Below are positions 1-64,000 of a stretch of 64,000 nucleotides of DNA, in pieces. This DNA comes from Cupriavidus sp. P-10 (GTDB lineage: Bacteria; Pseudomonadota; Gammaproteobacteria; Burkholderiales; Burkholderiaceae): NCBI RefSeq assembly GCF_003402535.2, contig NZ_AP025174.1, forward strand, positions 62,001-126,000. The letters run 5' to 3'. A program made the position numbers and the translations under genes. The stretch's first letter is position 1, and every line of letters starts with the position of its first letter. The notes below the pieces were generated by a model. It worked only from the letters and a program-made list of their open reading frames with translations. It was not told the origin of the DNA and made no database searches.

Positions 1-913
1 CAAAGTCGCTGCGCGGCACCTTGGCAAAGCGCGCGTTGAAGTCGGCGATGAAATGCGCGGCAAAGGCATTGGCCGCATCCATCGTGCTGATGCCGCGCAG
101 CCGCAGCTCCTTGACCAGCCGGTCCTGCAGTGTGCCGTTCATGCGCTCGACGCGGCCCTTGGCCGGGCTCGAATTGGCGCACAGGATGTCGATATTCAAC
201 TCGAACAGCGCGCGCCCGAACTGGGTGTAGCCGCGCCCCTCGGCGCTGTCCCGGGCATTGACCCGGAAGACACTGAACTTGTCGCTGTAGAACGCCATCG
301 GCTTGCCGTGGCGCTCAATGTAGGCGCGTGTGGCGGTGAAGTACGCTGGTGTGGATTCCGATGGGACGAACAGCAACTGCATCAGCCGACTGGTGGCATC
401 GTCGACAAACACCAGTAGCGTGCAGGCCGGGGCCCGGTCCTCGAACCAGGCGTGGTCGCTGCCGTCGATCTGCACCAGCTCGCCCAGGCAGGCGCGGCGG
501 TTGCGCGGCTGGTGCACCTTGGGCGGGCGCAGCTTCCTGGGGATCCAAAAACCGGCGTCGATCATGATCCGGCGCACCGTTTCCGTGGCCAGGTTGATGC
601 CATGGCGCTCGCGCAGCTTCTCGGCCGCCAGCGTGGGGCCGAAGTCGGCGTAGCTGTCGCGGATCAGGCCCCGGACACGGGATTCCAGCCCGGGCGGGAG
701 CTGGCGGTTGCTGTCACGACCACGCTTGCGCGAGCCCAAGCCGACGGGACCGTCCTCACGGTAGCGTAGTACCAGACGTTCCACCTGACGCCGTGATAAG
801 CCGAGCTTCTCGGCCGCGCGCCATACCGACAGGCCATGATCGACCACGGCCTGAATCACCTTGAGCCGATCGAGTTCGCGCATAGTCATCGTGATGGTCT
901 CGGGCTTGCGCAT
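1..913 (-). CDS. ISNCY-family transposase, 3' end cut by window edge
   Basis: This is a DDE transposase of an insertion sequence. Reading the minus strand from the ATG at 913 gives MRKPETITMTMRELDRLKV, a helix-turn-helix region (HGLSVWRAAEKLGLSRRQVE), then LVQIDGSDHAWFE with the first catalytic Asp, FVDDATSRL with the next conserved Asp pair, and SSPAKGRVERMNGTLQDRL with the catalytic Glu (E of RVERMN). The frame is open to base 2, so about 304 codons are visible and the C-terminus lies outside the window. The order HTH, D, DD, E and the GRVERMNGTLQDRLVKELR block are typical of ISNCY-type transposases common in Burkholderiales. I could not place the terminal inverted repeat beyond 913 with confidence. 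Confidence 0.85.
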   Translation of the reverse strand, partial: MRKPETITMTMRELDRLKVIQAVVDHGLSVWRAAEKLGLSRRQVERLVLRYREDGPVGLGSRKRGRDSNRQLPPGLESRVRGLIRDSYADFGPTLAAEKLRERHGINLATETVRRIMIDAGFWIPRKLRPPKVHQPRNRRACLGELVQIDGSDHAWFEDRAPACTLLVFVDDATSRLMQLLFVPSESTPAYFTATRAYIERHGKPMAFYSDKFSVFRVNARDSAEGRGYTQFGRALFELNIDILCANSSPAKGRVERMNGTLQDRLVKELRLRGISTMDAANAFAAHFIADFNARFAKVPRSDF

Positions 914-1431
914 CGCGGCCTCCGGTCTCGGACAGACGGAAAGCCGCCAGCATGCCAGCCTTGGCAAGGGGGTACGACATTTCTATTAGTCCTCTAACGC
1001 AAAGTTGTCGGAACCGATTTGGGGCTCTTGCTGCCTCACGCGCGATCCTTCGCAATGCACGTCAACTTTCCTCCCACGCTCTATCAGCGGAAAAGAGGTA
1101 TGACAAGAAAGGCGTAGCGCAAAACTGCGGTTAAAAATTGGAAGAGCAACGGTGCGGAGGATTACTGGTGGGCAGTGGAGTTGAATTGCTAGGCGGCCGT
1201 TGCTCCAACTGCTCCAATCCTGCTGTCAGGATGTAAGATACGCTCTCGTCACCCCAATAAACGAAGCCTCCGCATGGGAGGCTGTGTTAGCGGGACCAAC
1301 GCTGCTCCAGATATTGCGTCTGTTCGGTTTGCCGGATCGGCGCGCTACCCCTGGTGGTCATTGGCCGCCACGCAGAACAACGGCGCAATTTTTCTCATTT
1401 CACTAAGGTTACGCTCTTGAGGAGGTGATCT
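914..1431. other. Intergenic, IS flank, no gene seen
   Basis: About 500 bases between the transposase start and the first small ORF. It probably holds the end of the ISNCY element just upstream of the transposase. I see no convincing coding frame: short ORFs here have no ribosome-binding site and odd composition. A very strong Shine-Dalgarno (AGGAGGTGATC, 1420-1430) closes the stretch. Confidence 0.5.
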
Positions 1432-1704
1432 ATGAGGTACTCAACCTCCCATTCCTCAGTGCGCGAGACAAAAAATCCGATCGCGGCGCCCCGGGGCCAC
1501 ACGCAGCGTTTCCGAACAATGGCGTCGATTTACAATGTGGAACGGGACCTCGTTAGTCCCATGCAGTTGGTCGGCATGGCGCTCGGCGTCGTTGCGCCGG
1601 TCACGCGCACTATGCAGCGGTCGCAGGAAGAACCGCAGCACCGTGCTATTGCGCGAATCCATCTAAGAGGGTTTCGAGTTTGCTTGGAGTGGTGCCATGG
1701 CTGA
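1432..1704 (+). CDS. Small unrecognised ORF (90 aa) with a perfect Shine-Dalgarno
   Basis: I do not recognise this protein. It is kept because AGGAGGTGATC, a full match to the 16S anti-SD, stands directly before the ATG, and because its end overlaps the next gene (start 1697) by 8 bases, as in coupled translation. The product begins MRYSTSHSSVRETKNPIA, is basic (many Arg), and has no signal peptide or clear membrane segment. Its C-terminus ends RVCLEWCHG. Amino-acid composition is not decisive, so it could be a chance frame behind a leader SD that really serves the 1697 gene. Confidence 0.35.
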   Translation: MRYSTSHSSVRETKNPIAAPRGHTQRFRTMASIYNVERDLVSPMQLVGMALGVVAPVTRTMQRSQEEPQHRAIARIHLRGFRVCLEWCHG

Positions 1705-2332
1705 AAAATTTGTGTTCAGAGACATGGAGTTTCGCGCGGGCGCGCACCTGTGGTCCAACCCAAAACTGCGCGGTACCCCGGCGGAGATTCCCATCATTCT
1801 CGGACGTCCGACCCTGTTCGATGTGGTCCGACTCGCCCGTCGCTACCCGCTGGAAACGTTGTATGAGACGAATCGGCGACTCCGAGCGAGCCGGGAAATT
1901 TCCGAGCGCCAGTTTCTTCGCACGCAGGAGATCCTGCGCAACGTCGAGCGTGTCGAGACTCGGACGACTTCAACTCTCGACGACGTCGCCCGGGCGGTCG
2001 CCAACCGCTATGAAGATCCGCCCGTTCCGGTCGAGTGCATCCCGACGGCCGCACAAACCAGGCGCGCCTTGTCCCACTGGCTGCCGGCCGGACTACCCAC
2101 CATAGCGCAGGGCGAGCAGTATATCTATCTGACCGATGTCCCATTCGAGTTGGAAACTGTGATCATGCGATGGCTACGCTGGCAACTCGATAATGAGCCG
2201 GAGAGATCGTCCACTTGGTTGATCCAGGGCAGCGGCGGGCTGGCGCTCTCGCACGGCGGATGGTGTGCATTCGTGCTCTGGCTAACCGATGCCTTACACC
2301 ACCGACTGGATCAAATTGAAATTGGACTGTAA
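1697..2332 (+). CDS. Hypothetical protein, family shared with the fragment at 18990-19298
   Basis: A 211-aa soluble protein of unknown function. Residues 9-46 carry the pattern MEFRAGAHLWSNPKLRGT followed by PTLFDVVRLA, then a helical REISERQ..RTQEILRN segment. The same pattern, with ITLRAGMHLWSNPRRRGT and PTLFDLVVLA, occurs in a truncated gene on the other side of the Tn7-like operon. Two diverged copies in one window support a real coding family. The C-terminal half has conserved-looking Trp and Gly (RWLRWQLDNEP, QGSGGLALSHGGW) but no motif I can name. The ATG follows the overlapping 1432 ORF. A role with the transposon or its cargo is only inferred from position. Confidence 0.6.
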   Translation: MAEKFVFRDMEFRAGAHLWSNPKLRGTPAEIPIILGRPTLFDVVRLARRYPLETLYETNRRLRASREISERQFLRTQEILRNVERVETRTTSTLDDVARAVANRYEDPPVPVECIPTAAQTRRALSHWLPAGLPTIAQGEQYIYLTDVPFELETVIMRWLRWQLDNEPERSSTWLIQGSGGLALSHGGWCAFVLWLTDALHHRLDQIEIGL

Positions 2333-2357
2333 CTAGATCGCGGGGCTCGCGGACCAC

Positions 2358-2711
2358 GTGGGCCACAATTCGGAGTACATTGACAGCCATCTGTCGAGGA
2401 CACCCATCGGAAAATCTGCCATGCACGCCCGGGACGTGGAAGCTGCGCTTATGATCCGCTGCGCGGCGGTCGCACGCGAGCCTGCGGCGTCCGCGCTGGA
2501 CCAGCGCGAGGCCAACGTGTTCCGGCTGGCCGCTATGGTTGTGCAATCGCGCTTCCCGAGCGAAGCCTTGCACCTGATGCAGGCCAGCGAGCGCTACTTT
2601 GCTTCGCATCCCACCGAACGACTGCCTGCGCAAGTGGTGGTTGCCAAGGGCTGGGTGACCAACCTGCCTTGCCTGCGCGACCGGCTCAGCCACACTTTCC
2701 GATTTCATTGA
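2358..2711 (+). CDS. Hypothetical protein (117 aa), GTG start
   Basis: Follows the 1697 gene by 25 bases on the same strand and starts at GTG. The product is helical: HARDVEAALMIRCAAVARE, then SEALHLMQASERYFASHP, with no signal peptide. I do not recognise a family. Its end (CLRDRLSHTFRFH) is abrupt and lies some 25 bases before the GACAAC repeat cluster that may be a transposon end, so it could be a gene truncated by insertion. A minus-strand frame over the same bases is rich in His, Arg and Gln and reads like a shadow. Confidence 0.4.
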   Translation: MGHNSEYIDSHLSRTPIGKSAMHARDVEAALMIRCAAVAREPAASALDQREANVFRLAAMVVQSRFPSEALHLMQASERYFASHPTERLPAQVVVAKGWVTNLPCLRDRLSHTFRFH

Positions 2712-3231
2712 AGCCAGGCCGCGGACGATCAAATAGCGCCTGTCTTTGTCGCGGTTGGCCAAGTCCAGACAGCGCGCTCTGGTCGCTTGCTCGTCCATGA
2801 TGCCGTGTCTGATGTCGGCATTGTCATCCGCAACTCATAAGTCGCAAATCATTGGAGGGCGCTTTTTGTGTAGCCGTGGACTGGAGACCGCGCCGCCGGG
2901 ACAGACGACAACGAGGCCTGCGCGGGATGAAGGCCTTGTTGTCGATGGTCCTGTGCTAGCCAGAAAGATGACAACGGCCAAATGACTTTGTTGTCGCAAT
3001 CAATTACTCAGAATTCCTTCCAATCACTAACAATGTTGATAATTAGGCGCACTGAGGCCGAGCACTGGTTAGGTGCCCAGCGGGATCCTCTGCGTCGTCC
3101 GAGCTTCGCCGCACGATGCATCGTGAGATAGCCAGGCGCCCCCAGTCCCGCAGTTAGCGATGCGGCGGCGCTAGTTGCTGAGTCGTTTCGGACGCTCCAG
3201 TTGTAAGGAAGCGGTTCTGAACAGCGGATTT
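2712..3231. other. 520-bp non-coding stretch with repeat cluster (candidate transposon end)
   Basis: No convincing gene. The left part holds several copies of a short GACAAC motif, listed separately. The right part (3016-3231) is an AT-richer patch followed by featureless sequence up to the stop of the pPIWI gene. A short minus-strand frame opening MDEQATRARCLDLANRDKD at 2798 has a protein-like N-terminus but loses it within about 30 codons; it may be a gene remnant. Confidence 0.5.
2735..3012. repeat. Cluster of GACAAC-type sites, candidate TnsB-binding end
   Basis: Sites in both orientations share a (T/C)GACAAC(A/G)(A/G)GGCC-like core: GACGACAACGAGGCCT near 2903, the inverse AAGGCCTTGTTGTCGAT near 2931, GATGACAACGGCC near 2968, the inverse GACTTTGTTGTCGC near 2984, and weaker forms TTTGTCGCGGTTGG near 2745 and CATTGTCATCCG near 2819. 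The first two form a 14-bp-arm inverted repeat with one mismatch. Repeated short sites in mixed orientation are what TnsB-bound Tn7-like ends look like. I found no clear partner end or 5-bp target duplication, so the assignment is tentative. Confidence 0.35.
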
Positions 3232-5988
3232 CTATGTGCGCATGTACTCGGAGAGCTTTTCGATAATTCGCAACGGAGTCGGGGTCGTGACCCAGGGCTC
3301 ATTCCTCGCCGTCAACATCCCGGCACGCAAATGCTGGGCAAAGGAGGCGAGTTGTAGGTTCGAGTCCTGTGGCTGCTTCTGGAGGATCACGATCTCCACC
3401 GCTCGCGAGGTCAAATGCTGCTTGTCGGGTTGCGCGGGAAACATCGCATACGCTTCACTCGCTTCGCTTGCTTTTGATGAAGCGGGAAGGAGAATTGAGC
3501 GGTAGCAGCTTGCGCCACGTTTGTGGTGTGTCGAAGGCTTGGCCAATGACCAAAACGTCGGCGCCGATGTACCCTCCACCTCAAACAATCTCTGTGTGGA
3601 TGTCCAGGAGCGGATGAGCATCCCGTGTTCGGTGCTATGCCCGTGAAATTTTTCTTGCCCGATAGATGGCGCTTGTTCTCGCACCCTCAGCACCCGTAGC
3701 ATCGGCCAACGCTGTGACAGCACGATGCCAGCAACTATTTGGCGTTGAGGTGTACGCACGCCGACGTCGCCGAGCCAAGAGGCCAGACGAGCCGTACGCG
3801 TAGAGTCAATAAACACGACTGCGCTGGGATCGAGCGACGTAATGTCATCGAACGTGTCCGCGAAAAAATTGGCCAGCAGCATGCGTTGATCGGCATTCGT
3901 TCGCGGGAGTTCGACGCGGCGAGAGGCGAGATACTTTGCACCTTGGTCAAACCGCATCCAAGGCGACATGACGTGCTCTGCCTCAGCATGGGCAAAACGC
4001 ACCCAAGATTCACCCGTGGCGCATTCCAAGCGCGTGGCAACGAACACCGACTGTTGACGGTCCCACTCGGTGTGTACCTGAAGCGAGCTCACCGCGCATG
4101 CCCACCGTGGTGCCTCCGGTTGGGAGCCGAAGCAGGCTTCCCGCGCCTGTCTCAAGCCCCAGACAAAGCCGGCGTGCCCAAACGCCAGGTCCAGGACAGA
4201 CGCCTGTAAGCGGGGAAGGAATCGATCCATTCTGCCGGGCTCGCTGGGCAATAGGTACTGTACCGTGCAACCCGTGCTGCTCAGCGCCTTTCGCGCGGCC
4301 AATTTGTTGACATTATCATCGGGCTTCCTCTGCCCGTCCCGGGTCTCATAGAACAGAGGAGCTTGGATGAGGATCATCGCGCGTTCAGGCACGCCAATTT
4401 GATCGACAAACTTTTGCCATTCACGCACTCGTGCATCGAATCGCTGCTTCCTTGATCCCGTGTCGACTGGCAATAGGCTCCTAGGCCCGTGCGTGTTCAG
4501 CGGCAAGGGGGCACTGATTACCTCGGTATTGTCTCCGAGGATTGCGCTTGCAGTCGTCTTGACCCACTCGATATCGTCGGCGGTATAGCTTAAGAAGTAA
4601 ATTCTTTGTCTTCCCGCATCAGCTTCATACGCTGTGTCTTTGACTAGCGTTTGAATGGCCTTAACGACTCGATCGTGCGCAGCATCCGGGGTGGGCGGCT
4701 GTAATCTGAACCAACGATTCGAAGGCGCCAAGGTTGCATTCTCAATTGCGCTCTCGGTGTCGGCATCGCTAAAGCCATGACGGGCAAGCAGTCTCGCCAC
4801 GACAACCTCGGCCTTCAGAACGCTCAGTGGAGGAGCCTTATGCCGGATTGGCTTCCTCGTACTGAATCCCGAGAAGGGCCGTAGACCGAATCCTTCGAGC
4901 GCGTTGGTGGCGGATGCAAACGCATCGGCTTGGTCGACGAGAGGGACGCCAGCTTGAAGGTTGGAGCGACTTGCCTCGGCAACTTCAGCCTTCACCATTA
5001 CGACCACGCTGGCGCGCTCGTCGCAAGGGTAGCGAAGCACATCTTCATCCTGATAGCCCATCGCCAGGTCTAATGCATGCTCGTACACGGGATAGCCAAG
5101 ATCGGTGACCCAGGCGTCTTTGCGTCGCATCACGCTAAAGCGATAAGCACTGTTCGGCCGAGCATGATGGGGAAACACGTATCCCCCGATGGTAGGACTG
5201 GCAGGATACCGATTATTCAAACTATCGGCCCACCGGCGCCGCTTAAACTTCAGATAGACGATCGGCTTAGTCGCTCCAGGAAGCGTCTCTAGTGAGATTT
5301 CGCAGACCAAACTGAAGTACCCGCCAGCCGCATGGTGAGGGCGTGTCATGACTTCCGCCTTGTTTCCATCTGGGCTCCCGACGACCCGCACCACCGGGCC
5401 CAATTCTGGAAACAGTTCCTTACCGGCAAGCTGCGATGCGAGCCAGCCTGCTGTGATATTGAACGGCGAGAACGTCCCAGACTTTCCAGCCGTATCCCAT
5501 GGAAACACTTGTACCTGCGACTGGGCGAATTGAATCACCTGATTGCATTCATTGAGCTTGCGCAGTGCGGCAATGCCGAGCGTATACGCGTCTCGACCTT
5601 GGCTAAAATGGGACAATGCGCCTTCCGACCACCGAGCAAATGCATCACGCACGCATTCGCTATAGTCCTGTGCTTTCTGGTAGGGCAGGAAACCCCATGG
5701 CCCGGGCTCCTTACTGAGGTCGGGGAAAGAGCGCAGTCCAATGTCATCCTTCAGAGCGGTCCAATCTTCAATCTCCAATTGAAGCTGCGCGCGTAGACTG
5801 GCGAAGGGCAGGTGAACAAATGCTTCTTCATCCTTGTCTCTCGCGCGATTCGTTGCCTCGTCACGAATTTGCTTCAGAATACGAAGGACGTCTGTGGTCC
5901 AGCGGATGGCCACAACGTCATGGACCAACGGTGGAGCCTGTTCGGCAAACTCGAGCGCGAATGCCACATCTCGGACAACGGTCGTCAT
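3232..5988 (-). CDS. pPIWI_RE protein (prokaryotic PIWI with RNase H-fold nuclease domain)
   Basis: Predicted nucleic-acid-guided or R-loop-directed effector of the pPIWI_RE three-gene defence cassettes. The product is 918 aa from the ATG at 5988, which overlaps the helicase stop as ATGA; a further-upstream in-frame start at 6027 would lie deep in the helicase gene. The family is recognised by its length, the operon partners and blocks in the last third: TEWDRQQSVFVATRLE, MSPWMRFDQGAKYLAS, VVFIDSTRTARLASWLGD (about residues 725-741) and the closing region EIVILQK, LASFAQHLR, PLRIIEKLSEY. These fit the MID plus RNase H/PIWI part of the family. No PAZ-like domain is evident. The gene is last in the operon and appears intact. 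Family assignment is from memory of the family, not from a search. Confidence 0.75.
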   Translation of the reverse strand: MTTVVRDVAFALEFAEQAPPLVHDVVAIRWTTDVLRILKQIRDEATNRARDKDEEAFVHLPFASLRAQLQLEIEDWTALKDDIGLRSFPDLSKEPGPWGFLPYQKAQDYSECVRDAFARWSEGALSHFSQGRDAYTLGIAALRKLNECNQVIQFAQSQVQVFPWDTAGKSGTFSPFNITAGWLASQLAGKELFPELGPVVRVVGSPDGNKAEVMTRPHHAAGGYFSLVCEISLETLPGATKPIVYLKFKRRRWADSLNNRYPASPTIGGYVFPHHARPNSAYRFSVMRRKDAWVTDLGYPVYEHALDLAMGYQDEDVLRYPCDERASVVVMVKAEVAEASRSNLQAGVPLVDQADAFASATNALEGFGLRPFSGFSTRKPIRHKAPPLSVLKAEVVVARLLARHGFSDADTESAIENATLAPSNRWFRLQPPTPDAAHDRVVKAIQTLVKDTAYEADAGRQRIYFLSYTADDIEWVKTTASAILGDNTEVISAPLPLNTHGPRSLLPVDTGSRKQRFDARVREWQKFVDQIGVPERAMILIQAPLFYETRDGQRKPDDNVNKLAARKALSSTGCTVQYLLPSEPGRMDRFLPRLQASVLDLAFGHAGFVWGLRQAREACFGSQPEAPRWACAVSSLQVHTEWDRQQSVFVATRLECATGESWVRFAHAEAEHVMSPWMRFDQGAKYLASRRVELPRTNADQRMLLANFFADTFDDITSLDPSAVVFIDSTRTARLASWLGDVGVRTPQRQIVAGIVLSQRWPMLRVLRVREQAPSIGQEKFHGHSTEHGMLIRSWTSTQRLFEVEGTSAPTFWSLAKPSTHHKRGASCYRSILLPASSKASEASEAYAMFPAQPDKQHLTSRAVEIVILQKQPQDSNLQLASFAQHLRAGMLTARNEPWVTTPTPLRIIEKLSEYMRT

Positions 5989-8900
5989 GCTCCTGCCTCT
6001 TGTTGGATGGGAGAGTCTGCAACCCACAGGGGGTTATCCGTCCAAGGCTCATCCTGGTGAGCGTCTTCTCGCGCGAAGGCAACTTTCAGGCCCTTGGTCT
6101 TCGATAACGGATCAAGGAAAGCGCCGTAGAGAGCTCGGTATAGCGCAGCTTCCTTGGGGTCCTCAGACGCCGCACCACGCTCGAGCAGCCGGCGAAGTTG
6201 AACGAGCATGCTGCTGGTCTCCGTATCCGCTTCGCCCTTGGCCGAGCGCTCCGCCCATGCGCGATCAATGAAGAAGCACTGAACAGGGCAGCCATTGCGC
6301 ATCGCACGGCCAATCGTCTGTAACAGTGAGACAGCGATATTTGCTGTGAAAGGCTCAAACAGGTCGCCCAGTGCACGTGCGTATAGGGGGCGCCGCAGCA
6401 GCCTGCCAACCTTTCGATAGGCTTGCCGGCGTGCAGCCAGCAAGCGCTTACCGATCTCTTCGACGGACACGGAGTCATCGTCGCAAAGATCGAAGTCGAG
6501 CGTGGCGCGTGCCGCCATGCTTACAGGCAGGCTCATGTCATTGGGCGCAGGGTGTGGACGCGTCAAAAAGTACAGCGACCCGAGAGCCGCATCGCGCAGA
6601 CGCGGACCGGATGTGAAGACAATATTTGTGCCGCGACCCAGCGCGCCGGCGGGAAATATGAGCAACCTCCATGCATCATCATCGCCCAAACTTTCGACGC
6701 GAGACGACGTCACATACCCTTCGGTTGGTCCAACGTCAGGTAAGTCATCCACAACCGCAACAACGCGGCCGCGCCATGCGGGTAGCCGCTGATCAATAAA
6801 CTGCTTCAATCGGCGAGCTTGATCATAGCTGTTGACAACGAATGCGGCGCGCCGTGCTATGCCATGGCGCACGTCAAAGTGGTCGCAATCGCGGGCGAGT
6901 TGAGAGTCCGTTAGTCCCCCGTCTAACAATGCGAAGGCCATTTTCTCAAGGTTCGCCATGCGCACGCTGTCCGATCTTTCGCCGCTGAAGCGCAGGAAGG
7001 TGGGCGAATCTGAGACATGTCCATCCGCGATGGGACGAAACTCGTACATTGAGGGGGCGACGTCCTCACGCTCAGGTGAAACGCGCTGCAGGACGTAGTG
7101 GGGGGGCACAGCGATATGGTGAGCGGGGCTGGGCGGTAGGTAACTCGTCGCGCTGGTAAGCAGTACCGCGGGACCATCGAACATGCCATTCGGTCGCCGA
7201 ATCCACTCATGTAGCCGGTACATTAGCAGTCGAGGTGTACCAGCGAACACGACATACTGTAGTTGTACGTCTGTGGCATGCGCCAAAGGGTCGCGTTGAG
7301 AGGGCGTCGAGAAGAAGCGAACCCCACTCAAACTGCCCAAGATATTGTCGGGTGTTGCCAGCAGCAAGGATCGCGATGCGAGTTCGTCGATGCGGACAGG
7401 ATCAAGCAAGCCCTGTGCTGTCATGTCGCTGAGCTTTGGGGAAAGGCGACGATAGCTCAGGATCGTGAACGTGACTGGCAGCAGCAGCCCAACCAATTGC
7501 TGCGCCTCTGCCTCACTCGACACTCGCCGAACATCACGTAAGCGTCGAGCAATTTGTTTGACGAGGTTGGATAGTTCCTGCAGGCTTGACTCGGCGAGCC
7601 AGTTGGTCATCAACTGGCAGAGATCGCTGTGCAGGCTTGATGCCTCTTCCGCGGACATGTGAAAGGCGCTAACCAAGCGCATTGTCACATCAGCGGGAAT
7701 CGCGACGCTTACGGATCTCGTACCTCGCAGTTGGAATGCTTGAATCGCGGCACTCTCCCACAACTCACACAGCGCATCCTTTGACTGCGCCTGCGGATCC
7801 GCTCCAAAGTCGTCGCTCAACGAACTGACTCGCCTAGGAGAGAGCCAGTCGCCAATAATTCGTAAGGGGGACATCAGCAACCCGTCGAACGCCTTGCGCA
7901 GATCTTCCGTTAGGCGCAGGATGGCATGTGTCAACGCGACGTTCAGTTTCTCGAACTCTGCGATCTCGATTGCCAGTTGGGCATACTCGACTCCATGTAA
8001 GACCGCGTTTTGTCCGGATGCGATGGGCTGTAGTGTACTTCGTTGAACTTGTCGATGAAATGAACGGTCGTGGCCTGAAAGACTAAGTTCCGCAATACCA
8101 CCTCGATCGAGATCCTGTTGCGCTCGGTCTGCCTCATCGAAGATCACGAGGTCAAAGGATCGTGCAATCAGCTCGAAGTAGCGCTCATCGAGAAGTGTCG
8201 TATGAGCTGGGACGCGGGTATCCGCGGACAAGATGTGTCCTAACCAAATATTTGCGTTTGGCAAGTCTGCGGCGGCGCGTGTGTACCCGCACAGGGACCA
8301 AACAGGGCATAGCCTGCGCTTCAGTGTGCCATCGCTGGTCGCTTTGCCAGTGTTGTCGTTGACGGGATTCTGCAGAACCCTGGTGCAAAAGGAGTCGGCG
8401 ATGCCAAAGGCAGAATTTGGTGCTTCGGTGAGGGACGGCAGAGCGCAGACGCCTTCAAACAGATGAGCACTGTCGCAGGACGTTCCGAAACCACGGAGGG
8501 GGTCGCCTGTTGCCAGTGATTCAGCAAGCTTGTGAGCATGTCGAAGTCGCGTTTCGCGTGACTGCCCGACTAGCAGGCCAGCACGGACATCGTATCGACG
8601 CAAGTCATCGAGATACTGGCGGCATACCTCGATGGATGGAAAGAAGACTGCAACCTTGAGTCCCCGGCTGCCGAGATAGCGCAGCAAACACATGAGAAGC
8701 GTTGTTTTTCCTGCCCCTGGTAACCCTATCAGGTGCTTCAGACCTTCTAGGTTCAACGTCGATTCGACGTTGAAGTCGCCGTTGTTGTCGATGCTATGCA
8801 GCGCAACGGACTGCAGACGTTGCTGCCAGTTGCCACGCCTCGGTGATTGGAGTCGTTCGTCAATGGCGTCCATTTCACTTGCTTCCGCCAGCAAGTCAGT

Positions 8901-9443
8901 CCACGGAATCAAATGGCGCCGCTGCGGTGGTCGGCTGGTTTCATGAGCGCGAGGTAACGGCAAGTTCGCGGGCAATGCATGAACCGGATAGCGGCGCGAT
9001 TCACCGCCAAATTTGACGTGAATGGCGATCGGCTTGTCGGATTCCGCCAACGTCTGATCATGTGCATCGGGCGTGTGAGGCGTCTTTAGTGCAGCCAGTG
9101 CCTCGCTGAGCTCCGGCGCGACGATGTCGAATCTCGGCTTGATGGCCAGAGAGCGCTCATCGATGCGAAATAGACGGCGGTGCGTCAATGCTAAGGCGGA
9201 ATCGTTGTACCGCACCGCAGCGGCCTTCAGTGCGGCAACCGTCGAGAGTCCATTGCATGCTCGACGGAGATTGTCGAGTTCAATCTCCCGATCACGCAAC
9301 AAGGGTGCACGAGCCACACTACGGAAGCCCATGAGCAGCGCCGGTGCGTGCTGGAGCGTATGCAGATCAAGCTCGTGGACGAAGTAGGCGCACAATAGGT
9401 CCAGCCGATGTAGTCCGAGGGATTGTAGACGTTTGACGATCAC
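5985..9443 (-). CDS. pPIWI_RE cassette helicase (DinG/XPD-like SF2, candidate Fe-S)
   Basis: A 1152-aa helicase, middle gene of the pPIWI_RE cassette, expected to unwind DNA or R-loops for the PIWI and REase partners. Walker A is IGLPGAGKTTLL (residues 239-250) and Walker B/DEAD is LVIFDEADRAQ (432-442). Between them lie Cys323, Cys333, Cys353, Cys379 and Cys385, the position of the Fe-S cluster in XPD/DinG enzymes. Motif VI is QTIGRAMRNG (about 1042-1051). The first 200 residues have no helicase motifs and match the place of the cassette's Z domain. The GTG start at 9443 overlaps the REase gene stop (GTGA), indicating coupled translation. The frame is intact, but its normal upstream partner is interrupted by an IS, which may reduce its expression. 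Confidence 0.8.
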   Translation of the reverse strand: MIVKRLQSLGLHRLDLLCAYFVHELDLHTLQHAPALLMGFRSVARAPLLRDREIELDNLRRACNGLSTVAALKAAAVRYNDSALALTHRRLFRIDERSLAIKPRFDIVAPELSEALAALKTPHTPDAHDQTLAESDKPIAIHVKFGGESRRYPVHALPANLPLPRAHETSRPPQRRHLIPWTDLLAEASEMDAIDERLQSPRRGNWQQRLQSVALHSIDNNGDFNVESTLNLEGLKHLIGLPGAGKTTLLMCLLRYLGSRGLKVAVFFPSIEVCRQYLDDLRRYDVRAGLLVGQSRETRLRHAHKLAESLATGDPLRGFGTSCDSAHLFEGVCALPSLTEAPNSAFGIADSFCTRVLQNPVNDNTGKATSDGTLKRRLCPVWSLCGYTRAAADLPNANIWLGHILSADTRVPAHTTLLDERYFELIARSFDLVIFDEADRAQQDLDRGGIAELSLSGHDRSFHRQVQRSTLQPIASGQNAVLHGVEYAQLAIEIAEFEKLNVALTHAILRLTEDLRKAFDGLLMSPLRIIGDWLSPRRVSSLSDDFGADPQAQSKDALCELWESAAIQAFQLRGTRSVSVAIPADVTMRLVSAFHMSAEEASSLHSDLCQLMTNWLAESSLQELSNLVKQIARRLRDVRRVSSEAEAQQLVGLLLPVTFTILSYRRLSPKLSDMTAQGLLDPVRIDELASRSLLLATPDNILGSLSGVRFFSTPSQRDPLAHATDVQLQYVVFAGTPRLLMYRLHEWIRRPNGMFDGPAVLLTSATSYLPPSPAHHIAVPPHYVLQRVSPEREDVAPSMYEFRPIADGHVSDSPTFLRFSGERSDSVRMANLEKMAFALLDGGLTDSQLARDCDHFDVRHGIARRAAFVVNSYDQARRLKQFIDQRLPAWRGRVVAVVDDLPDVGPTEGYVTSSRVESLGDDDAWRLLIFPAGALGRGTNIVFTSGPRLRDAALGSLYFLTRPHPAPNDMSLPVSMAARATLDFDLCDDDSVSVEEIGKRLLAARRQAYRKVGRLLRRPLYARALGDLFEPFTANIAVSLLQTIGRAMRNGCPVQCFFIDRAWAERSAKGEADTETSSMLVQLRRLLERGAASEDPKEAALYRALYGAFLDPLSKTKGLKVAFAREDAHQDEPWTDNPLWVADSPIQQEAGA

Positions 9444-9577
9444 GAACGAGTCCTAAGCTTTCGGCGAAGAGCACCAACTGCTATGAATTCGATGTCCGTT
9501 CTATTGCACTCCCGGCGCAAGGTATCCAAATAGCCGGGGAAGCGCGACAGGGCCTGATCGTTGATGGCTATGTATTT
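9440..9577 (-). pseudogene. 3' fragment of the IS-split pPIWI_RE REase gene
   Basis: C-terminal piece of the gene whose larger part is at 10891-12245. Read on the minus strand from the left target-duplication copy it gives KYIAINDQALSRFPGYLDT and ends RKLRTRS with TGA at 9442-9440, overlapping the GTG of the helicase. Joining it to the other fragment, counting the 8-bp duplication once, gives 1485 bases, or 495 codons including the stop, in one frame. Confidence 0.85.
9570..9577. repeat. Target-site duplication, left copy (ATGTATTT)
   Basis: Identical 8-bp direct repeat at 9570-9577 and 10891-10898, immediately outside the inverted repeats of the ISL3 element. An 8-bp duplication is usual for this IS family. 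Confidence 0.9.
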
Positions 9578-10890
9578 GCCTCTTTTGAATTTCAAGTGGG
9601 TGGTATCGTGGCGGGTTTCAGGTAAAGAGCAACACGATCGATGCATAGCAAACTGTTTGAAGCAGCCCTTGGCGTAAGCGCTCCGTGGTTCGTCCGGGAA
9701 GTCGACTTCAACGCGCAAACCAAGACGTTGACGATCCAGATTGACTTTGTCTCCGGCAGCCGCTTTTCCCACCCGGAGGTCGCCGGTGGGCACCCGGTTC
9801 ACGACACGGTGACCAAACGCTATCGGCACCTGAACTTCTTCGAGCACGACTGCTATCTGGAAGTCCGCACGCCACGCGTGAAGCTTCCCGACGGCCGCGT
9901 GGCGTTGGTCGAGCCGGACTGGGCTGGCAAGCTCTCTGGCTTCACGTTGCTGTTTGAAGCCATGGTGGTGGCGCTTGCGCAGCAGATGCCGTTTTCTGCT
10001 GTAGCCAGAACGGTGGGTGAGTCGTGGCATCGCGTGTACGCGATCTGCGAGCGCTATGTCGACCTCGCGGTGGCCGAACTCGATCTGGCCGGCATGACCG
10101 CTGCCGCCGTTGACGAAACGTCCTACAGGCGCGGTCACAACTACCTGACGCTTGTCGCTGATGCCGACGCGCGTAACGTCGTGTTTGTGACCGAAGGCAA
10201 GGATGCTGCCACGGTTGGCAAGTTCGCTGAACATCTGCGCGAGCACAACGCTGCGCCCGAGCAGATCGGGGTGGTCAGTATCGATATGTCGCCGGCGTTC
10301 ATCAAGGGCCTCAGCGAGCATTTGCCCAACGCGCGCATCACCTTCGACAAGTTCCATGTCGTGGCTCACGCTTCGGCAGCCGTGGACAAGACCCGGCGTA
10401 TCGAACAGAAGACCGATCCAAGCCTCAAAGGCCTGCGCTGGACGCTGCTCAAGGATCGGGACGGCTTGCCAGCCGCACAGCGTGCCGATCTCGACGCGTT
10501 GATCGCCAACGTCACGACCAAACGCACCGCCCGTGCCTGGCTGTATCGCGAGCAGTTGCGCGACATCCTTGGGCGCAAGCAGATCAACGTTGTTTCCGCA
10601 ATGCTCGAGCAGTGGTGCACGAACGTCATGCGATCCAAGGTCGAGCCAATGAAGGAGGTCGCGCGCATGATCCGCAAGCATTTTGATGGCATCGTTGCAT
10701 GGACCCAGACTCGCCAGACCAATGGCTTCCTGGAGGCGCTCAACGGCCTGTTCCAAGCCGCCAAGCGCAAGGCTCGCGGCTATGTGAGCTTCAAAACCAT
10801 GCGCACCGTGATCTTCCTGATCGCCGGAAAGCTCGACTTCTCCGCGATCAACCCGCATGCCGCATAACCCACTCATTTTTCAAAAGAGCC
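9578..10890 (+). mobile_element. ISL3-family insertion sequence, 1313 bp, complete
   Basis: A full element with one transposase gene (9641-10867). The left inverted repeat starts GCCTCTTTTGAATTTCAAGT at 9578. The right end, read inward on the minus strand from 10890, starts GGCTCTTTTGAAAAATGAGT. They match at 18 of the first 24 positions. It is flanked by an exact 8-bp duplication. It sits inside the REase gene of the pPIWI_RE cassette, in the opposite orientation to that gene, and therefore inserted after the cassette arrived. The exact duplication implies a fairly recent event. Confidence 0.93.
9641..10867 (+). CDS. ISL3-family transposase
   Basis: A 408-aa DDE transposase that should mobilise the 1313-bp element around it. 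The N-terminus includes the KRYRHLNFFEHDCYLEVRTP zinc-binding type region. Catalytic candidates are Asp in AAAVDETSYRRGHNY, Asp in VVSIDMSPAFIKG with ITFDKFHVV shortly after, and Glu in TNGFLEALNGLFQAAKRKARG near the C-terminus. Both the DKFHV block and the LNGLFQAAKRKARGY block are hallmarks of the family. Length is normal and the frame is intact, so the element may still move. The ATG at 9641 is the first in the frame. Confidence 0.93.
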   Translation: MHSKLFEAALGVSAPWFVREVDFNAQTKTLTIQIDFVSGSRFSHPEVAGGHPVHDTVTKRYRHLNFFEHDCYLEVRTPRVKLPDGRVALVEPDWAGKLSGFTLLFEAMVVALAQQMPFSAVARTVGESWHRVYAICERYVDLAVAELDLAGMTAAAVDETSYRRGHNYLTLVADADARNVVFVTEGKDAATVGKFAEHLREHNAAPEQIGVVSIDMSPAFIKGLSEHLPNARITFDKFHVVAHASAAVDKTRRIEQKTDPSLKGLRWTLLKDRDGLPAAQRADLDALIANVTTKRTARAWLYREQLRDILGRKQINVVSAMLEQWCTNVMRSKVEPMKEVARMIRKHFDGIVAWTQTRQTNGFLEALNGLFQAAKRKARGYVSFKTMRTVIFLIAGKLDFSAINPHAA

Positions 10891-12245
10891 ATGTATTTCT
10901 TTGGGAATAGTTCCAAGCCCCCGACGTTTCGGTTCAGGGTGTCCGCAAGAAGGAACGGGCTGGCATGGCTCTTGACATCGATCCCGATGGTCTCGTTATC
11001 CAGGCTGACGTCGCACTTATCCCGACCGGGATACAGTGTAGCCACTAGTCCCGGAGGATTTGCGGTAGCGGTGTCATACAGAGCAATCTCGTCTTGGCCT
11101 GGGCCGCACCAGTAAACGAGAATATGCGACTTCGCGATTAGGACATCTTGTACTGGCACCTGCCGAGCCGATCGACAGGGTACCGGTACGTCGAACGCGC
11201 TGCATTGACGTACCGCGCAACACGCATGACCTTTGATCACTGAGTTGGCCATCGGCGCGCCGCAAGTCGCGCAGCGTAGCAGGGCGCCATTTACGAGGTG
11301 GTGAGGTTGAACCGACTCGTAACAGGTCGCCATAAAGGGTGCTGCCAGTTGCATGCTGGATGCACTCAAAAATCGGCGTATCTCTGTGGGGGAGGAGATG
11401 GGATGTCGCGTGATGAACTCTCGAAGCTTGGAGTAAACGTCGCTTCCACGCATCCCGAACTGGTCGCAAGCCGAATTCAGTTGTGCAAACGCCTGCTGCT
11501 CATTCAGGTCGATCTCGGAACCCGACTGCCGTGCCAAGTCAATGCACTCGATCGTCGGAAGGCAAGTCTGCGCATCGAGCAAGCGAATACCGTAAAAGCG
11601 ACAGTCCGGGCGGTCAAAAATCGGTATGCCCCACTCGCGGGCGCGCAAAGTGTGGCGACATTGTGCAACTAGGGTGTGGGCGCCATCAGATCGAACCGGC
11701 ATGCCGAACATAACGTGCAAGCTGGCCATCCGCAACATCGCTCCGCGCAGGGCGGGCGAGAGCGCTGGATCATGAACGAGCAAGCGACCGGATCGCGCTC
11801 GCTGGAAATGGTCGACCAGGCCGACCGCAAGCAAGCATACGGCTTCGTGGGCAAGTCCCAAGGCGCGCGCGTGATCCACGGTGGGAATGCCTGGTTCAAC
11901 GATCTCGGCTGAACCAGGCCCGTTGTGTTGCATCAGCAGCGCAATCAGCTCAGTGGGATCCATCGACTGCATCCGCTTTGCTGCGGACTTCCTGCTGTGG
12001 CCTGACTGCACCAGCACGCAGGCGACAACCAACTGCACCAGATGTGCCCACTGATACCGTTTGCGGATGGCTGGAGCTATTAGCCCCACAGAGCGATAGT
12101 CCACGACAACGGAGCGTGATGGTGGACGCAGCGTCTGACCTTGCCAGGGGTGAGTGCCGATCAGCTCTGAAGCGGCGAGCGTCAACTCATCCAGGGATCC
12201 CTCCCATGTTTTGTGACTTCCCAGCCGCAATAGCAATGCCGACAT
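10891..12245 (-). pseudogene. pPIWI_RE REase-domain protein (Y plus REase), interrupted by ISL3
   Basis: First gene of the defence cassette, expected to be its DNA-cutting component. The start ATG at 12245 has GGAGG seven bases upstream. About 451 native codons are left before the insertion; the displayed frame then reads a few codons into the IS. Features: an N-terminal helical region matching the cassette's Y domain; a zinc ribbon with C325-x2-C328 and C342/C343...C348; and a PD-(D/E)xK-like core DNETIGIDVKSHASPFLLA (D416, D423, K425) followed by NVGGLELFPKKY. The gene continues at 9577-9440 and is restored in frame to 494 aa if the IS is excised precisely. As it stands the product lacks its last 45 or so residues, which follow the nuclease core, so partial function cannot be excluded. 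Confidence 0.8.
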
Positions 12246-12872
12246 CAGAACGCCTCCGCAAGGCTCGTCAGAACCGACGTTCTAATATCCTAGTCGAGCC
12301 TTGCTTTCGGCACAAATGCCAAAGGGATTCCGGAAATCTCGGGGGCGGGCTGCGCAACGGCACTCCGGCACAGAATGTGCTTTATTCAGCGCCTTCGGGT
12401 GCGTATAGCCTCAAAAAATCCCCGAAAACCGCTAATGTAGGCACGAATTAATGCCTATCTACGATTATCGAATAATAAAAAAATGATTTATTTCCGTGCC
12501 GGACGGGAAACCAAGCATCCTCCTCCCGTTAAGTAACTGATAATCACCTCGGCTGGCTTCTGGCAAATCCGATAGTGCTTGCGTATTTCCGGGGAGGCAG
12601 CTATGACAAATATGATCACGATTCGCTCGTGGTCAAGACGCAACAAGGCGCGAGATCAGTAACGGCTGATCTCGCGCCGAATTTGAAATCATCCGACCCG
12701 ATGAAGGGGAGCATTATCGCCTGAAAAAATCCTGGCCAGTGCCTTTCGCGCGCTTGCCCAAAATTTCTCCAAGTCTGGATTGACTCTGCTTCATTTTTGC
12801 CAGGAAGTCAAGGGGATCTTTGTTTGCCGCCGCGTTAAGCCTGGTCTCATCCCTCAAATCCGAGGAGCTGCG
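12246..12872. other. Divergent control region between cassette and tns operon
   Basis: About 630 bases with no supported gene, between the divergent REase and tnsA genes, so promoters for both must lie here. It is AT-rich around 12420-12500. It contains a perfect 13-bp-arm hairpin (separate entry) and scattered TGACAAA/GCAACAAGGC sequences that loosely resemble the GACAAC sites at 2735-3012. If the cassette is cargo, one transposon end could also be here; I cannot tell. Confidence 0.5.
12647..12678. other. Perfect 13-bp inverted repeat (hairpin)
   Basis: GGCGCGAGATCAG, loop TAACGG, then CTGATCTCGCGCC. There is no T-run on either side, so it is not a standard intrinsic terminator. It could insulate the two divergent operons, serve as an operator, or be a transposon-end structure. 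Confidence 0.6.
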
Positions 12873-13502
12873 ATGAAACACGAGGCACATGCGGTAGTTT
12901 TGCCGCGAACGATCGCTGCGCGGCATTATGTTGACTTGCCTGGACGAGGCTTGCGCAATCTGTACGTCTTTGAGTCGCCCAAGAACGACAAGCGGTTGGC
13001 GGTATTTGGGCAAGTTTGCTTCTGGCACCTCATGTTGGCGGAGGGGAATCCCGAGATTCGCCGGTATCTCTTGTGCTCAGATTTTGCCGGCGATGTTTCC
13101 GCTTCCAACGCCGTGGACGTCCATTTTATGGATGAATCCATTGAGCGCTGGTACTTCAGTCGGCGTGGCTTGCCAAAGGAAGATCAGTGCCCCTATCCCA
13201 TCATTGTTAAGACCGAAGCACAAATTCGCGCTGCCGGGCTACTCCCGCACAATTGGAGGTTCCTCTGCGCAGCACGTACCCGTGCTCATGGCAAGTACGC
13301 AGGCAAAGAGCTGTTAGTGCTCAGAGCCCTCTTTGAGGACCGCCATACCGTTGCGCTGAGCGAAGTCATTGCTCAACCCGGCATAGATGTTGCCATTATG
13401 CTGGCTGCCGTTGCACATCAACTGGCGGTAGGGGTTTTGCGAACCGAGCTCAAGAAGCAATTGTTTTCACGTCGTTCCTTGATCTCGAGGATCGAAAAAT
13501 GA
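12873..13502 (+). CDS. tnsA: TnsA-like endonuclease of Tn7-like element
   Basis: Predicted heteromeric-transposase subunit that cuts the 5' ends of the transposon. The 209-aa product starts at 12873 behind GAGGAG; the open frame extends further upstream without a good RBS. Placement immediately before tnsB with an ATGA overlap, and size, fit TnsA. The centre has FGQVCFWHLMLAEGNPEIRR then AVDVHF...PIIVKTEAQ, in the order of the TnsA nuclease region (E, D, xxK), though the second and third elements are divergent. The C-terminal 50 residues (LSEVIAQPGIDVAIMLAAVA) look like the winged-helix domain. I rate the name as likely rather than certain. Confidence 0.7.
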   Translation: MKHEAHAVVLPRTIAARHYVDLPGRGLRNLYVFESPKNDKRLAVFGQVCFWHLMLAEGNPEIRRYLLCSDFAGDVSASNAVDVHFMDESIERWYFSRRGLPKEDQCPYPIIVKTEAQIRAAGLLPHNWRFLCAARTRAHGKYAGKELLVLRALFEDRHTVALSEVIAQPGIDVAIMLAAVAHQLAVGVLRTELKKQLFSRRSLISRIEK

Positions 13503-15460
13503 AAGCAGGTGCGAGACGTTCTTTGATTCCTGCCGCATTGCAAGATATTGAAGCTTGGCCAGATATTGACGTATCTCAACTCGATGAAAATGCACGTCGT
13601 GGAGTAGCCCGCAAAAAAGAAGCAGTCGCCCTCTACATGGCAGGATACAGTTTCCCGGACATTGCAGCACAAACGCTGATTTCGGATGATAATCTACGTC
13701 GCATCATCAAGCGTTGCATCGCCGTCGCTCCGGATAAGCGGATCTTCGGTTTTCGTGCGCTCCATCCCGGGCTTCACGTGGTGGCATACACGCGCAACAA
13801 ACCGGTCGTGCGTAATTTCGTATTGGGCACAAGTTGCTCAAACGGATTTGCTGGTGCACTCGGACAGCTGTTTCTCCGGTTTCCCTGGCTACGTAAGCGA
13901 GTCATAAAACAGTTTCTGGGTCAGAATGATGATGGCGAGTATGTCGAGGCCAGGAAGTCAATTGCCAACATTCACAGGGAGTTCCTTGAGGAATTAAAAG
14001 GAAAGCTCAAGCCGGGCGAGTGGCCATTGAATACGCGCAATCTCGGATACTCTGCGCTGCAGAAGTATTTGCACGCGCTGTTGAAAACCAGTCCTACCGC
14101 ATACATCCGGGAGCGCAGTGGGGAGGAGGCCGCGTGGCACTTGAGGATCGGGAAAGGGCATCCACGCTTGATCCAAGCGTGGATGCCATTTTCGATCTTG
14201 GAATTAGATTATGTCCGGCAGGATGCGCCCGGGTACATCGAATTCGAGGACCGCTATGGCCACCTACATAGGTTGCTTGTCGCTCGTTGGTATGTCGGGG
14301 TGTTGGCCGACGAGTGCAGTGGGGGCGTATGCGGCTATCACGTCGCTTATGAGGCCGAGCCGTCGTCCGATACGGCCCTCCAGACTGTCCTTAGTTCGTT
14401 GATGCCGGCAGCACAGGACGACGACGCACCGTTGATGCGCGATGTCGTACCTGACCAGGCTTCACTCCTGCCGAATCTGATTCCCCTATGCGCCCGCCAG
14501 GGGTGTTGCCTACTTAAAGTCGACAATGGGTGGGCGAACGTTGCCAATGACTTTGTGAACAATGTCATCGATGTACTTGGTTGCGCTGTCGAGTTCGGCG
14601 TTCCACGTGCCTGGTGGCTTCGCCCCTTTATTGAACGACTCAATGGAAAGCTTGCTGAGCGGGGCCTCCATCGACTTCGGTGTACCTATGGCAGCGGGCC
14701 GCATGACCCGCGGCGCCGCGAGCCAGAGAAGGAGGCAGCACGGTACACGCTGCGTGACAGGGATCTTACGGCAATTCTCGATGCCGTCATCGCAGAACAT
14801 CACACGGTATTTACCCCGGAAAAACTCTTCCGAAGCACGATTCGGGACACATTGGAAGACTATGCGATGCGGCCGGAACTCGATTGGGTACCACAGCCTT
14901 TGCCAAACGCGAGCGAGCCAGAATTACGACTACTGATGCATAAGGTGGTGGCCAGTGTCCGTGGCTCAGTGAAGAAGGGCGTGCGGCCCTATGTTCAATT
15001 TGATCGATGCCGCTATACAAATGAGCGACTTTCCTCTGACTTCACGTTGATCGGACAGAAAGTGGAGCTTCAAGTCCAGCGGATGGACATTCGCAAAGCA
15101 TGGGCCGTCGTCCTCGGTACTGGGCGGGACCTCGGGCAATTAAATCCGGACGCCCGCTGGGCAGACTGGAAGTATTCGATTCTGGCTCGGAGAGTCATGA
15201 ATCGGGACGCCTTGGCAAGTCCAGCAGATCGAGACCCTCAGGCTGTGCATGAAACTTTAAAGGCGAGGCGTCAGGCACTCCTCGACCAGAAGCCCAAAAA
15301 GCGAAGCAAACGCGAGGCCTTGAGAATCGCCAAACTACAGCGGGAGATCGCGTACGACCCAGCGGAGAAGCCAACCACGTCGTCTCCTGAGCATCGCAGC
15401 AGAGACCTCCGGGGAGTGTTCACGGCATTCCGCAACACAAGGAGAGATGATGATGTCTGA
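13499..15460 (+). CDS. tnsB: TnsB-like DDE transposase (Mu/Tn7 superfamily)
   Basis: A 653-aa transposase that would bind the ends and join the 3' strands. The catalytic triad is visible: D237 in SILELDYVR, D342 in CLLKVDNGWANV, and E379 in WLRPFIERLNGKL, with 36 residues between the second Asp and the Glu as usual for rve-type integrases. The N-terminal part contains an HTH (ALYMAGYSFPDIAAQTLIS) for end recognition; the last 100 residues are basic, in the place of the TnsC-interacting tail. It overlaps tnsA by four bases and tnsC by several. The frame is intact and of normal length for the family. Confidence 0.9.
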   Translation: MKAGARRSLIPAALQDIEAWPDIDVSQLDENARRGVARKKEAVALYMAGYSFPDIAAQTLISDDNLRRIIKRCIAVAPDKRIFGFRALHPGLHVVAYTRNKPVVRNFVLGTSCSNGFAGALGQLFLRFPWLRKRVIKQFLGQNDDGEYVEARKSIANIHREFLEELKGKLKPGEWPLNTRNLGYSALQKYLHALLKTSPTAYIRERSGEEAAWHLRIGKGHPRLIQAWMPFSILELDYVRQDAPGYIEFEDRYGHLHRLLVARWYVGVLADECSGGVCGYHVAYEAEPSSDTALQTVLSSLMPAAQDDDAPLMRDVVPDQASLLPNLIPLCARQGCCLLKVDNGWANVANDFVNNVIDVLGCAVEFGVPRAWWLRPFIERLNGKLAERGLHRLRCTYGSGPHDPRRREPEKEAARYTLRDRDLTAILDAVIAEHHTVFTPEKLFRSTIRDTLEDYAMRPELDWVPQPLPNASEPELRLLMHKVVASVRGSVKKGVRPYVQFDRCRYTNERLSSDFTLIGQKVELQVQRMDIRKAWAVVLGTGRDLGQLNPDARWADWKYSILARRVMNRDALASPADRDPQAVHETLKARRQALLDQKPKKRSKREALRIAKLQREIAYDPAEKPTTSSPEHRSRDLRGVFTAFRNTRRDDDV

Positions 15461-16442
15461 AAAGAATGTCGATAGTCTCCGTAGCCGTCTGCAAACCGGT
15501 ACACATCCACTTCTCGCGCACGACACCAATAGTCCCTTGTGGACGCCGCCGATAAGACACGCGTATGCCGCATGCAAGCTATGCGTATTGCAGCGTCGAA
15601 GCTTCTACATCTCCGAGGATAGGGGAGAAGGGAAAACGTCATTTCTGCGGGCGTTGCGTGAACAGTTGCCAAACGACTTTGAAGATAGCTTTGCAATACT
15701 ATTCTATGCAGCGGCAAACAGACACGCCAATTCGATTCGTGCATATTTCATCGAATTCCTACGATCGATAGATCATCCTACTCTCACCGGAGAGACTGCT
15801 AGGCTCAAAGCGCGAGTCGTCGATAAGTTGGAGGTGTTGGCTAGCATGACGCTGTGGAAAATGGTGGTCTTGCTTCTTGATGAAGCACAGGCATTTCTAC
15901 CCGAGGACTTTGGATTTCTAAAAGACATACAAAATGAACTGGAAAAAAAGGGGATATCATTGACCGTGGTGACCTGTGGCGAGGAACCATTTATGAAGAA
16001 TATGCTGACAACCATGATAGAGATAGGACCTGCCGGTGCATGTGCCGATAGGTTCGGTCTTCATAGAGTGAGACTGCGTGGCTACGACAAAGATTCCCTG
16101 CGAGAGGTGCTTCGCGCTGTCGATTCCAAGATCTGGCCGCCGGGCTCCGGATGCACGTGGACTCGATATTTTTTTCCCAAAGCGTTTTCAAACGGATTTC
16201 GGTTCGAGAATCACGTGGACGACCTCTGGGCAGCATTCACGGAGTTTGGTCAAATTAGAAAGAAGGAAATAGAAGACGAAAATGGCCATAGAGAGGAGGA
16301 ATGCCTGCTAAGCCGTCGAATTTTCGAAGCGCTGCCATATTTGGCTGTTCGTGTTGCGGACGACGACTTTGACCACGGGTACTTGAAGAAGAGATTTTGG
16401 ACTGCGGCGGCAGCGCATGCTGTCGGTAAGTTAGACGACTAG
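15453..16442 (+). CDS. tnsC: TnsC-like AAA+ ATPase, transposition regulator
   Basis: AAA+ ATPase that links target selection (TniQ) to the transposase. Three ATGs stand in a row (15447, 15450, 15453) behind AAGGAG; the third has the best spacing. Walker A is SEDRGEGKTSFL, which lacks the usual first Gly, and Walker B is MVVLLLDEAQAF. Sensor-like VTCGEEPF follows. The later block DRFGLHRVRLRGYDKDSLRE, WPPG, FFP is also found in the decayed copy at 18323, which supports the family link. Overlaps tnsB and sits 15 bases from tniQ. GC and codon use look lower here than in the copper genes, consistent with transfer. Confidence 0.85.
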   Translation: MSEKNVDSLRSRLQTGTHPLLAHDTNSPLWTPPIRHAYAACKLCVLQRRSFYISEDRGEGKTSFLRALREQLPNDFEDSFAILFYAAANRHANSIRAYFIEFLRSIDHPTLTGETARLKARVVDKLEVLASMTLWKMVVLLLDEAQAFLPEDFGFLKDIQNELEKKGISLTVVTCGEEPFMKNMLTTMIEIGPAGACADRFGLHRVRLRGYDKDSLREVLRAVDSKIWPPGSGCTWTRYFFPKAFSNGFRFENHVDDLWAAFTEFGQIRKKEIEDENGHREEECLLSRRIFEALPYLAVRVADDDFDHGYLKKRFWTAAAAHAVGKLDD

Positions 16443-16457
16443 AAACTGGTGGTCCGC

Positions 16458-17762
16458 ATGGTTACGGTAGCGACCGACAAAGGCAAGCGACTGCTGGGTT
16501 GGACAGGCGTCGAGTGGGGCCCGCTTCCCTATGAGTCGACCCTGTCTGTGTTGATGCGATGGGTTCAATTGAATGACCTAGGCGAGGGCGAGCTAAGAAG
16601 GCTGCATGTCAAACGTTACTGGGGTATTAGGCATGAATCTTACTTCGAAGTGTCTGATGCCTTAGCCGGAGCCTTGGAGACTGCTGCGGTCATACTGCAG
16701 CGCCCGGCTGAGGAAGCGAACACCATGAGTGGGCGCGCGGCCTGCCTCTTAAATGCAATGTTCTCGTCGACGCTGAGGATATGTCCGCTGTGTTTGGAGT
16801 CGGGATACCACAGCTTTTGGTTCCAATGCGTTGCGCTTCCATTGTGCCCTGTCCATGCGGTACCGCTAACTTCCCTTTGTCAGAGCTGTGGGCACCCCTT
16901 ACCTCCCGTGGTTGACGCCTGCAGCTCGTGGAAACCTTATCAGTGCAACTATTGCCTATCGTGGATTTCAGGCGCGGAGTTTGTCCCCGCAATGCATCAC
17001 GAATTTCGAGATCACGGACGAGAACTTCACCGACGGTTTGACAACCTAATGGCTTGGACAAACCGTCTGCATATGGCTCATGCTGAGGTTGGGTCTGCCG
17101 ATGCTGCGGTAAGTCGGTACTGGCAATGGCGTGAAACACTTGCCTACGCGTTATGCGTGCGTCTTGCCCCAGTCCTACCCCCAAGCCTGGAGAATTCGAA
17201 GCACGCTGTAACGATACTCAGTTGGTGTTTGCGTCGAGATGGAACGCAATTGTTTTACGGTAGACGTCGGACGGAGGAGCGACATTACGTCGATCTCGTG
17301 TATCGCGCTACGCTACGCATGCTGGCGAAATGGCTGTTATCAAGATTGCTACTGTTCCCGGAGCGACAATGTTCGATAGTGTGGACCGACGGTGTTCAAT
17401 TGAGACTACGGTCGCTAGATCGTCACGTTGCAGCCCTTCACATTCTCCGGTATTTTTTTGACGGCGGGGCGGCTTCGTGCCGGTACGCATTGACAGACGG
17501 TCTTCGACATGTCTACGCGGGAAGGGAGGTGCAATCTTTGTACGGCCGCTGCCTAACCCGCTTGTCCGTGCGCGCCGTGACGCTCTGCCTCTATGCCACC
17601 ATCTTCAAAATCCTTGGTCGCGGAAAGCCATTGTATTGGCAAAGTGTTCTGGTTGAACTCATGGAAAGTTCGACTATGGCTATTTTTGGGAATGAAGGGT
17701 GTTGCCGGGGCTTCATCGCATTCGAGAGTGTGGCGGGTATGCCGTTAAGGCCGTTTCAGTGA
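16458..17762 (+). CDS. tniQ: TniQ/TnsD-family target selector
   Basis: TniQ-domain protein that would choose the insertion site. Length is 434 aa from the ATG at 16458 (a GTG at 16449 is possible). The N-terminus GWTGVEWGPLPYESTLSVLM is the typical TniQ opening. A zinc-finger array follows: RICPLCLESGYH, LPLCPVHAVPL, SLCQSCGHPL (CxxC, CxxH, CxxC), then YQCNYCLSWIS. The rest is a long helical tail with no second zinc motif. Only one TniQ protein is present, and no TnsE or Cas genes are visible, so targeting is presumably by TniQ/TnsD-type DNA recognition. Confidence 0.85.
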   Translation: MVTVATDKGKRLLGWTGVEWGPLPYESTLSVLMRWVQLNDLGEGELRRLHVKRYWGIRHESYFEVSDALAGALETAAVILQRPAEEANTMSGRAACLLNAMFSSTLRICPLCLESGYHSFWFQCVALPLCPVHAVPLTSLCQSCGHPLPPVVDACSSWKPYQCNYCLSWISGAEFVPAMHHEFRDHGRELHRRFDNLMAWTNRLHMAHAEVGSADAAVSRYWQWRETLAYALCVRLAPVLPPSLENSKHAVTILSWCLRRDGTQLFYGRRRTEERHYVDLVYRATLRMLAKWLLSRLLLFPERQCSIVWTDGVQLRLRSLDRHVAALHILRYFFDGGAASCRYALTDGLRHVYAGREVQSLYGRCLTRLSVRAVTLCLYATIFKILGRGKPLYWQSVLVELMESSTMAIFGNEGCCRGFIAFESVAGMPLRPFQ

Positions 17763-18322
17763 ACGGAGTCATACTGAGGAAACGCGGACGGCAGCGCGCA
17801 TTGGAGGGGATGTTGCCAGAGCTGAAAATACTCGATCGGCCCGGTCGCCAGATGATGTTCGCCCTAATTTTTGCGCCGTAGCGCATCGATAGTCAACAAG
17901 CCAGAATTGGCGTGCAGCTTGGCTTTTCTGATCAATGGCTTCTGTTATTAGTTGTAAGCTTACGCGCTGGCGAGGCGCGTAGCGCCGCCACGCAACCGCC
18001 GTTGTGCATTCTCGACGTCGTCGAGCGCCTGATTGACCTTAAGATGTCCATGTTCCTCGAGGTCGAAGGCGCGGCGCACTACCTGCCCGCCTATGCCGGC
18101 AACCTGGACGCCATGACCAGCGCGGCGTTGCGCACGGCCGAGACCCCGGCCAAGGCAGCTGGCACGCACCGGTTTGAGAGGCGATACATGAAGACGCTCT
18201 ATATCTCGTGGGCTAAACCTCATTACGACTAGCATCACCGAAGCTGTACGTGGCGAGCCTGGTTGACCTGGTCAACGGCTGCAAGGCGAATATCAAGACG
18301 AACAGTAAGGCGACAATGTGGA
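17763..18322 (+). other. Remnant region, no recognisable intact gene
   Basis: About 560 bases between tniQ and the tnsC fragment. A plus frame at about 17980-18200 ([20 protein letters not shown]) and another at 18240-18310 (KLYVASLVDLVNGCKANIKT) have high-GC, protein-like codon use but are short, in different frames and unrecognised. They are probably pieces of a host or plasmid gene broken by rearrangement. Confidence 0.4.
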
Positions 18323-18716
18323 GATCGTTTTGCTAGGCACCAACTGCGTATTCGCGGATGCGACGAAAAATCGATCCGGGCGTTGTTGCAAGCAATCGAC
18401 GTTGCGTGCTGGCCCGCAGGAACTAATCGGACGTGGCCGGGATTCTTTTTCCCGTGTGCCGTCGCACACGGACTTTTACTAAAGAGGCATGCGGAGATGT
18501 TGTGGAAGGACCTTCAGTATGCCGGATTAGTGCGTCCTTGGGAGCCCAATTGGCGCCAATGACAGAGGAAAAAAACCGTCCAAAGTCGAAAGGTATTTGA
18601 CGCAATCGTCTGAGCCGTCACAGCGCATGCTGAACAGGATAGTGATTCATTTACCGCTTACCGAGCGGGATTGGCAACGAGCAGCTGTGTTTGCGGCCGG
18701 CGTGCCAGACGCTTGA
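18323..18716 (+). pseudogene. Decayed second tnsC (C-terminal fragment)
   Basis: From 18323 the frame reads DRFARHQLRIRGCDEKSIRA, then AIDVACWPAGTNRTW and PGFFFPCAVAHG, stopping at 18562. This parallels the intact TnsC of the window (DRFGLHRVRLRGYDKDSLRE, DSKIWPPGSGCTW, YFFPKAFSNG). After a frameshift near 18560 the sequence continues (KVERYLTQSSEPSQRMLNRI) to a stop at 18714. The ATPase half is absent. It is clearly diverged from the intact copy, so it derives from another Tn7-like element, not a recent duplication. Confidence 0.75.
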
Positions 18717-18728
18717 GAAGTAAGCAAA

Positions 18729-18890
18729 ATGAGCAAGAACAACTCAGTAGGAAGAGCGCCTCTGGAGGAATGGACGGGCGCCCGATAGCGCTCTCTTCCT
18801 GGGGAATCCCACGCCTCCCTAATTCTGCGGTTCGCTTGGCTAAACGTTCTTCGTTCTCCTGGTTTAAGGCCGTTTACCGAGCCGATGATG
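18729..18890 (+). pseudogene. Decayed second tniQ (N-terminal fragment with in-frame stop)
   Basis: Starts MSKNNSVGRAPLEEWTGAR, hits TAG at 18786, and then reads RSLPGESHASLILRFAWLNV. The intact TniQ has GWTGVEWGPLPYESTLSVLM, so the WTG, LP-x-ES, and hydrophobic RF-x-WLN positions line up across the stop. Similarity fades after about 18870. Its place directly after the tnsC fragment repeats the gene order of the intact operon. Confidence 0.7.
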
Positions 18891-18989
18891 AGCGCCTCGT
18901 GTGCTGTGCTGAGGGATGCTCAGGCATCGGTGGCCTATCCCGAAATGGACAGCGTGTCATGTATAGCGGTGCGTCATACACCTTATGCA

Positions 18990-19298
18990 TCACTTGGTCG
19001 GCCTATTGCCGCTATTGCAGAGGACAGTAGCGCGGGCGCGATTCGCATTGGCGATACGATCCAGAAAGTCCTGTGTGTTGGCATGCTGTCGGGCGGTGAT
19101 CTCGCCTCGCGTCAATAACTGATCGTTGATGCATTCCGGTTCGGCGATTGCCCATTGCTCCGCAAGCACGACTAGGTCAAACAGCGTCGGCGCTCGCATG
19201 ACGGTTGGCAGAGCGGCCTCGGTACCGCGTCGTCTTGGATTGGACCAAAGATGCATGCCTGCACGCAGCGTGATGCCATGCCAACTGAACGATTTCAT
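18990..19298 (-). pseudogene. Truncated homologue of the 1697 hypothetical protein
   Basis: The frame begins MKSFSWHGITLRAGMHLWSN at 19298 and continues with PRRRGTEAALPTVMRAPTLF and EITARQHANTQDFLDRI. It parallels residues 1-80 of the 211-aa protein at 1697 but ends early, so about half the protein is missing. The break lies close to the tniQ fragment, as expected if the same rearrangement trimmed both. It is inverted relative to the copy at 1697. Function unknown. Confidence 0.65.
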
Positions 19299-19570
19299 CT
19301 TCGACTCATGGGAACGTGGTCTCGTTACCACTGCCTGTTGAGCATCGGCTGCGGGATGGCAGCTCCGCGTGCCAAGGTAGCCAGGCGGCTAGGGCCTTCC
19401 GCGCATACTGAAGACCCCCGGATTCGATTGCTAAGTTGTAATGCGTGCGCAACATCACGGTTAACTCGTGCGTTCTATATTTGATAGTGCCTGATCGACG
19501 CTGGCGGGGTAAGCGGCGCGTCCATCTTGCCATAGCTGGTGCCTCTCTCCCCGGGGTCCAGCATGCTTAA

Positions 19571-19611
19571 AAGTCCCCGCAGCACCTAGGCTGCGGGGAC
19601 TTCGTTTTTTT
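19571..19611 (+). terminator. Strong intrinsic terminator
   Basis: AAGTCCCCGCAG, loop CACCTAGG, CTGCGGGGACTT, then CG and seven T: a perfect 12-bp stem with a T-run on the plus strand. No gene immediately upstream on the plus strand is recognised, so it probably outlived its gene. Confidence 0.85.
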
Positions 19612-19645
19612 CGATGCACAGATTTCGACGAAAAAGCCCGAAATC

Positions 19646-19675
19646 GGCATCCGGCGTACCAACCCCGGATGCCGT
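19646..19675 (-). terminator. Probable terminator of the DUF305 gene
   Basis: CGGCATCCGG and CCGGATGCCG flank a short loop just downstream of the DUF305 stop. On the minus strand the stem is followed by ATTTCGGGCTTTTTC. Confidence 0.6.
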
Positions 19676-19722
19676 TGTGCCGCTTGTGCTCCTCAGATCA
19701 ATTGGGGCGCCAGAGGCCAGGG

Positions 19723-20118
19723 TCACCCGGGTGTCTTGCCTTGGTCTAACCAGCGATCGAACTTGCCGATATCGCGTTGTGCATCCTTGATGATCTGTTT
19801 CGCCAAGGCTTTCATTTCTTTCGAGTCGCCTTTTGCCAGTTCAGTCTTGGCCATGTCGATCGCCATCTGGTGGTGCATCTTCATCATCGTGGCAAAATCC
19901 TTGTCAACGTTGCCTGACGGTTGCATCGCCAACATTTTGTCCATGCCTGGCGCCATCGAGCCGTGAATCTCTTGTGCGGCGGAGCCGCCTGGCACGGCGC
20001 TTTGACCGTGTTCACCGGAAGCATGTTGCGCAAGGCCGGATGAGATGCCCGTCAGCAAAAGGCAAGCCGCCACAACAAGCCGGCGATTCGTATGCAGTTT
20101 GGGTTGTAGGATCAGCAT
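19723..20118 (-). CDS. Exported DUF305-family protein
   Basis: 131-aa periplasmic protein of the DUF305 (ferritin-like helical) family, often found with copper-resistance genes. The ATG at 20118 has GGAG eight bases upstream; an in-frame start at 20157 lacks this and would spoil the signal peptide. N-terminus: Arg-rich, then LVVAACLLLTGISSGLAQHA with a cleavage site after AQ. The conserved core is FATMMKMHHQMAIDMAKTEL followed by KALAKQIIKDAQRDI, with the HHQMAIDMA motif of the family. A Met/His-rich linker (IHGSMAPGMDKMLAMQ) could bind metal. Monocistronic, with its own terminator. Confidence 0.9.
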   Translation of the reverse strand: MLILQPKLHTNRRLVVAACLLLTGISSGLAQHASGEHGQSAVPGGSAAQEIHGSMAPGMDKMLAMQPSGNVDKDFATMMKMHHQMAIDMAKTELAKGDSKEMKALAKQIIKDAQRDIGKFDRWLDQGKTPG

Positions 20119-20184
20119 GACGGATGCTCCGCAAGAAAGAAGACATTGGCTGTGCACCGCTCCTTTTCAAGCGCACATACATCT

Positions 20185-20547
20185 TCAGTCATCCCCGCGA
20201 TGTTGGCCGCGAGGGCTACCGTGTAGCGGCATGCAGCGGCTGCATGCCGCTAAACGGCTGGTAGTCTGGAATGTTAAAGTCACGCTCCAGCATTTCGCGT
20301 CAATGCCCATGCCTTCGGCATGCCACGTCTCGTTGCACATCCGGATGAGCGCATCATGCCGCCGATCTGCGCCGGTGATGCGGACATTGAGCGGCTCCAG
20401 CGAAGTGAAGTGGTGCCTGCTAAAGACTTCGAGAAAGGCGTGCTCAAAGCCCTTGCCCAGTTGAACTCGTTCGAGGATCTCGATGGCGGCCTGCTGCTTC
20501 GGCCGGGCTCGGGGCTGATAGGGAACGCCATACCAATCGCGTAGCAT
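20185..20547 (-). CDS. Unrecognised ORF, possible remnant
   Basis: A 120-aa frame with reasonable composition: MLRDWYGVPYQPRARPKQQA, ILERVQLGKGFEHAFLEVFS, NVRITGADRRHDALIRM. The frame is open about 20 codons further upstream (KIKSNARQENRAQREEILRL) to a TAG but has no better start and no clear RBS. I do not recognise it. The C-terminal 25 residues are poor in quality, as if truncated. It may be a broken gene at the boundary of the island. Confidence 0.3.
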   Translation of the reverse strand: MLRDWYGVPYQPRARPKQQAAIEILERVQLGKGFEHAFLEVFSRHHFTSLEPLNVRITGADRRHDALIRMCNETWHAEGMGIDAKCWSVTLTFQTTSRLAACSRCMPLHGSPRGQHRGDD

Positions 20548-21277
20548 CGCGAGTAATCGCAGGATCTCTTCCCGCTGGGCACGATTCTCCTGACGAGCAT
20601 TTGACTTGATCTTGTTCTAAAGTTGGCCGCTACGGCGCGGGTCGGTACCAGGTAGCCAACTCGGTCATGCGCAAGGCGGAGTAGTGATGGTCGATCAGGA
20701 GCACCATCAGCGCAACTTCAAAGTTGGCTGTGATGGCGCGACCAAGGACGGCAGACCAAGTGGGCAGGGCCGACATTGTGAAGAGTCCCGCCGCCATACA
20801 GATGCGCCACGTGGGGAGATACTGAGCGCGGCGGCTTGATCGTGGGTGCCAGCCCCTCCCTCTGCGATGCGTCGTTGGGCCGTGTGCGGTTCATGGCAGC
20901 CTCTCCTCATCGATCTCTCGTTGGTATGCGGACCATTGTAGAAGGCACATCGTTTCAATCAAGAAGTAGTCAGGTTTGACTTTGCTCACATGGCGAAACA
21001 TACAAGGACACGTAGTAGAACATGCGCGCGCGTGGCGGATGGCAACGGAGCAATATGAAAGTGGCAGCGTGGTAAATCGCGATTTCTCTTAATTTTCCGA
21101 TCCGTCGCAATGTTTTCGCTCGCATTGATTACACGATAATGACGCGCGCGTAAGGTTCCCCTTGGCAAGCGTCATGCGTGCATAAGCCGACTGACGACGA
21201 CATTGAGTTGGCACTTTAAATGCCGTGCTGGTGGAAGTGTCACCAAACTGCGCATGGCCAACTGAGGGAGGCTACGG
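20548..21277. other. 730-bp stretch without a supported gene
   Basis: Short minus-strand pieces such as MSALPTWSAVLGRAITANFE (from about 20773) look protein-like but stop within 45 codons. The part from 20960 to 21277 is AT-richer and should hold the promoter of the FAD oxidoreductase gene; I see no clear operator. Confidence 0.4.
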
Positions 21278-22918
21278 ATGGGCATGACATCACTGTGGGC
21301 GGCGACTTCTACATTGCCGCACCGGGCGGCGCTGACCGGCCGGATTCAGGTTGAGGTCATCGTGGTCGGCGCGGGCATTGTCGGCCTGACTACCGCGCTG
21401 ATTTTGGCCCAGCAAGGGCGTTCGGTGGCTGTCATTGATGCGCATCGCATTGGGCGCGGCGCTACGGGCGGTTCGACAGGCAATCTCTATGCAACGGTCG
21501 CTGACGGTCTTGCGGCCCTTGTCAAGAAATGGGATGCCCAGACAGCGCGAGCAGTGGTGGCTTCACGCACTGAAGCCATCGCCTGGATCGAGCAGCAAAC
21601 CACTGTCAGGCATTCAGACTGCGCGTTTCGGCGCTGCCCGATGTTCCAATACGCGATTAGTGAGCAAGCAGAAGGGCGACTTCAGGACGAGTTGGACGCG
21701 GCGAGATTGGCGGGCATGGCCGTTGACTGGACTGACCACGTGCCAAAGCCGCTACCTGTACCTTACGGGCGGGTTCTGGTGTTGCCCGGGCAAGCCCAAT
21801 TCCATCCACTGCGCTACATGCATGCCCTGGCCGCGCACGCCGAGCAATGTGGAGTGCAGGTCTACGAGCACAGTCCAGCCATGGAGCTGGATGCGGGGTC
21901 AGGGGTCGTGCGGACCCCCGCTGGCAGGCTGGTCGGTCGCCACATCGTGCTGGCGACGCATACTCCCATTGGGTTTCATTTTATCCAGGCGGGCATGCAA
22001 GTTCGCCGCGAGTATGGCCTCGCCTTTCGGCTTGGGGGAGATGTTCTAGCGCCAGGCATATTCTGGGCCTTGGGCATGCCGCGTTTATCCGTGCGTTCAT
22101 TCGAAACCGACGGCCAGCGGTATTTGCTTTGCATTGGTGAACATCACGAAACGGGTCGTCATGATGCCGCCGCGGCTCTGGCGCGATTGATCGCCGAAGC
22201 GCAGACCGCCTTGCAGTTAGGCGAGCCGGCCTGGCGGTGGTCGGCGCAACACTATCACTCGCCCGACGAATTGCCCTATATCGGTCAGGACAGTGCTGGC
22301 TTCTATGTCGCCACGGGCTTCTCTACCGACGGCCTTGTGTACGGCACGCTGGCCGGTCGACTGATTGCTGACCAAATCAATGGGCGTGAGAATCGTTGGA
22401 GCGAATTGTATCGCGTGCGTCGGTTTCATCCTGGGCGGGCAGGGTCGGACATGTTCAAGGCGAACACCGGCGTTGCCAAGGAGTTCTTCCACGACTATGT
22501 GACGTACCGCAGCGCCAAGCCGGCGCAGGCGCTGGCGCCGGGGCAAGGGGCGATCGTGCGGCTGGGGCACGAACGGGTGGCGGCCTATCGCGACGCAGCC
22601 GGCGCGCTTCACGTGGTATCGGCAGTTTGCACCCACATGAAGTGCATGGTGCACTGGAATGCCGTCGAACGCAGTTGGGATTGTCCATGTCATGGCAGCC
22701 GGTACTCCCCCGATGGCCAAGTGCTAGAAGGCCCGGCGCTGTCCCCGCTGCGCAATCAACTGGTCCTCCTTCAAAACCACGAAGTCGGGGAGTGCCATAC
22801 AACCGAGACGGCGTCAAATGACACGCGCGGGCGTCCCGCTATGTCAGCACGCCAGTCCGATGACGAAGGTGCGCGGCGTAACGCTTCCGACGCGGCCAGC
22901 GACAGAGACTCGCAATGA
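21278..22918 (+). CDS. FAD-dependent oxidoreductase fused to a Rieske [2Fe-2S] domain
   Basis: 546-aa redox protein. Residues 25-60 form the FAD-binding Rossmann motif (VEVIVVGAGIVGLTTALILA, then AVIDAHRIGRGATGGSTGN), and the DAO-family middle ends with GFYVATGFSTDGLVYGTLAG. The C-terminal 100 residues are a Rieske domain: CTHMKC and CPCHGSRYSPDG give the Cys-x-His and Cys-x2-His ligand pairs. DAO-Rieske fusions are known but their substrate is unclear. No signal peptide is evident, so it is probably cytosolic. GAGGGAGG lies upstream of the ATG. Its stop overlaps the start of the cytochrome c gene, so the two probably form an electron-transfer pair. Confidence 0.88.
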   Translation: MGMTSLWAATSTLPHRAALTGRIQVEVIVVGAGIVGLTTALILAQQGRSVAVIDAHRIGRGATGGSTGNLYATVADGLAALVKKWDAQTARAVVASRTEAIAWIEQQTTVRHSDCAFRRCPMFQYAISEQAEGRLQDELDAARLAGMAVDWTDHVPKPLPVPYGRVLVLPGQAQFHPLRYMHALAAHAEQCGVQVYEHSPAMELDAGSGVVRTPAGRLVGRHIVLATHTPIGFHFIQAGMQVRREYGLAFRLGGDVLAPGIFWALGMPRLSVRSFETDGQRYLLCIGEHHETGRHDAAAALARLIAEAQTALQLGEPAWRWSAQHYHSPDELPYIGQDSAGFYVATGFSTDGLVYGTLAGRLIADQINGRENRWSELYRVRRFHPGRAGSDMFKANTGVAKEFFHDYVTYRSAKPAQALAPGQGAIVRLGHERVAAYRDAAGALHVVSAVCTHMKCMVHWNAVERSWDCPCHGSRYSPDGQVLEGPALSPLRNQLVLLQNHEVGECHTTETASNDTRGRPAMSARQSDDEGARRNASDAASDRDSQ

Positions 22919-23538
22919 GAACCTTCACAATTTCGATCATTGCGCTGCTGCTCCTTGCCGCCGCAGCTGTATTCGGGATCGCGTACTCGGGCGCCTATAG
23001 TGTGGCCGCCGACGAACCGCACTGGCCGATTACAGAGAAAGTCCTGGCGATGGTGCGTTCGCGCGCCATTGGCCAGCAAGCCGACAAACTGGAGCCGCCG
23101 AATCTGAATGATGCCCAGCGCGTTCTCAAAGGCGCCGGCCAATATGCATCCATGTGCGTGGCGTGCCACCGCGCACCGGGCTTGCCCGACAGCCAGTTGA
23201 CGCGTGGACTGTATCCCGCGCCGCCGCGCCTGGACCAGGGCCGGGCCGATCCGAAGCATGCCTTTGTTGTGATCAAACACGGCTTGAAGATGACCGGCAT
23301 GCCAGCGTGGGGCAGCGATCACGACGACGAGGCAATCTGGGATCTCGTCGCTTTTCTGGATAAGCTGCCCGCCCTGACGCCAACCGAGTACCGCGACATG
23401 GTCGATCGGTCGGCTGGCGACAACAATGAACAGTTCGGTGCAGAGATTGGTGGGCACCGTGCGGCTGGCCCGCGCCAGCCCGCAGCGCAGGCATCGGGCC
23501 AATCAGGAGCAGAAAAAGGGGGGCAGCACAGGCAGTAG
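22915..23538 (+). CDS. Membrane-anchored c-type cytochrome
   Basis: 207-aa monohaem cytochrome c. The N-terminus FTISIIALLLLAAAAVFGIA is an uncleaved anchor or signal peptide; the haem motif is CVACH and the axial Met is probably in LKMTGMPAWG. A His/Gly/Gln-rich tail of about 45 residues is low complexity. The start overlaps the stop of the FAD-Rieske gene (ATGA), so the proteins are made together. It would carry electrons in the periplasm, whereas the oxidoreductase shows no export signal; how the two exchange electrons is unclear. Confidence 0.87.
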   Translation: MRTFTISIIALLLLAAAAVFGIAYSGAYSVAADEPHWPITEKVLAMVRSRAIGQQADKLEPPNLNDAQRVLKGAGQYASMCVACHRAPGLPDSQLTRGLYPAPPRLDQGRADPKHAFVVIKHGLKMTGMPAWGSDHDDEAIWDLVAFLDKLPALTPTEYRDMVDRSAGDNNEQFGAEIGGHRAAGPRQPAAQASGQSGAEKGGQHRQ

Positions 23539-23793
23539 CCATGATGCCGCGCAACATTGATCATCATCCCGAACGCGAGCATGCTCCCAAGGGCAAGTTG
23601 CACACAGCGGTACCAAGTACAGCCCACATCTTGGCGCGGTTTGCCGACCTCCCCCTCATTCCGTCAAGCTCATGCCGCGTCGATGACGAGGTTGCCATTA
23701 GGCATTGGGCGCGTCCGTTCGACCAAGCGCCATTGCCCGGGAGATCGCGACGGCGATGATGGCAACGCAAGGTGACGTCAGGAAGGGAGCGCC

Positions 23794-23922
23794 ATGAATA
23801 GATCGACCATTTGGAGAATCATCTTGACCGTACGCGCTACCATCGGCGTGATCGCCCTCTTGGGTGCGGTCGGCATGCTGTTGATGCACCAGCGCATGAT
23901 GGGCGGACTGAGTTGTTGCTAG
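23794..23922 (+). CDS. Small membrane peptide (42 aa)
   Basis: Too short for most gene finders. ATG at 23794 with GGAAGGGA upstream. The product is a short basic N-terminus, a single membrane helix (ATIGVIALLGAVGMLLMHQ) and a Met/Cys-rich end MHQRMMGGLSCC. Such peptides accompany efflux systems, and the Met-Met and Cys-Cys end could touch copper. The start and the frame are plausible but there is no homologue I can name. Confidence 0.45.
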   Translation: MNRSTIWRIILTVRATIGVIALLGAVGMLLMHQRMMGGLSCC

Positions 23923-24033
23923 TCTGGGCGGCAGCGTAGTGCGCCGAGCAAGGGCATGACCGCCCCGTCGATGCCGAGGCAGGCACGAACCGGTGCTGCA
24001 TCGAATTCCGCTGCGAACGAACCGTTGTGGCCG

Positions 24034-24273
24034 CTATTTGCGACGTCTCGTCGATTTTCTGTTGCGCTTACGCGACGCCGCGCCGCGCGGATTGCGCATT
24101 CTCGAGGCAGGGCCATGTCGGCGTCTGACATACCAGGCAAACAGGCCGAGCATACAAAGGATGATTGCCAGTGAGCTCAGGACGACAACAAGGACATCGT
24201 GGGGCAGATCAAAAAGGGAGCGGGGCACGATAGGGGTTCGATTTGGATCTGGCCTGTCAGGGACTCTGCGCAA
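24034..24273 (-). CDS. Possible small membrane protein after cusF
   Basis: 79-aa frame with one good membrane helix (VLVVVLSSLAIILCMLGLFA) followed by WYVRRRHG and a strongly basic tail. It lies about 100 bases after cusF on the same strand and could be the last gene of the cus operon. The poly-Arg/Lys tail may be a read-through artefact, so confidence is low. Confidence 0.35.
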   Translation of the reverse strand: MRRVPDRPDPNRTPIVPRSLFDLPHDVLVVVLSSLAIILCMLGLFAWYVRRRHGPASRMRNPRGAASRKRNRKSTRRRK

Positions 24274-24370
24274 TGCAACGCGAAACCAGGCGGCTTGATA
24301 TTAGCAAGCCTGCCAGGAGCTAGGGCGCGCACGGCCTGCTTGGCAGCAAACCGTGCGCGCATGGCGTGAA

Positions 24371-24709
24371 TTATTTGCGCTGCATGTCCACGACCGTGGG
24401 CGCGCCATCCACCTTGTCGAAGGTCACCGACACGGCTTCGCCTTCCTTGAACTGGCTAAGCGAGGCGCGATCCTTGACCGGAAACGCCATGGTCATTCCG
24501 GGCATGCCCAGGTTCTCGATGGGGCCGTGCTTGAGCGTAACCTTGCCGGCTTGCGCATCGATCTTCTTGATCTCTGCGGGCACCGGTCGAGGTGCCTGTG
24601 GTGAGGCGGCCGGGGCCTTCATGTCCATGCCGTCCATTGAACCCGCGGCGAATGCGACCGGCCCAGTAAGGATGGCCACGACGGCCGCGAGGGTTTTGAG
24701 GTATTTCAT
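24371..24709 (-). CDS. cusF: CusF-like periplasmic copper-binding protein
   Basis: 112-aa periplasmic Cu(I)/Ag(I) metallochaperone for the Cus pump. Signal peptide [20 protein letters not shown], then a Met/Asp stretch (GSMDGMDM) and the CusF fold. The metal site [17 protein letters not shown] matches the E. coli pattern (His, then x-W-P-E-MTM) with His and both MTM methionines kept, but the Trp that stacks on the metal is replaced by Met. The ATG at 24709 overlaps the cusA stop (ATGA); longer frames run back into cusA. Fourth gene of the operon. Confidence 0.9.
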
Positions 24710-27700
24710 TGCGATTCCTCCTGAGGTGAGAGGTGGTGGGGGGAAAGGGAAGTCTGCTTGAGCTGGCGGCGGCGTAACAGCAGGTACACCGCCGGCACCA
24801 CAAACATGGACAGCAGCGGCGCCGTCACCATGCCACCAACCATCGGGGCAGCGATGCGCTGCATTACTTCTGAGCCGGTGCCGTGCGACCACATGATCGG
24901 AAGCAGGCCGGCCAGAATCACCGCCACGGTCATCGCCTTCGGGCGCACACGCAGCACGGCGCCTTCCTGGATCGCATCGAGCAGGGCCGCGAGATTGCTT
25001 TGACCATCCTCAAGCCGTTCCTGCCAAGCGTGTTTCAGATAGAGCAGCATGATGACGCCAAATTCCGCAGCGACCCCGGCGAGTGCGATGAAGCCGACAA
25101 TCCCGGCTACCGACAGGTTATAGCCCAGCAGATAGAGTAGCCAGAAGCCGCCGATCAAGGCGAGCGGTAGCGTCCCCATGATGAGCAGCGCCTCATCCAG
25201 CCGGCCGAACACCAGATAAAGCAAGACGAAGATGATCAACAGGGTGAACGGCACCACCACCTTCAGCTTGGCGGTAGCGCGCTCGAGATACTCGAACTGC
25301 CCTGACCAGCTCAGGGAGTATCCGCCTGGCATCGGGACGGCTTTGGCCACCGCCGCCTGCATGTCCAGCACGGCCGAGCGCAGGTCCCTGCCGCGAATGT
25401 CGACGTAGATCCATCCGGAGAGCCGCGCATTTTCACTGCGCAGCATTGGCGGTCCTTGCACGACCTGGATGCGCGCAACGTCGGCCAGGGTTATCTGCAG
25501 CCCCTTGTCGGTCACGATCGGCAGACTGCGCAGTTGCTCGATGGAGTCCCGATAGTCGCGCGGATACCGGACATTGATTGGATAGCGCGCGAGCCCGTCG
25601 ACCACTTCACCGACGTTTTCGCCGCCGATGGCCGAGGAGACGATGGCCTGAACGTCTTCAATGTTCAGGCCATACCGGCCGGCAACCGCCCGGTCGATAT
25701 CCACGTCGATGTACCGGCCGCCAGTGAGCCGTTCGGCCAGCGCGGAGGTGACTCCGGGGACCGTCTTGACGGCCTCCTCGATGCGAGTAGCCAAGCGATC
25801 GATTTCCTTCAGATCCGTACCGGCGACCTTGATCCCCACTGGGCTTTTTATGCCGGTGGCGAGCATGTCGATGCGGTTGCGGATCGGCGGCACCCAGATG
25901 TTAGACAGCCCTGGCACCCTGACGACCCGATCGAGTTCCTCCACCAGCTTGTCGGTGGTCATGCCGGCACGCCATTGGTCCTTGGGCTTGAACTGAATGG
26001 TGGTCTCGAACATCTCGATTGGCGCTGGATCAGTAGCGGTATCGGCGCGGCCCGCCTTGCCATACACCGTCGCGACCTCCGGCACGGTCTTGATGAGCCG
26101 ATCGGTCTGTTGCAGGAGCTGGGAGGCCTTGCCTGCGGAGAGACCTGGCAACGCCGAGGGCATGTAGAGCAGATCGCCTTCATCCAGGGGCGGCATGAAT
26201 TCGCCGCCGATGCGCATAATGGGCCACGCGGTGGCGACGAGCAGTACGGCGGCAATCGCCAGAGTGGTCTTCGGATAGGTGAGCACCTTGCCAAGCAGCG
26301 GCTGGTAGCCGCGAATCAGCCAGCGATTGAGCGGATTGGCCTGTTCCGACGGAATCTTGCCGCGGATCATGTAGCCCATCAGCACCGGTACTAAGGTGAC
26401 GGACAATCCCGCAGCGGCCGCCATGGAATAGGTCTTGGTGAAGGCCAGCGGCGAAAAGAGACGGCCCTCCTGCGCCTCCAGCGTGAACACCGGGATGAAC
26501 GACAGCGTGATGATTAACAGCGAAAAGAACAGGGCAGGCCCGACCTCGGCGGCAGATTCGCCAATGACGCGCCAGCGCTCCTGCGCGCTGAGTTCGCGTT
26601 GTGGGTTATCGGCATGCCAATGCTCAAGATGCTTGTGCGCGTTCTCGATCATCACCACCGCGGCATCGACCATCGCGCCAATGGCGATGGCAATGCCGCC
26701 CAGCGACATGATGTTGGCATTCACGCCCTGGTAGCGCATCACCAGGAAGGCGGCCAGCACGCCCAGCGGCAGCGAGACGATGGCCACCAGCGCCGAGCGC
26801 AGGTGAAACAGAAACACCAGGCAGACCAGCGCCACGACCGCAAATTCCTCGATCAGTTTGGTGGTGAGGTTGTCCACCGCCCGCTTGATCAGTGCCGACC
26901 GGTCGTACGTCGTGACGATCTCGACGCCCTTGGGTAGGCTCTTCTGTAAGGTGGCGAGCTTGGCCTTGACCGCTTCGATGGTTTCCAGGGCATTTTTGCC
27001 CGAGCGCAGCACGATGACGCCACCGGCCACTTCGCCCTGGCCATTCAGTTCGGCAATACCGCGCCGCATCTCGGGGCCGAGCTGCACGGTGGCAATGTCG
27101 CCCAGCCGTACCGGGATGCCCGCGTCGCGGGTGACCAGCGGAATCTGGCGAAAGTCGTCCAGCGTTTTCAGATAACCGGTCGCCCGGACCATGTATTCCG
27201 CTTCGCCCAACTCCAGCACCGAGCCGCCGGTTTCCTGGTTGGCGCCCTTGAGCGCTGCCAGCACCTTGGCTTGGGACAGGTTATAGGCGCGCAGCCGATC
27301 CGGCATCAGCACGATCTGGTACTGCTTGACCATGCCGCCGAGCGAGGCCACTTCGGCGACGTTAGGCAGGGACTTGAGCTCGAAGCGCAGGAACCAGTCC
27401 TGCAGTCCCCGTAGCTGGCTGAGGTCATGCTGGCCGGTCTTGTCGACCAAGGCATACTCGTAGATCCAGCCGACGCCGGTTGCATCGGGCCCGAGCGCGG
27501 GCTTGGCTGCCGCGGGCAATCGCGACTGCACTTGGTTCAGGTACTCGAGCACGCGTGAGCGCGCCCAGTACAGGTCAGTCCCGTCTTCGAACAGCACATA
27601 GACATAGGAGTCACCGAAGAACGAGTAGCCGCGCACGGTCTTCGCCCCGGGCACCGACAGCATGGTCGTGGTGAGCGGATAGGTCACCTGGTTTTCTACG

Positions 27701-27879
27701 ATTTGCGGCGCCTGGCCAGGGAATGGCGTGCGGATGATCACTTGCACATCGGACAGGTCTGGCAAGGCGTCAAGCGGTGTACTTTGTACCGCCCAAAGTC
27801 CCCACGCGGTCACCATGACGGTGGCGAGCAGTACCAGGAAGCGATTGCGGATGGAGGCGAGAATGAGTCGGGCGATCAT
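24706..27879 (-). CDS. cusA: CusA/SilA-like HME-RND copper-silver efflux pump
   Basis: 1057-aa inner-membrane proton-driven pump for monovalent copper or silver. Twelve membrane segments are evident in two blocks. The proton-relay segment reads [20 protein letters not shown], the form of monovalent-metal HME4 pumps. The three metal-binding methionines of CusA are conserved in context: [20 protein letters not shown] and [10 protein letters not shown]. The start [18 protein letters not shown] is canonical and overlaps the cusB stop. Works with the CusB adaptor and CusC channel; a CusB-like C-terminal metal domain and CusF feed it. Confidence 0.96.
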
Positions 27880-29453
27880 GGCTTGGCTCCCGCAGTGGTG
27901 TCGGCCGTCTCGACCGCCGACAGGGTCGCCACGCCGTCCTTATCCAGTCGGAAGCGGAACCTGACCTGATCCCCGGACTTGAATCCCTTGGGCATGCCGG
28001 CCGGCGGCGCGCCAAACTCCATCGCCATGGCGCCCCACTGCGCCGAGGGAATGGCGCCATGGGAGATCGTCATGCTCTGCTCGGTCACGGCCTCGATTCG
28101 CCCAACGCCTTGATGTTCCGGCCCGGGCGCCGCAGCGGCGCCAGGCGCCGACGCGCCGGCTGCAGAGGCGGCTGTGGGCGCGGTCATGCGCTGAGTAGTG
28201 CCGCGCAGGCTCGCCTCCGAGTCGATCAGGAACTGTCCTGATACGACCACCTTCTGACCCGCTTTGAGCCCTTCAATGACTTCGGTTTCACCGCCTGCCG
28301 CCGCGCCGGTCTTGACCTCCACGGGGCTGAAGCCGCCTTGGCCGGATGCGACCATGGCGATGGTGCGCGTGCCGGTGCGAATCAGCGCCTCGGTTGGCAC
28401 GAGCACACGATCTGGCCCTGGGGCGGCGTCAAAGCGCACCGAGACAAACATGCCGGGCAATAGCTGACGGGCCTTGTTCTGCAATTCGATGCGCACCTTG
28501 ACCGTGCGGGTGCCGGCGCTGATATCTGGCAAGATGGCGTCGACCTTGCCCGACAGCGGGTGGCCGGGCAAGGCTGCCGCGGTGGCCGACACTGTCTGGC
28601 CGGGCCGCAACGGGGCGGCCTGGCTCTCAGGCACCTCGGCGATGACCCAAACGGTTGCTAGGCTCGCAATGCGAAACAGAGTCGTTCCCGGCGAAACCGT
28701 CATGCCATCGCGCGCCCCGATTTCGGTGACGATGCCGTCGACCGAACTGGTGATCGCCAGCCGCGGCTGCAGTTTGCCGGTGGACTGGACCAACCGGATA
28801 TGGCTCTCGGTCATACCCACCTGACGCATGCGCGCAATGGCGGCCTCACGCAGATCGCGCTGGAGGCTGCCGTCCATCCGGCTCACGGCCAGATATTCCT
28901 CCTGCGCGGCGACCCATTCCGGCGCATAGATTTGCGCCAACGCTTGACCTTTGCGGACCGGATCGAGGGTGGTCCGGGCATACGCGTGTTCCACGAACCC
29001 GCTGGTGCGCGCCTGGAGCACTTCGATGCCGCGTTCATTGATCGCGACATTGCCCGGGACCTGCAAAGCGGCCTCCAGCCGGCCGGTCTTGACCTCGGCC
29101 GTGCGAATGCCAAGGTTCTGTGTCACGCGGCTGTCAATCGTGACGGCCGCACCGCCGCTGGCTTCTTCGTATACCGGCGACAACGGCATGTCCATGTACG
29201 GTGACTTGCCCGGCTTGTCAAAGCGCTGTCCTGGCACCATCGGGTCATGCCAGTAGAGGATGCGCTTGCCAGTTTTCGGGTCGATATCGCCCGCCTTGAG
29301 CGCGGCACCGCTGGCGCCGCTCGTGTCCCTGCCAAAGCTCGCCGATGCGGGCGACTGCTGGCGCCCTTGCTGTTGACCGAGGAAATAGGCCGCTCCAACG
29401 CTTGCCACCACCATCAGGCCTGCCACCGTCCGTGCGATCGTGGTCTTGTTCAT
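27876..29453 (-). CDS. cusB: CusB-like membrane-fusion adaptor with C-terminal CusF-like domain
   Basis: 525-aa periplasmic adaptor between CusA and CusC. One N-terminal anchor helix ([17 protein letters not shown]), then a heavy-metal-binding segment [20 protein letters not shown] with [11 protein letters not shown], then the barrel-lipoyl-hairpin domains ([17 protein letters not shown]). The last 75 residues ([28 protein letters not shown]) are a fused CusF-like domain, also seen in some Cupriavidus-type adaptors, so the operon supplies two CusF modules. Overlaps cusC and cusA by four bases each. Confidence 0.94.
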
Positions 29454-30757
29454 GGTTGAGCTCCTTGCAGTGACGTGGGCTGGGCTGCCGTGGGTAATGG
29501 CATCAGGAAAGCCAGATCCGCCCAGAGTCGGGCGGTAGCGGCTTCAAGCTTGAGGCGCTCGAGCGAAATATTGAGCGCCTTGCGACTGGCATCGGCGACG
29601 GCGGTCAGGGTGCCTGCGCCCGCGCGATAGGCGGTCAGGGCCGCTTCGGTCTGGGCCTTAGCCAGTGGCACGGTGGTGTTCCGATAGCGCTCGAGCCGCG
29701 ACTGGCTGAGCGACAGCTCCGCCTGCTTGCCACGCAACTGTCCGATCAAGCCGCGGCGTATGACCTCGGCTTGCGCGCGCGCGGCGTCGGCCTGCGCCAG
29801 CTTTGCGGCGAGTTCCCGATCCTGGCGCTGCTTCTGGTCCCAGGGAAGCGGCAGTGAGACATTGAGAGAAACCATGTTGGAGTAAGCGGGGCCACGCTGG
29901 CTGTACATCAGTTCCACGCTCACATCCGGGATCTTGTTCTCCCGGGCGACGCGGCTTTCGGCCTCGGCGACGCCGACCTGGGCCTCGGCCGCCGCCACGT
30001 CTGGCAGTTGCGCCACGCCGTCGGCCTCCAGGGTGTTGAGCCAAGCCGGCGCCTCGAGCGCCGGGCGTTCGGTCAGCGGGCGCTCGGCCGCCTGGCCCAC
30101 CCAGCGGCGCAGCATCGCACGGGCTGATGCCAGCGCCGCGCGAGCCTCGTCTTCGCGATCCTGCAGTTGCTGGAGTTCCAGTTCGGCGGCCACGATGTCG
30201 GCACGGGAGCCGCGGTTGCCGCGATAGGCGGCCTGCGCCGCGTCTACCATCAACTGGATGGAGTGCGCCTGTTCGGAGAGCACACTGTAGGCGCGCTCGG
30301 CATACCAGCGGTCCAGCCAGGCCGTCGCGGCGCCGCGCTGCACCGTGGCGAGCGCCGCCGTACGCTGGGCCTCCGCCGACGACGCCTCGGCTTCGAAGCG
30401 CTGGGCGCGAGCCTCACGCTTGGCCGATCTCGTGAACTCCTGCATCAGGCTGATCGAGCGCATCGTCATCGATTCCGTGCCGAGGGAAAACCGGTCGGGT
30501 CCGTTCGCCGGTACGTTATTGACACCGACTTTGAGCACCGGATCCGGCAATTGCCGGCCAGCGACCGCCATCTCGATGGCGGACTGGACCGCCGAGCGCG
30601 ATGTTTCGGCGTCCGACGAGCCGGAAGACGCGAGGGCTACCGCTTCCTGCAAGGAGAGTGCGGCCGCCGGCTGCGCCCATCCGGGATGGGCAGCGGCGAA
30701 CAGCGTAAGGGCCAGCGTCAGCCGGCACCCATACGCAAAGGGAGAACGCAAATGCAT
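29450..30757 (-). CDS. cusC: CusC-like outer-membrane channel (TolC family)
   Basis: 435-aa outer-membrane efflux protein. The ATG at 30757 has GGAGG just upstream; the frame is open to 30775. Signal peptide: MHLRSPFAYGCRLTLALTLF ending AHPGWAQ, without a lipobox, so unlike E. coli CusC it is probably not a lipoprotein. Two repeats of long amphipathic helices (AVALASSGSSDAETSRSAVQ; TEAALTAYRAGAGTLTAVAD) are typical of OEP proteins. First of the cusCBAF block; its stop overlaps the cusB ATG. Confidence 0.93.
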   Translation of the reverse strand: MHLRSPFAYGCRLTLALTLFAAAHPGWAQPAAALSLQEAVALASSGSSDAETSRSAVQSAIEMAVAGRQLPDPVLKVGVNNVPANGPDRFSLGTESMTMRSISLMQEFTRSAKREARAQRFEAEASSAEAQRTAALATVQRGAATAWLDRWYAERAYSVLSEQAHSIQLMVDAAQAAYRGNRGSRADIVAAELELQQLQDREDEARAALASARAMLRRWVGQAAERPLTERPALEAPAWLNTLEADGVAQLPDVAAAEAQVGVAEAESRVARENKIPDVSVELMYSQRGPAYSNMVSLNVSLPLPWDQKQRQDRELAAKLAQADAARAQAEVIRRGLIGQLRGKQAELSLSQSRLERYRNTTVPLAKAQTEAALTAYRAGAGTLTAVADASRKALNISLERLKLEAATARLWADLAFLMPLPTAAQPTSLQGAQP

Positions 30758-30781
30758 AAAGCCTCCGCAAAGCAACGACCA

Positions 30782-30803
30782 CCCTGAACACCATGGTTCA
30801 GGG
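30782..30803. other. Perfect palindrome before cusC
   Basis: CCCTGAAC, ACCATG, GTTCAGGG, between the small exported protein gene and cusC. It could be a weak attenuator, an mRNA-processing hairpin or an operator that sets the ratio of the pump genes to the small proteins upstream. No T-run. Confidence 0.5.
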
Positions 30804-30829
30804 CACGATAGTAGGCGTTGCTGCGGAGG

Positions 30830-31228
30830 CTAGTTTCGGAAACAGCAGTGGAGGATGGGCAGCGGGCGAGGGGGCCCGCGTGGCACCGCGTCGGCGTAGG
30901 CGGCTCGCTGGCTGACGACTACCGGCACCAACGCCGGCTCAACCAGATTGACGAGCACGGGCTGGAACGCTGGAATCTGCGGGCTGGGGTGGTCGGCCGA
31001 TTTGGAGCCAAGCTGGCAGTGCTCCAGGCACAAGCCGTCATGGGCAGCCGGCGCTTCGGCCTTCTGCGTCATGTCGGGACAGGACTCGGTCATACCGGCC
31101 ATGTCCGTCATACCGTCCATCGAATACCGGCTGCCCGCGCAGGCGTAGGCCGCCGCTGCCAGCTGAACTGTCAGGAAGGTACTCAGCAGGAAGGCGGCAA
31201 GGCAAAGCCGGCGAAAGCGGATACGCAC
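30830..31228 (-). CDS. Small exported Met/Cys/His protein upstream of cusC
   Basis: About 132 aa, probably periplasmic. The start is uncertain: GTG at 31228 gives VRIRFRRLCLAAFLLSTFLT, a clean signal peptide; a longer frame to 31366 has no RBS. The mature part has likely metal ligands (SMDGMTDMAGMTESCPDMTQ, then HDGLCLEHCQLG) and ends in ILHCCFRN. Similar small proteins precede cus/cop efflux genes in Cupriavidus-type clusters; some are annotated as copper resistance proteins with no known mechanism. On the same strand and about 70 bases from cusC. Confidence 0.75.
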   Translation of the reverse strand: MRIRFRRLCLAAFLLSTFLTVQLAAAAYACAGSRYSMDGMTDMAGMTESCPDMTQKAEAPAAHDGLCLEHCQLGSKSADHPSPQIPAFQPVLVNLVEPALVPVVVSQRAAYADAVPRGPPRPLPILHCCFRN

Positions 31229-31388
31229 GTGGGAAACTCGGTTTGAGCCAAATGGTAGCAGCGTTTGGCCGCTTTCGGCACTTTGCCCTCGCGGCCGTTT
31301 GCCGCAGATCAAATGCGACCCACTTGTGGCATCGCCCAATCGAGGCGCTCCGATGCGCCACGCCAACGCAGCGCATCGGAGAAGCCGG

Positions 31389-31610
31389 TTACTTGGGCTG
31401 ACCCATCATTTCGCGGCACTTTTGCATCATGGCGGCATGGTCACGCCTCATCGCGGTGTGGTCCTCTGCCTGCTGCGCCTTCAATTGTTGCGCCTCAGCC
31501 CGCTTGGCGTTGCGAGCCTTTTCGATCACATACCAGTCCGGACCTGCGACTGCTGACAGCGAGAGCCCAAGGGCGACGGCGCCCCCTAGCGCGTGAAAAA
31601 AGAATTTCAT
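31389..31610 (-). CDS. Small exported helical protein (73 aa)
   Basis: Signal peptide MKFFFHALGGAVALGLSLSA ending in VAGP, then a charged single helix (DWYVIEKARNAKRAEAQQLK) and a Met/His/Cys end (AMMQKCREMMGQ). GAGGAAC-type RBS upstream. Function unknown; the single-helix form with Met at the tip suggests a periplasmic metal binder. Member of the minus-strand run that leads into cusCBAF. Confidence 0.75.
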   Translation of the reverse strand: MKFFFHALGGAVALGLSLSAVAGPDWYVIEKARNAKRAEAQQLKAQQAEDHTAMRRDHAAMMQKCREMMGQPK

Positions 31611-31748
31611 GATGTTCCTCGTTCTGGGTATGCAGCGCGCCGCTTAAACTCACCAGCGAGCGGCAGGCGACACTGCAAATGTCGAAATCAGACAGGAGCA
31701 CGTTGGTGCGATGGCACCAAGCGCGGCACCCTGCCGTGCGGGACCGCC

Positions 31749-32150
31749 CTACAGACAGAACCGTTTGGGCGGGCGCTCGAGGCGAGGCGGAACGACGGAG
31801 CGATATGCGAACTCCGGATGCGCGACCAACACGCTGGTCCATGCATCCGTGGGGGCGGCGGTGGCCAACGGCGTGCCCGCGAGGATTGCACAAGCGGAAA
31901 TCGTGCAGGGAAGACGAGACGGGCCGCTGACATGTCGGTCACCGGCGCAACCGAATTGACTGACGCAGTCATGGGGACTGCCGGCCTCGACACTGGCTTG
32001 CGCCGCTTGAGCAGGTCCGTGTGCTGGCATTTGAGCGATGCCAGCGATACAGCAGCTGTCCAACGGTCCGGCCTGAGCTCGTAGAGGCAAAGCCAGCGCC
32101 AGGGTCAGGAGCACGACGAGACGCCAAAGGCGATTCATAGGCTTACGCAT
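31749..32150 (-). CDS. Exported Cys-rich small protein
   Basis: 133 aa from the ATG at 32150; a longer open frame upstream has unlikely composition. Signal peptide RLWRLVVLLTLALALPLRAQ, then Cys and His scattered in the mature part (PLDSCCIAGIAQMPAH, HDCVSQFGCAGDRH, PCTISACAILAG). No family that I can name. It lies between two other small genes of the same strand with gaps of 61 and 138 bases, so it is probably part of the cus transcript that begins at the MerR-type promoter at 32494-32524. Confidence 0.65.
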   Translation of the reverse strand: MRKPMNRLWRLVVLLTLALALPLRAQAGPLDSCCIAGIAQMPAHGPAQAAQASVEAGSPHDCVSQFGCAGDRHVSGPSRLPCTISACAILAGTPLATAAPTDAWTSVLVAHPEFAYRSVVPPRLERPPKRFCL

Positions 32151-32211
32151 TGAACCTCTCCGAGCCGACGTGCGGTAGCGCCGTCGCGGGAACCATATTG
32201 AGTATAGAACT

Positions 32212-32430
32212 TCATCTTGCGCGCGGCACGGTTGAGTCCGACAGCGCGTTGCCTGCAGGGCAGGTCGACGCGAACGACAGGTAGACCTCGTCGAGCATGC
32301 GATGGTTGTCGCCGGCCAATTGTTCCAGGGCAGCCAGCAGGTGCTCGGCCACGCTGTACTGCTGCTGTGCGCAGGCCAGACGGAACGCAGCGAACACGTC
32401 ATCAAATAACGTTGGCGTTGCAGTCGTCAT
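32212..32430 (-). CDS. Small cytosolic helical protein, first gene of the cus operon
   Basis: 72 aa, MTTATPTLFDDVFAAFRLAC then HLLAALEQLAGDNHRMLDEV: acidic, helical and without export signal. Such small proteins recur at the head of metal-resistance operons in Burkholderiales, with unknown role. It is the gene nearest to the MerR-type promoter, 64 bases from its -10. Confidence 0.7.
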   Translation of the reverse strand: MTTATPTLFDDVFAAFRLACAQQQYSVAEHLLAALEQLAGDNHRMLDEVYLSFASTCPAGNALSDSTVPRAR

Positions 32431-32493
32431 GCTTTCCCCGCTGGATGCGTGGTACGGCCAAGGCGTGATCGCCGCGATGCCGTCCTCATTTGC

Positions 32494-32524
32494 ACTATGG
32501 ACCTTCCCACGGGGGTAAGGTCAA
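32494..32524 (-). promoter_or_regulatory. MerR/CueR-type promoter (19-bp spacer) for the cus operon
   Basis: On the minus strand: TTGACC (32524-32519), a 19-bp spacer containing CTTACCCCCGTGGGAAGG, then CATAGT (32499-32494). The over-long spacer and the ACCTTxCC...GGAAGGT dyad are the signature of promoters twisted open by MerR-family activators such as CueR. No MerR-family gene is in the window, so the regulator would be encoded elsewhere. Confidence 0.75.
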
Positions 32525-32654
32525 GCAGTGCGCAGGCTGGCGTCGCGCTTCGATTGAAAACGACCGGTAAGCGCCACCCATCCGCAGCCGCTAGGCGTCG
32601 GGTGTAGAGAACGAACTCGCCGCGAATTGCCCCGCCATACGCGGGGCATGCGTT

Positions 32655-32867
32655 TCAAAACCGTCGATGCATACACGGTCCACTTCCGGCACTGAGGCGT
32701 AACACGCAGTCACGCCACGGATCCGAGTCTTTCTGATAGCCGAGCTTTTCGCAAGCGGGGCCCTCAACGCGTAATGAGGTCTCCATATCGCGCTCGGCGT
32801 GCGCGGTACGTTCTGCGACGGTCGCGCACCCGGCCAACATGACGGTAATGAGTAATAAGACACGCAT
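32655..32867 (-). CDS. Small lipoprotein
   Basis: 70 aa with lipobox: MRVLLLITVMLAGCATVAER, Cys14 being the lipid site. The rest is charged, with ACEKLGYQKDSDPWRDCVLR, a C...DPWRDC pattern I associate with short conserved Burkholderiales lipoproteins of unknown role. GGAGAAA is upstream. The last few residues (GPCMHRRF) may reflect a small frameshift near the stop. Divergent from the 33417 gene. Confidence 0.7.
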   Translation of the reverse strand: MRVLLLITVMLAGCATVAERTAHAERDMETSLRVEGPACEKLGYQKDSDPWRDCVLRLSAGSGPCMHRRF

Positions 32868-33416
32868 GATTTCTCCTTTGCCCTAGATGACGAGAGTCCG
32901 TTGCGGTGGTTCAGGGCGCGACACGACCGGGAAGCCAGCGAAGCGGTGTGCAAACGGCAATGCCGTTATCGTGAATCTAGGTTCTGATTGCTTTTGCACC
33001 AAGATCTGCCTTTGCAGAAGGGCCCCGCAGCGTGCCATCTTTCAGCGACCTTACTTCACATTGCTATGCAATGACCCAACCATTACATGCTGGGCATCCA
33101 TGTTCGGTTGGGCTTTCGTCCTAGTGATGTTCATCGGCAGGGGATTGCGACATTCACGACCCGCCAATATTACGCGACCATTACGTGCAGGAATTTTTTC
33201 TGTGTTGTCTTGGCCGGCGGGAATGGCAGCAAGCGTTCCCGTTTGGAAATTGCCGCCATCATTACCCAACCATTACGCGGCACTCATCGAGTTCGACTCG
33301 CGCGTCATTGCTGGGGTAATACCGTTACAACCGCTCACATTTGTAGGGAAACGCGAACACTGCCGGCAATGCAGAAGTCGTATGCTCCCACCCTCTACGC
33401 ACGCAAAGGAGAAAAC
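32868..33416. other. Divergent intergenic region with metal-box-like repeats
   Basis: 550 bases between two small exported-protein genes with no supported ORF. It contains three ACCATTAC repeats listed separately. It is AT-richer than its surroundings, as regulatory DNA often is. Confidence 0.6.
33075..33284. promoter_or_regulatory. Three spaced CopR-like boxes (ACCATTAC)
   Basis: ACCATTAC occurs at 33079, 33177 and 33269. The first (CCCAACCATTACATGCTGGG) closely resembles the boxes before copA1 and czcE2 (CCCAAACATTACATTCCGG). The second and third keep the CATTAC core followed by G-rich bases. The spacing is 98 and 92 bp, near nine helical turns. Likely operators for one or both flanking genes. 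Confidence 0.45.
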
Positions 33417-33719
33417 ATGAAAAAGCTTCCCATCCTAGTCGGCACCGCGCTGGTCATCGGGTTCAGTTACGCCAATGCGCAGACGCATGGCTACACGCAA
33501 GATGGCTATGGTCGGGCCGGCCTCTACCCGTCACGGCCGGCGCCTGCCGCTGTGCACGTCGTGCCCGCGGTTGCGGTGGTACATGATGCCCAGCCCTCGT
33601 ACGGGCATGGCACTGCGCTGCGCGAGTCGCATCGCCAGCCGCGCCACGGCATCGAACATGGGCGACGTGAGCCTGAGCGCCGCCGGCACAATGCCCCTCA
33701 CGGTTCACGCGACCACTGA
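33417..33719 (+). CDS. Small exported basic His-rich protein
   Basis: 100 aa with AAAGGAG just before the ATG. Signal peptide KKLPILVGTALVIGFSYANA, then Pro/Val-rich (PAAVHVVPAVAVVHDA) and a very basic His/Arg tail (RESHRQPRHGIEHGRREPER). Probably periplasmic and metal-binding by His; unrecognised family. Preceded by the box array, so likely metal-inducible. Confidence 0.65.
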   Translation: MKKLPILVGTALVIGFSYANAQTHGYTQDGYGRAGLYPSRPAPAAVHVVPAVAVVHDAQPSYGHGTALRESHRQPRHGIEHGRREPERRRHNAPHGSRDH

Positions 33720-33954
33720 CGCACTCGCCTGTTATTGATTGCCCGCTGGCGTGCCGACACCGGCCGGAGCGGGGGACTCCCGCATGATACGGATGCTTTC
33801 ATCAGAGGCATCGCTTCTAGGCTTCCTTCGTTACCGTGACGCCGGCGTCCGTTGGAAAAAGTCAGGGGAAGCGCCGCGTCTGTCATGTCCACGTCATTCT
33901 ACTGACAGGCGGCTCGTATAGACTCTCGACTCAATTGATGCTTGATGCCGCCGG

Positions 33955-34365
33955 ATGAGAAGGCTGTTGCGCCACCTATCGCTTTGGCTCGTTGTATTGG
34001 CATTGCCGATTCAGAACGTTGGCGCAGCGGCTACTCTTTCGTGCGGCGAGCTGACCGAGTTGCGGCAGGGCGCCGGTCTCTTCGCCATCGTTGCCACCAT
34101 CGACGTCGCTGACGAGGCGAGCGCCGACCAGGCCGACGCACACTGCGATCCGAGGTCGCATCACTGTCCGGCAAGCAAAGAGCGCGGCAAGGGGCGCGGT
34201 TGTCATGCGTGTTCTGCCTGCTCGGCCGCCTCGACACTTGCCATCTTTGCCTTCTCGGGGACCCAAGCATTGTCCATGAACAGCATGCTACCGGCGTCTC
34301 TGCAGTGGATATTTGCCAGCACAACGCCTGAAACGCTGCTGCGCCCGCCTTCCCATCATCTCTGA
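33955..34365 (+). CDS. Exported Cys/His-rich hypothetical protein
   Basis: 136 aa. Signal peptide RLLRHLSLWLVVLALPIQNV ending GAAA. The centre is a potential metal site: DAHCDPRSHHCPASKERGKG then CHACSACSAAS. It resembles small DUF2946-like proteins seen beside copper genes (exported, CxxC-type Cys cluster), but I cannot assign it firmly. The start MRRLL lacks a strong SD. Stands alone between the 33417 gene and the methyltransferase. Confidence 0.6.
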   Translation: MRRLLRHLSLWLVVLALPIQNVGAAATLSCGELTELRQGAGLFAIVATIDVADEASADQADAHCDPRSHHCPASKERGKGRGCHACSACSAASTLAIFAFSGTQALSMNSMLPASLQWIFASTTPETLLRPPSHHL

Positions 34366-34544
34366 CGCCGCCCAAGCAACTCCTGGGCTGGCTACCTCCA
34401 CCTTCCTAGATCTCGTCCTTCGGCCTGACCGAAGACGAAACAAGCCTGCCTGCGCTCGTCCCTGTGCGAGAGCAAGGTAGGGCAATTATGGTGCGGCGTG
34501 CGATTGTCGCCTGGCGGTCGCCCGCGCACATATTGGAGACAGCG

Positions 34545-35423
34545 ATGCGCATCTGTAATCAATGTAAGGCCCCGCTCAAAATTGACGTGTGGGCGTGCAC
34601 CGCGTGCGGTTGGCAGCCCCGTGTTCTGGCCGGCGTGCTCTGCCTGGCACCCGCCATGATGGTCGACCATGATGGCTTTCACGAACCGCTCTTTGTCGAG
34701 TACGAGAAGCTCGAAGCGACGCACTTCTGGTTCGTCTATCGCCGCAAACTGATCCTGGACGCGCTGCAGCGCTACTTTCCGGCCTTGCGCTCGTTCATGG
34801 ACGTCGGTTGCGGGACCGCGGAGAACCTGCGCGCGATCCAGGCCCGCTTCCCGCGTGCACGCTTGGTCGGCGGCGAGGCATCGTTGCGCGCCCTGATGCA
34901 GGGACAGCGCAAATGCAAAGCTCAGTTGTTGCAAATGGATGCCCGTGCCATTCCCTTTGCCCAAGCCTTCGATGTCCTGGGGGCGTTTGACGTCATCGAA
35001 CACGTCGACGACGACGCCCAAGTATTGGCGGAGATGTACCGGGCCTGCAGGAATGATGGGGGAATCGTATTGACAGTGCCCCAGCATCCGTCGCTGTGGA
35101 GCCATATGGACGATGCGGCCAAGCATAAGCGGCGCTATACGCGCCAAGAACTGGTGAAGAAAGTGGAGGCGGCCGGGTTCGAAATCGTGGACGTCACCTC
35201 CTTCATGACGCTGCTGCTGCCTGCGATGGCCATCTCCCGGGTGTGGCAGCGCGCCAAGCCGCCCGGCGATGCCATGGACGACGGGTTTCGCATTGGGGCG
35301 GCCATGAACGGCATGCTCGGGGGTGTTTGCACCCTCGAGCACAACCTAATACGGGCCGGTTTGCGTTTCCCGGCAGGCGGCTCGCTGCTGCTGGTGGCCA
35401 GGAAGAAGGGCTGGACTTTGTAG
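34545..35423 (+). CDS. Class I SAM methyltransferase with N-terminal zinc ribbon
   Basis: 292 aa from the ATG at 34545 (TTGGAGAC upstream; an in-frame start at 34464 would add an unlikely leader). A zinc ribbon CNQCKAPLKIDVWACTACGW opens the protein. The methyltransferase core follows with motif I SFMDVGCGTAENLRAI, motif II VGGEAS, and motif IV LGAFDVIEHVDDDAQVLAEM with VLTVPQHPSLWSHMD. This is the Methyltransf_11/25 type that often acts on lipid-linked sugars or polyprenyl substrates. Its substrate here is unknown; next-door envelope genes (EptA, PAP2) make an envelope role possible. Confidence 0.85.
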   Translation: MRICNQCKAPLKIDVWACTACGWQPRVLAGVLCLAPAMMVDHDGFHEPLFVEYEKLEATHFWFVYRRKLILDALQRYFPALRSFMDVGCGTAENLRAIQARFPRARLVGGEASLRALMQGQRKCKAQLLQMDARAIPFAQAFDVLGAFDVIEHVDDDAQVLAEMYRACRNDGGIVLTVPQHPSLWSHMDDAAKHKRRYTRQELVKKVEAAGFEIVDVTSFMTLLLPAMAISRVWQRAKPPGDAMDDGFRIGAAMNGMLGGVCTLEHNLIRAGLRFPAGGSLLLVARKKGWTL

Positions 35424-35770
35424 AGGACGCAGTCACGCGTGGGCCCATCGCGGCGTTTAACGTCAATGACGAGGACGCCGCGGGCCGCGTCTCAAGCGTT
35501 CGCCAGGCTCGTCTGTGGCGCAAGAGCGGACGCGTCGGCTTGGGTTCTTCCGAAATGCCTTGGCTCGCGCGGCCGTCAGGGCAGCGTCGCAGGCGCGGCC
35601 CTCGCGCCTGACAATCCAGGTCGTTAGCCTCGCCGACGTACCCATTTCTGCGGCGCAGATGGATGCGGGAAAGCTTACGGGGATGTAATTCGCGAGTAAC
35701 GTCCGCGTGAGTGCCGGTTGCCTACCATGACACTTAAGAGGTTACGCCTCGAAACGTTATGGAGCGCATC
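35424..35770. other. Intergenic, no gene seen
   Basis: About 350 bases. Short frames here have no RBS and poor composition. The promoter of the CzcE-family gene should lie at its right end; GTAACG and GGTTACG elements near 35697 and 35741 are weak echoes of the CopR-type boxes. Confidence 0.4.
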
Positions 35771-36247
35771 ATGAACACCAAGAAGACCGCTTTGACCGCA
35801 TTGGCGCTGGCGGCCGTTTCCGTCCTATCCAGTTCACCGGCGTGGAGTGCGGACCAGACCAGAACCAATGCGGGCGACAACTGGGCGGAGCACGTGCGGC
35901 GGCAAGCCGCCGACCAAACCAGCTCATCGGCATCGCTCACAGTGCCCAGCGCAATGGCTACGGCGCAGGCTGCTACCCCATTGGGGCCGCAGGCGACGCT
36001 CTTCGGTAGCCTGGCGCCGGCGAACACGGCCGCACGCGCGGTGACGCTCGCTCCCGGCCTGAAGTCTGTCAATGTGGCCTCCGGCGACACCGTTACCTTC
36101 CGCAGCGGCGCGCAGGAGGCCACCTGGACGTTCGCCGAATTTGTTCAAGGAAAATCCGTGGATCTTGGCGTCCTGTTCCCGGCAATGCCCAACGCCCAAG
36201 GCGTGCGCGTCTATATCGAGCGCAGCAAGCTCTTTACCGGTGGCTAA
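35771..36247 (+). CDS. CzcE-family periplasmic metal-binding protein (copy 1)
   Basis: 158 aa. Signal peptide TALTALALAAVSVLSSSPAW then SAD. The C-terminal 90 residues match the CzcE family: ATLFGSLAPANTAARAVTLA, KSVNVASGDTVTFRSGAQEA, TWTFAEF, VDLGVLFPA. CzcE of C. metallidurans is a periplasmic copper-binding dimer; this one has an added 40-residue polar linker (DQTRTNAGDNWAEHVRRQAA) that the second copy (45713) lacks. GGAG is seven bases before the ATG. Function in copper handling is inferred from family and neighbours. Confidence 0.8.
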   Translation: MNTKKTALTALALAAVSVLSSSPAWSADQTRTNAGDNWAEHVRRQAADQTSSSASLTVPSAMATAQAATPLGPQATLFGSLAPANTAARAVTLAPGLKSVNVASGDTVTFRSGAQEATWTFAEFVQGKSVDLGVLFPAMPNAQGVRVYIERSKLFTGG

Positions 36248-36276
36248 GAATGGCCGGTTTGCCAGGAGTGACAACA

Positions 36277-36291
36277 TGACACATTTGTAAT
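36277..36291. promoter_or_regulatory. CopR/CusR-like box TGACA-N5-GTAAT
   Basis: TGACACATTTGTAAT, 86 bases before the repeat-peptide ATG; it fits the TGACA-N5-GTAAT form I recall for pseudomonad CopR. Part of a longer partial dyad TGACA...TTGTCGTCA. Confidence 0.5.
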
Positions 36292-36376
36292 TTTGTCGTC
36301 AGGCCCTGGTGGGGTACATCTTTCTACACTGCAAATGCAGGCTCACTGAGCCACTATCGAAACAAGGAGAAATAGA

Positions 36377-36613
36377 ATGCGTACATTGAAGAAGACTGCC
36401 TTGGTGGCATTGACCGTGGCAACCCTTGGTGGCGTCGCGGGCATCGCGAACGCTGGCGTCAATTCGCCGCGCGATACCTTTACCGATGGAGCGCATGCCA
36501 TGGGCACGCGCGATCCGTTCACCGATGGCAGTCACGCCATGGGCACGCGGGACCCGTTCACCGACGGTAGCCACGCCGTAGGCCCTCGCGACACGTTCAG
36601 CGACGGCGCCTAA
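36377..36613 (+). CDS. Exported peptide of 13-residue repeats
   Basis: 78 aa. AAGGAGAAATAG gives a good SD. Signal peptide LKKTALVALTVATLGGVAGI ending ANAG. The whole mature part is near-perfect repeats of about 13 residues: PRDTFTDGAHAMG, TRDPFTDGSHAMG, TRDPFTDGSHAVG, PRDTFSDGA. Each unit holds Asp, His and Met, so the peptide could bind metal. Short exported proteins with (D)PFTDGA-like repeats occur in Cupriavidus and Ralstonia metal clusters without known function. Flanked upstream by a CopR-like box and downstream by a hairpin (36681-36708). Confidence 0.8.
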   Translation: MRTLKKTALVALTVATLGGVAGIANAGVNSPRDTFTDGAHAMGTRDPFTDGSHAMGTRDPFTDGSHAVGPRDTFSDGA

Positions 36614-36680
36614 ATCTCGGCAACGCGCCGACTCGTCGGGGCGATGGGCCGCTCGGTGGGCCGGTGCGTTGACGCGGGGC

Positions 36681-36708
36681 GGGTATCGGGGAAACTGTCC
36701 CGATACCC
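36681..36708 (+). terminator. Hairpin after the repeat-peptide gene
   Basis: GGGTATCGGG, loop, CCCGATACCC; perfect 10-bp stem followed by GTTATCG. No strong T-run, so a probable rather than certain terminator. Confidence 0.6.
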
Positions 36709-36913
36709 GTTATCGTGCTTGCGCACGCGCCGAGATTCAGCCTTGCCGATGCGCCGGCTCGGGTCGGACCAGGCCTGATCCAGGCAGACGGCATAGGCTG
36801 CAGCGGTCGGACCGCACCCAGCCCAGCGAGTGATCATCGCGCCTTCGGCGCGATTCTTTTTGTCCACCACTGGCTCAACACAGCGTTGCGTACTGCAACG
36901 CCTGCGGCTGGTA

Positions 36914-38653
36914 ATGTCCCGCCTTTCGCGCCATGCGCCAATGATGGAACCGAATCTAAACCGGTCGCGCCGTGACCCGGCTTCGCCCGGCACACCACCG
37001 AGCGGGGCGCGCGCAAATTGGGTGGGTCGCGCCTGGCGTCTGGAGGTCGGCGTCGAGACCTTGCTACTCGGCTTCTGCCTATACTTTGTTCTCGTCCTGA
37101 ACGGTCCGTTCTGGCGGGCGCTATTTGCCGAACGGACGTTGAGCGGGCTCCGTGATCTGGGCTACGGCGTGGCAGTGGGCACCGCGCTGGTCACGGCGCA
37201 TTTTGTGCTGCTGGCGCCGTTCATAAACCGCTGGACGGCCAAACCGTTGCTGACAATTTTGGTCGTAGTGGCCGCCGGTGCCAGCTATTTCATGGGTCAA
37301 TACGGCATCTACCTTGACCCCAGCATGGCCCGCAATGTGCTGCGCACCGACGTGGCGGAAGCTCGCGAGTTGCTAACGCTGCGTATGATGGGCAGCATCG
37401 CGCTCTTGGCACTACCACCATTGTTGTTGTTGCCCTGGGTGACGCTGCGCCAGCGCGCACTGACACGAAGCGTCGGCCTGCGCCTGGTCGCGATTTTGGT
37501 GGCGATTGTTGCCGGCGTGGGGACGCTGTCCTTGGTGTTTAAGGACTTCGCAGCCCAGATGCGCAATCATAAAGAGATCCGCTATCTGCTCGCGCCGGTC
37601 AATGTGGTGTACGCCTTCACCGGGGCGCTGGCACGCGATGCCAGTACCGCGAACCGGCCGCGCCAGCCGGTTGGCACCGACGCCCGGCTCGGCGCTAGCT
37701 GGAGCGAGCACAACAAGCCCCTGCTCTTCGTCGTGGTCGTGGGAGAAACCGCACGAGCGGCGGACTGGGGGCTCAGTGGCAGGTCGCCCCATGACACGAC
37801 GCCGAAGCTGGCGCAGCGCGCTGTGATCAATTTCGCTCAAGTCACCAGTTGCGGCACCAATACCGAGGTCTCGTTGCCCTGTATGTTCTCGCCCCAGGGA
37901 CGGCGCAATTACGACGAAGATGCCATCAAGGCCAGCGAGTCTTTGCTACACGTCATCGGACGAGCGGGAATGAAGGTGGGGTGGGCAGACAATCAATCAG
38001 GATGCAAAGGCGTCTGCGCAGGCCTGCCCACGTGGCAGCCGGATCCTCAGGCTATGTCGGCATTATGCGATCGCGACCGCTGCCTGGATGAAGTGTTGTT
38101 AGCCGGGGCGGAAGCTTTGCGGCACCAGCTACCTGGCAGCTTGGTCGTGGTCCTGCACCAACTTGGCAATCATGGTCCCGCGTACTACCGGCGGTATCCG
38201 GCCCAATTCGCGCAGTTCGGTCCGACTTGCGACACCGATGATCTCTCGCGCTGTACCCCAGAGCAAATTCGCAACGCGTACGACAATGCATTGCTGTACA
38301 CCGATCATGTGCTCGCACGCACCATCGACTGGCTCGAACAACTCGAGGCGCGCTATGACACGGCCATGATCTATGTATCAGACCATGGCGAGTCGTTGGG
38401 AGAGCGCGGACTGTTCTTGCATGGCATGCCTTACGCGATTGCTCCGCGGGAGCAGACCGAGGTACCGATGGTGATGTGGTTCTCAGACTCATTCGCCCAG
38501 CGCATGCGGCTCGATGTCTCCTGCCTGCGCGCGCGGGCGCACGAACCGGCCACACATGACCACCTATTCTCCACAGTCCTGGGCCTGCTGGATATCCGTA
38601 CCCAGACCCAGGATGCCACCATGGATTTGTCGGCACGCTGCCGCAACGGATAA
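36914..38653 (+). CDS. EptA-like lipid A phosphoethanolamine transferase
   Basis: 579-aa inner-membrane enzyme that moves phosphoethanolamine from phosphatidylethanolamine to lipid A. Five N-terminal membrane segments (VETLLLGFCLYFVLVLNGPF and following) precede a periplasmic sulfatase-fold domain. The catalytic Thr lies in SCGTNTEVSLPCMFSPQGRR; zinc ligands are in VVVVGETARAADWGL, YVSDHGESLGERG and LFLHGMPYAIAP. Disulphide Cys pairs are present. The start is uncertain (36914 or 36941); no clear SD. Only 7 bases separate it from the PAP2 gene, so the two form an operon. Such enzymes give polymyxin resistance and are known near copper genes in other bacteria. Confidence 0.92.
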   Translation: MSRLSRHAPMMEPNLNRSRRDPASPGTPPSGARANWVGRAWRLEVGVETLLLGFCLYFVLVLNGPFWRALFAERTLSGLRDLGYGVAVGTALVTAHFVLLAPFINRWTAKPLLTILVVVAAGASYFMGQYGIYLDPSMARNVLRTDVAEARELLTLRMMGSIALLALPPLLLLPWVTLRQRALTRSVGLRLVAILVAIVAGVGTLSLVFKDFAAQMRNHKEIRYLLAPVNVVYAFTGALARDASTANRPRQPVGTDARLGASWSEHNKPLLFVVVVGETARAADWGLSGRSPHDTTPKLAQRAVINFAQVTSCGTNTEVSLPCMFSPQGRRNYDEDAIKASESLLHVIGRAGMKVGWADNQSGCKGVCAGLPTWQPDPQAMSALCDRDRCLDEVLLAGAEALRHQLPGSLVVVLHQLGNHGPAYYRRYPAQFAQFGPTCDTDDLSRCTPEQIRNAYDNALLYTDHVLARTIDWLEQLEARYDTAMIYVSDHGESLGERGLFLHGMPYAIAPREQTEVPMVMWFSDSFAQRMRLDVSCLRARAHEPATHDHLFSTVLGLLDIRTQTQDATMDLSARCRNG

Positions 38654-38660
38654 TGCCCCC

Positions 38661-39473
38661 ATGAGAGAAATGCCGTTGGTTCAGACGCCCGCCAGTCAGC
38701 GTTGGCTGCGCCAGCAATGGTGGATGCTGGCATCGGCCGCGTTGGTGCTGGCCTACGTGTTCCAGCGCACCGAACTCGACCTCTGGCTCGAGGGCCGTTT
38801 CTACGATGTCGGTCGGACGGTCTTCCCGTTGCGCCAGCACTGGCTATTTGAAGCGGTGCTCCACAAGGGCGCGAAGTGGCTCACTTACGTCGCCGTAGCC
38901 GCGGCCATGGGTGTCTGCTGGCGGGGCTGGCGGGGGCGTCTGCCTTGGCTGCCGCGTCGCAATGCGTTGCTTGCCGCTGCGGGCATGGTGGTGATCCCGT
39001 TGAGCGTCACGCTCCTGAAGCTCATGACGGGACGCCACTGTCCCTGGGACATGGCTCAATTCGGCGGCAGCTTGCCCTATATGCGGTTGCTGGATCCGCT
39101 GCCAGCAGACGTCAAGCCGGGACAATGCTTTCCTGCCGGCCACGCCGCTACCGGCTTTCTCTGGGTCGTCTGGGGGATCGCATTGCGTCCTGCCGGCCGT
39201 CGCTGGGCGTGGGTTGGGCTGGCTGGCGGACTGCTGCTGGGCGGCACGCTTGGCGCGGCGCGCATGGCGCAGGGCGCGCACTTCTTGTCGCACACGCTCG
39301 CAACCCTCTGGGTGGCGTGGGCGGTCAGCTTGCTACTCGCGCGGGGGCTGCGGGCCAACGTCCGGCTAGGCAGCGCCGCGCCGCACCAGGGCCCGAAAGC
39401 TTGCCCGCGCCGTCGCCGACCACCGCCAGGACCGGACTCACAACTGTCTCGCGATGGCCTCGATCGGCTTTAA
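38661..39473 (+). CDS. PAP2-superfamily membrane phosphatase
   Basis: 270 aa with about six membrane segments. The three PAP2 motifs are visible: KLMTGRHCPWD, FPAGHAATGF and ARMAQGAHFLSHTL, the catalytic His being in the second and third motifs. LpxE/LpxT/UppP-type enzymes act on lipid A 1-phosphate or undecaprenyl pyrophosphate. Directly following EptA, it may prepare lipid A for phosphoethanolamine, as in eptA-lpxE-type pairs. The basic Pro/Arg-rich C-terminus overlaps the convergent nuclease gene by 36 bases. First start MREMPL at 38661; M at 38670 also possible. Confidence 0.88.
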   Translation: MREMPLVQTPASQRWLRQQWWMLASAALVLAYVFQRTELDLWLEGRFYDVGRTVFPLRQHWLFEAVLHKGAKWLTYVAVAAAMGVCWRGWRGRLPWLPRRNALLAAAGMVVIPLSVTLLKLMTGRHCPWDMAQFGGSLPYMRLLDPLPADVKPGQCFPAGHAATGFLWVVWGIALRPAGRRWAWVGLAGGLLLGGTLGAARMAQGAHFLSHTLATLWVAWAVSLLLARGLRANVRLGSAAPHQGPKACPRRRRPPPGPDSQLSRDGLDRL

Positions 39474-40703
39474 GCCACTGCCAAAGCGCGCAATGCTTTC
39501 GCGATGCTCGCGCAGGCTGGAATAGGGGACATAGCGGATATTGAGTGCCGAGACGCGGCTAAAGGCCGGGCGGCTCAATTGCGCGCGCACGTCGCCTTCG
39601 CGATCATCCGGCGCGACCAGGAAAAGATGCTTGCGGGCGGACGGGTCGGAGCCGAGGGCCAGATCGAGCAAGCGCACGATACCGGAATAGATCGAGGTGG
39701 TATGTTCGACTTCAAAGGCGGCTTCGACCTCGAGGGTGGTGGCATTTAGCCAGACAGTGTCAATCCATGGAACGGTATCGCCTCCCGCCACCAGCAGCGC
39801 CGGCGGCAACGTTGAGAGACAGCCCTGGCTCAAGGGCTCGCCGTTGTACAGCCGACTTCGGTCGTTGGTGGCAATCCAAACGGCAAAGCCGAGCGACTTG
39901 CCGAGATCGCGCAGCCATCCCTGCACTTCGGTATGGGTGGCGTCTTCGGCCTGCCCCAGCTGAATCTGCCTGGCAAGCGCGGCAGCCTGCTCGCGCACCT
40001 TGGCCAGTTCCTGCTGCCAGACGGCCACATCGTCGGCCTGCGCTTGCCGCGGTGGCAGCGGATAGCGCTGCATGCCGATGTCAAACAGTAGGCCCGCGAT
40101 CGCGCCAAGGTCATTGGAGAGCAAATCCCGATAACGCTGATTCAGGGTGAGTACCCCCTCGCGCATCGCCAGATAGTGATCCCATTTGCCAAGCTTGACC
40201 GCCGATCCGGTCAGGGCGTTATAGCCGTTGACAATTGCGGTGTTGAACGGCATCACCAGCGTGGGATGAATGAAATACAGCAGGTTGGCCGCCGCCGGCC
40301 CGAGACCCTTGATGCCGAGGCTGCTCAGCTGACGAATCGCATCAAGGACTTCGGATTCGGTGTCACAGCAGTTGCAGGTATGGAGCAGTCTGGCAAAGGC
40401 ACGCTGATTGTCGGCATGCTCATAGATATCTGGAATGCGCAGTTTTGGCTTCCACAGAAAGGCGTGATCCGCGCCTTTGAAAATCTGCCGTTGCTCTGCG
40501 ATTGACGACACCACGGTCTCGAGCGATGAGCCCCGATACGCGTTGCCGAATGTACCGGCGTGGATCTCGTCGACCACCGCGCCGATGCCACGCCGAATCG
40601 AGCGGAAATTCTTCAGCCGCTCCGGCCAAAGAAACCAGGTTTGATAGGCGCCGGCGGGATCGGTCTTCCAGCGCTCAATGAGGATACGGATGGTGTCGGT
40701 CAT
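39438..40703 (-). CDS. Orphan nuclease-like protein (HhH plus PD-(D/E)xK-like C-terminus)
   Basis: 421 aa from MTDTIRILIERWK at 40703. The middle has a helix-hairpin-helix-like segment (LSSLGIKGLGPAAANLLYFI) like DNA-glycosylase-type HhH folds. The C-terminal domain reads WIDTVWL, then EVEAAFEVEHTTSIYSGIVR, LLDLALGSDP, FLVAPDDREGDVRAQLSRPA. The AFEVExTTSIxSGIxRL pattern occurs in many proteins annotated as type II restriction endonucleases or related nucleases. No methyltransferase is nearby, so it is not a plain R-M pair. A coiled stretch (VWQQELAKVREQAAALARQI) joins the two parts. Overlaps the PAP2 gene tail to tail. Confidence 0.65.
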   Translation of the reverse strand: MTDTIRILIERWKTDPAGAYQTWFLWPERLKNFRSIRRGIGAVVDEIHAGTFGNAYRGSSLETVVSSIAEQRQIFKGADHAFLWKPKLRIPDIYEHADNQRAFARLLHTCNCCDTESEVLDAIRQLSSLGIKGLGPAAANLLYFIHPTLVMPFNTAIVNGYNALTGSAVKLGKWDHYLAMREGVLTLNQRYRDLLSNDLGAIAGLLFDIGMQRYPLPPRQAQADDVAVWQQELAKVREQAAALARQIQLGQAEDATHTEVQGWLRDLGKSLGFAVWIATNDRSRLYNGEPLSQGCLSTLPPALLVAGGDTVPWIDTVWLNATTLEVEAAFEVEHTTSIYSGIVRLLDLALGSDPSARKHLFLVAPDDREGDVRAQLSRPAFSRVSALNIRYVPYSSLREHRESIARFGSGLKPIEAIARQL

Positions 40704-40775
40704 GGTGTGCATTTTTGCCGGGCAGTGTATCACCGTGAGGCCTTTTGACTTGGCGCAATGTTGACGCGAACCGGC

Positions 40776-40806
40776 TTGACCTTCCCATTATCGGAAGCTC
40801 TACCGT
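40776..40806 (+). promoter_or_regulatory. MerR/CueR-type promoter for the copF operon
   Basis: TTGACC (40776-40781), a 19-bp spacer, TACCGT (40801-40806). The spacer holds CTTCCC...CGGAAG, an ACCTTCC-x-GGAAGCT dyad, as in CueR operators. It lies 73 bases before the DUF2933 gene. Same layout as the promoter at 32494-32524. Confidence 0.8.
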
Positions 40807-40878
40807 TATCACAAGAAAGCTGGGCGCGGCGATTGACTGCCGGTCAGCTTCCCGTCATGGTCAAGTAAGGAGTCTGTC

Positions 40879-41154
40879 ATGAAAGCATGTCATTCCCAAT
40901 CGACGCATCACGGCGCCATCGCCGGCCAAGTCCGTCGGTTTCGCTGGTCGCTGCGTTGGGGGATCGTCCTCGCCGCCCTGGCAATCTTCGCCGCCATCGC
41001 GCTCGGGATGCCCCGTTGGAGCGCGGTTGCCTCCTGGTTGCCGTTTGCACTAGTGTTATTGTGCCCGTTGATGCATCTATTCCATGGCGGCCACGGGCGC
41101 AGCGCGCCGTCGAAAGAGGGCGGCGACTCAGTGGACGGACAGCGCCACGACTAA
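40879..41154 (+). CDS. DUF2933-family small membrane protein
   Basis: 91 aa, two membrane segments ([34 protein letters not shown]) with Met, Cys and His in the second ([12 protein letters not shown]), the DUF2933 signature. Members accompany copper P-type ATPases; a role in copper hand-over or ATPase assembly is inferred only. AAGGAG lies upstream. First gene of the CueR-type operon; 13 bases before copF. Confidence 0.85.
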
Positions 41155-41167
41155 CAGGAGGCCTTCC

Positions 41168-43609
41168 ATGAATGAACCCAGCAGCCAGCGCCACCCACCG
41201 AAAGCGGGCCACCCTGACAAGGCAACAGGCCCCGGTCCTGGCGCGCATGCTGACCAGCACCATTCCCATCGCCACGGTGCGCCGCACGACAGCCCAGTGT
41301 CGGGCGTCGGCACCGCCAAGGATCCAGTTTGTGGCATGGTGGTGTCGGCCGGCTCGGCATTCCACAGCGAACACGCTGGCATTCCCTATTACTTTTGCAG
41401 TGCATCGTGTCAGCGCAAGTTCGAGGCGGACCCGGCCAAGCACGCCGCGGCTGCGGCAGCTCCTACCGCGGCCCCTTCAGCCGCCCCGGATGCGGAATCG
41501 GGGCCTCCCGGCACGATCTACACCTGTCCGATGCACCCCGAGATCCGGCAGGATCATCCCGGCAACTGTCCGAAATGCGGCATGGCGCTGGAGCCGCTGT
41601 TGCCGGACCTGGACGAGACCGAGAATCCGGAGCTGGTGGATTTTCGGCACCGTTTTTGGTGGACGCTGCCATTGACGGTGGTGACCACGGTGTTGGCCAT
41701 GCTCGGGCATCGATTTGGGTGGATGGAGGCGGCGACGCAGAGCTGGGTCGAACTGGTCCTGTCGACGCCGGTGGTGCTGTGGGCGGGTTGGCCCTTTTTC
41801 GTGCGGTGCATCCAGTCGTTTCTGCATCGCAGCCCCAATATGTGGACGCTGATCGGTCTCGGCACGGGTGCGGCCTATGCCTATAGCGTGGTCGCAACCG
41901 TGGCACCGGATGCGTTCCCGCAGACCTTTGCCGCCCACGGCCGCATCGGCGTGTACTTTGAGGCCGCCGCCGTCATCATCTCGTTGACGCTGCTCGGCCA
42001 GCTGCTTGAACTTAAGGCGCGATCCCAAACCTCCGCAGCGATAAAATCGTTGCTCGGGCTCGCGCCCAAGACGGCGCGCCGCATCGGACGCGATGGCGCC
42101 GAGGAGGATGTGCCCCTCACTCATGTGCATGTCGGCGACTTGTTGCGCGTAAGGCCCGGGGAGAAGGTGCCCGTCGACGGCATCGTGACCGAAGGCAGCA
42201 GTTCGGTGGACGAATCCATGATCACCGGTGAACCGATGCCGGTCACCAAGCGCGAGGGCGACCCCGTTATTGGCGCCACCATGAATACCTCAGGCAGCCT
42301 GATCATCCGATCGGAGAAGGTTGGCGCACAAACAGTGCTCTCCCAGATCGTACAGATGGTGGCGCAGGCGCAACGCTCAAAGGCGCCGATGCAACGCATG
42401 GCCGACAAGGTCGCGGGCGTGTTCGTGCTCGGCGTCATCGGCGTCGCCGTGGTGACGTTCTTTGCCTGGGGCCTGTTCGGTCCACAGCCCAGCTGGGTGT
42501 TCGGTCTGATCAATGCAGTTGCGGTCTTGATCATCGCCTGTCCCTGTGCATTGGGGCTGGCCACGCCGATGTCGATCATGGTTGCCAGCGGCAAGGGCGC
42601 CACCAACGGCGTGCTGTTCCGCGACGCCGCCGCGATCGAGAACCTGCGCAAGGTCGACACCCTGATCGTCGACAAGACCGGTACCCTGACCGAGGGGCGG
42701 CCGGCTTTCGAGCGTGCAATTGGCGCCAATGGCTATGCCGACGACGAAGTCCTGCGGCTGGCGGCGAGCCTGGACCAGGGCAGCGAACATCCGCTGGCCG
42801 CGGCGCTGGTTAAGGCGGCCCGCATTCGTGGCTTGGCGCTGGAGAAGTCACAGGACTTTGAGTCGAGCACGGGCATCGGTGTGCGCGGTACGGTCGGTGG
42901 GAAGACACTCGCCATTGGTAATACGGCGCTGATGCAAGCCGACGGCATCGACACCGAGGCGCTGCGCGCCCAAGCCGATACGCTGCGCGCACAAGGCGCG
43001 AGCGTTATGTATCTCGGCGTCGATGGCCGTCTGGCCGGCCTGCTTGCGGTGTCGGATCCCGTCAAAGGCTCAACGCCCGAGGCGCTGGCGGCCCTGAAGG
43101 CCGAAGGCATCCGCGTGGTCATGGCCACCGGCGACGGCGTGGCCACGGCAAAGGCGGTGGCCGCAAGGCTGGACATTGCGGAGTTCCACGGCGAAGTGAA
43201 GCCCGCGGACAAGCTTCAACTGGTGAGCCAACTGCAGCAAAGCGGAGCGGTGGTCGCCATGGCCGGTGACGGCATCAATGATGCCCCGGCGCTGGCCAAG
43301 TCGGATGTGGGCATCGCCATGGGCACCGGCACCGATGTGGCGATGAACAGTGCGCAGGTGACGTTGGTCAAAGGCGACCTGCGTGGCATTGCGCGCGCAC
43401 GCGAGCTATCCGAGGCAACCATTCGCAACATGAAACAAAACCTTGGCTTCGCGTTTATCTATAACGCGCTCGGGGTACCGTTAGCGGCAGGGGTGCTGTA
43501 CCCGTTCACCGGTTTGCTGCTTTCGCCTATGATTGCCGCGTTGGCAATGAGCCTGAGCTCGGCCTCGGTGATCTCCAATGCGCTACGCCTGCGGCAGGCA
43601 GAGATTTAA
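41168..43609 (+). CDS. copF: CopF-like copper-exporting P1B-ATPase
   Basis: 813-aa ATPase exporting Cu(I) from the cytosol. AGGAGG precedes the ATG at 41168; a longer open frame upstream runs through the DUF2933 gene. N-terminus: His-rich ([14 protein letters not shown]), YHS domain ([23 protein letters not shown]), then a metal site YTCPMHPEI...[10 protein letters not shown], in place of classical CxxC domains. Catalytic parts: TGEPMPV actuator loop, [11 protein letters not shown] membrane motif, DKTGTLTEG phosphorylation site, HPLAAALV nucleotide site, [10 protein letters not shown] hinge. The C-terminal [15 protein letters not shown] and [16 protein letters not shown] are the Cu(I)-ATPase transport residues. 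Together with the CueR-type promoter, this is the cytosolic detox arm. Confidence 0.95.
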
Positions 43610-43673
43610 GCTGGCGATGAGGCACTCGACCGGTGCTGACTTGTCTATTGACATGATGTTTTTCGGAGAATCC

Positions 43674-44090
43674 ATGAAGTATTTCTTGGCCACTGCCGCT
43701 TTGCTCGCGGCCGCCACCGGCGCGCAAGCGGCCTCGCCGACGCTAACGGTGTACAAGGATCCCAGTTGTGGCTGCTGTGCAGAATGGGTCAAACACGTGA
43801 ACCAGGCCGGCATTCAGACCAAGGTCATTGATTCGTCCGACATGACGGCGGTCAAAGCCAGGCTCGGCGTCCCGACCCAGTTCGGCTCCTGCCATACCGC
43901 GGTGATCGATGGCAGCGCGCAGGTGGTGGAGGGGCACGTGCCGGCAGCAGCGGTGCGCAAGCTCGCTGCGAAGCCGACCTTGAAAGGGGTCGCAGTGCCC
44001 GGCATGCCGGCAAACTCGCCAGGCATGGGGCAGATGGACGGAAAGCTTGTGACAGTGGATTTTAGCGGCAAGCCATTCTCGAAAGACTAG
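43674..44090 (+). CDS. Exported DUF411 protein
   Basis: 138-aa periplasmic protein. Signal peptide MKYFLATAALLAAATGAQAA; thioredoxin-like domain with CxCC (PSCGCCAEWVKHV) near the N-terminus and GSCHTAVI with a second Cys. MPANSPGMGQMDG gives extra Met. DUF411 proteins are common in copper and silver clusters, presumably binding Cu(I) through the Cys. ATG at 43674 with GGAGAATCC upstream. Third gene of the copF operon, 64 bases after copF. Confidence 0.88.
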   Translation: MKYFLATAALLAAATGAQAASPTLTVYKDPSCGCCAEWVKHVNQAGIQTKVIDSSDMTAVKARLGVPTQFGSCHTAVIDGSAQVVEGHVPAAAVRKLAAKPTLKGVAVPGMPANSPGMGQMDGKLVTVDFSGKPFSKD

Positions 44091-44151
44091 GACTGCAGCG
44101 GGGCTGCGCGGGTAAGCGTTGCCAGAACTTCAGAACTGCCAGACAAAGGAC

Positions 44152-44682
44152 ATGGAAGAGTCAACTCAGTCGCGCTGGATCGTGGCCTGCGGGTTGGTGG
44201 TGGCCGCCGCGGCGGCCACCGGGGTCGCGCTCAAGGCGAAACGCTATCTGGAGCCACCCTCCGGTGGACCGCAGACGCTCAGGGAAGGGCGCCAACTGCG
44301 CATCGATGCCACGGATGCCGCGCAGCTCGGTCGCGGCAGGCAGCTGTACGCACAGGCCTGCGCGTCGTGCCATGGCGTCAAGCTCGAAGGCCAGCCTAAC
44401 TGGCGCGAGCGGCTCGCAAATGGCCGGATGCCGGCGCCCCCGCATGATGCATCGGGTCATACCTGGCACCATGCGGACGCGGTGCTGTTTGCCATTACCA
44501 AGAACGGGCTCGTTGCCGGCGTGACCGCGCCGAGAGGCTATGTCAGTGACATGCCAGCCTTCGGCCAGTCGATGTCGGATGACGACATCATTGCCGTGCT
44601 CGCGTACATCAAGAGCACTTGGCCTGAGAAAATGGCAGTAGCGCAGCGCGAAGCGACCGCGCAGTATGCGAGCCCGAAGTAG
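44152..44682 (+). CDS. Membrane-anchored monohaem cytochrome c
   Basis: 176 aa. N-terminal anchor (WIVACGLVVAAAAATGVALK), haem site CASCH, probable axial Met in YVSDMPAFGQSMSDDDIIAV. The end of the copF operon, 61 bases after the DUF411 gene. Cytochromes in this place may accept electrons from copper oxidation or replace copper-sensitive carriers. Start chosen at 44152 (MEESTQSRW) because the upstream 11 codons lack an RBS. Confidence 0.87.
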   Translation: MEESTQSRWIVACGLVVAAAAATGVALKAKRYLEPPSGGPQTLREGRQLRIDATDAAQLGRGRQLYAQACASCHGVKLEGQPNWRERLANGRMPAPPHDASGHTWHHADAVLFAITKNGLVAGVTAPRGYVSDMPAFGQSMSDDDIIAVLAYIKSTWPEKMAVAQREATAQYASPK

Positions 44683-45021
44683 CGACCCAAGCAAACACCG
44701 CAAGCAGGCGCTTCGGTCAGCGATGGCGCCTACGTCCGTTTCGAGCCTAGCCTGGGCTGCTGCAGTGACCCTGCACGAGCTGTCGCGGTGTGTACGCCAC
44801 AGCTGACGAACATGTCGCGTTGAGCGGCCGGCTTGCTGGTATTCAGGCGCTTGGATCGGCCTGGTAATTTCTGTCTCTTGCCTGCCTGCCCGCTCGCGCG
44901 TGGCACACAGCTGTATGCGAGCAGCGGTCGCGCGCCGTCGAAACGGCTCGAACACGCGTGCCGCTACGCCGATGACTCGTCGTGGGCGAAGATCGGCGAA
45001 CGCTGCGCCGCACTAATCCCC
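44683..45021. other. Intergenic, no gene seen
   Basis: 340 bases after the cytochrome gene. No frame with good start and composition. No clear terminator hairpin found. Confidence 0.4.
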
Positions 45022-45144
45022 TTACGTCGTCCAGAAGAGATACAAAAGCCCAAGCACGACCAGCGCCGCCCCAATGATCGAGTAGTAGCGCATGCCATGC
45101 AGGGGCTGGTCTGGATGGCCTCGCCGGTGAAAGACGAGTCTCAT
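45022..45144 (-). CDS. Small single-helix membrane protein (40 aa)
   Basis: MRLVFHRRGHPDQPLHGMRY then YSIIGAALVVLGLLYLFWTT: a basic His-containing head and one membrane helix ending at the stop. The frame continues upstream to 45357 but the head of that frame looks non-coding. Tail-anchored peptides of this size occur near P-type ATPases; function unknown. Confidence 0.45.
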   Translation of the reverse strand: MRLVFHRRGHPDQPLHGMRYYSIIGAALVVLGLLYLFWTT

Positions 45145-45301
45145 AGCCGTTATGGAAAGTCGAGCATTGCCATATGGTAGACCCAGCGCCGGTGATTTAC
45201 CTTGACGTGTCTGCACGGCGGTCATTGAATGAATGCTGAAACGCGTCGCCACGAGAGCGGAACCATCCGCCGATTCACTTCTAGGGGTCCTGGAGACTAC
45301 G

Positions 45302-45499
45302 ATGCTGACACCACATGAAGTGGCCACCCTTATGCTGATCGACGACGCAGCCCCCAATCTCGCCGACCTCGATCACGCGTCGATCGAGGCATTGATTGAG
45401 CGGCAGCTGGTGCATCTGGAAAAATTGGCTTACGGCGATCGTCTGCACATCACGCCGCGGGGCAGTGACTTTTTGCATGCTCTCGATAAATTGCATTAG
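45302..45499 (+). CDS. Small cytosolic protein (65 aa), winged-helix-like
   Basis: GGAG stands seven bases before the ATG. MLTPHEVATLMLIDDAAPNL, IEALIERQLVHLEKLAYGDR, LHITPRGSDFLHALDKLH: the H-x-T-P-x-G-x-x-F/L end resembles the wing of a winged-helix domain ('lT.kG..ll'). May be a short DNA-binding or adaptor protein. No recognised family. Confidence 0.6.
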   Translation: MLTPHEVATLMLIDDAAPNLADLDHASIEALIERQLVHLEKLAYGDRLHITPRGSDFLHALDKLH

Positions 45500-45712
45500 G
45501 CTGGTCTGCAAACGCACTTGCGCACTGAAGGCTATGCGTTGCGCGTTGCGCAGTATGTCGCGATATGGCTAGACCGGCGGTGCCCCTCGGGTCTGCAAGC
45601 GCCAAGTCAGCGGACCAAGGCGGACGTTCCACCGCCTACTGGTCCGGATGCGGCGTGGGGGATGGCTGTCGAAGTGGTCGTCTGGCATAGCGTCCAGTAA
45701 GCAACCAATACG

Positions 45713-46060
45713 TCATGAGCTGCCCCGATAGAGCGGGCTTGGCGCGATGATGGCCGTGATGCCTTTGGCTTCCGGCAGATCCGGCAAAAGGAAGTTCAGC
45801 GCAACTGCCGATCGTCCACTACTTGTGGTCATAAAGGTCCAAGCCACCGTGCGGTTGGCGCCCCGGAAAGCAACGGTTTCTCCAGAGGTGACATTAACGT
45901 ATCGCGCACCTGGCCGCAGCGTGATCGACCGAGTCGCCGTCTCGACGGCAGCGGCGGTACCATACAAATCGGCCCTAGCAGGTGGCAAAGGCGCGCACGC
46001 CGACGCCATGCCGAAGGCAGAGAGTGCCAGTGTGATCCGTAAAGCCTGCGTAGTAGTCAT
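45713..46060 (-). CDS. CzcE-family periplasmic metal-binding protein (copy 2)
   Basis: 115 aa from MTTTQALRITLALSAFGMAS at 46060; further upstream codons lack a start with SD. Signal peptide, then ARADLYGTAAAVETATRSIT, RPGARYVNVTSGETVAFRGA, TVAWTFMTTSS and FLLPDLPEAKG. ADLYGTAA and RYVNVTSGETV are strong CzcE-family blocks. Closer to the classic CzcE than copy 1 (35771). A conserved CopR-like box lies 185 bases upstream (46245-46268), so it is probably copper-induced. Confidence 0.82.
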   Translation of the reverse strand: MTTTQALRITLALSAFGMASACAPLPPARADLYGTAAAVETATRSITLRPGARYVNVTSGETVAFRGANRTVAWTFMTTSSGRSAVALNFLLPDLPEAKGITAIIAPSPLYRGSS

Positions 46061-46438
46061 AATGAGACATCCCTGTCGATGTGCGCAAGGTCTAACGGAC
46101 CCGCCTGCGACAAACCGACTTCCACCCGCGCCAAGGACGCACGCAGCTTGGTGCTGCGCTGATCTGTGGGCAACTGGCAACCGGCACCCAAACGCGAGTT
46201 GCCGCACGATCTAGTCTAATCAGGGCATTCCAACGATAACGTTGCCCAAACGTTACATTCTGGACAGGTAACAATGTGGTCCACGTCATGCCCCACAAGT
46301 CAACGCTTCCAAGTGGGGAGGATCACGCGCAGTAAACGGGTCCGCCACGGCGGCACCATGACCCAACCTACGCTGTCGAACCCTCAGCATCGGTGCCGCC
46401 GTTTTGTTCGCCGCCGGACGCACCCGTCGTCGCGCTTT
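46061..46438. other. Regulatory intergenic region of czcE-like copy 2
   Basis: About 380 bases between copI (stop side) and the CzcE-family gene. Contains the CopR-like box at 46245-46268; no ORF supported. Confidence 0.5.
46245..46268. promoter_or_regulatory. CopR-like box (copy at czcE2)
   Basis: CCCAAACGTTACATTCTGGA followed by CAGG; 20 of 24 bases match the box before copA1 at 51589-51612. Core form TTACA-N5-GACAG. Confidence 0.65.
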
Positions 46439-46915
46439 TTACTTGACGGCCACCTTGCCGACCATGCCGGCTTCGAAATGGCCCGGCACCAGACAAGCGA
46501 AGTCGACGGTCCCAGGACCGTCGAACTGCCACACGAGTGTGCCTTGTTTGCCAGGTGCGAGCATAATCTGGTTCGGGATAGAGTGCTTAGCATCAGGCAT
46601 GCTGCGCATCATCTGCGCGTGCTCTTTCAACTCAGCGGCGGTACCGATCACCATTTCGTGCTCCACTTTGCCGACATTCCGGACGACAAAACGCACGGTT
46701 TCACCGCGCTTGACCTGAATCGAGTCGGGCGCGAAGCGCATCGTGTCGCTCATGGTCACGTTAACCGTGCGTGAGACCTTGGCCGGCTTGCCCGGCTGAC
46801 CGGCAGCGGACTTACTGGCGCTAGCTGGGCTCGCATGGCCCTCCATGCTGCCGGCAGCCCACACCAGCATCGGCGACAGCCCCAACACCAGCAGCAACGA
46901 CTTGAGCGTCTTCAT
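46439..46915 (-). CDS. copI: CopI-like exported cupredoxin
   Basis: 158-aa periplasmic small blue-copper-type protein of Cop clusters. Signal peptide LKSLLLVLGLSPMLVWAAGS, Met/His linker (MEGHASPAS), then a cupredoxin domain. Type-1 copper ligands: His in KVEHEMVIG, and Cys, His and Met in DFACLVPGHFEAGMVG. Last gene of the copABCDI transcript, 70 bases after copD. CGCCAAGGAG precedes the ATG at 46915. CopI is required for copper resistance in C. metallidurans-like clusters; electron partner unknown. Confidence 0.9.
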   Translation of the reverse strand: MKTLKSLLLVLGLSPMLVWAAGSMEGHASPASASKSAAGQPGKPAKVSRTVNVTMSDTMRFAPDSIQVKRGETVRFVVRNVGKVEHEMVIGTAAELKEHAQMMRSMPDAKHSIPNQIMLAPGKQGTLVWQFDGPGTVDFACLVPGHFEAGMVGKVAVK

Positions 46916-46984
46916 GGCATCTCCTTGGCGGTTGTTTGAGAGCAAGACAAGCGCAGCCTTGCTGCGCGGTTCGTGAAAACGTGG

Positions 46985-47902
46985 CTACATGCCCGCGGGG
47001 GATAGGATGCCGAGCGAGGCGACAAGAGCCAGAATGAGCGTTGCCGCACTGGTCTCGAACATCAGGCTGCGCCGCAAGGTACGAACGGCGACGGCATGGT
47101 CGCCCGTCCGTACGGCATGCTCCAGGCGCGGGCTCAGATGAAAACGGTTAGCCGCGGCAAGGGCGAGCATGGTACCGAACAGCGCCAGCTTGGACGCCAG
47201 CAGTCCACCGTATGAGTTCAGCGACAGTTCTGGCAAGACCGGACCGACAATCAACCAATAGTTCACTGCGCCGGTAATGACCAAGGTTGCGACAACGATC
47301 GTACCCACCTGAGCGAAGCCGTTCGAGGTGCGGCTCAGTAGGGCAACCTTGGCAGGTGTGGCAGAGGGATGCGACAACAACACGAACGCGAGCAGAGCGC
47401 CGACCCATGCGCCGGCGGCCATTAGATGCGCGATATCCGAGGCAAGGTGAATGTAGCGTCGAATGCCATCATCCATGGCGCCATGGCCGCCCCAGGCAAG
47501 CGTGGACAGCGCGACGCCGCCCGCTGCAGCCAGAACCCAGAATTGAAGTTCTGGCCGTTTGCGGACAAACAACGCGACCAGCACGCAGAGGACCAAGGCA
47601 ACGAGTCGCACGACCCAGGCCGCGCCAAACGCGGTGCCTGTCACAATCATTTCGAAGACATGGCCTTGCAGTTCGGCGTAGGATGCGGCACCGGTCATGC
47701 CCTTGGCCATGATGGTGATATTGGCCAGCGACAGGACGATGCCCAGGGCCGCGACCGCCGCGCCAAGCGTCAAAAAGCGCGCACCCGTTGGCGACGCCAT
47801 TTCCTCACGGCGCAGTGCGTACAAGCCAAACAGCGGCAGACCAAACAGTGCAGTCAGGCCGAAATAGAGTGCGAAACGCACTGCAACAGTTGCCCAGTCC
47901 AT
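46985..47902 (-). CDS. copD: CopD inner-membrane copper-resistance protein
   Basis: 305 aa with eight membrane segments, beginning WATVAVRFALYFGLTALFGL. The family's conserved His and Met residues are visible (WGGHGAMDDGIRRYIHLASD, IAHLMAAGAWVGALLAFVLL). CopD works with CopC to pass copper across the inner membrane. Only 7 bases separate its start from the copC stop; fourth gene of the copA-led operon. Confidence 0.92.
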   Translation of the reverse strand: MDWATVAVRFALYFGLTALFGLPLFGLYALRREEMASPTGARFLTLGAAVAALGIVLSLANITIMAKGMTGAASYAELQGHVFEMIVTGTAFGAAWVVRLVALVLCVLVALFVRKRPELQFWVLAAAGGVALSTLAWGGHGAMDDGIRRYIHLASDIAHLMAAGAWVGALLAFVLLSHPSATPAKVALLSRTSNGFAQVGTIVVATLVITGAVNYWLIVGPVLPELSLNSYGGLLASKLALFGTMLALAAANRFHLSPRLEHAVRTGDHAVAVRTLRRSLMFETSAATLILALVASLGILSPAGM

Positions 47903-47909
47903 CGGCGGA

Positions 47910-48296
47910 TCACTTCACGGTGAACGCGATGTTGCCATTAATCGGGTGCGTGTCGGACGACACTGCACGCCAATCGACGCGGTAGCTGCCAGGCGCCAGC
48001 GTCTGGGCCGGGGTGATCACCATGGTCTTGGGGTCGTCGCTGCCGGCAACCTTGGCGGCAATTTTCATCGGCGCATGGTTGGCCATGCCGGGCATGCTGG
48101 TCATGACGAGGCTGGCCCCGGAGAATTGGGTCGCGAGGTTCTCTGAAAACTTCAGCTCGATCTTCTGCGGCGCCGCCACCTCGGCCTTGTCGGCGGGCAT
48201 GGACGATACCAGCTTTGGATGGGCGAAGGCTGCAGTACTAGCCAGCACAGCGGCGGCTGCCAGAGCGGCACGAATGGTGAAGCGGGGCGCTTGCAT
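47910..48296 (-). CDS. copC: CopC periplasmic copper-binding protein
   Basis: 128 aa. Signal peptide ending ASTAAFA, then the mature N-terminus HPKLVSSMPADKAEV with the N-terminal His that binds Cu(II) (His-1), plus SSDTHPINGNIAFTV carrying the C-terminal His. Met cluster VMTSMPGMANHAPMKI is the Cu(I) site. Start 48296, immediately after GAACTCC; the longer frame overlaps copB. Confidence 0.94.
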   Translation of the reverse strand: MQAPRFTIRAALAAAAVLASTAAFAHPKLVSSMPADKAEVAAPQKIELKFSENLATQFSGASLVMTSMPGMANHAPMKIAAKVAGSDDPKTMVITPAQTLAPGSYRVDWRAVSSDTHPINGNIAFTVK

Positions 48297-48334
48297 GGTG
48301 AACTCCAAATATGAGTGTGGATTGAAATACGTGG

Positions 48335-49609
48335 TTAGAACCACATGCGAACACCCGCTACAAAACGGGTTTCGCCACTTCGGCCGCCGGCGGTGCGAAC
48401 CATGTCGGCGGTATTGCCAAAGGTTTGGTACCGTTCAATGCCGATATAGGGAGCGAACTGACGGCTGAACTCATAGCGCAGGCGCAGACCCACGGCACCG
48501 CTGGAAAGCCCGCTGCCCACGCCGACCTCGGGATCGTTCTTGCCATAAAGATTGGCCTCGATTCGGGGTTGCAGGATCAGGCGCTGGGTAATTAGCAATT
48601 CATACTCGGCTGACAGGCGCAGTGCAGTGCGACCTTCGGTGCCGATATAGCCAGTAGCGTCGACCTCGAACCAGTATGGCGCCAGGCCCTGGATACCGAA
48701 GGCCAGCCAGTTTCGGGTTGGCCGGCCATAGCCGGCATCGTTGCGGATACCCAGTTGCGTGTCCCAATAGGTGGCAATGGCATGACCCCACAGCAATTCG
48801 GTCCGCGCCTCGTGGATCTTGCGCCTCTCGGATTCGCCTTCGGCCTTGATCACGAGGCGGTTAAAGCTGCTGCCAATCCACGCTTGCGCCTCATAGGCAG
48901 CGGCATTGCTCTCATTTCCCTTGACCCATTCCAGCCGGTCAACGAGTACCGAGGCAAATAGGTGTTCGTCTGCCATGTGCAGCGAACGGTGCGGACCAAT
49001 GGCGTATTGACCCACGCCGAGCTGATAGCCCCCTGAGTAACCGTGCGGGTCGCGCGCATCCGCGGGCGCGCTCCCCCCTTGCATCTGCATGTCACCATGA
49101 TCCATGCCCTGCATCGAACCCGTGCCTTGCATCTGGCTGTGGTCCATGCCCTGCATCGAACCCATGCCCTGCATCTGGCTGTGGTCCATGCCCTGCATCT
49201 GGCTGTGGTCCATGCCCTGCATCGAGTCCATGCCTTGCATCTGGCTGTGGTCCATGCCCTGCATCGAGTCCATGCCTTGCATCTGGCTGTGGTCCATGCC
49301 CTGCATCGAGTCCATGCCCTGCATCTGGCCGTGGTCCATGCCCTGCATCGAGTCCATGCCTTGCATCTGGCTGTGGTCCATGCCCTGCATCGAGTCCATG
49401 CCTTGCATCTGGCCGTCGGTCGCAGCGGTGCCGCCAACCTTGCCCGAAGACTTTGCTTTCGGAATGGACTTCGCCTTTTCCGCAACGGCGGGCGACGAAG
49501 TTTGCGTTGGAACCGCTTCGGTGTGGGCGTGCTGGGCCCAAGCTGCGCTCATGCCAGCGGAAGCAAGCACGGCGGCAAGTACTGTTCTTGTTGGTTTTTC
49601 CATGTGCAT
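48335..49609 (-). CDS. copB: CopB outer-membrane copper-resistance protein with long Met-repeat domain
   Basis: 424 aa (start 49609; 49603 also possible). Signal peptide RTVLAAVLASAGMSAAWAQH, then an array of about eight 14-residue repeats (MQGMDSMQGMDHSQ) at residues 65-170, and a C-terminal beta-barrel (about 240 residues: VDRLEWVKGNESNAAAYEAQ ... RTAGGRSGETRFVAGVRMWF). The Met/His repeats bind Cu(I); the barrel sits in the outer membrane. The repeat number is larger than in the second copB of this window, which has only a short Met segment. Twelve bases after copA. Confidence 0.93.
   Translation of the reverse strand: MHMEKPTRTVLAAVLASAGMSAAWAQHAHTEAVPTQTSSPAVAEKAKSIPKAKSSGKVGGTAATDGQMQGMDSMQGMDHSQMQGMDSMQGMDHGQMQGMDSMQGMDHSQMQGMDSMQGMDHSQMQGMDSMQGMDHSQMQGMDHSQMQGMGSMQGMDHSQMQGTGSMQGMDHGDMQMQGGSAPADARDPHGYSGGYQLGVGQYAIGPHRSLHMADEHLFASVLVDRLEWVKGNESNAAAYEAQAWIGSSFNRLVIKAEGESERRKIHEARTELLWGHAIATYWDTQLGIRNDAGYGRPTRNWLAFGIQGLAPYWFEVDATGYIGTEGRTALRLSAEYELLITQRLILQPRIEANLYGKNDPEVGVGSGLSSGAVGLRLRYEFSRQFAPYIGIERYQTFGNTADMVRTAGGRSGETRFVAGVRMWF
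49085..49420 (-). repeat. 42-bp coding tandem repeat in copB
   Basis: Eight copies, some partial, of a 42-bp unit encoding MQGMDSMQGMDH(S/G)Q; one unit is cut to MQGMDHSQ and the last two have G for D. Nearly identical DNA between units suggests recent expansion by slippage or unequal recombination. Confidence 0.9.
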
Positions 49610-49620
49610 ATCGGTTAGGG

Positions 49621-51507
49621 TCAGGCCACCACCACTTCGCGGAACATCCCGGCGTCCATGTGCAACATCAGGTGGCAATGCCAGGCCCACCGGCCCAAGG
49701 CGTCGGCGGTGACGAGAAAGCTGATGCGTTGCGCCGGCTGCACCGCGATCGTGTGTCGACGCGCGAGGAAGGCGCCATCCGGCGATTCGAGTTCGCTCCA
49801 CATGCCATGCATGTGCATTGGGTGCGTCATCATGGTGTCGTTGTGCAAAATGACGCGCAGCCGCTCGCCGTACTTAAAGTGCACCGGCGTCGAATTTCCG
49901 AACTCCACCCCGTCGATGGACCACGAGTAACGCTCCATATTGCCGGTCAAGTGCAGTTCCACTTCGCGCCCGGGACCGCGTTTGTCCAATGGACCGCCAA
50001 TGGTGTGCTGATCGGCCAGTGTCAGGACGCGGCGCCCGGTGTCGCGCAAACCGATGCCCGGGTCGTCCAAGTTGGTGCGCGCCATGTCAACGCGCATATC
50101 GGTGGTGGCGCCATACTCGGTCTTGGCGTGGCGCGCCTTGGTGCTGGGCACCTTCAGCGACGCACCGGTCGCCATGCCCCCCGACATGCTACCCATGGCA
50201 TGCTGGCTGTGATCCATGGCCATAGCGCCATGGTTCATGCCTTGCATGCCCATCGAGCCGTGGTCCATGCCTTGCATGGCCATGCCGCCATGGCTCATTC
50301 CGCCCATGGCGCCGTGATCCATGCCGCCCATGCCTCCCATACTGCCCATCATGTCGGCCATGGTGAGCCACTGCGGCTTATCCACGGCGGGCACCGGTGC
50401 CGCCAGCCCGGCTCGAGTCGCCAGGGTGCCGCGGGCATAGCCGGTGCGATCCATCGACTGCGAGAAAATGGTATAGGCCTCGTCGCGCGGCTCGACCAGC
50501 ACGTCACAGGTCTCGCCCGGGCCGAAGCGGAACTCATCGACGGTTACCGGTTCGATGTTCTGTCCATCGACTTGGATGACCTTAAGCTTGAGGCCGGGAA
50601 TGCGCACATCGTAGAACGTGTTGCCTGCGCCGTTGATAAACCGCAGACGAACCTTCTCGCCCGGCTTAAACACGCCGGTCCAGTTGCCGGCCGGTGTGAC
50701 GCCGTTCATCAAGTAAGTCAGCGTGGCGCCCGAGAGATCCGCCAGATCGGTCGGGCTCATCCGCATCTCGTTCCACATCTTGCGCTTGGCGAGTGCGCTC
50801 TTCATCCCTTCACTGGAGACGTCGCGGAAAAAATCGATAACCGTCGGCTGGTTATAGTTGTAGTAGTCGCTCTGAACCTTCAGTTTCGAGAGCACGCGCA
50901 TCGGATCTTCGTCGGTCCAATCCGAGAGCAGCACGGTATAATCGCGATCGGCTCGCACGCCATCCACGCCGGTGGCCGGATCGATGACAATGCCGCCATA
51001 CACGCCGGTCATCTCCTGGAAGCCCGAATGCGAGTGATACCAATAGCTACCAATCTGGTCGACCTTGAAGCGGTAGGTGAAGGTCTCGCCCGGCGCAATG
51101 CCGGCAAAGCTGATCCCCGGCACGCCGTCCATCTCGAACGGCAGAATGATCCCGTGCCAATGAATCGACGTGTGCTCGCGCAACCGGTTCGTGACCCGAA
51201 TCGTCACCGTTTCGCCTTGACGCCAGCGCAGCGTCGGCCCCGGCAACATGCCATTGATGGTGGTCGCGACGCGTGGCGTCCCGGTGAAGTTGACCACCGA
51301 CTCGCCGATCACGAGGTCGAAGTCGGTCCCGCGCAGCACTGGTGCTGTGCCGGATAAGACATCTGCCGGTCGGCCTGACGGCTGAGCCCAGGCCGCACCG
51401 CCCAAGCCAGACAGCCCCGCCATCACGCCACCGGCGGCCAGACCCTGTACAAAACGGCGGCGCAGCAGATTAGGCAGCACAAGGCCAGACGGTCGATCAC
51501 GTCGCAT
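49621..51507 (-). CDS. copA: CopA multicopper oxidase (copy 1)
   Basis: 628-aa periplasmic oxidase that oxidises Cu(I) and binds extra copper. Tat signal RRRFVQGLAAGGVMAGLSGL with cleavage after AWAQ. The four copper-ligand blocks are visible: IHWHGIILP, YWYHSHSGFQ, HPMHMHGMW and WAWHCHLMLHMDAGMFREV (with type-1 Met). A Met/His-rich insertion (MGSMGGMGGMDHGAMGGMSH and on) lies at about residues 375-440. The longer frame to 51555 has no RBS. First gene of copABCDI and divergent from copRS; a CopR-like box lies at 51589-51612. Confidence 0.96.
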   Translation of the reverse strand: MRRDRPSGLVLPNLLRRRFVQGLAAGGVMAGLSGLGGAAWAQPSGRPADVLSGTAPVLRGTDFDLVIGESVVNFTGTPRVATTINGMLPGPTLRWRQGETVTIRVTNRLREHTSIHWHGIILPFEMDGVPGISFAGIAPGETFTYRFKVDQIGSYWYHSHSGFQEMTGVYGGIVIDPATGVDGVRADRDYTVLLSDWTDEDPMRVLSKLKVQSDYYNYNQPTVIDFFRDVSSEGMKSALAKRKMWNEMRMSPTDLADLSGATLTYLMNGVTPAGNWTGVFKPGEKVRLRFINGAGNTFYDVRIPGLKLKVIQVDGQNIEPVTVDEFRFGPGETCDVLVEPRDEAYTIFSQSMDRTGYARGTLATRAGLAAPVPAVDKPQWLTMADMMGSMGGMGGMDHGAMGGMSHGGMAMQGMDHGSMGMQGMNHGAMAMDHSQHAMGSMSGGMATGASLKVPSTKARHAKTEYGATTDMRVDMARTNLDDPGIGLRDTGRRVLTLADQHTIGGPLDKRGPGREVELHLTGNMERYSWSIDGVEFGNSTPVHFKYGERLRVILHNDTMMTHPMHMHGMWSELESPDGAFLARRHTIAVQPAQRISFLVTADALGRWAWHCHLMLHMDAGMFREVVVA

Positions 51508-51588
51508 GAAATAGTCCTTTTTTGCTTGAATGGCCGCGTCGGAAGGCGGCAGCAAGAGAGTAACGAGAGCGAGGCTACCGTCAACTTA

Positions 51589-51612
51589 CCCAAACATTAC
51601 ATTCCGGTAAGG
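51589..51612. promoter_or_regulatory. CopR-like box between copA and copRS
   Basis: CCCAAACATTACATTCCGGT then AAGG. Core TTACA-N5-GTAAG. 82 bases from the copA ATG and 97 from copR, so it can serve both directions. Same box at czcE2 (46245) and a related one before copA2 (61081). Confidence 0.7.
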
Positions 51613-51709
51613 TCTGGGTTACCCACAGAGCGTCTCGGTAGACTACCCCGTATTAGAGCCGGTCCAACAGGCGGGCACATAATCCGAAAGACGAGGGGGA
51701 GGGACGAAG

Positions 51710-52396
51710 ATGAAGCTGCTGGTGGTAGAAGATGAATCCAAGACCGGCGAGTACCTGCGCCAGGGGCTGACCGAGGCTGGATTCGTGGTCGACTTGGTCG
51801 CCAACGGGCTGGACGGACAGCACTTGGCGCTTAACGAAGCGTACGACCTGATTATCCTCGACGTCATGCTACCCGATCTCGATGGCTGGCGTATTTTGCA
51901 GACGATCCGCGCCGCGGACAACCCGGTTCCGGTGTTATTTCTGACCGCCCGCGACAGCGTGGCCGATCGGGTCAGGGGGTTGGAGTTGGGCGCTGACGAC
52001 TATCTGGTCAAGCCATTCGCGTTCTCGGAACTACTGGCGCGCGTACGTACGCTATTGCGGCGCGGTACTGTACAGCTAGCGATGGACCGCATTCAGGTGG
52101 GCGACCTGGTGCTGGATTTGGGCAGGCGCCGGGCGTCGCGGGCCGGGCGCCGCATCACGCTGACCAGCAAGGAGTTTGCGCTGCTGGAGTTGCTCGCTCG
52201 CCGGCGCGGCGAGGTGCTGCCACGCTCGTTAATTGCCTCCCAGGTCTGGGACATGAACTTTGACAGCGATAGCAACGTGATCGATGTGGCCATTCGCCGC
52301 TTGCGGGCGAAGATCGACGATGACTTTGATATTAAGCTGATTCAGACCGTGCGCGGCATGGGCTACGTGCTGGAAGCGCCGGAGGAGCAGGCATGA
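51710..52396 (+). CDS. copR: CopR, OmpR-family response regulator
   Basis: 228-aa DNA-binding regulator for copper. Receiver: [20 protein letters not shown], phospho-Asp in [15 protein letters not shown], and [21 protein letters not shown]-terminal winged helix: [20 protein letters not shown]...[29 protein letters not shown] before the ATG. The stop overlaps copS (ATGA). Probably binds the TTACA-N5-G(T/A)(A/C)AG boxes described here. Confidence 0.96.
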
Positions 52397-53787
52397 CGCA
52401 TCGCCTGTCCCTGACGATGCGTCTGACCATCCTGTTTTCGCTCTGCTCGGCCGTGGTGCTGCTGGGCTTGGGCGTTCTCATCTGGCTGGCGATGGACCGC
52501 CACTTCGCCACCGAGGATTATGTGGTGCTCGGCGACAATATTCGCCTGATCGAAAAGATCGCGCAGGAAACGCCGGCCGAGCGGTTGCCCCAGCGGCTTC
52601 GGGAAATGGTCGATCACCATCCTGGCTTCGTCGCGCAGGTGCAGACCGCACAAGGCCACAAGCTGTATGCGACCAAGGACTTCGATTTTGCGATTGCTTT
52701 CGAGGCGATTCCGCGCGAATTGGCGCGTGACAATACCTTCGTCTGGCAGCAAGGCGAGCAGGAGTATCGCGGCATGCGCGCGCAGGTGAGTGCGGCTGAC
52801 CCGCGCATTGCACCTTTGCGCGTCGTGGTTGGCATGGACACGGAAATCCACGCGCACTTCATGCATGCATTTCGTCGTTCGCTGGCGTTCTATACCACAT
52901 TGGCGGTGCTCGCCAGCGGTCTCTTTGGTTGGTGGGCGGCGCGACGCGGGCTCGCACCCCTGCGCATGATGGCCTCACGCGCCAAGGGCGTCACCGCGAA
53001 CAAACTGGATGCGCGCATGCCGGTCGAAGCCGTGCCGGTCGAGATGGCAGATCTGGCGATCACGTTAAACGCGATGCTGGAGCGACTGCAGGATGATTTT
53101 CGGCGGCTCTCGGAATTCTCCTCCGATTTGGCGCATGAGCTGCGCACGCCCATCACCAACCTGATGACGCAGACGCATGTCGTGCTATCGCAGCCGCGAG
53201 ATGCCGCCAAATATCGAGAGGTCCTGGCCTCGAATGCCGAGGAATTGCAGCGGCTTGGGCGCATGGTGTCCGATATGCTGTACTTGGCCAAGATGGAGCA
53301 CGGCATCACACTGCCGAATGAGGAAGCGATCAACGTGGCTGATGAAGTACAGGCGCTGTTCGAATTCTACGACGCGCTGGCAGAGGACAAGGGCGTCAAT
53401 CTACGGCTTGATGGGCAAGCGAAAATTACCGGCGACCGTCTGATGTTACGCCGAGCGCTCAGCAATCTGCTCTCGAACGCTCTACGCTATACGCCGTCCG
53501 GCAAAGAGATCCGGGTCGAGACGCGCGAGCAGGGCGGCAGCACGTCGATCGTAGTCGAGAATGAGGGCGAGGAAATCAGTCCCGAGTTGCTGCCATCGCT
53601 ATTCGACCGCTTTTTCCGTGCCGACAAATCAAGGACCCGTGCGGAGTCCGAAAGCGTGGGACTGGGTCTCTCCATCACGCAAGCCATCATGTTTGCGCAC
53701 GGGGGCCAGATTTCGGCGGAATCGTCGGAAGGCACTACGCGCTTCATTTTGACGTTTCCCCGCCAGCGAAACGCCGCCCGGAGCTAG
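52393..53787 (+). CDS. copS: CopS, copper sensor histidine kinase
   Basis: 464 aa. Two membrane segments ([40 protein letters not shown]) enclose a 130-residue periplasmic sensor loop with His (HFATED, HHPGFV). HAMP, then the HisKA box [18 protein letters not shown]-box [16 protein letters not shown] boxes ([20 protein letters not shown]) and [14 protein letters not shown]. Phosphorylates CopR. Directly upstream of a terminator-like hairpin pair. Confidence 0.95.
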
Positions 53788-53820
53788 ACGGTTGGCCTCC
53801 AGCGCGTCGCCGCATAAAAA

Positions 53821-53870
53821 TAGCCACGGCGTTGCGGCGCCGTGGCTAGTGGTCCTTCGGTAAAAGGACC
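53821..53870. terminator. Double hairpin after copS
   Basis: TAGCCACGGCG, loop TTGCGG, CGCCGTGGCTA (perfect 11-bp stem), then GGTCCTT...AAGGACC. On the minus strand the first stem is followed by TTTTTA. Probable bidirectional terminator; the IS630 element sits just to the right. Confidence 0.7.
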
Positions 53871-53876
53871 GTTCAA

Positions 53877-54993
53877 CCTATTGATCCGGCATTGTATCTA
53901 CAATCTCATGCGGCATCACGAAGCGGTTTGGGCTCGAAACTCGTTTTTGGTCCGCTCGGGCTGTCGTTGACACCTTCACAGGTACATGGACGTCGCCTTG
54001 ACCAGTTGCAGCTTGGTGCGCGCCGGCGTCAGCGTTGTGACGGCCGGCTTGAGGTCGGCGAAGGCCCTCTCGTCCGGGGTTGAGTTCGGGTCTGTAGCTT
54101 GGCCGGTAGAAGACTTCGATTTCGCGCTTGTGCTCGGCCAACCACGCCTTTACCCGCTTGCTGTGATGCACGCGCAGATTGTCCAGGATCAGGTAGACCT
54201 TGCGCTTGGCGCCCTTGACCAGCCGTTTCACGAAATTGATCAGGATGTCGGAATTGAGCGCGCCGTCGAATACCAACCAGCGCATCGTTCCCTGGTTGGT
54301 AACGCTGGAGATGACCGACAGTCCATGGCGCTCGTTGTTCACCCGTACCACCGGAGTCTGGCCGTGCGGAGCATGGCCGGGCCCGCGTACGTCATTGCTG
54401 CGCAAGCCGGTATCATCGCCCCAGTGGATCTCGGCGGCTTCTGCCTTGGCGCTCGCCACAATGACCGGATATTCCTCATCGAGCCACTGCTTCACTGCCG
54501 CTGGCGGCTCGTAGGCCTTCTGGATCGGCCTCTGCGGCGTGAAGCCCCAGCGCTCGTGGTAAAGACCTAGGGTGCGTGCAGCGAGTTCGATGCCGTAGCG
54601 ATCGCGGATCAGTTTGGCCACCGCCTGGCGCTGCCACAGCGGGTACCCCAGCTTCATCTGATCGGGCGTACGGTCGCGAATCAGGCGCAGCACTTCACGC
54701 TCCTGCTCGGCCGTCAGCGTGCGTCCAATGCCGCGGGGTCGTCCCGGCCGCGTAGTGTCCACCGCCTTCCAGCCGCCCGCTTCATACGCCTTGAATGCCG
54801 CACTCACCGTCGCGCGCGTCAGCTCGCACTGCGCCGCCGCCTCGTTCACGCTCACGCCTTGAAGCCGCATTCTCACCGCTCGCCGTCGCCGCTCGTTCAA
54901 CGCGTCGACCGACAGCGTCCTCGAGTCGATTTTGTCATGCATCATCTGACTAACCCTCTCGAGAACGTCCCCTATTTGTGTGCCGGATCAACA
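53877..54993 (-). mobile_element. IS630-family insertion sequence, about 1.1 kb
   Basis: Encodes a frameshifted IS630 transposase. Candidate ends: CCTATTGATCCGGCA at 53877-53891 and its inverse TGCCGGATCAACAGG at 54979-54993, matching at all but one of 15 positions. The TA target duplication usual for the family is not clear, so the boundaries are approximate. It lies between copRS and the porin gene. Confidence 0.7.
53976..54945 (-). pseudogene. IS630-family transposase, frameshifted
   Basis: HTH region (GVSVNEAAAQCELTRATVSA) and the catalytic Asps in IHWGDDTGLRSND and VYLILDNLRVHHS are intact. At SYRPELNPG the frame breaks: with one C fewer in the run near 54076-54079 it reads PELNPDERAFADLKPAVTTL and ends ATSMYL at 53978, the standard IS630 C-terminus with the catalytic Glu (DE). 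As written, the product loses that Glu and runs out of frame to 53878. The element is therefore probably inactive unless the run is a sequencing error or is used for programmed frameshifting. Confidence 0.8.
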
Positions 54994-55012
54994 GGTATTC
55001 AGGCGGCTTTGC

Positions 55013-56086
55013 TTAAAACTTATGGCGTAGACCCAGCACGACACCGGTCTGGTTGTCGCCCGGCACGACATTGACCGGCGCGCCACTGCTGGCGTTAAAG
55101 CCGTTCAAGCCCAACTGTGAGCCACCTTTGTTACGGACATAGCCGACATTGAAGTACATGTCGGTGCGTTTGGAAAACGCGTAATCGGTCGAGGCCACGA
55201 ACATCAGCGGATCGGCGCCGGAACCCCGCACATCGGTATAGTACGCTGCGCCGGTGAGCGACAGCGCCGAGGTCAGCTGATAACGCAGGCCTGCCCAATA
55301 CAAGTTGGAGCGCATTGCGCTTACCGCGCTCGAGATATTTCCGTTGAGCCAACGATAACCGGCATACAGCTTTGCTGGTCCGATCCCATAGCTGATCCCC
55401 ACTAACGCGCGCCGGTCCTTTTGCCCCTGCGATGCAACGGTTGACCCCTGGTACTCGTCGTACAGGGCGCCCAGGGAAAGCGGTCCAGTCGAATACACCA
55501 GACCCGCACTCATCTCCCGGTCCACCTTCGGCTCGCCGGGGACTTCGCCGCCGCCAGTGCGGCCGAAGCTGTACAGTGCCATGGCGGTCACGCCGCCAAA
55601 CGTGCCCTTGTACTTGACGGAATTGTCCGCGCGACCGGCAATGGTATCGTCGCTCTTGAAAAGCGAGTATCGCGGCGCGAAACCCATGGGATCAAACTGA
55701 ATGGCGGTGTCGTATAGCACCGTGGTCTGGCGACCAAGGGTCAACTGACCATATGGGCTGGACAGCCCGACCAGCGCGCCCCGGTCAAACAACCGGCCGG
55801 CGCTACTCGACTGCGCGGTATCAAGGGCGAAGCCGCTCTCCAGTTCGAACACCGCTTTGAGGCCACCGCCGAGATCTTCCGTACCCCGCAAGCCCCAACG
55901 CGAGGTCGACATATTGCCGGCCGACATGCGCACCTGGTTGGTGCCGCCGCTCGACGATGGCACATTCGATAAATATTCGATGCCGACATCGGCGACGCCG
56001 TATAGCGTAACACTCGTCTGCGCATAAGCCCCCAATGACAGCAACCCCAGCAGCATGCCAGCGGCGGTCATCTTTCTTCTTTTCAT
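55013..56086 (-). CDS. Gram-negative trimeric porin (Burkholderiales type)
   Basis: 357-aa outer-membrane porin. Signal peptide KMTAAGMLLGLLSLGAYAQT, then SVTLYGVADVGIEYLSN, SRWGLRGTEDLGGGLKAVFE and LESGFALDTAQ, the typical OmpC/Porin_4 opening, and the C-terminal GVVLGLRHKF with terminal Phe. GAGACGCTATG before the start. A box-like TTACATTGTTGGGG lies about 80 bases upstream, which hints at copper-linked expression of a porin. Confidence 0.92.
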   Translation of the reverse strand: MKRRKMTAAGMLLGLLSLGAYAQTSVTLYGVADVGIEYLSNVPSSSGGTNQVRMSAGNMSTSRWGLRGTEDLGGGLKAVFELESGFALDTAQSSSAGRLFDRGALVGLSSPYGQLTLGRQTTVLYDTAIQFDPMGFAPRYSLFKSDDTIAGRADNSVKYKGTFGGVTAMALYSFGRTGGGEVPGEPKVDREMSAGLVYSTGPLSLGALYDEYQGSTVASQGQKDRRALVGISYGIGPAKLYAGYRWLNGNISSAVSAMRSNLYWAGLRYQLTSALSLTGAAYYTDVRGSGADPLMFVASTDYAFSKRTDMYFNVGYVRNKGGSQLGLNGFNASSGAPVNVVPGDNQTGVVLGLRHKF

Positions 56087-56483
56087 AGCGTCTCCAGTTC
56101 GCCACGTTATTGGTATTCGATAGGCACTGAAGTCTAGTGAGACCAAGCTTACTGCGACATTGCAAGCCGGTTACATTGTTGGGGCGGATGCAACTTGTGC
56201 AGCGCGCAGCGGTCGCCCCTTCCCACGGAATTAGCAGGCATGCGCTCGCGCTGGGCTAATGGGAAGTAGACGACAGGGGAGTGCGCGACGGCGGGATGAT
56301 GTCTTGTCATGTTCTCGTAATCTCTGTGACAGACCGGCCGCCCTAGAATCAATGGCGTTGCCGCCTTGGGTCAACAGGAGCGCCCCGTTCTTTCAGGTGC
56401 CAGGTGGCATGCCGCGTCATGATGCTGGCCGTCAGATCCCACGAAGACAGCCTGCGTCCAGTTCTTTTTTAGGGAGACTTCGA
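56087..56483. other. Divergent intergenic region, porin / exported protein
   Basis: About 400 bases with no supported gene. Contains CCGGTTACATTGTTGGGG at 56168-56185, related to the inverse of the CopR-like boxes (TTACA-N5-GGGG). Confidence 0.45.
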
Positions 56484-56879
56484 TTGAATCTGATCCGAAC
56501 CGGCTTATCGGCGTTGCTTGTTAGTCTTAGCGCTTCTGCGTTGGCGCACGCCCCCATTTTGGATCTCGATCGGGGCCCTGCCGCTTTCGTGCCCGGTGGC
56601 CTGGCCGAGCCGCGCCCTACGGAGTGGCTGATCGACGTCGGGGCGCGGGTCGACGCGACCTGGCGCCGAACACTTGGTGCGGGGGAGGGGTGTGTGCTGG
56701 TTCTGGACAATCCCCGCAACGAGCCAGCCGAGGTCACCGTAGTGATTTCCCAGGATGACGCCGGACACGCGATGCCCGGAACGCGCCCGGTATCGCTGCG
56801 CATCCCTGCTCATGGTCGCCATGCCCTGACACTGCAGGCCTCTCGGTCGCTTAGCGTGTCCGTATACGCTGAGAAATAA
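56484..56879 (+). CDS. Exported protein of unknown function, TTG start
   Basis: 131 aa. Start is taken as TTG at 56484 because AGGGAG lies eight bases upstream and the product then opens with a signal peptide (LNLIRTGLSALLVSLSASAL then AHAP). The open frame runs back to 56259 with poor composition. The mature part has GEGCVLVLDNPRNEPAEVTV and a beta-rich pattern (VSLRIPAHGRHALTLQASRS) as in a small immunoglobulin- or cupredoxin-like fold, without clear copper ligands. N-terminal mature His may matter (HAPILDLD), as in CopC. Unrecognised family. Confidence 0.6.
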   Translation: MNLIRTGLSALLVSLSASALAHAPILDLDRGPAAFVPGGLAEPRPTEWLIDVGARVDATWRRTLGAGEGCVLVLDNPRNEPAEVTVVISQDDAGHAMPGTRPVSLRIPAHGRHALTLQASRSLSVSVYAEK

Positions 56880-56940
56880 TGCAGCGCCCGCTCATCGCTC
56901 GGGCCGCGTGGGTGACGCTGAGCATGGCAAGCGGCCCCGA

Positions 56941-56988
56941 CGGGCTCCGAGCAAGGGCACTGCACGGCGCCCGCTTGCTCAGAGCCCG
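56941..56988. terminator. Convergent terminator hairpin
   Basis: GGGCTCCGAGCAAG and CTTGCTCAGAGCCC form a 14-base stem with one bulge, midway between two convergent genes (56484 and copK). No long T-run. Confidence 0.6.
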
Positions 56989-57003
56989 TGTCAGGTCGCC
57001 CGC

Positions 57004-57288
57004 TTAGCCGCCTTCGCGGTGACCTTTGATGAGGGCGTCGTCCAGACGGAACACCTCATTGCCCTTCATCAGGATCTTGCTACCGTCTTTGGTCTCCATG
57101 ACCTTGCCTTCTGGCATGCTGACGGACTTGCCGTACTTGTTCTCCATGCCCATCTTGCCGTCTTTGAAAACGTGGACTTTTGATCCGTCTTTGAGCTCAT
57201 AGGTCTTCACGACCGTGCTCAAATCGGTCGCGGCGGCAGTAAGCGATACCGCGGCAATCAGGCTTGCAACGACAAGTTTGCTTTTCAT
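57004..57288 (-). CDS. copK: CopK periplasmic copper-binding protein
   Basis: 94 aa. Signal peptide KLVVASLIAAVSLTAAATDL; mature protein with VVKTYELKDGSKVHVFKDGK, MGMENKYGKSVSMPEGKVME and KGNEVFRLDDALIKGHREGG. This is close to C. metallidurans CopK, a small periplasmic protein that binds Cu(I) through Met and Cu(II) cooperatively; the Met-rich loop MGME...SMPEGKVM is kept. GGAGATC precedes the ATG at 57288. Its presence strongly points to Cupriavidus or a close relative. Confidence 0.93.
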   Translation of the reverse strand: MKSKLVVASLIAAVSLTAAATDLSTVVKTYELKDGSKVHVFKDGKMGMENKYGKSVSMPEGKVMETKDGSKILMKGNEVFRLDDALIKGHREGG

Positions 57289-57376
57289 CTTCAAGATCTC
57301 CTTTGGCTCGGTGGCACAGGTTGAGACTGCGTTGGCACACGCGGAAAGCGCGTACCGAAAAGGGGGAACGTCTAGA

Positions 57377-57763
57377 CTATTGCGGTGGCGCCGGTCGGGG
57401 CTGGCCGCAGTCACGGTTTTGTCGCTTCGCCTCTCGCGACGGCTTAGATTTGGCAGTATTCGATGGCGCCGCGGCGCCGTTGCCGTGCTTGAATAAGCGG
57501 TGCCGGGGGTTCACGGCAAGCGCATACTGCGGGGTTTCCTTGTCCCGCTGCGCTGTACAGTCCAGCGACCTGCTTTCCCATTCATGGTCCACGGCAGGCC
57601 ACATCGCGGGCGCGGCAGGAGCCGGCACGCCACCGCACTGCAGCCACCAGTTACTGCTGAGCTCTTGCCTGGGCTCCCAGCCGATTTGAATGGCGCCAAT
57701 CGCACCGGGCGCGATGCCCATTGCCGCGCCACCGAGCAGGACCAGCAGCTTTCCGACTTTCAT
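57377..57763 (-). CDS. Exported hypothetical protein upstream of copK
   Basis: 128 aa from MKVGKLLVLLGGAAMGIAPG at 57763, a signal-peptide-like start with AAAGGACC upstream; earlier codons lack this. The mature part has Trp-rich IGWEPRQELSSNWWLQCGG, APAMWPAVDHEWESRSLDCT, then a basic low-complexity tail. Two Cys only. Probably in an operon with copK (gap 88 bases). Not recognised; C. metallidurans has several small cop-region genes of unknown role at this place. Confidence 0.55.
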   Translation of the reverse strand: MKVGKLLVLLGGAAMGIAPGAIGAIQIGWEPRQELSSNWWLQCGGVPAPAAPAMWPAVDHEWESRSLDCTAQRDKETPQYALAVNPRHRLFKHGNGAAAPSNTAKSKPSREAKRQNRDCGQPRPAPPQ

Positions 57764-58001
57764 GGGTCCTTTCCTGAGTTGGCCGGCGACGTGTGCCACG
57801 CGCGCCAGCATGGCACGCGGAGAGGACGCAGACTAACGCCCCATCAAACGGGGCCCCCCTATGGCTGCTTGCACGTGCGTCATAATGACCATTCTATTTT
57901 CCCGCGCGCGGCCTTCGCAGGCGTGATACGAAATGTAATCGCACAGTAAGTTGGCGGTTAACCAGCAGCGGGCTTGAACCTGGCCGGCGTCTCAAATGGG
58001 T

Positions 58002-58955
58002 TCAGAACCAGATTCGCACGCCGGCAACGATTTGCTTGTCGGTGGTCCGCTCTCCGGCAGCACGCGCAAAATCCGCGGTATTGCCCAGCTTCTTGCCCCA
58101 CACCACGCCTAGGTAGGGGGCGAACTGGCGACGGATCTCGTATCGCAGTCGCAAGCCAAGCTTGAACTCGGACACGCCGCTGCCAATGCCTCGCGCCTCA
58201 TCTGCCTTGCTATAGGCGTTCGCCTCGAACTCCGGCGTCAACAGCAGACGTTGGGTGAAGCGAATATCGTAGGTAGCCCGCACTCGGGCGGCAGCGCGTC
58301 CCGACGACCCCAGATAAGCCGTGGCTTCGATATCAAACCAATAAGGCGCCAGGCCTTGCACGCCAAAGGCGCCCCAGGTCCGCGGCGGCCCATTGCCGAA
58401 ATCCTGGCGCACGCCCAGTTGCCAATCCCAGAACGGCGCAAAGGCGTGTCCCCACAGTGCCTCAGCTCTGGCATCCTCTGTGTTGCCATACAGACGCGTG
58501 CCTTCCGACTTGACCCATAACCGGTTCAGATCCCGTCCTACCCAGGCGAGCATGTCCCAGGCCAGTCCAGAGCCGCCGGGTGCCTTGACGTACTCGAGGC
58601 GATCGAATAGCACCTGATAGTAGACATCGTTATCGGCCATCGTATCCCCAGGCATGGGAATGCCTCGGTTCGGATCTGCCATCGGCACCGGGGCCTCCTT
58701 CACCTGGATGATCGCATTCGCGCCGCCGGGCACTGAGGCAGATTCTGTCGGACTGACTGCGGGATGGCTTGGCGCTGGCTTCCCGGCTGGAGCTGCGGTC
58801 TTTGGTGGCATCGGGGCATCGTGCGCCATGCCCGGCATCGGCGTATCGTGTGTCATACCTGGCATCGGCGCCATCGTCTGCGCCGCCACGCTGTGGCACT
58901 GCACGCTGGCCAAGAGAGCCAGGCTTGCGAGAAGGATGAGACGGTGGTTGGGCAC
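58002..58955 (-). CDS. copB: CopB-like outer-membrane protein (copy 2)
   Basis: 317 aa. GTG at 58955 is preferred: GGGAG is six bases upstream and it starts a signal peptide (PNHRLILLASLALLASVQCH, SVAAQ). An ATG at 58994 that overlaps the copA2 stop is the alternative. A short Met/His segment (MAPMPGMTHDTPMPGMAHDA) replaces the long repeat array of copy 1. The barrel part (LFDRLEYVKAPGGSGLAWDM ... GKKLGNTADFARAAGERTTD, ending IVAGVRIWF) aligns well with copy 1. Pairs with copA2. Confidence 0.9.
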   Translation of the reverse strand: MPNHRLILLASLALLASVQCHSVAAQTMAPMPGMTHDTPMPGMAHDAPMPPKTAAPAGKPAPSHPAVSPTESASVPGGANAIIQVKEAPVPMADPNRGIPMPGDTMADNDVYYQVLFDRLEYVKAPGGSGLAWDMLAWVGRDLNRLWVKSEGTRLYGNTEDARAEALWGHAFAPFWDWQLGVRQDFGNGPPRTWGAFGVQGLAPYWFDIEATAYLGSSGRAAARVRATYDIRFTQRLLLTPEFEANAYSKADEARGIGSGVSEFKLGLRLRYEIRRQFAPYLGVVWGKKLGNTADFARAAGERTTDKQIVAGVRIWF

Positions 58956-58990
58956 GTCAATCTCCCTGGCGTTGGCGCGGTTCAACCCGC

Positions 58991-60961
58991 TCATGCGACC
59001 ACGACCTTGCGGAACATGCCGGCTTCCATGTGGTAAAGCAAGTGACAATGAAAGGCCCATTGTCCCGGCGCATCGGCCGTCACCAGGAAGCTGACTTGTT
59101 TGGACGGCTGGACGTTGATCGTGTGCTTTCTGACCAGCGCCTGGCCTTCGTGATTTTCCAGCTCGCTGAACATCCCGTGCAGGTGCATCGGGTGGTTCAT
59201 CATGGTGTCGTTGATCAGCGTGATGCGCAGGCGCTCCCCGTAGTAGAGCCGGATCGGTTCGGCTTGGGAAAACTTCTTGCCGTCGAGGCCCCAGATGAAA
59301 CGGCGCATATTGCCGGTCAAGTGCAGTTCCAACTCCCGGCTGGGCGGGCGCTTGTCGATCACCGGGCCGAGCGTTTTAAGGTCCGCGTAGGTCAACACTC
59401 GCCTGCCGTTGTTGCGCAGTCTTGGCCCCGGATCCGACAGCGAGCGGGAAGGGTTCATCGAGCGCATGTCGACCTGTGGCCCCATGCCAGGCATATTGCC
59501 CATCTTGCCCATGTCATGCCCCATCTCGCCACCGGTTTTTTGCATCCCCGGCTTCGCGTCGGACTTGCCGTGGTCCATGCCGGCCATTCCGGCATGGGCG
59601 TCCTTCGCTGGCCCGGACATGGTCGACATGTCATGCCCCCCCATGCCCCCCATGCCCCCCATGGCGCCCATGCCCGCCTCCGGCGTCATTGGTTGCATCG
59701 TGGGTGCGCCACCCATGGACTCCATCCCCATGCGATCCATGGCCATGGATGGTTTCTGATCCATCTTCATGGCCCCCATTTCCATGCTGCCCATATCCAT
59801 GTCCGCCATGTCGCCCATGCCCATATCGGCCATGGTGAGCCAGGTCTTCGGATCGAGCTTGGGCACGTCGGCTTCCATCCCGACTTCCGGTGCGAGTGTC
59901 GCCCTGGCGTAGCCGCTGCGATCGATCGACTGAGCAAAGATGGTGTGCGCCTTATCGTCCGGCATCTGCACCACTACGTCATAAGTCTCGGCGACGGCAA
60001 TGCGGATTTCATCCACCGGTACCGGTTCGACATCCTGCCCATCAGCCGATACCACCGTCATCTTCACGCCGGGAATTCGGACGTCAAAGTTGCTGGTCGC
60101 CGAGCCGTTGATAAAGCGCAACCGCACGCGCTCCCCGGCTTTAGCGATCGCTGTCCAATTTTTATCCGCGGGCGTGCCGTTGATCAGGTAGGTAAAAGTG
60201 GCTCCCGAAACATCGGCCAAATCGGTCGGATTCATTCGCATCTGGTTCCACATCGCGCGCTTAGCCAAGGCCTCGGACAGCCCCATTTCGGACACATCTC
60301 GGGCAAAGTCGCCCACCGTCGGCATCTGAAAGTTATAGACGTCGCTCATCTTCTTGAGCTTCGCGAACACCATTTCCGGGTTTTCATCCGTCCATTCGCT
60401 GAGCATCACGACATAGTCGCGATCGACCTTGATCGGGTCTGGATGCATTGGCTCGATGACCAGCGGTCCATACAAGCCGGTCTGCTCCTGAAAACGGGTA
60501 TGCGCGTGGTACCAATAGGTGCCGGCTTGCCGCACTTGAAAGCGATACACGAACGTCTCGCCCGGCCCGATGCCGGGAAAGGAGATACCCGGCACGCCGT
60601 CCATCTGAAACGGCAGCAAGATGCCGTGCCAGTGAATTGATGTTTGGGTATCGAGCAAGTTGGTCACGCGCAGCGTGACCTCGGTGCCTTGCTTCCAATG
60701 CAGAATCGGCGCGGGGATGGAGCCGTTCACACTGGTGGTAGGCCGGATACGGCCGGTAAACGACATGGGCGTCGCGCCAATGGCCAGCTCAAACGTGGTC
60801 CCTGTCAGCACGACCGGATGGCCTTGGCTCTTCAAGGCCCAAGCGGTGCGTGGATACGCGCCCAGGCTCGCCAAGCCGCCTCCGGCGATCAGGCTTCCCA
60901 GCAGTCGGCGGCGGCCCAGTGAGACGGGGCGAAGCATGGCATCGCTAGGGCGTTCGAACAC
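58991..60961 (-). CDS. copA: CopA multicopper oxidase (copy 2)
   Basis: 656 aa from the GTG at 60961, which has GGAG five bases upstream; ATG at 60937 is the other candidate. Tat signal GRRRLLGSLIAGGGLASLGA. Copper-ligand blocks: IHWHGILLP, YWYHAHTRFQ, HPMHLHGMF, WAFHCHLLYHMEAGMFRKV. The Met-rich insertion (MADMGMGDMADMDMGSMEMG... through about 120 residues) is longer than in copy 1 and ends MGNMPGMGPQVDMRSM. About two-thirds similar in sequence to copy 1 by eye, so an old duplication or a separate acquisition. Confidence 0.95.
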   Translation of the reverse strand: MFERPSDAMLRPVSLGRRRLLGSLIAGGGLASLGAYPRTAWALKSQGHPVVLTGTTFELAIGATPMSFTGRIRPTTSVNGSIPAPILHWKQGTEVTLRVTNLLDTQTSIHWHGILLPFQMDGVPGISFPGIGPGETFVYRFQVRQAGTYWYHAHTRFQEQTGLYGPLVIEPMHPDPIKVDRDYVVMLSEWTDENPEMVFAKLKKMSDVYNFQMPTVGDFARDVSEMGLSEALAKRAMWNQMRMNPTDLADVSGATFTYLINGTPADKNWTAIAKAGERVRLRFINGSATSNFDVRIPGVKMTVVSADGQDVEPVPVDEIRIAVAETYDVVVQMPDDKAHTIFAQSIDRSGYARATLAPEVGMEADVPKLDPKTWLTMADMGMGDMADMDMGSMEMGAMKMDQKPSMAMDRMGMESMGGAPTMQPMTPEAGMGAMGGMGGMGGHDMSTMSGPAKDAHAGMAGMDHGKSDAKPGMQKTGGEMGHDMGKMGNMPGMGPQVDMRSMNPSRSLSDPGPRLRNNGRRVLTYADLKTLGPVIDKRPPSRELELHLTGNMRRFIWGLDGKKFSQAEPIRLYYGERLRITLINDTMMNHPMHLHGMFSELENHEGQALVRKHTINVQPSKQVSFLVTADAPGQWAFHCHLLYHMEAGMFRKVVVA

Positions 60962-61080
60962 GTTGTCTCCTCGCGCAATGGTGAAACGTCCACTTAGCAT
61001 AGTGCGCGCCACGTCGAAGCAAAAGCTCCTTTAGCGTCATCAGCCTGGACAAAACATGTGCTGTCACCGGTTGCGTCATC

Positions 61081-61104
61081 GTCGCGTAATGCTCCTGTAA
61101 GGTA
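61081..61104. promoter_or_regulatory. CopR-like box before copA2
   Basis: CGTCGCGTAATGCTCCTGTAAGG; shares TCC-N-GTAAGG with the copA1 box and CATTACGCG (reverse strand) with the box array at 33075-33284. About 120 bases from the copA2 start. Confidence 0.5.
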
Positions 61105-61201
61105 GCCGCTCCCAGGCTGTCGTCTGCTTCCTGTGGCGCGCGAATTGCTCTCAATTTGGCGGCGTCTCGCACGCTGGTCGAATTTCTTTAGGAGCTTTGC
61201 C

Positions 61202-61528
61202 ATGCCACATGAAAACTATCTATCTTGTATTGAAGCCTGTCACGCCTGCACAGTCGCCTGTCATCACTGTGCGGCGTCTTGTCTGCGTGAGCCAGAGGTT
61301 GAGGCCATGAAACGCTGCATCGCACTCGACCTGGACTGTGCCGAAACATGTGCCTATGCCGCGGCGATGATGGCGCGCGATAGCCAGTACGCGCGCGCGA
61401 TTTGCGCGCTGTGCGCGAAGGTCTGTGAAGAGTGTGGGACGGAGTGCGCCAAGCACGAGGCGCAGCATTGCCAAGAGTGCGCACGTGCCTGTCAGGAGTG
61501 CGCGCAGGTCTGTCGCGCCATGGCGTAG
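61202..61528 (+). CDS. Csp-type copper-storage protein (four-helix bundle, Cys-rich)
   Basis: 108-aa cytosolic protein (DUF326/Csp family) that stores Cu(I) inside a four-helix bundle. The Cys count is high and regular: YLSCIEACHACTVACHHCAA, SCLREPEVEAMKRCIAL, DCAETCAYAAAMM, CALCAKVCEECGTECAKHEA, QHCQECARACQECAQVCR. No signal peptide, as in Csp3. TTTAGGAG SD before the ATG at 61202. Transcribed away from copA2-copB2. A known family, but not often seen next to cop genes. Confidence 0.9.
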   Translation: MPHENYLSCIEACHACTVACHHCAASCLREPEVEAMKRCIALDLDCAETCAYAAAMMARDSQYARAICALCAKVCEECGTECAKHEAQHCQECARACQECAQVCRAMA

Positions 61529-61724
61529 ATCCAGGTAGCCCAACGACTCGATCTTGGACGGCAACGCGCGGCTCGGCGGTGAAGCCATGGCACGCCGCGA
61601 ACTTGAGCCGTGTAACGGCAGGCATAGCGCGTTGTAGTTCTTTCCCGCGCTAGCGCCAGATGTAAGCCAGGATCCCGACCTCGGCAATGCGTGTTGCCAG
61701 CGTGGCGAGGGTCAAGGAGACGGA

Positions 61725-63556
61725 GTGTTCACCAACCCCAGGTATCCGCCCATTGCCGACTATGCCGTCATTGGCAACACGCATAGCGTGGCGTTGGTGA
61801 GCACGTCGGGGTCCATCGACTGGGCTGTATGCCGCACTTTGACGCCGGCGCCGTATTTTGCAGATTGCTCGATGCTAACCGTGGAGGCTACTTTCAAATC
61901 CGGCCGACGGGTCGTGCGATCAGTTCGCGCAATTACCGGGTCCCAGGGGGCGTACTGGAAACCATGTTTGAAGCCAGCGGCGGGATCCTTCGCCTGACCG
62001 ACTTCATGCATAGCGAGCGGCTCGCACGCAGTCGGCTGGACCATGACTCACCCGAGTGCCATCGGCTGTTGCGGCGCATTGAGGCGATCGTTGGCGAGGT
62101 GAGGGTGGAACTTGTGTTCAGTCCGAGCTTTGACTATGCGCGCAAGCCCCACCAATGGGAAGTCGGTTCGCATGGCGTGACCGCTGTATGCGAACACCAA
62201 CGTCTCAGCCTGGTATGTTCGCCGCCGCTGCCGCTGCCGCTGCCGCTGCCGCTGGCGACCGAAGCGCACCGCGCCAAAGGTGTGGCCATCGTGCGGCCCG
62301 GCGCGCCGCTGTGGGCGATTGCGTCCTTCCAACAAGACGGGCCGGACCGCCCTGTGCACGACCCCCAGGCGGTCCTTGATGAGACCCTACGACATTGGGG
62401 CGAGTGGCAGCAGCAATGCACCTATCGCGGTCCCTTCGAACGAGAAGTGCGCACCAGCGCCTGTGTTCTCAAGTTGCTGACGTTTGGCCCGACCGGAGCA
62501 CTGGTGGCGGCGCCAACCACCTCGCTGCCGGAGTGGATCGGTAGCAGCCGCAATTGGGACTATCGGTTTTGTTGGCTGCGCGACTCGGCCATGGTGCTGC
62601 GCGCGTTGATGGCGCTGGGCCATCACGAGGCCGCAATGGACTTCTTTCGTTGGATCGAGCGATTTTGCGATCTCGAACGACTGCAGATCATGTACCGGAT
62701 CGATGGCAGCCCGAACCTGCCTGAGCAGGAGCTTCGCCATCTTGACGGGTACCGTGCGTCCCGTCCGGTGCGTATCGGCAATGCGGCGGCGGAACAGGTG
62801 CAACTGGATGTCTATGGGCATGTCCTCGACGCGGCCTGGGTGTGCCAACAGGGCATGCCAATGACACTGTCCGCCCCAATGCGGCGCGTGCTCGCCCGGC
62901 TAGCCGACGCCGCCGCGGCGCGCTGGCGTGAGCCGGACCAAGGATTCTGGGAGACGCGCGGGGTGCCCCAGCATTTCGTATCATCCAAGCTGATGTGCTG
63001 GGTGGCGTTGGACCGTGCCATTGCGCTGGCACAGGCTGGGCAACTCGACGGAAACGTTGCTGTCTGGAAGCTCGAACGGGACGCGCTGCGTCGCGTCATC
63101 GAGGGGCAGGGGTTTCACCACGGGACTGACGCGTTCACGCAAAGTTTCGGATCGCCAGCTTTGGATGCGAGCGCGCTACTGATCCCGCTGACCGGCTTTC
63201 TCCCCGCGACTGACGCGCGCGTGAAAGCAACCGTGGCCCGTATTCAGCGGGATCTCACCAAGGATTCGCTGGTCTATCGGTACCGCATCCACGATGGCGT
63301 GCCAGGAGAAGAGGCGACCCTCGCCATCTGCAGCTTCTGGCTGGTACAAGTCCTGGCCCGACAAGGCCGGGCCAAGGAGGCGATCAAACTCTTTCGGCAC
63401 ATCTGCTCGTTTGCCAGCGATCTCGGCTTATTCGCGGAAGAGATCGACCCGGATAGCAAGGCGCTGCTGGGCAACTATCCGCAAGGCTATACCCATCTGG
63501 CACTGATCCAGGCTGCGCTGGACATTCAGCAAGCGCAGCAACGCGGGGAGGCCTGA
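61725..63556 (+). pseudogene. GH15 glucoamylase/trehalase-like protein with N-terminal frameshift
   Basis: Glycoside hydrolase family 15 enzyme, probably cytosolic, acting on trehalose or small alpha-glucans. The first ORF (from 61725) opens PPIADYAVIGNTHSVALVST then SGSIDWAV; it must shift by one base near 61826 to join the second (MPHFDAGAVFCRLLDANRGG ...). Together they form a normal-length (about 610 aa) protein: SRNWDYRFCWLRDSAMVLRA is the sugar-binding block, FSCEEI-type catalytic Glu is at LFAEEIDPDSKALLGN, and GNYPQGYTHLALIQAA ends the barrel. An in-frame CTGCCG run at 62223-62254 codes (LP)5. The shift is either a real disruption or a sequencing error. Confidence 0.75.
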
Positions 63557-64000
63557 ATGCATCCGCCCAACATTGTTGTCGTCACCGGTGGCACCGCAGG
63601 CGTGGGGCTCGCTGCCGTGCGGGCCTTTGCGCAGCGCGGGGACTGGATCGCGATCCTGGCAAGAGAGCCGGATCGCCTGGCCCGGGTCTGTAGCGAATTG
63701 CGCGACCTGGGGATCCTGGCGCTGGGCATCCCCGTCGATGTCGCCGATGCCCAGCAGGTGGAGGCAGCAGCGTCGCGCATTGAGCTCGAACTGGGACTGA
63801 TCACGATTTGGGTGAACAATGTCTCTACGACCGTGTTTGCGCCGGTCGCCGAAACAACGGCGGCCGAGTATCGCCGCGTCACGGAAGTGGTCTATCTGGG
63901 CGCGGTGCATGGCACGTTGGCCGCGCTGAAACGCATGTCGGCGCGCAATCATGGCTGTATTGTGCAGACCGGCTCGGCGCTGGCCTATCGGTCCATCCCG
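63557..64000 (+). CDS. Short-chain dehydrogenase (SDR), cut by window edge
   Basis: Open to the end of the window (148 codons). Starts at ATG 63557, which follows the GH15 stop directly. NAD(P) site NIVVVTGGTAGVGLAAVRAF, then SDR landmarks DVADAQQVEA and LITIWVNNVSTTVF (NNxx), and a start of the active-site region NHGCIVQTGSALAYRS (Ser). Classical SDR by these motifs; the catalytic YxxxK lies outside the window. Substrate unknown. Confidence 0.85.
   Translation, partial: MHPPNIVVVTGGTAGVGLAAVRAFAQRGDWIAILAREPDRLARVCSELRDLGILALGIPVDVADAQQVEAAASRIELELGLITIWVNNVSTTVFAPVAETTAAEYRRVTEVVYLGAVHGTLAALKRMSARNHGCIVQTGSALAYRSIP

Follow-up and report, generated by a model that had tools for sequence, protein, structure and literature searches.

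Cupriavidus sp. P-10 carries two copies of the Argonaute-like pPIWI_RE (PADLOC "Ppr") three-gene cassette, each damaged in a different gene. An ISAe1-like element breaks the REase gene of the cassette described here and a frameshift interrupts the helicase gene of the second, and it is likely that the parts of the two loci either work in trans or are both decaying. Every cassette gene is still represented in the genome by one or more full-length alleles, and neither locus is complete. Systems of the pPIWI_RE kind are already known; the reciprocal lesions within one genome are the unusual and surprising arrangement. The first cassette occupies positions 3232-12245 of a 64,000-nucleotide stretch, hereafter called the window, which is part of contig C5 (356 kb) of this 9.08-Mb, five-contig genome; the plasmids that match it best come from Cupriavidus. 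The second lies on contig C3.

The cassette and its interrupted REase gene

The genes of the cassette are arranged in the order REase-DinG-PIWI, with GTGA and ATGA overlaps present and the first gene interrupted in the window. The PIWI gene was assigned to 3232..5988 on the minus strand by Pfam and PADLOC PprPIWI; its reading frame is open from 6027 (3232-6027(-)), and the ATG at 5988 shares the tetranucleotide ATGA with the stop codon of the helicase. Profiles PF13111, PF18157, and PF13032, corresponding to the X, MID, and RNase H domains, all matched this ORF above their cut-offs, and the match of the protein to PprPIWI had an E-value of 8.2e-48. Of the R/E residues specific to the family, R781 and R783, the candidates for its named conserved arginine, were found in 13 of 13 aligned PIWI proteins, and E878 in 11 of 13 (aspartate in the other two). 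The DinG-like helicase gene (5985..9443, minus strand) is intact and encodes 1152 amino acids; the protein matched PADLOC PprDinG (E 1.3e-191) and pPIWI_RE_Z (1e-5) and no Pfam family at E<=0.001. Its Walker A and DEAD motifs and cysteines C333, C353, C379, and C385 did not vary in any of the 17 aligned helicases, both alignments having been limited to proteins picked for full length. The interrupted REase ORF matched PF18154 above cut-off, though over 57 of 117 profile positions, and scored 25.4 against a cut-off of 26.7 for PF18156; in IS-free alleles the PF18154 match extends over positions 1-112 of 117 and the PF18156 score is 26.5. The Pfam families named in an initial annotation, made from the sequence letters, were thus recovered for PF13111, PF13032, and (partially) PF18154, with PF18156 just below its cut-off, and the proposed family and three-gene layout were borne out by the Pfam PIWI and REase matches, by PprPIWI and PprDinG, and by the GTGA and ATGA overlaps. 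A scan of the genome contigs with the PIWI protein returned 38 stretches and no relative, and a promoter scan performed at chance level.

The REase gene is present as two pieces on the minus strand. The 5′ part (10891..12245) encodes residues 1-451 and was identified from the partial PF18154 match and from natural alleles; its reading frame runs on into the insertion sequence to 10848 (ORF 10848-12245(-)). The detached 3′ part (9440..9577), which includes one copy of the target duplication, matches natural alleles past the insertion. Between the two lies a 1313-bp ISL3 element (9578..10890, plus strand), assigned by its transposase family and by its 97.9% identity to ISAe1 of C. necator H16 pHG1. 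It carries terminal inverted repeats and a transposase gene at 9641-10867(+) (DDE_Tnp_ISL3 8.2e-65; NF033550). The sequence ATGTATTT is found on both sides, at 9570..9577 (left copy) and 10891..10898 (right copy), and once in C3, in agreement with the exact 8-bp duplication originally described; coordinates of the element and its duplication were worked out by hand. The single match to the element in its own genome was the only copy found, and a literature search found no papers on ISAe1.

Removal of the element and one duplication copy had been predicted to leave 1485 bases (12245-9440+1 = 2806; 2806-1313-8 = 1485). This equals the length of three natural IS-free alleles, and no rebuilding of the gene is needed. 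One of these alleles is on C3, one on a C. oxalaticus T2 plasmid, and one on the chromosome-size contig of G416. Each encodes 494 amino acids without an internal stop; a check of relatives had been proposed, and in both T2 and G416 all three cassette genes are open. Over residues 1-451 the window REase is 94% identical to the C3 allele, 96% to T2, and 98.9% to G416. The GTGA overlap with the helicase was confirmed, and past the insertion G416 reads KKYIAINDQALSRFPGYLDTLRREC, identical to the predicted continuation, where C3 and T2 have YLDI. The IS-free REase comprises a helical Y domain, a zinc ribbon, and a nuclease domain, with invariant cysteines at 325, 328, 343, and 348, and the T2 allele matched PADLOC PprRE at 6.5e-48.

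A comparison of the window with G416 gave no differences in 6565 columns to the left and 1416 columns to the right of a recombined tract, and 33 differences within the 968 columns of that tract around the IS. Because G416 is without the IS yet identical to the window in these flanking columns, a recent insertion fits. To this extent the earlier claim of recent inactivation stands; its extension to the system as a whole does not follow, given a second cassette with an intact REase. The recombined tract was considered as a mark of IS arrival or removal and this was rejected, since the tract covers 0.11 of the stretch and the overlap may be due to chance. Private changes within it number 10 in the window and 17 in G416 and do not indicate which side was replaced.

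The insertion costs the REase 43 residues (452-494), replaced by 14 foreign ones; the C-terminal loss had been foreseen, at 45 or so residues. The break had also been placed after the nuclease core, and this was rejected: the last strand of the modelled nuclease sheet spans 449-454 and the window protein departs at 452, so that the cut falls within the last strand of the predicted fold. The lost part of the structure model also holds three helices and a strand, and lost residues A453, N455, D456, Q457, R461, F462, P463, Y465, L469, and E472 are each shared by 32-34 of the 34 homologues (alignment A1, 34 of 43 proteins plus the window protein). Since the cut lies inside the last predicted nuclease strand and several of the 43 lost residues are near-invariant, the window allele is probably null. 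Another candidate for a broken REase allele, P0002, was rejected, as only its N-terminus is missing and this may be a matter of start-codon call.

We consider it quite unlikely that the truncated REase retains some activity or serves a regulatory or dominant-negative function. Residues 1-451 are still there, with the MerR-like N-terminus, the Y domain, and the zinc ribbon; D409, D412, D423, and K425 all stand before the break; and the IS supplies YMALL where the natural strand has YIAIN. The protein is nevertheless without the ten conserved residues, the three helices, and the strand named above. A regulatory function would draw on the MerR-like fold of the N-terminal part together with a conserved 32-bp palindrome with 14-bp arms (12647..12678) in the intergenic region between the cassette and the neighboring tns genes. 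The palindrome, GGCGCGAGATCAGT-4-GCTGATCTCGCGCC, keeps the same arms in all six elements, with varying flanks, and with up to three mismatches allowed it occurs in its own genome only at the two elements. Palindromes of such length are not rare, with four sites in the window; what stands out here is the conservation. The palindrome may serve as an operator for the divergent operons. The accessible text of PMC9938897 describes a CRISPR-associated transposon under the control of a MerR-type regulator, and for this reason a similar regulatory role for the REase N-terminus is worth considering.

The second cassette and the state of the system

The region C3:606085-620193 matches the window at 92-96% identity. 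Its REase and PIWI genes are open, and its helicase gene is frameshifted by one extra T; the resulting split in the protein comes after residue 459 and is preceded by both Walker A (240) and DEAD (436). As the window helicase is open, the two contigs between them supply a full-length allele of each cassette gene. With an intact REase and PIWI in the second cassette and an open helicase in the window, loss of the system is not established. The C3 frameshift could instead be an assembly error, leaving the genome with one working cassette and one IS-inactivated spare. The difference is a single base in a short T run and all else in C3 is open, but the run amounts to just three T, a length at which long-read errors are rarer, and two T stand at this site in T2, G416, and the window alike; we regard an assembly error as improbable.

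Relative to the window, C3 carries a 3.2-kb insert at window position 2352 (G000:C3:602848-606085; L003 from 12848, L004 to 85). It encodes a 407-aa transposase, also of the ISL3 type, and a protein of 349 aa resembling an HNH nuclease, and no target duplication was evident at this insert.

Judging from the family, the PIWI protein of an intact cassette would recognize an RNA-DNA hybrid or a guided target, the DinG-like helicase would unwind this target or move along it, and the REase would cut. Because the PIWI protein looks non-cutting, the REase is probably the sole DNase of the set. ISAe1 would have jumped recently into the window REase gene, ending the protein inside its last nuclease strand, and the resulting allele, almost surely nuclease-null, retains its N-terminal portion (MerR-like, Y, and zinc ribbon). 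In C3 the extra T cuts the helicase at residue 459 and the REase is intact. The predicted outcome is that either the two loci function in trans or both are decaying cargo.

In a specific form of the first outcome, a split defence system would be kept by complementary damage, a different essential gene being lost at each locus, with parts acting in trans and exchange at 92-96% identity regenerating full cassettes. We put this forward as a doubtful proposition. If true, recombined tracts between element types would be traces of such exchange, and loss of either replicon would switch the defence off. Across 12700-15399 there are 156 differences, with G416 equal to C3 at 140 and the window equal to C3 at 14, and from this mosaic pattern among the window, G416, and C3 it follows that window-type and C3-type elements recombined.

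Lesions across Cupriavidus and the Tn7-like neighbors

Six Cupriavidus copies of the element were compared, two of them intact (T2 and G416) and four damaged by three distinct lesions: the IS in the window, the additional T in C3, and one large deletion shared by G452 and G408, in which the PIWI 3′ end follows directly on REase codon ~201 at an identical junction. A further damaged allele, seen as protein only, is the C. necator REase P0033, which is without its nuclease part; C. necator with P0033 also has a TnsA-position gene, P0046, whose contig is equal in length. No reading frame of the four-gene tns set is interrupted in any of the six elements. Such a pattern is what would be expected if both cassettes were dying cargo, with tns genes that keep moving and redundant or costly defence genes that are lost piecemeal, and to this explanation we assign somewhat less than an even chance. 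Two copies are, however, intact, cassette dN/dS (0.08-0.19 in comparisons with enough changes) is as low as or below that of TnsB (0.18-0.26), the sample is small, two of the four broken copies represent one shared event, and more lesions are to be expected in the cassette simply because it exceeds the tns set in length. The recurrent lesions match cost, redundancy, or plain decay equally well. In the genus set of 60 genomes, the own genome included (order set 399, phylum set 398), the element, traced by TnsB at >=85%, was found in four and a helicase match in three, one of which (G437) is just 36% identical. In many other pPIWI_RE islands (L061, L063, L066, L047-L049, and L052) the PIWI frame extends to ~2000-3100 codons with extra domains, a distinct large subtype, and in L052 and L054 an AAA ATPase comes next.

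Four tns-like genes run divergently from the cassette on the plus strand, and both cassettes of the genome adjoin such a set. The first (12873..13502, 209 aa) is a putative TnsA, named from its position only; the protein had no family match in Pfam and other profile searches, and homologues were found only in Cupriavidus (three proteins). It is followed by a TnsB-like transposase (13499..15460, 653 aa) that weakly resembles a structurally characterized TnsAB fusion (E 0.007), a TnsC-like AAA ATPase (15447..16442, 331 aa; PF13401 8.5e-11, weak PADLOC TnsC 0.004), and a TniQ-like protein (16449..17762, 437 aa; PF06527 14.9 bits, below cut-off, PADLOC TniQ 0.0027). Synteny and weak similarity suggest that these belong to a Tn7-like gene set. 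No shared end repeats were found around the cassette and tns set, and no empty site among the 60 Cupriavidus genomes. On the far side of the cassette is a small gene (2421..2711, plus strand), located by tblastn with a 96-aa T2 protein and by DNA matches; T2 and G416 likewise have it next to their cassettes, and it is found at the G452 and G408 relic loci too. The idea of a guided transposon in which PIWI selects the target was rejected: window-type tns genes were present in none of 19 outside pPIWI_RE loci in the stretch covered, which for L059 and L062 is below 9 kb, and conversely neither of the tns relatives L020 and L021 matched REase or PIWI over the short stretches covered.

Several features of the flanks were also observed. 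The C3 and T2 elements adjoin the same heavy-metal P-type ATPase gene (G000:C3:620883-624000; L010:29770-32887), and another right flank is common to the window and G416, possibly reflecting preferred target sites. Window 21258-25815 is 100% identical over 4558 bp to G416, which is another Cupriavidus species, adjoins genes resembling metal efflux, and reads as a recent transfer. Left of the cassette (window -2311 to ~1000) are several degraded transposase copies, ISNCY according to the annotation of relatives, which differ among C5, C3, and G416.

Relation to known systems and significance

The DdmDE system pairs the helicase-nuclease DdmD with the Argonaute-like DdmE. The present cassette differs in its type of helicase and in having a separate nuclease gene, and the likeness is one of common nuclease fold only.

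The three-gene pPIWI_RE system was described by Burroughs in 2013 (PMC3702460), where the accessible text predicts RNA-dependent restriction and reports no experiment. Insofar as that text allows comparison, the window cassette has the same three proteins, order, and overlaps, the same helicase with Fe-S cysteines, the same zinc ribbon and nuclease with an N-terminal HTH, and the same PIWI R/E pattern, and its PIWI protein is apparently non-cutting, as stated there for many members; it differs in that two copies occur per genome with different genes broken. According to the accessible part of PMC10991935, PsPIWI-RE of Pseudomonas stutzeri is an RNA-guided DNA and DNA-guided RNA nuclease with two catalytic Asp residues; the window protein shares with it the PIWI-RE family and the conserved R, and the first catalytic Asp is absent. 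Carriage of the pPIWI_RE REase as Tn7-like cargo is already published, a table in the accessible portion of PMC8649781 (Benler 2021) giving the PIWI REase (pfam18154) in 19 Tn7-like transposons; compared with these, the ends here are not delimited and the TnsA-position protein is without a family match. PMC7641849, in the part accessible, concerns Piwi-related Argonautes and not the pPIWI_RE family, and PMC10293859 does not mention PIWI, Argonaute, or Cupriavidus.

pPIWI_RE is a predicted defence system, and neither a phage-defence experiment nor a phage phenotype was found in the literature searched, which left subscription papers and most preprints outside. The near-identical natural alleles, namely intact T2 and G416, the REase-broken window, and the helicase-broken C3, all with the same tns genes beside them, form a ready panel of natural controls for several questions: does the system defend, which of its parts can be dispensed with, do the parts act in trans, and is carriage costly. 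One interrupted gene need not mean that the cell has lost the system.
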